DNA from: Candidatus Cloacimonadota bacterium
GTDB lineage: Bacteria; Cloacimonadota; Cloacimonadia; Cloacimonadales; JAMOQM01
DNA: 36,191 bases
Direction of reading: 5' to 3'
Assembly (NCBI GenBank): GCA_027064005.1
Contig: JAMOQM010000108.1
Coordinates: 1-36,191 of the forward strand
Part shown: positions 1 through 36,191 of the stretch, one piece after another
Layout of the letters: each line of letters begins with the position of its first letter
Position numbering within the stretch: position 1 is the first letter of the stretch
Position numbers and translations under genes: made by a program
The notes under the pieces: generated by a model
What the model was told of the DNA's origin: nothing
The model's database searches: none
Seen by the model: the letters and a program-made list of their open reading frames with translations, nothing else

Positions 1-2
1 TT

Positions 3-338
3 GTAGTTGATAATGATGACAATACAAGTGCAACCATAAATACAATTATTTTGAATCAAAACTATCCAAATCCTTTCAGTCCAACCGGATCTGAACGTGG
101 AAATTCAACAACAATTTCATTTACAATTCCTACTGATGGGAATGTAAATATCGCTGTTTATAATATTAAAGGTCAAAAATTAAAAACACTAACAAACCAA
201 GAATATTCAAAAGGAAATCATAAAATTATTTGGAATGGAAAAGACGACAACAATAAAACCATTTCAAGCGGTGTCTATTTCTATAGATTAAAATCAGGGA
301 AATATACTTCTACGAAAAAAATCCTTGTTTTGAAATAG
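3..338 (+). CDS. 3' end of secreted protein with FlgD/Por-like C-terminal sorting domain (partial)
   Basis: The reading frame is open from the window edge (codon phase starting at base 3) to the TAG at 336-338, so the protein begins upstream. The visible part is an acidic, low-complexity linker followed by NQNYPNPFSPT and a beta-rich FlgD-Ig-like module ending in SGVYFYRLKSGKY and a basic KKILVLK tail. This is the conserved C-terminal targeting module of proteins secreted and anchored in the FCB group, usually through a type IX secretion system. The TTG start proposed in the ORF track lies inside the linker and is not a real start. The pullulanase at 22538-25936 ends in the same kind of module. 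The nature of the passenger domain cannot be seen. Confidence 0.85.
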   Translation, partial: VVDNDDNTSATINTIILNQNYPNPFSPTGSERGNSTTISFTIPTDGNVNIAVYNIKGQKLKTLTNQEYSKGNHKIIWNGKDDNNKTISSGVYFYRLKSGKYTSTKKILVLK

Positions 339-360
339 ATAGATTTAATTAGTAAACATT

Positions 361-409
361 AACGGAAGTTTCGCATTTGGTAATTGCCAAAAAGAACTTC
401 CGTTTTTTT
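361..409 (+). terminator. Rho-independent terminator
   Basis: Perfect 10-bp arms AACGGAAGTT (361-370) and AACTTCCGTT (395-404) enclose a loop that can itself fold (TTGG/CCAA), followed by a run of T. It lies 22 bp after the stop of the sorting-domain protein and ends that transcript. Confidence 0.88.
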
Positions 410-437
410 GTATAAACATCAGCTTTAAAAATTAACC

Positions 438-477
438 ACGAATTTTCACGAATTAAGACGAATGAAAACGAATTTAA
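438..477. repeat. Four tandem 10-bp units starting ACGAAT
   Basis: ACGAAT occurs at 438, 448, 458 and 468, exactly 10 bp apart, each followed by four variable bases. Read as protein it would give a short NHEFSRIKTNEN-like peptide with no start. The strict 10-bp spacing puts every unit on the same face of the helix. No function is known to me. Confidence 0.7.
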
Positions 478-636
478 GAAAGAAATTTGCCATGGAAATT
501 TATGAACAAACTCAAACGAAGTTTTATAGATTTTCGTTTTCACCGGAATGACAATATATCAAGATTTTGATTTCGGGAGACCGCTCTATAAAGATACCTT
601 TTATAAACAAAAATTTGAACCTCAAAAATTAATCAT

Positions 637-742
637 AAAACATTATTAACAACTTTTTCCATTTGACATATTTTTTTAAAATATAATATTTTGCTCAAGA
701 ACTTGAGGAGGCACATTGGAAATAATGATTAGCAAAAATATT
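637..742 (+). repeat. 106-bp dispersed repeat, copy 1 (promoter-RBS-start module)
   Basis: This segment matches 10894-10999 without gaps, with about nine mismatches over 106 bp (near 91% identity, counted by eye). It contains TTGACA (663-668), a TATAAT/TAATAT region (682-689), a strong GAGGAGG ribosome site and an ATG (725). In this copy the ATG opens only a 30-codon frame, so the module looks like the conserved 5' end of a lost or truncated gene, or a small mobile promoter element. Confidence 0.8.
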
Positions 743-800
743 AAGATTAGTAGGGACAATCATCTACTTGGCTATTTTGATTTATTGAATCAAAAAAGAT

Positions 801-896
801 ATGGGAAAAAACTATAAAACAACAGAAATTTACACACATATAACGTCAAAAACACTGCAAAGGATAAATATTCTTTTAAATAATTTGGAAATTTAA
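801..896 (+). pseudogene. C-terminal remnant of a tyrosine recombinase (integrase)
   Basis: The frame encodes GKNYKTTEIYTHITSKTLQ and then stops. KTTEIYTH followed by a short basic/hydrophobic tail is the hallmark C-terminus of XerC/D-like and integron-type integrases, where the Tyr in IYTH is the catalytic nucleophile. An in-frame TGA lies a few codons upstream and nothing resembling the rest of the enzyme is present, so only the last 31 codons survive. It is evidence that an integrase-bearing element once sat here. The ATG at 801 is probably not a used start. Confidence 0.7.
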
Positions 897-901
897 TATG
901 A

Positions 902-1019
902 AAATAAGGTTTACAATAAAACACATTTTTAGGTTATTGCCTGCCCTAAAAGTGGACAAGGGTATAGATGTTACGTACAATACAGCTTATTGACATAACG
1001 AATAACATAAACCTTATTT
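902..1019. repeat. Pair of 12-bp inverted repeats
   Basis: AAATAAGGTTTA at 902-913 is perfectly complementary to TAAACCTTATTT at 1008-1019. The arms bracket 94 bp just downstream of the recombinase remnant and overlap the phoB upstream region. They could be ends of a small element, a recombination site or a regulatory fold. The arms do not match integron attC core sites well. Confidence 0.5.
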
Positions 1020-1097
1020 AATAATTGATTAACAATTTTCTTTTATTCTGGACAAAATATTAATCAGAAAATATTTGTAGAAAAAGGTGGTAAAGAA

Positions 1098-1802
1098 ATG
1101 AAGAAAAAGATATTTGCGGTAGACGATGAGCCTGATATTCTCGAGTTAATTTCAATTAATATTAGAGAAGCTGGTTATAATGTCTTAACTTTTGAAGATT
1201 CACATTCATTGATGGTACAACTTGAAAAAGAAATTCCGGATTTGATTGTTCTTGATATTATGCTTCCGGAAATAGATGGTTTTGAAGTTTGCAGAATCCT
1301 TAGAAATTCTAAAAAATATAAAGAAATACCCATTTTGATGTTAACTGCAAGAAGTGATGTCACAGACAAAATTTTAGGATTGGAATTCGGAGCTGATGAT
1401 TATATGGTAAAACCCTTTTCACCACGAGAACTTGTTGCTAGGATCAAAAGCATTTTACGAAGAGTAAATACAAAATCAAAAATAGAAATCCCAAAAGAAA
1501 CAATTCGAAAAATTGGTGGATTAGAAATTGATATTGAAAAATATGAAGTACGCTTAAATAGTAAATTAGTGGATTTAACAACTACTGAATTCAAAATTCT
1601 TGAATTACTTTCAGAACGACCGGGGAATGTATATTCTCGAAATACTTTGCTTAATCATCTTTGGGGAAATGAAAAAATTGTTATTGATAGAACAATTGAT
1701 GTTCATATTAGAAATTTAAGAAAAAAACTCGGAGAAACAGGGAAATTAATAAAAAATGTTAGAGGAATAGGATATAAATTACGAAAGGTAATATGTAAAT
1801 GA
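1098..1802 (+). CDS. phoB: PhoB-type response regulator
   Basis: Transcriptional regulator of the phosphate-starvation response. Residues 1-120 form a receiver domain with the acidic pocket DDE near the N-terminus, the phospho-acceptor Asp53 (IVLDIMLPEIDGF), and the conserved Lys in MVKPFSP. Residues about 140-230 form an OmpR/PhoB winged helix ending in TIDVHIRNLRKKLGE and RGIGYKL. The length of 234 aa is normal for the family. The AAAAGGTGG site supports this ATG. The gene overlaps the sensor kinase by 4 bp (ATGA), showing translational coupling. Assignment to PhoB rather than another OmpR-family member rests on the adjacent kinase and the pst-phoU genes. Confidence 0.92.
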   Translation: MKKKIFAVDDEPDILELISINIREAGYNVLTFEDSHSLMVQLEKEIPDLIVLDIMLPEIDGFEVCRILRNSKKYKEIPILMLTARSDVTDKILGLEFGADDYMVKPFSPRELVARIKSILRRVNTKSKIEIPKETIRKIGGLEIDIEKYEVRLNSKLVDLTTTEFKILELLSERPGNVYSRNTLLNHLWGNEKIVIDRTIDVHIRNLRKKLGETGKLIKNVRGIGYKLRKVICK

Positions 1803-3526
1803 GAGTAGGAATTTTCTCAAAGTATTTATTGAGTTTTACAGTTTTGATTGTAACGTCATTATCAATTTCTCTCGTAGTATCTATTAGCACCATCAAAAAA
1901 AGTTATCTGAAGCAGAACAAAGCACATCTTCTTACACTTTCTAAAGTAGTTAAAATTTTAATTGAAGAAAATTCGTTTGACTTAAATAATTCAAAACTTC
2001 AACAAAAGATAAAAGAACTTTCCAAAAATATTGATTATAGAATAACAATAATTCTTAAAAATGGAAAAGTAATTTTTGATTCGGAAAAAAATCCGGCGTT
2101 AATGGAAAATCATAAAAACAGACCGGAGATTATCGAAGCTCGCAAAAGCGGAAAAGGTTATCGGTTACGTTGGAGCAATACTCTAAAAAAAGAGATGATG
2201 TATTTTGCTATTCCGATTTATCAGAACAAAGATATAGTTGCTTTCGTTCGTGTTAGCAGTTTTTCTGATGAAGTATTTATTCTCCTTAACAGCATCAAAA
2301 AAAATATGTTCTTAACCTCTTTCTTTATAATTTTGTTTTCATTTATAATTTCTTTTATCCTGGCAAATCGTTTTACGAAGCCAATAAAACAACTTGCTGA
2401 AGCCTCACAGCAAATAGCTAAAGGAAATTATCAAACTCGTGTTTTTACGAAAAATAGAGATGAAACGTATGAATTGACAAGTGGTTTTAATTATATGGCT
2501 AAAAAAATAAATGATCAAATTTCAGAAATTTCAAAACAATCTGAAAGGTTATCAATAATTATCAATTCAATTAATGAAATATTTTTTGTTATTGATAAAG
2601 AGGAAAAAATTGTATTTCAAAATCAAGAATTCTTGAATTTTATACAAAATAAAAATTTTAGTGAAAAAAGATATTGGGAAATAATCAGTAATCCTAAATT
2701 AATTAAAAAAATCGACAATGTTCTAAAATTTAAAACAAATGAAAAAGCAGAAATAAAAATCGGAGAAAGTTCCTATCTTTTCAGTAGCTCATATTTGCAA
2801 AAATCTTCTTCCGCAATCTTTCTTTTATTTGATGTAACTGAGATAAATAAATTTCGGGAAATAAAAAAAGATTTTTTGATAAACGCTTCTCACGAACTTC
2901 GAACTCCGCTGACTTCTATCAAAGGTTTTCTGGAAATAATGTCCGAAAATCCCAGTGCAGACAACTCTAAATATCTGAAAATATTAAATAGAAATACTAA
3001 CCGTTTAATAAATATTGTAAATGATATTCTAACTCTATCGCAAATTGAAACAAAACTTCAACTTTCATTAGAAAAAATTGATATTAGAAAAGTTCTGCAA
3101 AATTCAATAAAAATTTTTGAACATAAGACAAATGAAAAAGAGATAAAATTCACAACAAATTTTGAAAAAATACAGAAATTTAAATTTGACCCTTTCAAAT
3201 TGGAACAGGTTTTTGTTAATTTAATTGATAATGCAATAAAATACTCAAATGAAAAATGTAACATAAATATTTCACTTTTTTCTGAAAACAATTTTGTAAG
3301 AATAGATTTTTCAGACAACGGAATTGGTATAAAAAAAGAACAGATCCCTCGTTTATTTGAGCGATTTTATGTTGTTGATAAATCTCGTTCAAGAAAAGTT
3401 GGTGGAACAGGTTTGGGACTTTCAATAGTGAAACATATTATTCAGCTTCATAATGGTAAAATCAATATTCAAAGCGAATATGGAAAGGGAACAACAATTC
3501 AGCTATGGCTTCCGATAAAAATTTAG
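1799..3526 (+). CDS. phoR: PhoR-type membrane sensor histidine kinase
   Basis: Phosphorylates the upstream response regulator. The order is TM1 (residues about 8-30), an extracytoplasmic sensor region of about 130 residues, TM2 (about 168-190), HAMP (about 188-240), a PAS-like domain (about 245-350), HisKA with the phospho-acceptor in NASHELRTPLTSIKG (His365 by my count), and an HATPase_c domain with N box (NLIDNAIKYS), G1 (DNGIGI) and G2 (GGTGLGLSIV). The periplasmic sensor is larger than in enteric PhoR and resembles PhoR of Gram-positives and Bacteroidetes. The gene is coupled to phoB by an ATGA overlap, and its 3' end overlaps the sigma-like gene by 22 bp. Confidence 0.9.
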   Translation: MRVGIFSKYLLSFTVLIVTSLSISLVVSISTIKKSYLKQNKAHLLTLSKVVKILIEENSFDLNNSKLQQKIKELSKNIDYRITIILKNGKVIFDSEKNPALMENHKNRPEIIEARKSGKGYRLRWSNTLKKEMMYFAIPIYQNKDIVAFVRVSSFSDEVFILLNSIKKNMFLTSFFIILFSFIISFILANRFTKPIKQLAEASQQIAKGNYQTRVFTKNRDETYELTSGFNYMAKKINDQISEISKQSERLSIIINSINEIFFVIDKEEKIVFQNQEFLNFIQNKNFSEKRYWEIISNPKLIKKIDNVLKFKTNEKAEIKIGESSYLFSSSYLQKSSSAIFLLFDVTEINKFREIKKDFLINASHELRTPLTSIKGFLEIMSENPSADNSKYLKILNRNTNRLINIVNDILTLSQIETKLQLSLEKIDIRKVLQNSIKIFEHKTNEKEIKFTTNFEKIQKFKFDPFKLEQVFVNLIDNAIKYSNEKCNINISLFSENNFVRIDFSDNGIGIKKEQIPRLFERFYVVDKSRSRKVGGTGLGLSIVKHIIQLHNGKINIQSEYGKGTTIQLWLPIKI

Positions 3527-3996
3527 ATTTTGAAAAAGAACTTAAAGAGCTAACACCTCTTATCAAAAAAATTGCTTCCAACTTTATAACTCCCAGCATA
3601 ACTGCTGATGAATTATTTCAAGAAGGAGCAATAGGCGTTTATGAAGCTTTGAAAAAATTTGATTCGCAAAAAAACACAAAATTCTCAACTTATGCGTATT
3701 TTTGGATAAAAAAACATATTATGAAATATGTGGAAAAAGAAAAATCTAAATATAAACTCAATGATAAACTATTTCAAAATAAAATTGATGAAAATCCGAA
3801 AGAAGAATTCACATCAAAAAGTAGAATTTCTTTTCCTGAAACAATGCCAAAACCCGAAAAACAAGTGTTGGATCTTTTACTTAATGAAGAAAAACCACTT
3901 ATTGAAATTTCTAAAATTCTGAATATTTCAAGAGAAAAAGTTCGACAAATCAAAGAAATGGGTTTGAGACGACTAAAAATAAAAAAAACTTTGTAA
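3505..3996 (+). CDS. Small sigma-70 family factor
   Basis: A 163-aa protein with sigma region 2 (residues about 13-80: ADELFQEGAIGVYEALKKFD, then FSTYAYFWIKKHIMKYVEKE, the 2.3-2.4 promoter-melting helix) and region 4 (about 115-160: LNISREKVRQIKEMGLRRLK, a helix-turn-helix for -35 recognition). Region 1.1 is absent and region 3 is reduced to a short linker, so it is an alternative factor shaped between group 3 and ECF types. The ATG lies inside the last codons of phoR (22-bp overlap), with only a weak ribosome site, so translation probably depends on coupling to phoR. No anti-sigma gene is adjacent. The target promoters are unknown. Confidence 0.82.
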   Translation: MASDKNLDFEKELKELTPLIKKIASNFITPSITADELFQEGAIGVYEALKKFDSQKNTKFSTYAYFWIKKHIMKYVEKEKSKYKLNDKLFQNKIDENPKEEFTSKSRISFPETMPKPEKQVLDLLLNEEKPLIEISKILNISREKVRQIKEMGLRRLKIKKTL

Positions 3997-4046
3997 CTGT
4001 TTAAATTGTTTCATAAATTCAACTGTTTATTAAACTAATTTCTCCC

Positions 4047-4101
4047 CTTAACACAATCTTAACAATTCCTTTATTTTTAATTAACATTCGAATAGTATAA
4101 T
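4047..4101 (+). promoter_or_regulatory. Pho-box-like array and -10 element before porin-pst operon
   Basis: CTTAACA at 4047 and 4058 and ATTAACA at 4080 stand in an 11-bp register, with a degenerate unit at 4069. This is the same geometry as the PhoB box (7-bp direct repeats separated by 4 bp). A TATAAT follows at 4096-4101, nine bases after the last unit, so the array takes the place of a -35 box as in class II PhoB-activated promoters. The -10 sits inside a palindrome, GTATAATTATAC. The binding protein is inferred, not shown. Confidence 0.55.
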
Positions 4102-4130
4102 TATACGAAAGAAAAAATGAAGGAGGTAAA

Positions 4131-5183
4131 GTGAAAAAAACACTTTTGTTAGTAGTAATAATTTTGATAGTTGTCAGTTCATTGACAGCAGAAACAAAAT
4201 TAAAGATGGAATCGTGGAACAGATGGACTTATCAAACGGAAGATGGTGAACTTATTAAAAACGAGATGGCATTGAAAAGAGGTTATCTAAGATTAGAGCC
4301 TAAATTCGGTAGTAATATCTCAGGACGGTTTAATCTTGATTTCTTTAGCGATGACGATGCCGGAGATGGAGCAGGTATTAAGTTGAAATATGCTTATCTT
4401 GATTTCAGCAATTTGCTTCCTGTAAAAGATCTAAAATTTACAGTCGGTTTGATGAAAACTTATTTCGGAACAATTTATTCTTGGAATTATACAACAATTG
4501 AAAAAGACCCTTCAGACAAGTATAAATTTGTAAGTTCAACAGATTATGGATTTGGGCTAAGCGGTTATTTCCCAAATGGATTTGGAACTTATCAAGCAGC
4601 AGTTTATAATGGAGAAGGTTACAAAAAAACCGGTGATGAGCTTAATAAAGACATGAATTTTCTTGGAAATATTCGTGTGATTCCGATCCCAGGAATTACT
4701 GTTGGTGGTTCATTTATGATGAAGACAGCTAAGGATAGTGAAATCCCTGACAGTCAGGGAAATATGATTGATAATCCCGAAAGAGAGGAATTTACTCAAT
4801 TTGCTGTAATCGGTAATTTTGCTTATGGAAATGTCAAAATATTATCTCAGTATCTCAATCAAACAAAATCAACTCCAAATATAAACGGTTCAGATGATGT
4901 TGTAAAAACAGTAATTTCCTTGATGCCGACTTACAAAATAAATAACAAAATTGATTTGGTTGCAAGATATGATCTTTATGACCCAAACTCAGATGTAGAT
5001 GATGATGGAAAATCTTTAATGCTTTTCGGAGCAAATTATCATTTGATGAGAGATGCTAAAAACAAACCCAAATTAATGATTCAAGCTAATTATGAAATTG
5101 AAACACCGGAAGATAGCGATGCAGATGCTGTAAACACAATGATGGTTCAGTTACGCTGGATATTTTCAAACAAATTAAAATAA
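4131..5183 (+). CDS. Outer-membrane porin, phosphate-selective (OprO/P-like)
   Basis: A 350-aa protein with a cleavable signal peptide (KKTLLLVVIILIVVSSLTAE) and alternating aromatic/polar beta strands typical of a 16-18-strand barrel, with acidic turns such as DSDADAV. Size and pattern resemble the phosphate-selective porin O/P family. Its place directly after the Pho-box-like promoter and 16 bp before pstS suggests it admits phosphate or phosphorylated solutes. The start is a GTG behind a strong AAGGAGGT site. The C-terminus (IFSNKLK) lacks the usual terminal Phe. Specificity is inferred from context. Confidence 0.7.
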   Translation: MKKTLLLVVIILIVVSSLTAETKLKMESWNRWTYQTEDGELIKNEMALKRGYLRLEPKFGSNISGRFNLDFFSDDDAGDGAGIKLKYAYLDFSNLLPVKDLKFTVGLMKTYFGTIYSWNYTTIEKDPSDKYKFVSSTDYGFGLSGYFPNGFGTYQAAVYNGEGYKKTGDELNKDMNFLGNIRVIPIPGITVGGSFMMKTAKDSEIPDSQGNMIDNPEREEFTQFAVIGNFAYGNVKILSQYLNQTKSTPNINGSDDVVKTVISLMPTYKINNKIDLVARYDLYDPNSDVDDDGKSLMLFGANYHLMRDAKNKPKLMIQANYEIETPEDSDADAVNTMMVQLRWIFSNKLK

Positions 5184-5199
5184 AAAAATAGGAGACAAA

Positions 5200-6039
5200 A
5201 TGAAAAAATCAACAAAAATTATCTTGATCGGATTAGTAGTAATGATGATGTCTGTTTCAGCTTTTGCGAGAGGGAAAAAATCAACAATTACAATTGCCGG
5301 TTCAACAACTGTTTTACCGATAGCTCAGGCAACAGCTGAAGTATTTATGGATAAAAATCCTGATATTAATATTTCTGTTCGAGGAGGAGGTTCAAGTGTG
5401 GGAATAGCTTCCATTATGTCTGGTACAGTTGATATCGGAGATGCTTCTCGACATATAAAAAACAAAGAACTTGCTGCTGCAAGAAAATCAGGAATTAATA
5501 TTGTAGAACATATTGTGGCAAATGACGGAATTACAATTGTTCTAAATAATTCAAATACAATAGATGCTCTTACATTATCTCAATTAAAAGATATTTATAC
5601 CGGAAAAATCCAAAATTGGAAAGAACTTGGTGGGAAAAATATGCCAATCGTTGTTGTTTCAAGAGATGTTTCTTCAGGAACTTTTGAAGTATTTAACAAA
5701 CTTGTTTTAAAAAATGCAAAAGGTTTGAATAGTGCATTGATGCTGGCATCCAATAATGCAGTGGTTACGACTATTTCAACAACTCCGGGAGCAATTGGTT
5801 ATGTAGGATTGGGATATGTTACCGATAAAATAAAAGCTGTTTCTGTTGATGGAGTAAAAGCAACTGAAAAAACAATTCAAACGAAAGAATATCCAATTTC
5901 CAGAACTTTGCAAATGTACACAAGAGGTATTCCGACTGGTATTGTAAAACAATATATAGATTTTGTTCTCTCTCCTGAAGGGCAAGATATTGTCGAGCAA
6001 CAAGGATTTATAAGAATTATGGATGATAAAAATAAATGA
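5200..6039 (+). CDS. pstS: Phosphate ABC transporter substrate-binding protein PstS
   Basis: Periplasmic phosphate-binding protein of the high-affinity Pst system. It has a signal peptide (residues 1-23, ending AFA), then the PstS signature ITIAGSTTVLPIAQATAE and the phosphate-loop regions RGGGSSVGI, DIGDASR and SRDVSSGTFEVF, which carry the Ser, Asp, Arg and Thr ligands of the family. At 279 aa it is a normal short PstS. There is no lipobox, so it should be soluble. It is followed by a stem-loop that separates it from the membrane subunits. Confidence 0.93.
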   Translation: MKKSTKIILIGLVVMMMSVSAFARGKKSTITIAGSTTVLPIAQATAEVFMDKNPDINISVRGGGSSVGIASIMSGTVDIGDASRHIKNKELAAARKSGINIVEHIVANDGITIVLNNSNTIDALTLSQLKDIYTGKIQNWKELGGKNMPIVVVSRDVSSGTFEVFNKLVLKNAKGLNSALMLASNNAVVTTISTTPGAIGYVGLGYVTDKIKAVSVDGVKATEKTIQTKEYPISRTLQMYTRGIPTGIVKQYIDFVLSPEGQDIVEQQGFIRIMDDKNK

Positions 6040-6050
6040 TAAATTATGAA

Positions 6051-6093
6051 ATAAGCCTTCGGAATGGTATTTTATTACCTTCCGAATGCTTAT
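6051..6093 (+). terminator. Stem-loop between pstS and pstC (partial terminator or stabiliser)
   Basis: ATAAGC..TTCGGAA..GGTA pairs with TACCTTCCGAATGCTTAT around a TTTTAT loop, giving a long stem with single-base bulges. It is followed by A-rich rather than T-rich sequence, so it fits an mRNA-stabilising or attenuating hairpin better than a full terminator. It would leave more pstS than pstCAB message. Confidence 0.6.
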
Positions 6094-6137
6094 AAAAAAC
6101 AATGTAACAAAATTAGTAATGAAATAAGGATAAATTT

Positions 6138-7010
6138 ATGAAATCAATGAAAACATTCAATGAAAAGCTTTTTAAGTCAATTACATATCTTGCTACATTA
6201 TTTACAATTTTATGTTTAGGTGGAATAATAATCACAATTTTTTCCGAGGGTTTACCAATTTTAAAATATTCAAAATTAAATGAACTTTTTGGGATAGCTT
6301 GGCATCCTACAAGTTTCCCGCCGGAATTCGGATTCTTGCCGTTGATTGCCGGCTCGATAATTATTACGATCGGAGCTTTAATTATAGCAATTCCCTTTGG
6401 CATCGGTTCTGCAATATATATTTCTGAAATTGCAGGAAATAGAACAAAAGAGATAATCAAACCAATCATTGAGCTTCTCGCAGGAATTCCTTCTGTTGTT
6501 TACGGCTTATTTGGAATGGCTTTTCTCTCTCCTTTTTTGATAAGAATTTTTAGGATTCCAACCGGATTGAATGCTCTTTCCGCTTCAATAATTCTTGGAA
6601 TAATGGTAATTCCGATAATATCAAGTATGAGTGAAGATGCTCTTTCTGCTGTTCCCAAAAATCTAAGAGAAGCTTCTTTGGCACTTGGTGCTACAAAATG
6701 GGAAACAATTATAAAAGTTGTTCTTCCTTCAGCAAAAAATGGAGTTGTAGGAAGTATTACTTTAGGCTTTGGAAGAGCAATTGGTGAAACGATGGTTGTA
6801 ATAATGGTTGCCGGTGGAGCTGCTCAAATTCCTTCTTCAATATTTCAACCTGTTCGCCCTATGACAACTGCAATCGCTGCGGAAATGGGAGAAACCGTAA
6901 ATGGAAGTCCTCATTTTCACGCACTATTTGCTATATCAATTATCTTGTTTCTAATCACTTTTATTACAAATTTTATTACTGAATTTGTATTTTTAAAAAG
7001 GAAAAATTAA
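6138..7010 (+). CDS. pstC: Phosphate ABC transporter permease PstC
   Basis: Inner-membrane channel subunit of 290 aa with about six transmembrane segments. The binding-protein-dependent transport motif contacting PstB is seen as [20 protein letters not shown], followed by GFGRAIGETMVV, the charged Arg/Glu patch typical of PstC. It overlaps pstA by one base, so the two subunits are translationally coupled and form a heterodimer. The ATG follows an AAGGA site. The minus-strand ORF at 6113-6469 is a shadow. Confidence 0.92.
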   Translation: MKSMKTFNEKLFKSITYLATLFTILCLGGIIITIFSEGLPILKYSKLNELFGIAWHPTSFPPEFGFLPLIAGSIIITIGALIIAIPFGIGSAIYISEIAGNRTKEIIKPIIELLAGIPSVVYGLFGMAFLSPFLIRIFRIPTGLNALSASIILGIMVIPIISSMSEDALSAVPKNLREASLALGATKWETIIKVVLPSAKNGVVGSITLGFGRAIGETMVVIMVAGGAAQIPSSIFQPVRPMTTAIAAEMGETVNGSPHFHALFAISIILFLITFITNFITEFVFLKRKN

Positions 7011-7870
7011 TGAAAATAAATAAACGTAAAATTAATCAAATCATTGGAATTAATCTTCTTCGCTTTTTCCTGCTCTGCACTTTATTATTCATTATAATAT
7101 TTCTCTATATTATTTTCAGTAAAGGCGGAAAAGTTATTTCTTGGGAATTTCTAACGCAATCACCAAGAAAATTTATGACGGAAGGCGGCATTTTCCCGGC
7201 AATTGTCGGAACTTTTTGGCTAACAATTTTATCAATTGCAATCGCTTTCCCCTTTGGAATTTTTACAGCAATTTATATGACTAATTATGCAAAATCAAAT
7301 TTATTTCTTAAAATTGTAAGAATTTCCGTAAACACACTTGCAGGAACTCCATCTATAATTTATGGTCTTTTTGGACTAACGGTTTTTGTGCGATTTTTCG
7401 GTATGGATGTTTCAATGTTGGCAGGTTCACTTACTTTAGCGATACTAGTTTTACCTGTGATTATCAATAATACAGAAGAAGCTATCCGTAATGTTCCTGC
7501 TGATTTTATAAAAGCATCATTGGCACTGGGAGCAACTCAAAAACAAACTATTTTACGAGTGATTATTCCAACTGCTTTACCGGCAATTTTAACAGGTACG
7601 ATTATTAGTATTGGTAGAGTTGCAGGTGAAACAGCTCCGATATTATTTACAGCTGCGACTTTTTATACTCGCAAATTACCACAATCTGTTATGGATGAAG
7701 TTATGGCGCTTCCATATCAAATTTATGCACTTCTCACTGAAGGAGCTCACCCCGAGAAGCAAATTCCTATTGCTTATGGAACAGCTGTTGTCCTGCTATC
7801 ATTTGTTTTGATTGTCAGTGGAATTGCAATATTAATCAGATACAAAATGAGGAGAAATAGAAAATGGTAA
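7010..7870 (+). CDS. pstA: Phosphate ABC transporter permease PstA
   Basis: Second channel subunit, 286 aa and about six transmembrane segments. It carries the EAA-type loop [20 protein letters not shown] and the [14 protein letters not shown] motif characteristic of PstA. The start overlaps pstC by one base and the end overlaps pstB by 7 bp. The family assignment is clear from motif and order. Confidence 0.92.
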
Positions 7871-8619
7871 ACAAACATATTCAAACAAATGATTTTAATT
7901 TATGGTTTGGAAACAAGCATATTTTACACAATATTTCTATTCCTGTGTATGATAAAAAAATAACAGCATTAATTGGACCATCCGGTTGTGGAAAATCAAC
8001 TTTACTTCGCTCTTTCAACAGAATGAACGATTTAATTCCGGAAACCAAAATCAAAGGAAAAGTAATGCTTTTTGATGATGATATTTATAAACCAAAAATT
8101 GATGTTACAAAAATTAGAGCTCAGGTCGGAATGGTTTTTCAACGTCCAAATCCATTCCCGAAGTCTATTTATAAAAATGTTGCCTACGGATTAGAGATAA
8201 GAGGTGAAAAAAAATCACATATCGATGAAGCAGTGGAAAGAAGTTTGAGAAGCGCTTGGCTTTGGAACGAAGTAAAAGATAGATTAAATGATTCGGCTTT
8301 TTCATTATCCGGTGGTCAACAACAAAGACTTTGTATAGCAAGAGCCTTGGCAAATGACCCGAAAATTATTTTACTTGATGAACCAACTTCCGCTCTTGAT
8401 CCGCAATCAACAGCAAAAATTGAGGAACTCTGCATTGAACTTCGTGATAAAGTTACTATTCTGATTGTAACCCATAATATCGCTCAAGCAGGTAGAATTT
8501 CCGATTATACAGCATTTATGTATCTCGGAGAAATAATTGAATTTGGCGAAACAAAAAAAGTGTTCACTGTTCCCAAAAAGAAACAAACCGAAGCTTATTT
8601 GAATGGTGTTTTTGGATAA
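7864..8619 (+). CDS. pstB: Phosphate ABC transporter ATPase PstB
   Basis: Cytoplasmic ATPase of 251 aa with Walker [10 protein letters not shown], a Q-loop region [15 protein letters not shown] typical of PstB, signature LSGGQQQR, Walker [13 protein letters not shown] and the H-loop His in IVTHN. The start overlaps pstA by 7 bp. It is the last gene of the tight pst run; a 227-bp gap with its own promoter-like sequence follows before phoU. Confidence 0.95.
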
Positions 8620-8710
8620 GCAGGTCATAAAATGTTGGAGAAGTTTTTTGCATTTGAGATTATTTTCATTTGATCTGATCTTTTCATATTTGACATATCT
8701 CAATTTAATA

Positions 8711-8741
8711 TTGACAATATTGATATATGCTTAAATATAAT
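8711..8741 (+). promoter_or_regulatory. Candidate promoter for phoU
   Basis: TTGACA (8711-8716) and TATAAT (8736-8741) lie 19 bp apart in the 227-bp pstB-phoU gap, which otherwise shows no gene. A second TTGACA at 8690-8695 is also present. The spacing is longer than the usual 17 bp, so the call is tentative. Confidence 0.35.
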
Positions 8742-8846
8742 AGTATCTTTTCTTCAACAATTTTAATGTATGTACAGCAAGCTATTGCATCACCAGAAGA
8801 AAAAATTTTTATGACAATAGAATAAAAAACACAATATCAGGAGAAA

Positions 8847-9497
8847 ATGATGATTTATAAAATGGATGAATTTAAAAAGAAGGTAATCCTTCAAGCCGGA
8901 ACAGTAGAATTTATGTTTGAACTATTTATAGAAAATCTTCAAAGAAAGAATGAAAAAAAGTTGAAAGAAATTTTCCTCTTAGAAGAAAAAGTAAATACAA
9001 AAGAGATAGAAATCGAAGAAGATATTATTGGTATGATAGCACTTTATCAGCCGGAAGGAAAAAATCTTAGAACTGCTTTAATGATTATGAAAATGAATAA
9101 TGATTTGGAAAGAGTAGGTGATTTAGTAAGCGATATGGCTAACTTTTATTTATCTGATTCAATGGGACACAATTTTAAATTCCTTGAAAAACTTATTCTT
9201 ATGTGTAAAAAATCTTACGAAATGTTAAAAGAAAGCATTGAATCATTTATAAAGGAAGATCCTATCATTGCAAAAACAGTCTGTGAAAAAGATGATTTTG
9301 TTGATGATTTACACTCTGAACTAAGAAAAGATATTATTAAATATGTTCAAAAAAATCCTACTGAAACTGAAAAAATTTTAAATTACTATAATATTATTTT
9401 TAAAATTGAACGAATTGCCGACCTTGCCACAAATATTGCTGAAGAAGCAATCTATTTATCAAAAGGCAAAGATATTAAACACGGATTGTTTGGATAA
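8847..9497 (+). CDS. phoU: PhoU-family phosphate signalling regulator
   Basis: A 216-aa all-helical protein with two PhoU repeats. The metal-binding-type motifs are present: MNNDLERVGDLVSDMANFY in the first repeat and KIERIADLATNIAEEAIYL in the second. PhoU proteins restrain PhoR signalling and Pst transport when phosphate is sufficient. The ribosome site CAGGAGAAA precedes two adjacent ATG codons (8847 and 8850); either could be used. It lies downstream of pstB, the usual order, but with a larger gap. Confidence 0.9.
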   Translation: MMIYKMDEFKKKVILQAGTVEFMFELFIENLQRKNEKKLKEIFLLEEKVNTKEIEIEEDIIGMIALYQPEGKNLRTALMIMKMNNDLERVGDLVSDMANFYLSDSMGHNFKFLEKLILMCKKSYEMLKESIESFIKEDPIIAKTVCEKDDFVDDLHSELRKDIIKYVQKNPTETEKILNYYNIIFKIERIADLATNIAEEAIYLSKGKDIKHGLFG

Positions 9498-9685
9498 TAA
9501 AATAATTTCACGTAACAAAACACTTACAATAAGCACGAAAAAAGCAGGAAGAACGGGGCATGCTCAAACATTACCGGCAATCACCAAAAGAGGAAGTCTA
9601 AATGGATATTATTTTCAGTGAAAACAGTATTGGTATTGTTATGAAAATAACCCTTTGAACATATTAAATAAGAGGAGGGACTAAA

Positions 9686-10633
9686 ATGAGAATCAACACC
9701 AAACCAATTAATGGAAATCTAATTATAAAATTTGCGAATGATCCTTTAGAAAACGCACTGATTGATGGCATCCGGAAGACAATTAACAGGTTTAGAGAGA
9801 GACCATTAAATTTTTTTACTGAATCCGATATCCATTCTTCATTGATGAAAGATATAATGGTTGGGAATTCAAAGGTATTTTTATTTAAAGATGACAAATA
9901 CCCCGAAGTTTCATTAGTTCACAATGAATATCCAACAAATTTCAGATATGAAAAGAAAAAGTTGTTGAAAGGATATACCGGAAATGACACTGAAATTGAA
10001 AAACAAACAAACATTGAAGTAAAAACAGGTGACAGGGGAAATTTTGATTTGTCTATACTAAATAGAGATTTTGTAGAAAATATGTTTAACAACCCTACTT
10101 GTCTAATAAACAGCAAAGGGAAAAGAAAAGATAAGCATGATTTGAATGAATCAATAAAAAATATCATTAATAAAAATATAGGTTATCCTATTCAAAGAAA
10201 ATCAAAGAATAATATTAAATTTCAAGAAGAATTACTATATGCTATTGAAGTAAAATTCATTCACCCTTTTAATGCTCGAGATAAAGGTATGTTGGACGAA
10301 GTAATCAAAGATAATAGAAAGCTTAAATTAACAAGAATTCATTCCGGCAACAAAACCAAAGTTCTTAACTTAATCTTTTGCTCTTCCGATGCATTAAAAA
10401 GAAGAGATAAAGAAAAATCAGTAATTGATCGGATAAAGAAGTATGTTCGCCAACAAAATAAAACCCAAAAAATACCCGATGATGTGATCAATATATTCAT
10501 AGAATCATACATTTTTAAAGATTCAAAAAATAACAGTACAATAAAAGAAACTGAAAAGCCATTAATCTCAATTGGAGGCAACTGCACGGATAACCTGTTT
10601 TTCAAGCAACTTAAAAATGCCTTAAAAATATGA
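9686..10633 (+). CDS. Uncharacterised protein, possible PD-(D/E)XK-like nuclease fold
   Basis: A 315-aa soluble protein with no signal peptide or membrane segment. I do not recognise a named family. A PD-(D/E)XK-like pattern is visible: an early TESDIHSSLM helix with a candidate Glu, VSLVHNEYPTNFRYE, then GDRGNFDLSILN with a candidate metal-binding Asp, then LLYAIEVKFIHPF with an E-x-K pair. These are in the right order for a restriction-endonuclease-like fold, but nuclease activity is not shown. The GGAGGGACTAAA ribosome site supports the ATG. Its last codons overlap the next gene by ATGA, so both are one operon. The preceding 188 bp hold no recognisable gene. Codon use is like the surroundings. 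Confidence 0.6.
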   Translation: MRINTKPINGNLIIKFANDPLENALIDGIRKTINRFRERPLNFFTESDIHSSLMKDIMVGNSKVFLFKDDKYPEVSLVHNEYPTNFRYEKKKLLKGYTGNDTEIEKQTNIEVKTGDRGNFDLSILNRDFVENMFNNPTCLINSKGKRKDKHDLNESIKNIINKNIGYPIQRKSKNNIKFQEELLYAIEVKFIHPFNARDKGMLDEVIKDNRKLKLTRIHSGNKTKVLNLIFCSSDALKRRDKEKSVIDRIKKYVRQQNKTQKIPDDVINIFIESYIFKDSKNNSTIKETEKPLISIGGNCTDNLFFKQLKNALKI

Positions 10634-10857
10634 AACTTAACTTCAAAATCCATAGAAGAACAAAAGGAATTGGTGGTTCTTGGCCAGAAGTCCGAACTTT
10701 AAACACAAGAATCATTATGGATATCGGAATGCCATTAGCCAATGCAATGAAAAAGCAACTTAATTTCAGGAAATATGAGAAACTTGAAAATGCGGAATTG
10801 ATAAAACGAAAAATCCTGCCGACATTAAATGGCCTTATGATAGAAATGAGAATTTAG
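10630..10857 (+). pseudogene. Truncated N-terminus of RNase J-like MBL-fold hydrolase
   Basis: The 75 codons start KLNFKIHRRTKGIGGSW, then NTRIIMDIGMPLANA and LPTLNGLMI. This resembles the first beta strands of beta-CASP/RNase J-like metallo-beta-lactamase hydrolases (an IHRGxKEIGGS..E....TRI..D.GMPL pattern). The frame stops just before the HxHxDH metal motif should appear, so it cannot be an active enzyme. It is coupled to the preceding gene by ATGA, so an intact ancestor was probably a nuclease/hydrolase gene pair. Remote similarity is by eye only. Confidence 0.6.
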
Positions 10858-10859
10858 TT

Positions 10860-10893
10860 GATGTGGCATTAATTTCTATAGATTAAATTCAGG
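10860..10893 (+). pseudogene. Short remnant of a sorting-domain tail
   Basis: ATTTCTATAGATTAAA followed by TCAGG closely matches the DNA for YFYRLKSGK at 280-300 in the first gene of the window. The surrounding frame is broken. It marks the junction where the MBL fragment ends and the second 106-bp repeat begins. Confidence 0.45.
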
Positions 10894-10999
10894 AAAACAT
10901 TATTAACAACTCTTTCCATTTGACATATTTTTTCAAAATATAATACTTTGCTTAAGAACTTGAGGAGGCTCTTTGGAGATAATGATTAACAAAAATCTT
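10894..10999 (+). repeat. 106-bp dispersed repeat, copy 2 (promoter-RBS-start module)
   Basis: Gap-free match to 637-742. TTGACA, the TATAAT region, GAGGAGG and the ATG (10982) are all kept; here the frame stops after ten codons (MINKNLDYKK). The following 180 bp to the next remnant contain no recognisable coding sequence. Both copies sit next to fragments of genes from mobile or accessory elements. Confidence 0.8.
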
Positions 11000-11180
11000 G
11001 ACTATAAAAAATAATAGAAATTATTGAAAATAATTGGATGAATTATAAAAATGATAAAAGAAAAATATACACAATTGTTGTTATCCTGCCAAATAAGAAG
11101 AATAACAACAATTTATGATACAGACAAGTTAGCGGTTATTGAAAAGAAATTTCGATTATCTTTGTAGAAAAGGAATTAGA

Positions 11181-11342
11181 ATGACAAAATTAGAAAGAAA
11201 TATAAATTTGAATTTTTACAATAAGATTGCTGAACTTTTAAAGAATGCTCAAAATAAAGTTGTTCACACTGTTAATAAAACAATGGTTTATACATACTTT
11301 GAAATAGGCCGAACAATTGTAGAAGATAAATCCATTTTGTGA
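11181..11342 (+). pseudogene. N-terminal remnant of DUF1016/YhcG-type protein
   Basis: With its own AAAAGGAAT site, the 53-codon frame reads FYNKIAELLKNAQNKVVHTV and then VYTYFEIGRTIVEDK, which matches the start of the DUF1016 N-terminal domain (a winged-helix-like domain normally followed by a PD-(D/E)XK nuclease). The frame ends abruptly at a TGA and the rest of the family, usually over 300 aa, is missing. Confidence 0.65.
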
Positions 11343-11733
11343 AATTAAAATTATCGAGGAGAAACTGTCCGAAAAAATAGATTTATCTCCCTTTCAATTT
11401 GACGGAATTGCTGATTGTTTAGATAATTATGAAAGCAGATTTAACTTAGAAAATAAAATTACGGAACAGCATTTTCTTGTTCATGGTGGAGTTGCGAAAG
11501 ATTTTGGACAAGTTACTACAATTATAAAAAATAAAACTAAGAAATTAGCAGAGATTTTTCAGGGCTCAAATTATACCGGTAATGAGGGGGTATTGCCTCA
11601 AATAGTTAATATTATCGGTTCGATTATGTCTAAAGAAATTATCAATAATTTGCTTGAAGAACCGGAATTACTGAACAAAATTTTGGTTTTTGAGTTGGAA
11701 GATTTTTCACTTGAATTTATTAACTTGAAATAA
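11341..11733 (+). pseudogene. Start-less ORF, 3' part of an unrecognised gene
   Basis: Beginning at the stop of the DUF1016 remnant but in another frame, 130 sense codons stay open until TAA at 11731. The product (for example SEKIDLSPFQFDGIADCLD, later QHFLVHGGVAKDFGQVTTII and a hydrophobic-acidic C-terminus) reads like real protein with normal composition, but no usable start precedes it, and it is missing from the ORF track for that reason. I do not recognise the family. It is most likely the C-terminal part of another gene fused by deletion to the DUF1016 fragment. Confidence 0.5.
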
Positions 11734-11756
11734 AATAGGAATTATTGATTTACGAT

Positions 11757-11775
11757 AAATGAATCGGATTCATTT
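11757..11775. promoter_or_regulatory. 19-bp palindromic operator candidate
   Basis: AAATGAATCGGATTCATTT has perfect 9-bp arms around one central base. It lies about 20 bp upstream of a TTGACA and about 90 bp upstream of the first gene of the glucan locus. Size and symmetry fit a dimeric helix-turn-helix regulator of the LacI or a similar family. No such regulator gene is in the window and no second copy was noticed. Confidence 0.5.
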
Positions 11776-11793
11776 ATTTTCTTATATTTTTAC

Positions 11794-11821
11794 TTGACAT
11801 ACAACTCTATAGAAATAAAAA
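11794..11821 (+). promoter_or_regulatory. Candidate promoter of the glucan-utilisation locus
   Basis: TTGACA (11794-11799) is followed after 16 bp by TAAAAA (11816-11821), a weak -10; a TATAGA at 11808 is too close. It lies between the 19-bp palindrome and the AGGAGGT ribosome site of the first amylase. Confidence 0.4.
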
Positions 11822-11864
11822 ATTTTTCTGTTACATTTCTAAAAAATGTAGCGAGGAGGTAGTT

Positions 11865-14093
11865 ATTAATAGAAAAGGAATTTGTTTTATTAAATTTGTT
11901 TTATTCATTGTTTTATTAAATATTTCACCTAAGATTTTTGCCAATCCTAAACTGGATACTTATATCCAATCTAGCTTCACAAAATTTTCAAATAATAAAT
12001 ATGATAATTCTTCTACTTTCTTTTCTCATAAATCTATTATAGTTTGGGGAACCCATTCCGATGACGAAGATGAAGCGGATATTAACGAAACAATGGCGGA
12101 AAATGTTGTTGATTTCAGAATTAAAAAATGGCTAAACCACGAAAATAATGTTGTAAAAGTCATTCCTGATACAGATGTTACTTTGTCAGATTTACAAAAC
12201 TACAACCTGATCTTGGTTGGAACTCCATCTTCAAATATATATTTGAAGAAAATTACTAAATTTCTGCCAATAAAAATTACTGAAGATGAAATTATCGCCG
12301 ATAATAAGAAATTTGAAGGTGATGAAGTTGGAATCAATTTCCGTTATGCAAATCCTTATAATCCCAAAACCCAAATTTGGATAATTTCAGCTCCGTCTTA
12401 TGAAGCTCTGCGTTTTATTCCGAAAAAACAAGATTATTGCATTTATCAACTTACAAGTTACAATCCGTCTGCTGATCGCTTTAAAGAGCTCGCTATTGGG
12501 AATTTCTCAAAAAAATGGAATCTTAAAAAATTAGCTTTGGTTGATACTGTCTCTATTGAAACTGACGAAAATAATCCTATCAAAGTATCGGAATTAAAGA
12601 ATTTTCCATCTCCAAATTGGATTAAAACCGGTGTGATGTATGAGATTTTTGTACGAAGTTTTTACGATAGTGATGGCGATGGTATTGGTGATTTGAATGG
12701 AATTACGAAAAAGCTGGATTATCTCAATGATGGGAATCCTGACACTGATACTGATTTGGGAATTAAAACTATTTGGTTGATGCCGATTTTCGAATCACCG
12801 AGTTATCATGGTTATGATGTTACAAATTATTTAAAAATAAATCCCGATTATGGTACAAATGAAGATTTTAGAAAATTGTTGCGAGAAGCACATAAAAGAG
12901 GAATAAAAATTATTACCGATATAGCTTTGAATCACTGTTCTTCTCAACATAGATTTTTTAAAGACGCTTACGGGAATTTAAAATCAAAATATTCTGATTG
13001 GTTTTATTTTACAAATCCTTCTCATACTAAAGCTGATAATTGGGAATTCCGAACCAATAAAAAAGATAAAGATATGCTCGATCCGCCAATGCCGGCTTGG
13101 AATGTGAATAATCCTAAAGTGGCAAAATATTTATTTGATGCTGCTAAATATTGGCTCGATCCGAATAAAGACGGTGATTTTTCTGACGGTATTGACGGTT
13201 TTAGATGCGATTATGTAAAAGGACCTCCCAAAGAATTTTGGCAAAATTTTAGACAAGAAGTTAAAGCGATTAATCCGAACATTTTGCTTTTAGCTGAAGA
13301 TTGGGAAGGATTGGATTCGATAGCAAAAGATTTTGATAATGAATTTGATATGGCATTTGATTTTCCGTTTCAAGGAAGTTTGATGGAAGCTGTTTCGGAA
13401 GGGAATGCCCGTGATTTTATCCATTTGATTATGAGCGAAAAAGATGCTTTACCGAAAAATGCCGTGATGAACCGATTTGTAAATAATCATGATATGAATA
13501 GAATTTCTTCCGTTTTGAGATCCGAACAAGTTAAATTGGCTTTTGTAACATTGTTGACTTTCCCCGATATGCCAATGCTTTATTACGGAGATGAGATTGG
13601 GATGAAAGGAATTAAAGATCCTTATGATGAAGGGATTCGCCGTCCAATGGAATGGACTTCTTTAAATTCTTCTAAAGGTACCACAAATTGGTATCCTGCC
13701 TGGTCAAATGAAAAAGATGGGATTTCGGTCGAAGAAGAATCAAAAGATAAAAATTCGCTTTTTAATTTTGTGAAGAAATTAATTGCTCTCAGAAATGAAA
13801 ATAGCGTCTTTGAAACAGGGAAAGTGAAATTTAATAGCGTAATAATCAATTCCGGAGATGATGCTGAAGATTATAAACGAGCAATTTCTTATACTGTTTC
13901 TAATAAAAAAGATAGTTTTGTTGTAGTAGAAAATCTTTATAAAGAGAAAAATCTAACTATTGAGCTTTCTAAAAATCAGGAAATCACTGCAAAAGAAATA
14001 ATAAAACAAGATGGTGTTAATTATAAAATTATCGGAAATAAACTTAGCGGTTTTTTCCCAAATAGAAGTTTTTTAATAATTAAAATAAAATAG
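11865..14093 (+). CDS. Secreted GH13 alpha-amylase-family enzyme, probable ATT start
   Basis: Extracytoplasmic alpha-glucan hydrolase. The ORF track begins at an internal ATG (12093), but the frame is open upstream to an ATT at 11865, five bases after a strong AGGAGG. From there the protein begins with a good signal peptide (INRKGICFIKFVLFIVLLNI, then SPKIFA), giving 742 aa. Residues about 50-245 form an N-terminal domain with NLILVGTPSSN and YANPYNP, a module also seen in secreted esterases and peptidases. The GH13 barrel follows, with the catalytic triad in GFRCDYVKG (nucleophile Asp, about 449), LLLAEDWEG (acid Glu, about 478) and FVNNHDMNR (Asp, about 543), then a C-terminal beta domain. 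A DSDGDGIGDL calcium-type loop is present. It leads the MalEFG operon (14-bp gap). Exact substrate is unknown. Confidence 0.85.
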   Translation: MNRKGICFIKFVLFIVLLNISPKIFANPKLDTYIQSSFTKFSNNKYDNSSTFFSHKSIIVWGTHSDDEDEADINETMAENVVDFRIKKWLNHENNVVKVIPDTDVTLSDLQNYNLILVGTPSSNIYLKKITKFLPIKITEDEIIADNKKFEGDEVGINFRYANPYNPKTQIWIISAPSYEALRFIPKKQDYCIYQLTSYNPSADRFKELAIGNFSKKWNLKKLALVDTVSIETDENNPIKVSELKNFPSPNWIKTGVMYEIFVRSFYDSDGDGIGDLNGITKKLDYLNDGNPDTDTDLGIKTIWLMPIFESPSYHGYDVTNYLKINPDYGTNEDFRKLLREAHKRGIKIITDIALNHCSSQHRFFKDAYGNLKSKYSDWFYFTNPSHTKADNWEFRTNKKDKDMLDPPMPAWNVNNPKVAKYLFDAAKYWLDPNKDGDFSDGIDGFRCDYVKGPPKEFWQNFRQEVKAINPNILLLAEDWEGLDSIAKDFDNEFDMAFDFPFQGSLMEAVSEGNARDFIHLIMSEKDALPKNAVMNRFVNNHDMNRISSVLRSEQVKLAFVTLLTFPDMPMLYYGDEIGMKGIKDPYDEGIRRPMEWTSLNSSKGTTNWYPAWSNEKDGISVEEESKDKNSLFNFVKKLIALRNENSVFETGKVKFNSVIINSGDDAEDYKRAISYTVSNKKDSFVVVENLYKEKNLTIELSKNQEITAKEIIKQDGVNYKIIGNKLSGFFPNRSFLIIKIK

Positions 14094-14107
14094 TCTGTGG
14101 AGGAATT

Positions 14108-15304
14108 ATGAAAAAAAGAATATTTGTAATATCATTGTTTTCCTTAATGTTAAACATGTTGTTTTCACAAACACAAATAGTATTATGGCACTCATATCGA
14201 GGAGCTGAAAAAACTGCAATAAATAAGGTTGTGGCTAATTTTAATGCTCAAAATAAAGATGTAAAAATCAAAGCTTTGGCTGTTCCGTTCGATGCTTTTC
14301 CTGATAAAATAACAGCTGCTATTCCCCGTGGAAAAGGACCTGATATCTTTATTTTTGCTCACGACAGAATAGGCGGTTGGGTAGAAGGAAATGTTATTGA
14401 ACCTCTTGATTATTATTTAGATGACGATATAAGCGAAAATTTTGTAGAAGGTGCATATAAACCAATGGTTTATAATGAATCTCTTTACGGACTGCCAATG
14501 GCTGTAAAATCTATTGTTCTTTATTACAACACAGATTTATTGAAAAATCCACCTAAAACAACTGACGAAATGATTGCAGTGGCAAAAAAATTTACCGATC
14601 CTAAATCCGGAAAATACGGACTTGTTTATGAAAATGCAAATTATTATTACAATGCCTGTTGGATGCAAGGTTTCGGAGGACGTGTTTTCGATAAAAACAA
14701 TCATCCGATAATCAATTCACCGGAATGTGTCCGATCTTTTCAATTTTCACAAGATTTGTTTTTAAAAGATAAAATTGTTCCGCCGGAAGTTTCCAATATT
14801 TTGGTGACAACTCTATTTAATGAAAATAAGGCGGCAATGGCTATCAGTGGACCTTGGTTTAGAGGAGAAATAGCCAAAAACATACATTATAAAGTTGCAC
14901 TTCTTCCTATAATTTCCGAAACAAATACTCGAGCATTACCGTTTATGAGTTCAGAAGGTGTTATGATGAGTGCCAAATCTAAAAATAAAGATGCTGCCTT
15001 TAAAGTTATGAAGTATTTGGTTAACGATGAATCTGCTTACATTATGGCGAAAATCGGGAAACAACCTGTTGCCAATAAATCTGTTTATTCTCATAAAGAT
15101 ATTGCCGATGATCCGTTTTTACCTATTTTCAAAAAACAAATTAAATATTCAATTCCGATGCCAAGTATTCCCCAAATGACATTTGTTTGGTCTCCGGCTT
15201 CGAGTGCGATAAATGCGGTTATCAATGGTGAATCTCCTAAGAAAGCTTTGGACAAAGCTGAAAATACTGTTCTGAAAAACCTAAAAGCTGCCGGATTTAA
15301 ATAG
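14108..15304 (+). CDS. malE: Maltose/maltodextrin-type ABC substrate-binding protein
   Basis: A 398-aa family-1 extracellular solute-binding protein with a signal peptide ending LFSQ, then TQIVLWHSYRGAEKTAINKV, GKGPDIFIFAHDRIGGW (the classic MalE-like segment), a YGLPMAVKSIVLYYNTDLL hinge and a C-terminal helix region with NAVINGESPKKALDKAE. No lipobox Cys is seen, so it should be periplasmic. Position between an amylase and MalF/MalG homologues supports maltodextrin as ligand; the symbol is by analogy. Confidence 0.87.
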   Translation: MKKRIFVISLFSLMLNMLFSQTQIVLWHSYRGAEKTAINKVVANFNAQNKDVKIKALAVPFDAFPDKITAAIPRGKGPDIFIFAHDRIGGWVEGNVIEPLDYYLDDDISENFVEGAYKPMVYNESLYGLPMAVKSIVLYYNTDLLKNPPKTTDEMIAVAKKFTDPKSGKYGLVYENANYYYNACWMQGFGGRVFDKNNHPIINSPECVRSFQFSQDLFLKDKIVPPEVSNILVTTLFNENKAAMAISGPWFRGEIAKNIHYKVALLPIISETNTRALPFMSSEGVMMSAKSKNKDAAFKVMKYLVNDESAYIMAKIGKQPVANKSVYSHKDIADDPFLPIFKKQIKYSIPMPSIPQMTFVWSPASSAINAVINGESPKKALDKAENTVLKNLKAAGFK

Positions 15305-15313
15305 GATTTTCTA

Positions 15314-17083
15314 ATGAAAAAATCTACTAAGTGGAAGATTTCATCTTTTATTATCCTGATTATATTTTTTGGGTTAATTTATCAGAAGCTTTTAACCAAT
15401 ATTAGTGTTGATCAAGAAGAGAAATATACAATTGAAAATGCTCAAATTGTCGTAAATTCTTTATCAAAAGATTTGGAAGATAATGGATTTAATTTTTCTA
15501 AAGATCAGGAATTTATTAATAAAATCAAAAATGATCAAAGCAATATTAACGAAATAAGTATTGTTTTAGGAAGAAAATATTTTGTTAGTACTAATTCAAA
15601 TTTAACGGCAAAAAAGATATCTAAAAAAATATTCGACATCCAAAAAAAAATAAAGTTTGAATTTAAAAAAACTAAAAATGTTAAAATAAAATCTACCGTG
15701 ATTAAAGGGAAATATGCCTTCTATAAACCAATCATTATCAAGGGAAAATTTAAAGGATTGGTAATTGTCAAAAATACGAAAGAGACCTTTTTTAAAGCTA
15801 ATTTTTCAAGTACTTTTCTAATTTTTACTTTGATTATCTTAGTCGGATTATTGATTCTAATGGAAATATTTCTGCCAAAATATCAAATGATTGTTGGAAT
15901 TGCTTTGTTTGCCATATCCATTTTGATGATTAACAACAATATTGGACAGAAACTTCAAAAAAATGTTGATTCTTGGAATATTCAGAAACAAAATCTTGCT
16001 GAAAATTTTAGGACAAAATTGGGAATTACAAATCAAATCTCTTTACCAAAAACTCAAATTACTGTTAGTCAATCAGTTAAAGTTTGGAATATTTCTTTTA
16101 TTTTAATTGGAACTATCTTGCTTCTTCTGGTTTATTTAAATGTAGTTCAGAGATTTTTTGAAACTCTTTATGAATATCGTGAGGCGTATTTTTATATTTT
16201 ACCCGCGATGACGGGAGTTTTTCTTCTTGTATTTTTCCCTTTTATTTACGGAATTCTAATTGGATTTACCGATTATAATCTTACAAATTTCAGTACAAAT
16301 TTGGTTACGTATTTTACCAACATTAGTAACTATACTTTTTCTAATTTCATAAATATTTTAAAAGTCTTTAATCTTCATGATTATAATAATTTCTATTTTA
16401 CTTTGATTCATACTATCGTTTGGACTGTATTGAACTTATTTTTTCATGTTACAATTGGTGTTGCTTTAGCTTTGCTATTGAATAATCCCAGATTAAAAGG
16501 GCGAACTTTTTTTAAAATTTTGTTGATTTTACCGTGGGCGATTCCAAATTATATTACTTCGCTTATTTGGAAAGGAATGTTCCATAAACAGTTTGGAGCA
16601 ATCAATGGTTTGTTACAAACTTTAGGTTTTCAACCGATTAGTTGGTTTACGCAAGCTCATACAGCGTTTATTGCCAATTTAGTAACAAATGTTTGGTTAG
16701 GATTTCCTTTTATGATGATTATTGCACTCGGTGCTCTTCAAAGTATTCCTAAAGAATTATATGAAGCTTCGGCAATTGATGGTTCAACGAAATGGCAATC
16801 ATTTTGGACGGTTACGGTTCCATTATTAAGACCGGCAATGATTCCGGCGATAATTTTAGGTACTATTTGGACGTTTAATCAATTTAATGTGATTTATCTT
16901 GTTTCCGGTGGCGGACCTGACGGAGCTACGGAATTGCTGATAACAGATGCTTATAAAATGGCTTTTGAACAATATCGATATGGTTACGCAGCAGCGTATT
17001 GCATCATAATTTTTATAATCTTATTAGGTTATGGTTCGTTCACTTCTAAAATTTCGAAAGCAACTCAAGGAGCTTATGAATGA
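15314..17083 (+). CDS. malF: MalF-type ABC permease with extra periplasmic domain
   Basis: Channel subunit for maltodextrin import. The C-terminal 300 residues are a typical MalF core with six transmembrane segments, the LPWAIPNYITSLIWKGMFH segment and the ATPase-contact loop YEASAIDGSTKWQSFWTVTV. In front of it are about 285 extra residues: TM1 (about 8-27), an extracytoplasmic region of about 140 residues with a Cache/PAS-like beta pattern (ISIVLGRKYFVSTN, then YAFYKPIIIKGKFKGLVIVK), TM2-TM3 (about 166-206), a further loop and TM4 (about 258-276). At 589 aa it is longer than E. coli MalF (514 aa). It overlaps malG by ATGA. The sensor-like reading of the extra domain is an inference. Confidence 0.85.
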   Translation: MKKSTKWKISSFIILIIFFGLIYQKLLTNISVDQEEKYTIENAQIVVNSLSKDLEDNGFNFSKDQEFINKIKNDQSNINEISIVLGRKYFVSTNSNLTAKKISKKIFDIQKKIKFEFKKTKNVKIKSTVIKGKYAFYKPIIIKGKFKGLVIVKNTKETFFKANFSSTFLIFTLIILVGLLILMEIFLPKYQMIVGIALFAISILMINNNIGQKLQKNVDSWNIQKQNLAENFRTKLGITNQISLPKTQITVSQSVKVWNISFILIGTILLLLVYLNVVQRFFETLYEYREAYFYILPAMTGVFLLVFFPFIYGILIGFTDYNLTNFSTNLVTYFTNISNYTFSNFINILKVFNLHDYNNFYFTLIHTIVWTVLNLFFHVTIGVALALLLNNPRLKGRTFFKILLILPWAIPNYITSLIWKGMFHKQFGAINGLLQTLGFQPISWFTQAHTAFIANLVTNVWLGFPFMMIIALGALQSIPKELYEASAIDGSTKWQSFWTVTVPLLRPAMIPAIILGTIWTFNQFNVIYLVSGGGPDGATELLITDAYKMAFEQYRYGYAAAYCIIIFIILLGYGSFTSKISKATQGAYE

Positions 17084-17916
17084 TTAACGGCAAATCAAAA
17101 AAAGGATTATTCTTTTCTTACCTAATTTTGACAATTGTGTCTCTCATAACAATTTATCCGGTGTTGTGGGTTTTAAAAGTTGCTTTTGGGGGAACGTCTT
17201 TATTAAGTACTTCTTTAAGTTTGATTCCTCAACATATTTCTTTAGATAATTTTAAAGAAATAATTTATGATAAACCATTCCTTTTGTGGTTAAAAAATAG
17301 TGTTATTGTTTCCGGTGTTACAACAATTTCCAGTTTATTTTTAGCAACAACTGCCGGTTATGCTTTTTCAAGATTTAAATTTCCCGGTCAAAAAGAAGGA
17401 TTGTTGGCTCTTTTGGTGACCCAAATGTTTCCCGGTGTTTTGATGATTATTCCGCAATTTATTCTTATCTCAAGTGTTCTGCATCTTTATGGCTCATTAT
17501 GGGGATTAGTTATAATTTATAGCACGACTGCTTTACCGTTTTCAATTTGGATTTTAAAAGGTTATTTTGATACAATCCCAATTTCTTTGGAAGAATCCGC
17601 AAGAATTGACGGAGCGTCGAGAAGCAGAGTTTTCTGGCAAATCATTATTCCTTTAAGCAAACCTTCCATAGCAATAACTGCACTTTTTTCTTTTATGACA
17701 GCTTGGAACGAATTTATTTTAGCAGCTACATTTTTGGATTCTGAAGCAAAATATACTTTACCAATCGGTTTAAAACAAATGGTCGGAGAATTTGGTGCCG
17801 AATGGGGTCATTTTGCAGCTTCTTCAATCTTGGTTGCAATTCCGGTTGTTGTACTTTTCATGATTTTTCAAAAATTCCTCATCTCCGGTTTGACTGCCGG
17901 CGGTGTAAAAGGATAA
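17080..17916 (+). CDS. malG: MalG-type ABC permease
   Basis: Partner channel subunit, 278 aa with six transmembrane segments and the EAA loop LEESARIDGASRSRVFWQII followed by IPLSKPSIA. The C-terminus SGLTAGGVKG is a near-perfect match to the MalG tail that reaches into the ATPase dimer. It overlaps malF by 4 bp. The ATPase (MalK/MsmK type) is not encoded in the window. Confidence 0.92.
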   Translation: MINGKSKKGLFFSYLILTIVSLITIYPVLWVLKVAFGGTSLLSTSLSLIPQHISLDNFKEIIYDKPFLLWLKNSVIVSGVTTISSLFLATTAGYAFSRFKFPGQKEGLLALLVTQMFPGVLMIIPQFILISSVLHLYGSLWGLVIIYSTTALPFSIWILKGYFDTIPISLEESARIDGASRSRVFWQIIIPLSKPSIAITALFSFMTAWNEFILAATFLDSEAKYTLPIGLKQMVGEFGAEWGHFAASSILVAIPVVVLFMIFQKFLISGLTAGGVKG

Positions 17917-17933
17917 ATAACAAAGGAGGATAT

Positions 17934-18755
17934 ATGATTAGAAAAAAAATCACGTTTCTTGTCGTTTTGTTGAGCTTTTCAATGATATTAACGGCAGGGA
18001 CAAAGATTACTTTCGAAGATCCGAAAGGTGATGACAAAGGACCGGGGACTTATACTTATCCAACCGATCCGATTTATGTTCATGGCTCATTTGATTTAAC
18101 AAAAGCTGTGATAAGTGATAAAGGAAAAACTGTCGAATTTAAAATTTATTTTAACGCACCGGTTTCTTTTAATTGGGGTGATTTTTGGGATGTTCAACAA
18201 ATTCAAATTTATTTGGATCTTGCAAAAGGCGGACATACAAAAACTATTCCTGGTACGCAAGTTGTTGTAGATAAAAACGATGCTTGGGATAAAGTTGTAT
18301 TTGTTGATCCTCATACAGTTTCTAAAATTAATGGTGAAATTGGAATGAAAGCAAAAGATTTGAAAAATGACATTGTACTTCCTGAAAAAATTAAACCGAT
18401 TGGTAAATCCTTAAAAGCTATTGTTAAAAAATCTGATCTTGGTGTTCCCGATGATGCTGATATTTCAAAATGGGGTTATGGAATTCTTATGTTAAGTGCA
18501 ACAGGATTCCCCGGTAATTGGTGTGTGTTAATGCGTCGTGTTAACGAATATGAAGGTCAACATCGTTTTGGCGGTGGATCTGATGGTGCTGGAGATCCTA
18601 ATGTAATTGATATGTTTGTAGATAACGCTGACGGTTCAAAAGACGAGGCTCAAATTCAATATGATATGTTGAATAAATGGAAAAGCGGATCTGACCCTGA
18701 AGATATGTCGAAAGATAAATTATCAATAATCAAACTGGTTTATCCCGGTAAATAA
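17934..18755 (+). CDS. Secreted glucodextranase C-terminal-domain-like protein
   Basis: The real start is the ATG at 17934 behind AAAGGAGGATAT, not the ORF-track start at 17802 inside malG. The 273-aa product has a signal peptide (residues 1-20, ending LTAG) and then a stand-alone domain resembling the glucodextranase C-terminal domain: ITFEDPKGDDKGPGTYTYP, FWDVQQIQIYLD, and a Trp- and Gly-rich end with YEGQHRFGGGSDGAGDPNVI. In glucodextranase and amylopullulanases this domain accompanies the catalytic part; here it stands alone and may bind glucan or support the surface complex. Function is inferred from domain and context. It lies 17 bp after malG. Confidence 0.7.
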   Translation: MIRKKITFLVVLLSFSMILTAGTKITFEDPKGDDKGPGTYTYPTDPIYVHGSFDLTKAVISDKGKTVEFKIYFNAPVSFNWGDFWDVQQIQIYLDLAKGGHTKTIPGTQVVVDKNDAWDKVVFVDPHTVSKINGEIGMKAKDLKNDIVLPEKIKPIGKSLKAIVKKSDLGVPDDADISKWGYGILMLSATGFPGNWCVLMRRVNEYEGQHRFGGGSDGAGDPNVIDMFVDNADGSKDEAQIQYDMLNKWKSGSDPEDMSKDKLSIIKLVYPGK

Positions 18756-18775
18756 GGAATTTAAAAGGAGATATA

Positions 18776-20698
18776 ATGAAAAAAATTATTTTGATAGTTC
18801 TGGCTATGTTTTTAGTTGGATCAGTATTTGCTAATATTGATATTAGCGGTAAAATTTATAGTCAGTACAGATGGACGAATTCATCAGGAAATGCCTATTG
18901 GAACAGTCCTAATTTTGGTTCATTTTCAAGCGGTGCTTCAGTTTGGCCTGGTTATGGCAGATTAGATAAAAAATTTGCTAACTTCCTCAGAACCGAATCT
19001 GAATTTACCGTAAATGCAAATGTCTCAAAATACGTTAAAGCTTATGTAAGAGTTAAAACAATATTTAATTCTGATGAAACAAACGGCGATGGAGAACAAA
19101 GTGCTTCAGCTTGGGCTGATGATTGGGACAATGCGAGAGGATTTTTCAAATTAAGAGGATTCTTAATTAAACTCAATCCTAATAACAATTTTATTAAATC
19201 AATTGATCTTGGAACTCCAATGGGTTTACCTTTCAATAAATGGCTTGTTTCGGACAGAAGATATATTGATCGTGATAATCTAAAAGGTATTGTTGTTAGA
19301 GGTCATCAAATTAGTGATAAATTTAGTTGGAATTTTGCCAGAATGTGGAATGCCGGATATATGGGACCGGGCTGGAACAGTTTGAATACATTTAGATCTG
19401 AAGATGGTACTTATGCTGCAAGCTTTAAGTTAAATGTTAATGATGATGCTTGGATTTCCAATCTTAACTTTATGTATTATTCCGATACAAATTTGGACCC
19501 TAAAGATGAAGATCTTACCGGAACTGATGATGGCAATATTAAAGCTAAAGATGATTATGATGAATTTGGTATAACTTATGAATCCAATTATAATCTTACT
19601 GATGAAATTGGTGTTGATCTTTTAGGAATATTTACAAATCAAAAATTTGCAGATAGATTAGATGCTAATGATGATAATATTGCTGATAATCTTGCGTGGG
19701 TTACTCCTTTAACTCCTGCTCATTGGTGGGGAATAAACGAACCTTATGCGGATATCAATACTTTTAGTGGTATTCTTTCTTTGAATACAACTGATCCGTT
19801 TGATGTTGGAATTACTCCAAAAGCTCAATTTTTCTATATTGATAACAATCTTTATACTCCATTCGGAAGTAGAAGAGAAGATGATATGTTAATGATTCAC
19901 GGTGGTTTGAATGCTCTTGCTTTTACAAGTGGAGACGATACTGCCGAAGGCGGGCGACAACATCAAAGTCTTAATACATTCTTGTACGGTGGCGGTCAAT
20001 CTGCTGTTAATGAAGCAATGACAGACAATAATTTCCTCCGTTTAGGCGAAGATTTTTATGAAACTGCCATCGGATATACAGGTGGAACTTTAGAAAGTGA
20101 TTTTGATCTTGGTAATTTCTCTATTAATGCTCAAGGTAACTATATTTTGAGAACTGATAATAATGATGGAAAAATTAATGAAAAAAACGATAATTATGAT
20201 GGAAACGATACAACAAATGCTTGGTATTATAAAGTACCGCATGATTTTAAAGCAATTGTCGGTGATGTTTCCGCAAAAACTGCAATTAACGGTTATAACT
20301 TAAAAGCCAATGTAAAATATGGAAACTGGCAAGATGTTAAAGCTGATTATTACGGTGATAGTTTAACTCCAGTTGGAACTCACGCAGTTGAATGCACGGC
20401 TATGGTTTTTGAAATAACAGCTCAAAAACAACTAACAAAATCAATTAGCTATGAATTTAGACCTCGTTATCAAACCGTATTATTCAATGAATCAGGAATA
20501 GATTTCAGCGGAAATGCTTTTGATAATGATTATTCTAATAATGATGTAATGTTTAACCAAAAAATAGTCTATAATTTCGGTGGATTTGATTTTTGGTTGA
20601 GAAGTGAAAATGTAATTCGTAAATTCAAAAGTGAAGGTGCCGATGACCTTAAATTGAACTGGGGTACGGTTCATGCAGCTTTTGAAGTAAAATTCTAA
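18776..20698 (+). CDS. Outer-membrane beta-barrel protein, probable oligosaccharide porin
   Basis: A 640-aa protein with a signal peptide (KKIILIVLAMFLVGSVFA) and repeated amphipathic beta strands separated by long acidic Asp/Asn-rich loops, ending in AAFEVKF with the terminal Phe recognised by the BAM machinery. No TonB box or plug domain is seen, so it is a porin-like channel rather than a SusC homologue. Its place between the importer genes and a glucan-binding lipoprotein suggests passage of maltodextrins. It is not clearly a member of a named porin family from sequence alone. Confidence 0.72.
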   Translation: MKKIILIVLAMFLVGSVFANIDISGKIYSQYRWTNSSGNAYWNSPNFGSFSSGASVWPGYGRLDKKFANFLRTESEFTVNANVSKYVKAYVRVKTIFNSDETNGDGEQSASAWADDWDNARGFFKLRGFLIKLNPNNNFIKSIDLGTPMGLPFNKWLVSDRRYIDRDNLKGIVVRGHQISDKFSWNFARMWNAGYMGPGWNSLNTFRSEDGTYAASFKLNVNDDAWISNLNFMYYSDTNLDPKDEDLTGTDDGNIKAKDDYDEFGITYESNYNLTDEIGVDLLGIFTNQKFADRLDANDDNIADNLAWVTPLTPAHWWGINEPYADINTFSGILSLNTTDPFDVGITPKAQFFYIDNNLYTPFGSRREDDMLMIHGGLNALAFTSGDDTAEGGRQHQSLNTFLYGGGQSAVNEAMTDNNFLRLGEDFYETAIGYTGGTLESDFDLGNFSINAQGNYILRTDNNDGKINEKNDNYDGNDTTNAWYYKVPHDFKAIVGDVSAKTAINGYNLKANVKYGNWQDVKADYYGDSLTPVGTHAVECTAMVFEITAQKQLTKSISYEFRPRYQTVLFNESGIDFSGNAFDNDYSNNDVMFNQKIVYNFGGFDFWLRSENVIRKFKSEGADDLKLNWGTVHAAFEVKF

Positions 20699-20713
20699 GA
20701 AAAGGAGAGAAAA

Positions 20714-21448
20714 ATGAAGAAAATTTTAGTATTGGTCAGTCTCGTAATTGCCGTTTTAGGTCTAGGTTTATTAACTTCTTGTTCGGATGACGATGATACT
20801 ACTGCACCGGTTGTAACAGGGGTAACTTTCAAAGTTGTTGATGGAACTAATTCCTACTCAAACATCAAAGTAAAAGGTGCTTTTAATGAATGGGTTCCTG
20901 TTGCTATGAATCAAGACGGAAACGTTTGGACTGTGACAATTGATGTTCCTGACACACTGGCAGCCGGTACTTATGAATGGGGTGCAATTGAAGATGACGG
21001 CTCAGAATGGGGAATTTGGTTAATTGACGGTCCTAACCCTACTGTTGATATTAATGAAAACGGATTTGGTTCTGCTGAATACGATATTCCTGAACCACAA
21101 GGAACAGTTAACGTTACTTTAAATGTTGATATGAATGCAGTTGATCCAATTTCTGCTGATGGCGTTCACGTTGCCGGTTCTTTCCAAAATTGGGATCCGG
21201 CTGGAACTGAAATGACCGATGACGATGGTGATGGAATCTATTCCGTAACTGTAGAAATGGAAATGAACAGTACTATTCAATTCAAGTTTTTAAATGGAAA
21301 TGCTTGGGGTGACGGAATCCAAGAAGTTGTTCCTGAAGATTGCGGTGTTGATGATCAAAATGGTGGATTTAACAGACAAGAAACTGTTCCGACTACCGAT
21401 GCATCATTTACTTATGTTTTCAGCGGTGAACCTGTAGAAGGTAAATAA
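20714..21448 (+). CDS. Surface lipoprotein with two starch-binding-like (CBM20/48-type) modules
   Basis: A 244-aa lipoprotein: the signal peptide ends LLTSC with the lipidated Cys at about 23, followed at once by SDDDD, the kind of acidic signal that sends lipoproteins to the cell surface in Bacteroides. Two beta-sandwich modules follow: residues about 35-130 (VKGAFNEWVPVAMNQDG, TYEWGAIEDDG) and about 135-240 (VHVAGSFQNWDPAGTEM, IQFKFLNGNAWGDG). The G-x-F-x-x-W core is that of CBM20/CBM48/AMPK-type glycogen- and starch-binding domains. It would play a SusE/SusF-like role in holding starch at the surface. A terminator follows directly. Confidence 0.78.
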   Translation: MKKILVLVSLVIAVLGLGLLTSCSDDDDTTAPVVTGVTFKVVDGTNSYSNIKVKGAFNEWVPVAMNQDGNVWTVTIDVPDTLAAGTYEWGAIEDDGSEWGIWLIDGPNPTVDINENGFGSAEYDIPEPQGTVNVTLNVDMNAVDPISADGVHVAGSFQNWDPAGTEMTDDDGDGIYSVTVEMEMNSTIQFKFLNGNAWGDGIQEVVPEDCGVDDQNGGFNRQETVPTTDASFTYVFSGEPVEGK

Positions 21449-21458
21449 ATTAATAGGG

Positions 21459-21487
21459 CGGATGATTAAGTCATCCGTCTTCTTTTT
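21459..21487 (+). terminator. Hairpin and T-tract abutting the next start codon
   Basis: CGGATGA (21459-21465) and TCATCCG (21471-21477) pair around TTAAG, followed by TCTTCTTTTT. It is a good intrinsic terminator, but the T-tract runs straight into the ATG of the next gene at 21488, so it probably acts as a partial terminator or attenuator inside the locus. Confidence 0.75.
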
Positions 21488-22528
21488 ATGAAATATATTC
21501 AAATTTTTCTTATCCTCCTATTTTTTTCTATCTTAAATTCAAAAACTATTTTAGATCTCAAAGACAATACTTTTGATGATTATGGTAACGGAAAAGTAAT
21601 TTATCCCGATAATCCTATTTTTAAAAAAGGTATTTTTGATATCACAGAGTTTAAAATAGAAGAAAATCCCAATTCCTATAAATTCAAAATAATTGTTAGA
21701 ACAAAAATTAACAAAATAAAAAATACCGGTCTTTTGCAATCCAATAATATTAATGATGATTTTTATTTGCCATTAGTCCAACTTTATCTTGTTGAAAAAG
21801 ATGACAGGAATATCGGATTAAAAAAATTATTGCCGGGTGTAAATGCATCTTTAGAAAATAATTATTCTTGGAATAAAGTTATTGTTTTTACCTCGATTCC
21901 ATCGGATTTTAAAAGTTCGCTATCTTCAATAAACCACCATCTCATTCAAAATGTTATTTTTCCGAAAAACATTAAATACTATAAAAATTCTATCACCGGA
22001 ATTGTATCAAAAAATAGAATTAAATTAGATAAAGAAACAGGTTATTCTTTGATTATGCTCGGTCATAATTTTTCAAATTTAAGGAATAATGTTTACGTTA
22101 TTCCGGTAAGATCTGTATCAGGACAATATAATTTCGGAGGTGGGGAACAGAATATTTTGAAAAGATATAATTCCAATATTATTGACTTGATTTGCCCACC
22201 CGAAAATTCACAAGAAAAAATGCTTTCTTCCTATAATCAAAATTTAAAAAAATACGCCAAAATTATTCCATATTTTAAAAACAAACAGAATTATGTAAAA
22301 TTGGATAAATATTTTGAGATTAAAGAAATATCCGGATACAAAATCATTATTAATGCCGGTTCAAAAGATAATCTTAAATCAGGAGATGAATTAATAATTG
22401 ATGATGAATTTATTGCTGTCATAAAAGATGTTTTTCCAACTCTCAGTATTGCCGAAATTTTAAATCATAAAGAAATGAAAAATATAAATAAAGAAATGAA
22501 AATAAGAAAATTAACTAAAGAAAATTAA
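21488..22528 (+). CDS. Secreted glucodextranase-C-like protein with C-terminal SH3-like domain
   Basis: A 346-aa protein with a signal peptide (KYIQIFLILLFFSILNSK). Residues about 20-240 resemble the protein at 17934: ILDLKDNTFDDYGNGKVIYP, then YSWNKVIVF, and GQYNFGGGEQNILKRYNSNI near the end of the domain. A C-terminal region of about 60 residues (INAGSKDNLKSGDELIIDD) looks like a small beta-barrel of the FlgT_C/SH3 sort. The two paralogues have diverged strongly. There is no Shine-Dalgarno sequence: the bases before the ATG are the T-tract of a terminator. Function is unknown; a glucan-surface role is inferred from neighbours. Confidence 0.6.
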   Translation: MKYIQIFLILLFFSILNSKTILDLKDNTFDDYGNGKVIYPDNPIFKKGIFDITEFKIEENPNSYKFKIIVRTKINKIKNTGLLQSNNINDDFYLPLVQLYLVEKDDRNIGLKKLLPGVNASLENNYSWNKVIVFTSIPSDFKSSLSSINHHLIQNVIFPKNIKYYKNSITGIVSKNRIKLDKETGYSLIMLGHNFSNLRNNVYVIPVRSVSGQYNFGGGEQNILKRYNSNIIDLICPPENSQEKMLSSYNQNLKKYAKIIPYFKNKQNYVKLDKYFEIKEISGYKIIINAGSKDNLKSGDELIIDDEFIAVIKDVFPTLSIAEILNHKEMKNINKEMKIRKLTKEN

Positions 22529-22537
22529 GAGGAGATT

Positions 22538-25500
22538 ATGAAGAAAATACTAATTGCTTTACTTGTCGTTTTGAGTTTTTCGCTATTTGCAGAACAAATA
22601 GATTTAACCGTTCATTATCATCGATATAATAGTGATTATGCCGGTTGGGGATTACATTTGTGGGGAGCTGTTCAAGAATCCGGAGGAACTTTCGTTATTG
22701 ATGGGCAAACTTATGATTGGCAAAATGCTTTGCCGTTTTCTGATGATGATTCTTACGGAAAAGTGGTTACTTTTCCCGTTGATGATACTACACCGCTCGG
22801 TTTTATCGTTCATAAAGGTGATGAAAAAGATCCGCCGAATCTTGATAGAAATTTCAACGATTACGATCAAACTCACGAAATTTGGCTTTTACAAGGAATT
22901 GCAGATATTTTTTATTCCGAACCCAGTGTTGAAATTCGGGTAAAATCAGCTTTTAGTGACGGGATAAATACAATCAATATCGTAATGACGGGAGCAATTG
23001 ATAATTATCAAAATAGGTTTGAGATTTATAAAAATAATGTTTTGGAAAATACAGATTCTATAACTGAGACAGGAAGTACAATTAGTGTTATTTTGAGTAA
23101 TTCCATAGATATTACGCAAGTTTATAAAGTTTATGATTCTGAAGTTCAAGATACAATTTTTGTTCAACATCATTTTCCTGAAGATCAATATGTTTATGAT
23201 GGTAACGATTTAGGATTTACCTATTCTGCCAATTCAACTCAATTCAAATTATGGAGTCCAACCGCTTCCGAAGTGAATGTACTATTGTATTCAACTCCGT
23301 CCGATAATTCTGAAGAACCGCAATCTTATCCAATGGTTAGAGAAAATGACGGTGTTTTCGTGACAAATGTAGATGGTGAGTTGAATGGAAAATACTATCT
23401 CTATCAAATTACAATGTACGGAGAAACTTATACGACTCCGGATCCATATTCCAAAGGCGTTTCAACAAATACGAAAAGAAGTATGATTTTTGATGATGCG
23501 ATGACTAATCCTGACGATTGGCAAAGTGATTCATCACCTGTTTTAGAAAATTTGACTGATGCTATTATTTATGAATTTCATATCAGAGATTTAACAATTA
23601 ATGATACTTGGAATGGAACAGAAGCAAATCGCGGAAAATATCTCGGTGTTGCGGAAACCGGAACAAGTTATAACAATATTGCTACCGGGATTGACCATAT
23701 TTCCGATTTAGGTGTCAATTGTGTTCAAATCCAACCATTTTATGATTTTGGAAGTGTTGATGAAACAAATTCTCTTTCGCGAAATTGGGGATATGATCCA
23801 ATGCTTTATAATACGCCGGAAGGAAGTTATTCTTCAAATTCGGATGATATTTCCAGAATTATTGAGACAAAATCCATGATTAAAGCTTTTCATGATAAAG
23901 GTATAAAAGTAATTATGGACGTGGTTTACAATCATACTTTCCATACCGGACATAATTCTGCTTTTGATTCAGCTGTTCCGAATTATTATTATATTATGAA
24001 TGATGACGGTGAATATGAAAATTGGACAGGTTGCGGAAATACAATTGATACCGATAAACCGATGGTACAAAATTTTATTCTTCAATCTGTAAAATATTGG
24101 GTGAACGAGTATCATGTTGACGGGTTTAGATTTGATTTAATGGGATTGATTAATACAAATTTGATGGAATCCGTAGTAGATTCTTTAAAAGAAATAAAAC
24201 CTGATATCCTTGTTTACGGTGAGCCTTGGGGTGGTTGGGGAGCACCGATTATGACCGGTAAAGGAGATCAGAGAAGTAAAGGCTTTGGTTGTTTTAATGA
24301 TAATATTAGAAATGCAATTCGCGGAGATACTGATGGAACAAATCGCGGTTATGCAATGGGAAAAACCTCAAGTTGGAATGCTGTTAAAAAAGGTGTGATG
24401 GGTTCAATAAATGATTTCACTGATTTTCCTTCTGAAACTATAAATTATATTTCTGCTCATGATAATTATACTTGGTGGGATAAATTGAAAAGAACGGTTA
24501 CCGGATTACCAGATGACGCTTTAATTCGTATGGATAAATTAGGTAACGGCATAATATTAACTTCTCAAGGAATTCCTTTTTTACATGCCGGAGTGGAATT
24601 TTTAAGAACAAAAAGAGCTCCCGGAGCAACCGAAGAACAGGTTCGAAATAGTTACAATGCCAATGATGAAGTAAATAAATTGGACTGGGCAAGATTGGCT
24701 GACAATATTGAGGTAAATAATTATTATAAAGGTTTAATTCAATTACGAAAATCTCATAAGGAATTTCGTTTGGATACTGCCGAAGAAATTACCAATCATC
24801 TGCATTTTGAAAATAACAATATGAACGGAGTTATGCTCTATACTATTGATGATGTTACACCTGATGATAATTGGGGTGATATTTTGGTAGCATACAATCC
24901 AACCGGTTCAACTCAACATCCTATTTTGCCTGCCGGAGAATGGAATGAAGTTGTCAATTCAGAACAAGCAGGGATTGATGTCATTTCTCATTTTAACAGC
25001 AGTTCAGGTGGTTTTGAATGTTCGTTCGAAATGCCGGCTTACAGTATGGTTGTGATGTACAAAGATAATTCCGATAATATAAATTTGAATATTTTCCAAA
25101 ATGCAGGTTTAAATAACTATCTTCATTTTGCTGTGAATACAACTAATTCCGAGATAAATGCAATTTCCGTTAAAGCAAATAATTCAAATGTTATTATGGA
25201 TTCTCTTGCGGTCGGAAGCTGGTACGGTTCTTATAAAATGGAGCAAACAGGCAATATTGAGGTTTCCGTTACATCTAATATTGGAACTTCTTTAAGTAAA
25301 AATTTTGTGATTGGCAAAATTGAACCGTCAAAAACATATTCTTCGTTTGATCATAAAATGAAAATCGAATTTGACCAAAACGAACCTTCTACAAATATCT
25401 ATTTTGCAATTTTAAAAAATAATGAAGATGTTCAATTAGGCTATTATCAATTTGGTTCCGAATTAGATTTAGCCAAAAAAGCAGAAATTTCGTTCTTAAC

Positions 25501-25936
25501 TAATGATAAATCCAAAGCGATCTATCAATTTGTAAATGGAGAATGGAAAGAGTTGATTTGCAATTATCATAATCAAAGTATTTCTTCAAAAATATCTTCT
25601 TTAGGAAAATTCAAACTTGATAAAAGAACCAATTTTATTAACAAAACTCACATTATTGGCAATTATCCTAATCCTTTTATTGCTGGTGCTAATAGAGGAA
25701 TCGGTACAAATATTAAATATTTTGTTGCCAAAGATTCGAATGTAAAAATAGAAATATTCAATATCAAAGGACAAAGAATTATTACTTTGATTAATCATCG
25801 CCAAAAATCAGGAGTTCATACTATAAATTGGAATGGTAAAAATAGTAACAATAAATCTGTTGCAAGTGGTGTCCTTTTTTATAAATTAACGACAAATGAC
25901 CATTCAGAAATCAGTAAAATGCTGTTATTGAAATAA
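22538..25936 (+). CDS. pulA: Secreted type I pullulanase with CBM41, CBM48 and sorting domain
   Basis: Debranching enzyme hydrolysing alpha-1,6 bonds of pullulan and branched dextrins. The 1132-aa product has a signal peptide (1-18), a CBM41 starch-binding domain (about 20-125; VHYHRYNSDYAGWGLHLWG), a linker domain, a CBM48-type N-domain (about 215-310), the GH13 barrel with the pullulanase signature RNWGYDPMLYNTPEGSYS, nucleophile in VDGFRFDLMG, acid/base in VYGEPWGGW and third acid in SAHDNYTWW, then C-terminal beta domains. It ends in a FlgD/Por-like sorting module (NYPNPFIAGANRG, VKIEIFNIKGQRI, ASGVLFYKL). The tail predicts export across the outer membrane and surface display. It lies 9 bp after the preceding gene with an AAGAGGAGA site. 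Confidence 0.93.
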   Translation: MKKILIALLVVLSFSLFAEQIDLTVHYHRYNSDYAGWGLHLWGAVQESGGTFVIDGQTYDWQNALPFSDDDSYGKVVTFPVDDTTPLGFIVHKGDEKDPPNLDRNFNDYDQTHEIWLLQGIADIFYSEPSVEIRVKSAFSDGINTINIVMTGAIDNYQNRFEIYKNNVLENTDSITETGSTISVILSNSIDITQVYKVYDSEVQDTIFVQHHFPEDQYVYDGNDLGFTYSANSTQFKLWSPTASEVNVLLYSTPSDNSEEPQSYPMVRENDGVFVTNVDGELNGKYYLYQITMYGETYTTPDPYSKGVSTNTKRSMIFDDAMTNPDDWQSDSSPVLENLTDAIIYEFHIRDLTINDTWNGTEANRGKYLGVAETGTSYNNIATGIDHISDLGVNCVQIQPFYDFGSVDETNSLSRNWGYDPMLYNTPEGSYSSNSDDISRIIETKSMIKAFHDKGIKVIMDVVYNHTFHTGHNSAFDSAVPNYYYIMNDDGEYENWTGCGNTIDTDKPMVQNFILQSVKYWVNEYHVDGFRFDLMGLINTNLMESVVDSLKEIKPDILVYGEPWGGWGAPIMTGKGDQRSKGFGCFNDNIRNAIRGDTDGTNRGYAMGKTSSWNAVKKGVMGSINDFTDFPSETINYISAHDNYTWWDKLKRTVTGLPDDALIRMDKLGNGIILTSQGIPFLHAGVEFLRTKRAPGATEEQVRNSYNANDEVNKLDWARLADNIEVNNYYKGLIQLRKSHKEFRLDTAEEITNHLHFENNNMNGVMLYTIDDVTPDDNWGDILVAYNPTGSTQHPILPAGEWNEVVNSEQAGIDVISHFNSSSGGFECSFEMPAYSMVVMYKDNSDNINLNIFQNAGLNNYLHFAVNTTNSEINAISVKANNSNVIMDSLAVGSWYGSYKMEQTGNIEVSVTSNIGTSLSKNFVIGKIEPSKTYSSFDHKMKIEFDQNEPSTNIYFAILKNNEDVQLGYYQFGSELDLAKKAEISFLTNDKSKAIYQFVNGEWKELICNYHNQSISSKISSLGKFKLDKRTNFINKTHIIGNYPNPFIAGANRGIGTNIKYFVAKDSNVKIEIFNIKGQRIITLINHRQKSGVHTINWNGKNSNNKSVASGVLFYKLTTNDHSEISKMLLLK

Positions 25937-25948
25937 AGGAGTGAAATT

Positions 25949-26548
25949 ATGTTAAAAAAATATTTGATCGCAGTGATTGTTCTCGGAATGGCTCTTTTTG
26001 TTGGATGTTCCAAAAGCAGTACTTCTCATAATCCTTATGAAAATTATTCGGATCAGGAATTGTTGGATTCAGGCTGGGAAAATTATGCTAATAATGAATT
26101 TGAACAATCTCTTGATTTTTTTAATGAAATGATTAATAGGAATACAAGATTGTCGGAAGCAAATAATGGTTTGGGTTGGAGTTATGCAAAATTGGACTCT
26201 CTCTCTAAATCTTTAAATTACTTTGATGAAGCATTGGCTGAAAATCCTTCCAATCAAACTAAAGATGATTGTCTTGCAGGTAAATGTTTTGTAAAAGACG
26301 CTCAAAATCAGGCTCAAAATTGCTTAGATTATTCTTTGGAAATTTCAAATTCTTGGCAATTCGAGTATGACCAAAATCTAAATTATGATGATATTATCGT
26401 TCTGAGAGCAACCTCATTCTATTCTTTAGCAAATTTTTCATCAAGCTTAATCGAAATCCAAAAATTAGAGCCGGATTTTCAAGTTGATGTTTCGACTGTA
26501 GAAGGCAGAATTTCTCTTGCTGAAAAAATTGAATCTTTAAGGAATTAA
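25949..26548 (+). CDS. TPR-repeat lipoprotein
   Basis: A 199-aa lipoprotein: the signal peptide ends LFVGC with Cys at about 20, followed by a Ser-rich linker. Residues about 40-110 contain two tetratricopeptide-like units (LLDSGWENYANNEFEQSLDF and ANNGLGWSYAKLDSLSKSLN), and more degenerate helices follow. TPR lipoproteins often serve as scaffolds for outer-membrane complexes. There is no acidic surface signal after the Cys, unlike the binding lipoprotein at 20714. The gene sits between pullulanase and amylase with gaps of 12 and 1 bp, so it is part of the same message. Its partner is unknown. Confidence 0.72.
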   Translation: MLKKYLIAVIVLGMALFVGCSKSSTSHNPYENYSDQELLDSGWENYANNEFEQSLDFFNEMINRNTRLSEANNGLGWSYAKLDSLSKSLNYFDEALAENPSNQTKDDCLAGKCFVKDAQNQAQNCLDYSLEISNSWQFEYDQNLNYDDIIVLRATSFYSLANFSSSLIEIQKLEPDFQVDVSTVEGRISLAEKIESLRN

Positions 26549-26549
26549 A

Positions 26550-28181
26550 ATGAAGAAAATACTCTTTATGATGATGATTACAGCAATTTTGCTGAGTTGT
26601 CAGTCAACAAAATATACTGCTCCTCCTGTAGTTCAGGATGTTCCTCAAGATCAAGGTCAAACTTATTGGTGGAATAATACGGTTTTTTATGAATTATTTG
26701 TGCGAAGTTTTTATGATAGCGATGGTGATGGTATTGGTGATTTACAGGGAATTATCGAGAAACTGGATTATCTGAATGATGGAAATCCTGACACTGATAC
26801 AGATTTGGGAATTACGGGAATTTGGCTAATGCCGGTTTGCGAATCACCGAGTTATCATGGTTATGATGTTACCGATTATCGTAAAATTGAAGAAGATTAT
26901 GGAACTAATGCCGATTTTATCGAATTGATGAATCAATGCCATGCTCGTGGAATAAAGGTAATTGTTGATTTTGTCATGAATCACACTTCCAGCGATAATC
27001 CCTGGTTTGTAAATTCTCAAGATGAAAATTCTTCTTATCGAAATTGGTATATCTGGTCTGATAATAATCCGGGAACTTCAGGACCTTGGGGACAGCAAGT
27101 TTGGCATAATTCTCCGTCAAGTTCATATTATTACGGATTGTTTTGGGGTGGAATGCCGGATTTGAATTATCGGGAACCGGCAGTTAAAAACGAAATGTTT
27201 GATATTGCAAAATTTTGGTTGAACGATATGGATGTTGACGGATTCCGTTGTGATGCGGTTAAATATATTTTTGAAGACGGAACTCAATTGGAAAATACAC
27301 CTGAAACTTATTCATTTTGGCAAGATTTCCATAATCTTTATAAAGGTGAAAACAGCGATGCTATGGCTGTCGGAGAAGCTTGGGATAATAGCAATATTAT
27401 CGAAAGTTACACCGGAGATAAATTTGATTTCTGCTTTGAATTTAATTTAGCTAATAGCATTTTGCAATCCGTAAATAGCGGAATATCTTCTAATATAGAG
27501 ATGAAAATGGAAGATGTAAAAAATCTATATCCTTATCATCAATATGGGACTTTTTTGACTAATCATGATCAAAATAGAGTGATGGATGATTTTATAGGTA
27601 ATGAAGATAAAGCAAAATTGGCTGCCTCAATTTATCTGACTTTACCGGGTGTTCCTTTTTTATATTATGGAGAAGAAATTGGAATGAGAGGACAAAAACC
27701 GGACGAAAATATCAGAAGACCAATGCAATGGGATAATAGTTCTAATGCCGGATTTTCATCAGCAACTCCTTGGAATTCTGTTAATTCTAATTTTAGGACA
27801 TATAATGTCGCTTCTGAATCTGATGATGCTAACTCTATTCTTAATCAATATAAAAAGATTATTAGTTTGAGAAATACTCATCAAGCTTTGACTATTGGAA
27901 CCTATCAACCTTTACATAGTTCTAAAGATAATGTGTTTACTTTTTTAAGGCAATATAATGATGATATTATCTTGGTTTGTGCCAATTTAAATTCAACGGC
28001 TCAAAACGCAGTGAATGTTACGGTTTCGAAGACAAATATTGAATCCGGAGAATATCAAGTAGTTGATTTGGAAAATAAATCTAAAAAAAATATTAATATT
28101 GGGAGTAATGGCAATTTTGCTCTGACAATTAATTCTATTGATAAAAGAAAATTGGAAATTTATAAATTGGTAAAAATGTAA
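26550..28181 (+). CDS. GH13 alpha-amylase lipoprotein
   Basis: A 543-aa lipoprotein alpha-glucanase: the signal peptide ends ILLSC (Cys at about 16), then QSTKYTAPP and the GH13 barrel. Catalytic residues are seen in GFRCDAVKY (nucleophile Asp, about 235), AVGEAWDNS (acid Glu, about 276) and FLTNHDQNR (Asp, about 340), followed by a C-terminal beta domain. The start of the barrel (YELFVRSFYDSDGDGIGDL) is nearly identical, also at DNA level, to the first amylase in the locus. Here the enzyme lacks the extra N-terminal domain. Whether it faces the periplasm or the surface cannot be told. It is the last gene before a shared terminator. Confidence 0.9.
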   Translation: MKKILFMMMITAILLSCQSTKYTAPPVVQDVPQDQGQTYWWNNTVFYELFVRSFYDSDGDGIGDLQGIIEKLDYLNDGNPDTDTDLGITGIWLMPVCESPSYHGYDVTDYRKIEEDYGTNADFIELMNQCHARGIKVIVDFVMNHTSSDNPWFVNSQDENSSYRNWYIWSDNNPGTSGPWGQQVWHNSPSSSYYYGLFWGGMPDLNYREPAVKNEMFDIAKFWLNDMDVDGFRCDAVKYIFEDGTQLENTPETYSFWQDFHNLYKGENSDAMAVGEAWDNSNIIESYTGDKFDFCFEFNLANSILQSVNSGISSNIEMKMEDVKNLYPYHQYGTFLTNHDQNRVMDDFIGNEDKAKLAASIYLTLPGVPFLYYGEEIGMRGQKPDENIRRPMQWDNSSNAGFSSATPWNSVNSNFRTYNVASESDDANSILNQYKKIISLRNTHQALTIGTYQPLHSSKDNVFTFLRQYNDDIILVCANLNSTAQNAVNVTVSKTNIESGEYQVVDLENKSKKNINIGSNGNFALTINSIDKRKLEIYKLVKM

Positions 28182-28206
28182 AAAAAGGCACTGATTAGTG
28201 CCTTTT
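28181..28206. terminator. Bidirectional terminator between convergent operons
   Basis: AAAAAA, stem GGCACT (28187-28192), loop GATT, stem AGTGCC (28197-28202) and TTTT form an intrinsic terminator readable from both sides. It ends the glucan locus on the plus strand and the redox cluster on the minus strand. Confidence 0.88.
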
Positions 28207-28226
28207 CAATATGCTAATAATTATTA

Positions 28227-28376
28227 TTAATCCGTTTCACTAAACATATCTTTGCCGACTCCGCAAGTTGGACAAACCCAATCTTCACCCAAATCTTCAA
28301 ATTTTATCGAATTGTGTTCAGCCGGATCGTAAATGTATCCGCAAACATCGCAAACGTATTTTTGTAAGTTTTCCAT
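28227..28376 (-). CDS. Rubredoxin
   Basis: A 49-aa protein too short for the ORF track. It reads [17 protein letters not shown] and later [14 protein letters not shown]: two CxxC knuckles binding one FeS4 iron, with the usual aromatic core. Rubredoxin is a one-electron carrier that feeds flavodiiron proteins, rubrerythrins and superoxide reductase. It starts 9 bp after the bacteriohemerythrin stop, so it is the last gene of the rubrerythrin message. Confidence 0.92.
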
Positions 28377-28385
28377 AATTATTAC

Positions 28386-28796
28386 CTATTTAATTCCATG
28401 TTTATGCATAAATGCCATATATTTTTTGTCAGTAACCTTAATATGATTTAAAAGCCAGTCTTTTAAGAAATTTAAAATTTTTGATGAAACGAAAAGTTTG
28501 TTACTTTGAACGTCTTTTTGAAATTTTAGCACTTCATTAACAAAGTCCTTATGAATCTTTTTATGAGCATCTGTTTCTTCATAACCATATTGATCAAAAT
28601 ATTTTTCTTCCGTTGAAAAATGATAAGCAGTATATTCGATTAACTCATCAATCACTTCTCCTAAGATTTCTTTCGCTTTTCTAGCCATCATAGAAGAGTG
28701 CAATTCATTTATGAGATTAACCAATTGTTTGTGTTGATCGTCAATTTCTATAACTCCGACTGAAAAATCTTTATCGTTCCAATCGATAAAAGCCAT
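28386..28796 (-). CDS. Bacteriohemerythrin
   Basis: A 136-aa four-helix protein binding a non-haem diiron centre that reversibly holds O2. The ligand pattern is complete: His in IDDQHKQL, His and Glu in YHFSTEEKYF, two His in DAHKKIHKDF, and His plus Asp in LLNHIKVTDKKY. The length is typical of single-domain forms. It lies 8 bp after rubrerythrin in the same operon, so it may sequester or deliver O2 to the detoxification enzymes. Confidence 0.92.
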   Translation of the reverse strand: MAFIDWNDKDFSVGVIEIDDQHKQLVNLINELHSSMMARKAKEILGEVIDELIEYTAYHFSTEEKYFDQYGYEETDAHKKIHKDFVNEVLKFQKDVQSNKLFVSSKILNFLKDWLLNHIKVTDKKYMAFMHKHGIK

Positions 28797-28804
28797 ATTT
28801 CCTC

Positions 28805-29338
28805 CTAATAATTTTCCGATTTTATTTCAAAATAGGATTGTGGATGTTTACAAACCGGACAAACTTTTGGTGCTTCAGCCCCTTCATAAATAAATCCGCA
28901 ATTCCTGCATTTCCAAAATACATTACCACCTTTAACAAAAGCAGTACCTTTTTCTATATTTAATAAAAGTCTTTTATAGCGTTCTTCGTGAGTTTTCTCA
29001 ACTTTGGCAATACCTTCAAACATAAGAGCAATTTCTTCAAAGCCTTCTTCGCGAGCTTCTTTTGCCATTCTCGGATACATTTCCGTCCATTCGGAATTTT
29101 CACCGTCGGCTGCATTTTTCAAATTTTGTATTGTATTTCCGATACCGTTTAATTTTTTAAAATGAAGTTTTGCGTGTTCTTTTTCATTTTCCGCCGTTTC
29201 TAAGAAAAGAGCTGCAATTTGTTCATAACCTTCTTTTTTCGCTACTTTTGCATAATAAGTATATTTGTTTCTTGCTTGAGATTCTCCCGCAAATGCTTCC
29301 CATAAATTCTTTTCGGTCTTACTTCCTTTCAAATCCAT
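28805..29338 (-). CDS. rbr: Rubrerythrin
   Basis: NAD(P)H-linked peroxidase of 177 aa. The start is the ATG at 29338 ([11 protein letters not shown]) behind GAAAGGAGTT; the ORF-track start 14 codons upstream adds a tail not seen in the family. The N-terminal diiron domain contains [20 protein letters not shown] and [12 protein letters not shown] plus a second helix pair with EKTHEERY; the C-terminal rubredoxin domain has [10 protein letters not shown] and CPVCKHPQ. It reduces H2O2 to water with electrons from rubredoxin. It is the first gene of a three-gene message behind a terminator. Confidence 0.93.
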
Positions 29339-29424
29339 AATAACTCCTTTCTCAGTTTGAAAACTATAATTAAACAACAAAACGGATTTTTAAAAAAAAT
29401 TGAATTCCAGTCAATAAAAATATT

Positions 29425-29453
29425 AAAAAACTCCCCCGTTTTTTGCGAGGGAG
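29425..29453 (-). terminator. Intrinsic terminator after reverse rubrerythrin
   Basis: Read on the minus strand, CTCCCTCG and CGGGGGAG pair (one G-T) around CAAAAAA, followed by TTTTTT. It lies 8 bp past the reverse-rubrerythrin stop and separates that transcript from the rubrerythrin-hemerythrin-rubredoxin group. Confidence 0.85.
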
Positions 29454-29461
29454 ATTTTATT

Positions 29462-30004
29462 TTATTTGAAATATCTGCCTAACAAACCTTTAAATGCTTT
29501 TCCATGACGAGCTTCGTCTTTACACATTTCGTGAACAGTATCGTGAATTGCATCATAACCTAATTTCTTAGCTTTTGTTGCCAAATCTTTTTTACCTTTT
29601 GTTGCACCGTATTCAGCTTCAACTCTCATTTGGAGATTTTTCTTTGTGTCCGGAGTAACAACTTCGCCTAAAAGTTCAGCAAATTTAGCAGCATGTTCAG
29701 CTTCCTCAAAAGCTATTCTTTTGTAAGCTTCAGCAACTTCAGGATAGCCTTCTCTGTCAGCTTGACGACTCATTGCCAAATACATTCCCACTTCAGTACA
29801 TTCGCCGGCAAAATTAGCTCTTAAACCTTCAAGAATTTCCGGATCAACATCTTTTGCAATCCCGATTCTATGTTCGTCAGCCCAAACCATTTCACCTTCT
29901 TGCAATTCAAACTTATCTTTCGGAGCTCCACAAACCGGGCATTTTTCCGGAGCTTCTTCACCTTCATAAACATATCCGCATACAGTACATATCCATTTTT
30001 TCAT
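29462..30004 (-). CDS. Reverse rubrerythrin (NADH peroxidase type)
   Basis: A 180-aa protein with the domain order opposite to classical rubrerythrin: the rubredoxin domain comes first ([20 protein letters not shown], four Cys), then the diiron four-helix domain with [33 protein letters not shown] and [11 protein letters not shown]. This arrangement and the sequence match clostridial reverse rubrerythrins that act as major H2O2 and O2 scavengers. A 69-bp gap separates it from desulfoferrodoxin, so it may share that message or have its own promoter. It ends at a clear terminator. Confidence 0.93.
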
Positions 30005-30073
30005 TTTAATTTCTCCTTTATTTTTAAATTTTCTCGAATTAATTATTTATTGTTTCTCCGAGATTATTTTAGA

Positions 30074-30454
30074 TTATGATTCCCAAAGTCCGTGTAAATT
30101 ACACCATTCGCGAGCCGAAATAACTTCTTCTTTTTTGATTGGGAATTCAGCTTGAGGTGCATCACCGGGATTTAAATCTTTTCGATAAACTTTATCTTTT
30201 GTTATAACTTCGATAAATTTAATATAATGATTTTCTATCATCGGATGATTTGTTTCTTTTCCGACTTTCACTAAAATTCCGTTTTCCGTTTCTTCAATAT
30301 AAGGAACATGTTTTTCATTGGATGCGTCTTCCGTTTTTGCTTCGAGTTTTATCATTTTTTGACCGCAACAAACTAATGCCGGTGCTTTACTATTTAATAC
30401 TTCAACGACGTTTCCGCATTTTTCACAATAATAGATGTCTCGTACTTCAATCAT
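30074..30454 (-). CDS. dfx: Desulfoferrodoxin (2Fe superoxide reductase)
   Basis: Reduces superoxide to H2O2 without making O2. The 126-aa product carries an N-terminal desulforedoxin-like iron site (YCEKCGN and VCCGQK) and a catalytic Fe(His4Cys) domain with His in EKHVPYIE, NHPM and ENHYIKF and Cys/His in EWCNLHGLW. The Glu-Lys pair before HVP that assists catalysis is present (NEKHVP). An ACGGAGGAAAA site precedes the ATG. It lies 13 bp after ferritin and so belongs to the same operon. Confidence 0.95.
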   Translation of the reverse strand: MIEVRDIYYCEKCGNVVEVLNSKAPALVCCGQKMIKLEAKTEDASNEKHVPYIEETENGILVKVGKETNHPMIENHYIKFIEVITKDKVYRKDLNPGDAPQAEFPIKKEEVISAREWCNLHGLWES

Positions 30455-30467
30455 TTTTTCCTCCGTT

Positions 30468-30974
30468 TTATTTTGTTGGTGGCACGAAAGTTCTTTGAGC
30501 TAATTCTCTATCAAGCATTATAATTCCGTGTCCGTTGCCGTTCAGGCGTTTTAGTTGATTTACATATTTACTCATCGAAGCTTCTTCTTCCACTTGTTCG
30601 TCGATAAACCATTGCAAAAAACTTTGAAGAGCATGATCATTTTCCTTAATTGCTATATCCATCAAATTATTAATTGATTCGGTAACAAATTGCTCATGTT
30701 TATATGCCAATTCAAAAACTTGCAACGGTGATTCAAAATCAGTTTTAGGACTTTCAATTCCTTTTAAGATTACTTTTCCGCCTCTTTCGTTAAGATAATC
30801 AAAGAATTTCATTCCGTGAAATCTTTCTTCTTCAACTTGTACTCTGAAAAATTGAGCAAATCCCGATAAATCTTCGGATTCGAAATATGCTACCATCGAA
30901 AGATAATAATATTCCGAAAAAATTTCTTTATTAATTTGATCGTTAATCGCATTTTGAAGTGTTTTCTTAATCAT
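30468..30974 (-). CDS. ftn: Ferritin
   Basis: A 168-aa non-haem ferritin storing iron in a 24-mer shell and removing Fe2+ that would drive Fenton chemistry. Ferroxidase-site residues are visible in EIFSEYYYLSMVAYFESED, EEERFHGMKFFDYL and LQWFIDEQVEEEASM. It lies 10 bp after the flavodiiron gene. Its presence with peroxidases is common in PerR-type regulons. Confidence 0.93.
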   Translation of the reverse strand: MIKKTLQNAINDQINKEIFSEYYYLSMVAYFESEDLSGFAQFFRVQVEEERFHGMKFFDYLNERGGKVILKGIESPKTDFESPLQVFELAYKHEQFVTESINNLMDIAIKENDHALQSFLQWFIDEQVEEEASMSKYVNQLKRLNGNGHGIIMLDRELAQRTFVPPTK

Positions 30975-30984
30975 TTTTTACCTC

Positions 30985-32160
30985 CTAATTTTGGGATTCT
31001 TTTATTTGTTTAACGAGATTTTCTTTTATTTGTTTCATTTCATCGTCATCCGGAATATATTCAACTCGAATTTTATCCAAAGTTTTAAATCCGCATTTTT
31101 TCAAATCTTCATCAATAAGACCGATACTTTGTCCGCCCCAACCGTAAGATCCGAAAGCCAAACCTATTCTTCCTTTAGGAGCTAATCCTTTAAAATAAGA
31201 CAGAAAACCCGCTACTGTTGCCAGCATATTATTATTCAAAGTAGGCGATCCGACGCAAATGTATTTTGCGGTTAGAACTTCCGTCATTACATCGGAGATA
31301 TGATTTACTTTCAAATTGAACATTTTTGTTTTTACATTGGATTCTTCAAAAGCTTCCTGGATTTTATAGGCAATTTTTTCCGTAGTTTTCCACATTGTAT
31401 CATAAATAATCAAAGCTTTCTTTTCCGTATCGTTTTTCGACCATTTTGTATATTCGGCAACAGCTTCTTTAATATATTTTTTCCAAATGAGACCATGGGA
31501 AGGACAAATCATTTCAATATCAAGTTGTGCCGCTACCGCCAATTCTTTTTGAACCATTTTACCATAGGGCATTACGATATTTGCATAATATTTTTTAGTT
31601 TCTTCCATTAAAATACTAAATGGATATTCTTCATCAATTCTTTCTGAGGATGCAATATGCTGTCCAAACGAATCATTAGAAAACAAAATTTTTTCTTCAG
31701 GACAATAAGTGACCATATTGTCGGGCCAGTGAACCATTGGAGTCGGAACAAAATGTAAGTTTCGTTTTCCGATATTAAGAATATCTCCGTTATTTACCGG
31801 CACAAAATTCCATTCTTTTTTATAATGCCTTTTCAATCCGTAAATACCTTTTGCAGTTGCATATATTTTGGCATTCGGGCATTTTTCCATCAAAAATGGT
31901 AAGCTTCCCGAATGGTCCATCTCAATATGATTTTGAATGATAATGTCAATTTTACAGGGATCAATAATCTCAGAAATTCTGGAGATCATTTCATCCGCCA
32001 TATAGTATTTTACATTGTCAATTAGAGTAATTTTTTCATCAATAATTAGATAAGAGTTATAAGTTGAACCTTTTTGAGTGAGATATCCGTGAAAATCACG
32101 TAAATCCCAATCGATTCCACCAACAAAATAAATCCCTTTTTTCAATTCTCTCGCTTTCAT
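30985..32160 (-). CDS. Flavodiiron protein (rubredoxin:oxygen oxidoreductase type)
   Basis: Reduces O2 to water (or NO to N2O) in the cytoplasm. At 391 aa it is the minimal class A form: a metallo-beta-lactamase-like domain with diiron ligands in NHIEMDHSGSLP, the His in PMVHWPDNM, and CPSHGLIW, then a flavodoxin domain (about 250-390) with IIYDTMWKTTEKIA, VGSPTLNNNM and FGSYGWGGQ binding FMN. It begins one base after the upstream flavin reductase-rubredoxin gene, its likely electron donor, the same pairing as hrb-fprA of Moorella. Confidence 0.93.
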   Translation of the reverse strand: MKARELKKGIYFVGGIDWDLRDFHGYLTQKGSTYNSYLIIDEKITLIDNVKYYMADEMISRISEIIDPCKIDIIIQNHIEMDHSGSLPFLMEKCPNAKIYATAKGIYGLKRHYKKEWNFVPVNNGDILNIGKRNLHFVPTPMVHWPDNMVTYCPEEKILFSNDSFGQHIASSERIDEEYPFSILMEETKKYYANIVMPYGKMVQKELAVAAQLDIEMICPSHGLIWKKYIKEAVAEYTKWSKNDTEKKALIIYDTMWKTTEKIAYKIQEAFEESNVKTKMFNLKVNHISDVMTEVLTAKYICVGSPTLNNNMLATVAGFLSYFKGLAPKGRIGLAFGSYGWGGQSIGLIDEDLKKCGFKTLDKIRVEYIPDDDEMKQIKENLVKQIKESQN

Positions 32161-32880
32161 TTAGCCTCCGATTTTATTTAATTTTGTAAATTGTTTTTTC
32201 CCAACACCGCAAATTGGACATTTCCAATCGTCAGGAAGATCTTTAAATTCTGTATTTGATTTGATTCCGTGAATATCATCACCAATATTAAAATCATAAA
32301 CATATCCGCAAATATCACACACATATTTCATTTTTAAATCTTCTTTTTTCTCTTTTATGATGATATTTTCTGCTGATTGTTGAGCAAATGTCGGAGCGTT
32401 TTTTGATGATTTTCCGCCTTTTACTTTATGATAGTATGAATAAGTTAAAGGTTCGTTTTTGCATAAATTTTCGCATTCGATAATCTTTCCAATGAAAATA
32501 GTATGAGTTCCAACATCTGTAGAATTAATTACTTCCGCTTCAATATATGTTATAGAATTTTCTCTTAAAAAAGGAACTCCTGTAATTCCCAAATCATATT
32601 TTGTATCGTTAAACTTGTCTATATTACGACCGCTTTTAAATCCGAATTTCCCTATAAACGGGAGTGGTGTATCTTTTTTTAAAATTGAAATGGTGAAAAC
32701 TTTACTCTCGGTTATGAATTCATGCGTTAAATTATTTTTAGCGACACTTATTGCTATGGTAGGATTTTCTGCTGTAACTTGAAAAACCGAATTGACGATA
32801 CATGCGTTAAATTTATTTCCCCTTTTTGATGAGATTACATAAATTCCGTAAGTCAGGTTAAATAGAGCTGATAAATTCAT
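32161..32880 (-). CDS. Flavin reductase-rubredoxin fusion (high-molecular-weight rubredoxin, Hrb-like)
   Basis: The start is the ATG at 32880 (MNLSALFNLTYG), five bases behind AGGAGA; the ORF-track start ten codons earlier lies inside mutM and has no such site. The 239-aa product has an N-terminal FMN-binding flavin-reductase-like domain (about 1-165; NACIVNSVFQVTAENPTIAI) and a C-terminal rubredoxin (about 185-235; YVCDICGYVYD and WKCPICGVGKKQF). The fusion passes electrons from NADH-reduced flavin to the flavodiiron protein encoded next. Confidence 0.9.
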   Translation of the reverse strand: MNLSALFNLTYGIYVISSKRGNKFNACIVNSVFQVTAENPTIAISVAKNNLTHEFITESKVFTISILKKDTPLPFIGKFGFKSGRNIDKFNDTKYDLGITGVPFLRENSITYIEAEVINSTDVGTHTIFIGKIIECENLCKNEPLTYSYYHKVKGGKSSKNAPTFAQQSAENIIIKEKKEDLKMKYVCDICGYVYDFNIGDDIHGIKSNTEFKDLPDDWKCPICGVGKKQFTKLNKIGG

Positions 32881-32888
32881 TTGTTCTC

Positions 32889-33689
32889 CTATTTGAATAA
32901 TTTTTGGCATTCATCACAAAAATATGTTGAACGTCCGGCAATTTTAATTTTCGAAATCTTGTTTCCGCATTCACAAAAATCTTTTTGATATACTTTGAGA
33001 AAATTCTGGAATTCACCGGTTTTACCATCCACTCTCCTGTAATCAGATATTGTAGTTCCATTATGCTTTATTGCTTCAGACAAAACAATTTTTGTTTGAC
33101 GAACGATGTTTTCGATTTCCGTCTCCGGCAAATTTTTCCCAAAAGATTCAGGGTGGATTTTTGCACGAAATAAGATTTCGCAAACATAAATATTTCCTAA
33201 TCCGGCAATAATGTTTTGTTCTAACATTAAACTTTTTATAGGAACTTTACGATTCTGAATTTTTTCTTTTAAATAATCTTTGTCAAATTTTTTTTCTAAA
33301 GGTTCGGCACCTAAATTTTTTATTCCACTTAATTCTTCGGCATTAGGTAAAATCCAGATTTTGCCAAAAGTTCTTACATCATCAAAAATTAATTTAGTTT
33401 TATCCAAAAAAAGAATTTCCGCTCTGGAATGTGATGAAGATTCTGCAAGATTTTCTTCATAAATTAATTTTCCCGTCATTCTTAAATGAACTACGATATT
33501 AGAATGTGAAGTTTTTAAAATAATATATTTACCTCTTCGATTAATTTTATTTAATTTTCCAAATTTAAATTCTTTATTGTTGCTGATAATTGTTCCATTT
33601 CTATTTTCGATAATAGAGGTGATTGATTTTCCAATAATTTGGGAATTCAATTCATCTACGATTGTTTGAACTTCAGGTAATTCAGGCAT
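32889..33689 (-). CDS. mutM: Formamidopyrimidine-DNA glycosylase MutM
   Basis: Removes 8-oxoguanine and formamidopyrimidines from DNA. The start is at 33689 so that Pro2 becomes the catalytic N-terminus (MPELPEVQTIVDEL); the ORF-track start four codons earlier would block it. Also seen are the beta-hairpin Lys in NRRGKYIIL, HLRMTGKL, the helix-two-turn-helix region GLGNIYVCEILF, and a C-terminal zinc finger with GRSTYFCDECQ. The first knuckle reads FCECGNK, a CxC instead of the usual CxxC. The gene overlaps the upstream regulator by 8 bp, which ties repair to the stress response. Confidence 0.92.
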   Translation of the reverse strand: MPELPEVQTIVDELNSQIIGKSITSIIENRNGTIISNNKEFKFGKLNKINRRGKYIILKTSHSNIVVHLRMTGKLIYEENLAESSSHSRAEILFLDKTKLIFDDVRTFGKIWILPNAEELSGIKNLGAEPLEKKFDKDYLKEKIQNRKVPIKSLMLEQNIIAGLGNIYVCEILFRAKIHPESFGKNLPETEIENIVRQTKIVLSEAIKHNGTTISDYRRVDGKTGEFQNFLKVYQKDFCECGNKISKIKIAGRSTYFCDECQKLFK

Positions 33690-34107
33690 TATTTTCTCCA
33701 TTTTTATTAAGGCAAGAATTACAAATTCCTCTTAGATTTATTTGGTAGTCAAAAATTTTATGTCCGTTAATAACGGATTCTGCAAATATTTTATTTCCTT
33801 CGTGAATATCAAAAATATTTCCACACTTAATACATTTAAAATGAATGTGATTTTCCGTATTATATTCATATCGGGTTTCATTTTCAAAAACAGTTAATTC
33901 ATGAATTAAACCGGATTCTACAAAAAGTTTTAAGGTATTATAAACGGTTGCTTTTGATAGCGAAATCATTTTATCTTTCAAGCCGAGATAGACTTGTTCG
34001 GCTGTTGGATGTGTTCTGTTCTTATCAAGAAACTCAAGAATTTTAACTCTTTGAGTTGTCGGGCTTATTTTATGATTTATCAAACCTTTTTTATAATTTT
34101 GAAGCAT
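33682..34107 (-). CDS. Fur/PerR-family metal-dependent repressor
   Basis: A 141-aa Fur-superfamily regulator: winged helix with TTQRVKILEFLDKNRTHPTA and SKATVYNTLKLF, then a dimerisation domain with structural zinc Cys pairs CIKCG and CNSC. Regulatory-site candidates are His33, Glu81, His87, His89 and Asp100. His33, both His and Asp100 match PerR, but residue 81 is Glu as in Fur where PerR has Asp. Heading an operon of peroxide and oxygen defence genes suggests a PerR role; the Glu argues for weaker H2O2 sensing. A palindromic box lies just upstream, so it probably represses itself. Confidence 0.85.
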   Translation of the reverse strand: MLQNYKKGLINHKISPTTQRVKILEFLDKNRTHPTAEQVYLGLKDKMISLSKATVYNTLKLFVESGLIHELTVFENETRYEYNTENHIHFKCIKCGNIFDIHEGNKIFAESVINGHKIFDYQINLRGICNSCLNKNGENNA

Positions 34108-34140
34108 TCCGGTCTCCTTATTTTTAAATTAATTCTAAAA

Positions 34141-34164
34141 TTAGAATTATTCTAAATCTGTCAA
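34141..34164 (-). promoter_or_regulatory. PerR/Fur-box-like operator and -35 of the redox operon
   Basis: TTAGAATTATTCTAA (34141-34155) is a perfect 7-1-7 palindrome, the same architecture as the B. subtilis PerR box (TTATAATTATTATAA). A second overlapping palindrome, AATTCTAAAATTAGAATT, spans 34131-34148. On the minus strand TTGACA (complement of 34159-34164) stands just upstream, so a bound repressor would cover the promoter core. The regulator start codon is 34 bp away. Confidence 0.65.
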
Positions 34165-34377
34165 TCATTTTTTTTATTTGACATCAAATGCTTTGATAAA
34201 GTTTCTGAATACTGAAGATTGATTCTTGTTCTTTATGAGATAAAGTGTTGCTACAATTGATTTTGATTATTCTAAAATAATTATTATCAATGTTCTAAAA
34301 TTTTTCCCCAAATAATTAATATTTTCTACATCTTGTTTCTACATAAATTTTGATCAAATGTTTAAAATTTCGAAAAC

Positions 34378-34395
34378 TAATTATAAGAATAATTA
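34378..34395. promoter_or_regulatory. Palindrome before the purine permease
   Basis: TAATTAT and ATAATTA pair across AAGA, ending eight bases before the AGGAGGT of the permease gene. With ATTATTCTAAAATAAT at 34267-34282 it shows AT-rich symmetry similar to the Fur-box-like site in the same divergent intergenic region. In such AT-rich DNA chance palindromes are common, so the call is weak. The rest of the 305-bp gap between the two divergent genes shows no gene and no purine riboswitch core. Confidence 0.3.
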
Positions 34396-34415
34396 GAAAA
34401 ATAAGGAGGTAGTTG

Positions 34416-35714
34416 ATGGAAAAATTTTTCCAATTGAAAAATCACAAAACCACAGTGAAACGAGAAGTTATTGCAGGTTTAACAACATTTTTGACAATGT
34501 CATACATAATGTTTGTAAATCCTTCAATTTTGAGTGCTACGGGAATGGATAAAGGTGCTTTAATAACGGTAACTGCGTTAGCATCTTTTATCGGAACTTT
34601 TTTGGTAGCTGTCTGGGCTAATGTGCCTTTTGCCATGGCTCCGGGTATGGGATTAAATGCTTATTTTACCTATACTTTGGTTATTGGTGAAAAAGTTGAT
34701 TGGCAAACTGCTCTTGGAGTTGTGTTTCTTTCCGGAGTTTTCTTTTTAATTTTAACATTAATTGGTGTCAGAGAAAAAATAGTAAATGCTATTCCTCTTT
34801 CACTGCGAATTTCAATTTCAAGCGGTATCGGATTATTTATTACTTTTATCGGATTTAAAAATCTCGGACTTATTGTTGATAATCCCGCTACTTTAGTTTC
34901 TTTGGGACATCTCACAACACCGGTAATTTTGGGATTAATTGGAGTTTTTGTAATTGCAATCTTAGAAGTTAAGAAAATTAAGGGATCTATTCTAATTGGT
35001 ATTTTAATAACTACAATTCTGGGAATTATTTTCGGAGAAGTTGCTATGCCAAAAGAAATTATTTCTTTACCACATTCTATCGCTCCAATTGCCTTCAAAT
35101 TGAATATTATGGCTGCGTTTAAATGGGGATTATTTGGTGCTATTTTCTCATTTATGTTTGTTGATTTATTTGATTCCATCGGTACAATCTTAGCTTGTTC
35201 TTACGAAGCTGAATTAGTAAAAAAAGATGGAACTGTTAAGAAAATTGAGAAGATGCTTGGTGCCGACGCTATTGCCACGATTTCCGGGGCAGTTTTAGGA
35301 ACTAGTACAACAACAACTTACATTGAATCATCATCAGGTATTGCTGACGGTGGACGTACGGGTTTAGCATCTGTAGTTACGGCTGTAATGTTTTTAATTG
35401 CTTTAGTTTTTACTCCGATTATCTCGATTGTACCTGCTTTTGCCACAGCTCCGGCCTTGATTATTGTTGGTGTTTTTATGTTCAAAAATATTAAGAATAT
35501 TAATTTTTCAGATTTTTCTGAATCTGTTCCTGCTTTTCTTACAATTATTCTGATGCCATTGACATATAGTATTAGTACAGGGTTAATATTTGGATTTTTA
35601 TCATATATCATTATTAATGCTTTTAGTGGTAATTTAAAAAAAATATCTCTTACAATGTGGATTATTGGAATTTTGTCGGCAATTGATTTATATATTACCG
35701 CTTTCATTCATTAA
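34416..35714 (+). CDS. AzgA/PbuG-type purine permease (NCS2-like)
   Basis: Proton-coupled importer of adenine, guanine or hypoxanthine, 432 aa with 12-14 transmembrane segments. Family motifs are visible: TTFLTMSYIMFVNPSIL near the N-terminus, APGMGLNAYFTYTLV, LFDSIGTILA and GTSTTTTYIESSSGIADGGR. The ATG at 34416 is five bases after AAGGAGGT; the ORF track used the TTG one codon earlier. It is divergent from the redox operon and monocistronic, ending at a terminator. The exact base transported cannot be read from sequence. Confidence 0.9.
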   Translation: MEKFFQLKNHKTTVKREVIAGLTTFLTMSYIMFVNPSILSATGMDKGALITVTALASFIGTFLVAVWANVPFAMAPGMGLNAYFTYTLVIGEKVDWQTALGVVFLSGVFFLILTLIGVREKIVNAIPLSLRISISSGIGLFITFIGFKNLGLIVDNPATLVSLGHLTTPVILGLIGVFVIAILEVKKIKGSILIGILITTILGIIFGEVAMPKEIISLPHSIAPIAFKLNIMAAFKWGLFGAIFSFMFVDLFDSIGTILACSYEAELVKKDGTVKKIEKMLGADAIATISGAVLGTSTTTTYIESSSGIADGGRTGLASVVTAVMFLIALVFTPIISIVPAFATAPALIIVGVFMFKNIKNINFSDFSESVPAFLTIILMPLTYSISTGLIFGFLSYIIINAFSGNLKKISLTMWIIGILSAIDLYITAFIH

Positions 35715-35720
35715 ATTAGT

Positions 35721-35741
35721 GGGCGAGTTAATCGCCCTTTT
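35721..35741 (+). terminator. Intrinsic terminator after the permease
   Basis: GGGCGA and TCGCCC pair around GTTAA, followed by TTTTC, seven bases after the permease stop. The next 230 bp up to the last gene show only AT-rich promoter-like sequence. Confidence 0.85.
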
Positions 35742-35974
35742 CTAACAATATACAAATTCAATTTATGATTAGTTCAAAGAGCAAGAACGAAAATTCCGTT
35801 TTTATATTTTAAGCAACCTGATTGGATCTTTTTATATTCTTGCCGATAATTTTCTAAAATAAGATAAAATGTTTGACATATTGACTGGATAATATCGTGT
35901 AAAATTAATTTATTTTATTATAAAATATAACAAAATAGTACAATAAATATTAACAGGAAAATAAGGATAATATT

Positions 35975-36191
35975 ATGCAAAAAGAATTTAATGACACAGG
36001 AACTTGTATTCCTTCTAAACATTATATGGTTGATATTTCGGAAAAGTTGAATACCACTTTGAAATTGGTTGAGAAGGGAAAATATTTTATCATTAACAGA
36101 CCCAGACAATTTGGTAAAACAACGACAATTTATCTTTTAAATCAAATTTTAAAAAAGAAAAAAGATTATTTGCCGATTAAAATTAGCTTTG
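35975..36191 (+). CDS. AAA-ATPase-like/PD-(D/E)XK (DUF1703-type) protein, 5' part
   Basis: The ATG follows AAGGATAA and the frame stays open to the window edge (72 codons). The start FNDTGTCIPSKHYMVDISEK and the P-loop-like IINRPRQFGKTTTIYLLN are diagnostic of the AAA-ATPase-like family (PF09820) that usually carries a C-terminal PD-(D/E)XK nuclease domain (DUF1703). These proteins of about 500-600 aa occur in many copies in anaerobes of the FCB group and Firmicutes and are thought to be mobile or defence-related; their role is unproven. The 63-aa minus-strand ORF here is a shadow. Confidence 0.88.
   Translation, partial: MQKEFNDTGTCIPSKHYMVDISEKLNTTLKLVEKGKYFIINRPRQFGKTTTIYLLNQILKKKKDYLPIKISF

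Follow-up and report, generated by a model that had tools for sequence, protein, structure and literature searches.

A 106-nucleotide repeat in a contig of a Candidatus Cloacimonadota bacterium is, judged by its sequence, the predicted promoter, ribosome site, and first codons of a tyrosine-recombinase gene. It occurs twice in the window, by which we mean the whole stretch of 36,191 nucleotides that was analysed. We consider it probable that units headed by this leader are recombinase-deleted, promoter-bearing docking sites of an integron-like, non-IntI system, and that they express the cassette behind them. The ancestral platform would have consisted, all in one direction, of a promoter, one or more recombinase genes, an attachment site, and captured cassettes. 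The recombinase body would then have been deleted and what was left, a small unit with a promoter, a start codon, a stub frame, and an attachment site, dispersed. A cassette would start exactly at a G^TT boundary behind the unit and would be transcribed from the unit's promoter, if that promoter works. G^TT would be the crossover point at which cassettes enter or move through a recombinase acting in trans. The scheme builds on features seen directly: the sequence anatomy, a deletion common to several copies, a sharp G^TT followed by different genes, and intact recombinases before homologous tails in relatives.

A dispersed leader of a tyrosine-recombinase gene

The ungapped direct repeat that the earlier note described at positions 637–742 and 10894–10999 was recovered with 92% identity (91.5%, E 1e-36 in a second comparison). 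A genome-wide search found 11 leader copies on seven contigs: two in the window (C108), two on C33, three on C18, and one each on C56, C153, C35, and C125, the last cut by the contig end. Three more lie in another MAG, JAMOQG01 (stretches L023–L025). The repeat is thus dispersed as proposed, although two copies was too low a count, and a chance origin was rejected because there are 11 copies and the E-value between the window copies is 1e-36. Leader copies do not cluster by genome; those of C18 are mostly 92–98% identical to leaders of the other MAG versus 83–90% to the window copies. Viral contigs and plasmid or phage collections contained no leader, viral contigs contained no type 2 hairpin pattern (see below), and an Rfam search of all leader-bearing contigs matched no family. 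JAMOQG01 is labelled Peptostreptococcaceae, yet it has a leader family in common with a T9SS-domain-rich genome, which suggests that the label is wrong or that there is a binning error.

The two window copies diverge completely after 106 nucleotides, as the earlier note had it, but this does not hold against other copies. Copy 1 matches further for about 200 nucleotides, to ~945, with 87–88% identity to C33, and matches C153 at 84% as far as ~835; copy 2 matches the three C18 copies onward to about 11112–11149. On these alignments, the end of the 106-bp repeat is best read as a recombination or deletion junction and not as an element end.

Most signals first drawn in the leader are present: TTGACA (663–668 and 10920–10925), GAGGAGG (705–711 and 10962–10968), and in-frame TTG/ATG codons (716/725 in copy 1, 10973/10982 in copy 2). 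TATAAT also occurs (682–687 and 10939–10944), but it lies only 13 nt behind TTGACA and so does not fit as its -10; the promoter is therefore plausible but other than the one first drawn. At a legal spacing of 16 nt, the predicted -10 is AATATT/AATACT, with 10 of 12 matches. The region's 5 promoter-like sites are a slight excess over shuffles (2.8, sd 1.6), and the -35/-10 match is just mildly better than in shuffles, which counts against the main reading. Aligned copies have in common TTTGACA (TTTTGACA in one), AAAATATAA, a ribosome site that reads GGAGG except in one C18 copy, where it is GTAGG, and a TTG-GAA/GAG start followed in most copies by ATG. No terminator pattern was found in either window region.

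The gene behind the leader is revealed by the C56 copy, whose frame has no stop before the contig end; its product, LEMMISKDIKINMNNHLLGYIELLKEKGYSKPTIKTYQLHLQRFLNYLKEK.., is the N-terminus of a tyrosine recombinase (NF040815, E 5e-6). Among intact recombinases of relatives, the nearest ones of the IntA-like and single types are 46–50% identical to it, and IntB is more weakly similar. An XerA/XerD-like N-terminal domain thus follows the leader in C56, in a frame truncated by the contig end. In the copies termed type 1 (window 637, two on C33, C153, and two JAMOQG01 contigs, L024 and L025), the first ~35 codons are joined to the last ~25 by one common internal deletion. Their parent may have been a tandem pair or one long recombinase, as the N-terminus fits intA and the single L062/L064 type alike. 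After ..KPTIKT the frame runs into (T)TEIYTHVTSKTLQRINNPLDNLEI*, a recombinase C-terminus, which in the L024 fusion matches TIGR02249 positions 283–315 (E 7e-4); in C153 this part breaks off after EIYT. AAAACA is a likely micro-homology at the deletion junction, judging from the letters on either side. One junction recurs at several loci and in two genomes, so the deleted form itself has multiplied. The earlier suggestion of the 5' end of a repeatedly inserted and then deleted gene is therefore right about a deleted gene, a tyrosine recombinase as C56 indicates, but not about deletion anew at each insertion. A PF00589 search of the assembly gave XerC, XerD, and one fragment and no intact non-housekeeping recombinase, a result limited by the C56 copy running off its contig end. 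With no intact recombinase beyond XerC and XerD in the assembly, we can only infer present-day mobility, which counts against our main reading.

Copy 1 of the window, on the forward strand, has this type 1 anatomy. Its leader (637–742) is followed by the remaining N-terminal coding stretch (..DNHLLGYFDLLNQKRYGK.., 743–818), which runs to the deletion junction and is frameshifted relative to an in-frame counterpart in L024. The last 25 recombinase codons (TTEIYTHITSKTLQRINILLNNLEI*, 819–896) and an attI-like tail (897–970) follow. About 37 bp of this tail are missing compared with other copies, and it ends GGTATAGATG^TTA with the boundary at 970/971. A response-regulator gene (1098–1802, forward strand) now lies downstream, with no cassette kept between.

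Two types of tail and a boundary at G^TT

Complete type 1 copies carry behind the stub an attachment-site-like tail that ends GATAGATG^TTA. The tail is ~100 bp long and its end reads GG(T)ATAGATG^TTA. Beyond G^TT, the copies diverge to background and each has a different gene behind it. When seven type 1 units are aligned at the boundary, mean pairwise identity is 0.94 in the last 10 nt before it and 0.26–0.39 per 10-nt bin from +10, where composition alone predicts 0.31. The same layout, ACAATAACT..AGTTATTGTA, TAACTATAGGTTAGTTATG, GGCGTGG, and ATG^TTA, occurs behind intact intA-intB pairs of relatives, most clearly in L067, L068, L095, and L098. The type 1 tail folds no better than shuffles (z 0.4 and 1.1), which speaks against the main reading, and the tail was rejected as a hairpin site. 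In one family of the order, tandem tyrosine-recombinase pairs trailed by a conserved attI-like tail are frequent (L095–L098, L067, L068). Several of these contigs break off ~70–100 bp after the second gene, as a site present in many copies would cause them to do.

Type 2 units comprise window copy 2 and the three C18 copies. Here the leader is left at a homology block, A(G/A)CAAAAATnTTGA, and a second element follows with a promoter-like TTGACT, GGAGG, ATGATAAAAGAAAAATAT, a hairpin (ATTGTTGTTATCC..GGATAACAACAAT), and GATACACACAAG^TT. This promoter-ATG-hairpin element ends ACACAAG^TT. In window copy 2, all on the forward strand, the leader with promoter 1 spans 10894–10999 and the junction into the second element spans 10990–11053, with TTGACT at 10998 and ATG at 11051. 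The hairpin of the attachment-like site (AATTGTTGTTATCC ... GAATAACAACAATT, 11073–11113) scores 98 bits (E 7e-12) and is followed by TATGATACAGACAAG^TT (11114–11130), with the boundary at 11128/11129. Beyond it the sequence is unique to copy 2 and contains a broken cargo gene (11139–11342), whose truncated frame encodes a piece of DUF1016_N, of the PDDEXK nuclease family, that scores 32.0 bits, just under the Pfam cut-off of 32.8.

A relative shows the probable parent arrangement. In L082 (G095:C293), a type 2 tail starts immediately after an intact gene for a 277-aa recombinase. A promoter-like sequence of its own precedes this gene, and the protein scores 229.8 bits against NF040815 (cut-off 220). 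Folded as DNA, the L082 hairpin has a z of -7 to -9. Mean pairwise identity at the type 2 boundary is 0.75 before it and falls to 0.31–0.36 from 20 nt past it. Searched with a covariance model, 16 of 107 genomes in the order and 22 of 125 in the class contain the type 2 tail, and this genome has 9 strong copies of it. Against our reading, covariation in the hairpin is weak (only 1 of 10 pairs changed on both sides), and several type 2 elements stand before ordinary genes, where nothing points to a cassette array.

Recombinase loss has taken several forms. L148 and L150 have other deletions that remove the catalytic body and retain promoter and tail. C82 has lost the catalytic body and kept the tail; its promoter is not seen because the contig starts at the start codon. 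The whole recombinase gene is missing from L086 and L087, again with promoter and tail retained, and comparison of L087 with L082 points to what appears to be a Shine-Dalgarno to Shine-Dalgarno loss between two AAGGAGATT ribosome-site repeats of L082. The C67/C107/C36 group has only the C-terminal part and the tail, as does G067. We think that the retained promoter-plus-site would be what matters, mainly for the reason that differently placed deletions keep both. Survivorship could yield the same deletion pattern if promoters were kept since they drive resident genes.

Both window copies look decayed. Copy 1 has a frameshift in its stub, a shortened tail, and no cassette; copy 2 has the broken DUF1016 gene behind it. 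Upstream of copy 2, a 75-aa frame (10630–10857) resembles the beginning of a longer protein that has been cut short, and this frame together with the DUF1016 fragment marks the neighborhood as decayed. Between that frame and the leader lies a remnant like a T9SS sorting-domain gene end (10863–10893, forward strand), with a junction as at C56. Ends or remnants of T9SS sorting-domain genes also occur just upstream of several other leaders or tails (window 167–305, C56, C35, C125). Elsewhere in the window, a 300-nt repeat (12639–12938 and 26688–26987, ~76–82% identity) lies inside two long reading frames and is probably due to paralogous genes.

Cargo, movement, and relation to known systems

The genes behind the units are AbiEi and AbiEii on C33; a DNA methyltransferase, a weak Stk2 match, and an ABC-3C CTD10 protein on C18; a TIR/SpbK-like protein in L025; a type I methyltransferase in G067; an ATP-grasp protein in L024; and the DUF1016_N fragment of window copy 2. 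These matches suggest a mostly defence-like cargo (AbiE, methyltransferases, TIR, type I RM). The earlier note held that the two copies would be simple pseudogene starts if all others preceded one intact gene family, which was not seen, since the downstream genes all differ. Its idea of a mobile promoter-leader gains indirect support from a repeated unit on C18 and from the family being common to another MAG. The C18 unit, 464 bp of IS-end-like stretch, leader, and type 2 tail, is present twice with 94.8% identity and extends from a G^TTAAG as far as the following CG^TTG, and its inner 390–407 bp recur in a third copy. The IS-end-like stretch (TGTCAATGGCAATTAAATCCGGTACA..) precedes the leader in all three copies (12960–13060, 14890–14985, and 21020–21117; L013). 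Mobility of the units would fit this arrangement.

An IntI recombinase has a specific extra block between conserved patches, and the TIGR02249 cut-off is 265 bits. The parent-type L082 recombinase reaches 204 bits in two stretches, and positions ~182–238 of the model are skipped in it and its relatives. TIGR02249 was therefore rejected as the parent family, and since the recombinase does not pass as IntI, we do not class the units as an IntI integron. Of the order's 107 genomes, 3 have an IntI over the cut-off; none was found in this genome. The tails do stand next to intact recombinases as attI does, with sharp G^TT boundaries at which crossover would occur. Sequences like attC (R''-L''/L'-R' layout, TAACACGCAGCTCCAC..GTGGCAGCTGCC..^TTA) occur at C18:13158, at C33:5436, and on the IntI contig G098:C175; one candidate folds no better than shuffles. 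The R''/L'' boxes of attC were not seen in the type 2 tail, which is a simple long hairpin. On G098:C175 (L131), an IntI-like recombinase at 52–1053 is split over three short frames and points away from an ~18-kb cassette-like gene run (1301–19368). At either end of the stretch read there are attC-like sites, and near 19282 a type 2 tail. With an IntI gene, attC-like sites, and a type 2 tail on one contig, cross-talk between the IntI and pad systems is possible.

MITE-like non-autonomous derivatives arise when a recombinase is internally deleted, its acting ends are kept, and the product multiplies. The units described here resemble them in internal deletion followed by multiplication, but the parts retained are a promoter and an attachment site. 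No terminal inverted repeats or target duplications were noticed. By analogy, they would work like an integron platform or a promoter cassette, and promoter cassettes in integrons are already known. The Treponema “reverse” integron, with intI in cassette direction (PMC3607928, PMC6557892), is similar in its co-directional recombinase gene, attI-like site, and cassettes, and in its boundary at G^TT. Fates there also include loss of the recombinase gene with remnants left, as in T. phagedenis (PMC3607928). In contrast, the recombinase here is XerA/XerD-like, lacks the IntI-specific block, and is often a tandem pair, and in place of a single platform there are many recombinase-deleted units at scattered positions. 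Promoter-bearing ORF-less cassettes of Treponema (PMC6557892) and Vibrionaceae (PMC11014356) are also gene-less mobile units that place a promoter before other cassettes, for which the C18 464-bp unit would qualify. Unlike them, the units here use the promoter of the recombinase gene itself, together with its ribosome site and start codon, which became joined to an attachment site when the gene body was lost. Delta-attI-type cassettes of class 1/2 integrons (PMC12901181) likewise carry a shortened attI as a cassette part; in those, a piece of attI stands in for attC downstream of a resistance gene, whereas here promoter and stub precede the site. We found no description of such recombinase-deleted promoter pads in the part of the literature covered by our search.

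Competing explanations and significance

Plain decay would make the copies functionless pseudogene starts of an often-inserted recombinase family, with G^TT marking old insertion points and a promoter conserved because the copies are young. The state of both window copies, an assembly with no intact recombinase, and leaderless fragments (C107, C36, C67) are consistent with this idea. We regard it as rather improbable: the deleted form multiplied with an identical junction in two genomes, deletions at different places all retain promoter and tail, and most non-window copies front long open genes, often for defence, 30–100 nt from the boundary. It is unlikely, too, that the units are remnants of a classical integron, that is, promoter-bearing ORF-less cassettes whose IntI is elsewhere or lost. 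The attC-like sequences on C18, C33, and the IntI-bearing G098:C175 contig, the position of the C18 unit between such sites, and the promoter activity demonstrated for Treponema ORF-less cassettes (PMC6557892) would fit, but the recombinase of the leader and tails lacks the IntI-specific block, IntI is rare in the order and not found here, and no attC boxes were seen in the type 2 tail.

Spread by homologous recombination or insertion sequences, with the leader riding on repeated flanks (T9SS sorting-domain genes, IS remnants), would account for the T9SS-domain remnants before window copies 1 and 2 and C56 and for the IS-end-like stretch on C18. Upstream flanks vary by copy group, however, and the downstream G^TT is common to all complete units, so that we doubt this explanation. 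The tails could instead be RNA elements, acting in the leader transcript as attenuator or terminator hairpins, and the type 2 tail does fold into a highly stable hairpin within a short reading frame of the leader. This is highly improbable given no terminator pattern in either window region, no Rfam match, identity that stops at a fixed G^TT and not at the hairpin, and a sequence that is strongly conserved but covaries weakly, as protein binding would better explain. Docking sites of an integron-like, non-IntI system remain our preferred reading. That they belong to a cassette-capture system separate from integrons, run by one or two XerA-like tyrosine recombinases with their own hairpin sites, in which recombinase-free pads load and express defence genes at scattered loci and not in a single array, is a tentative proposal.

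If the docking-site reading is true, this genome keeps the useful part of a platform, its promoter and docking site, at many loci despite loss of the recombinase. Short promoter-bearing repeats met in genome scans should be treated with caution, as they can be remnants of mobile platforms. Because its recombinase carries no IntI signature, the system would escape standard integron searches. A class of bacteria about which little is known would then be tied to a system that shuffles defence genes.
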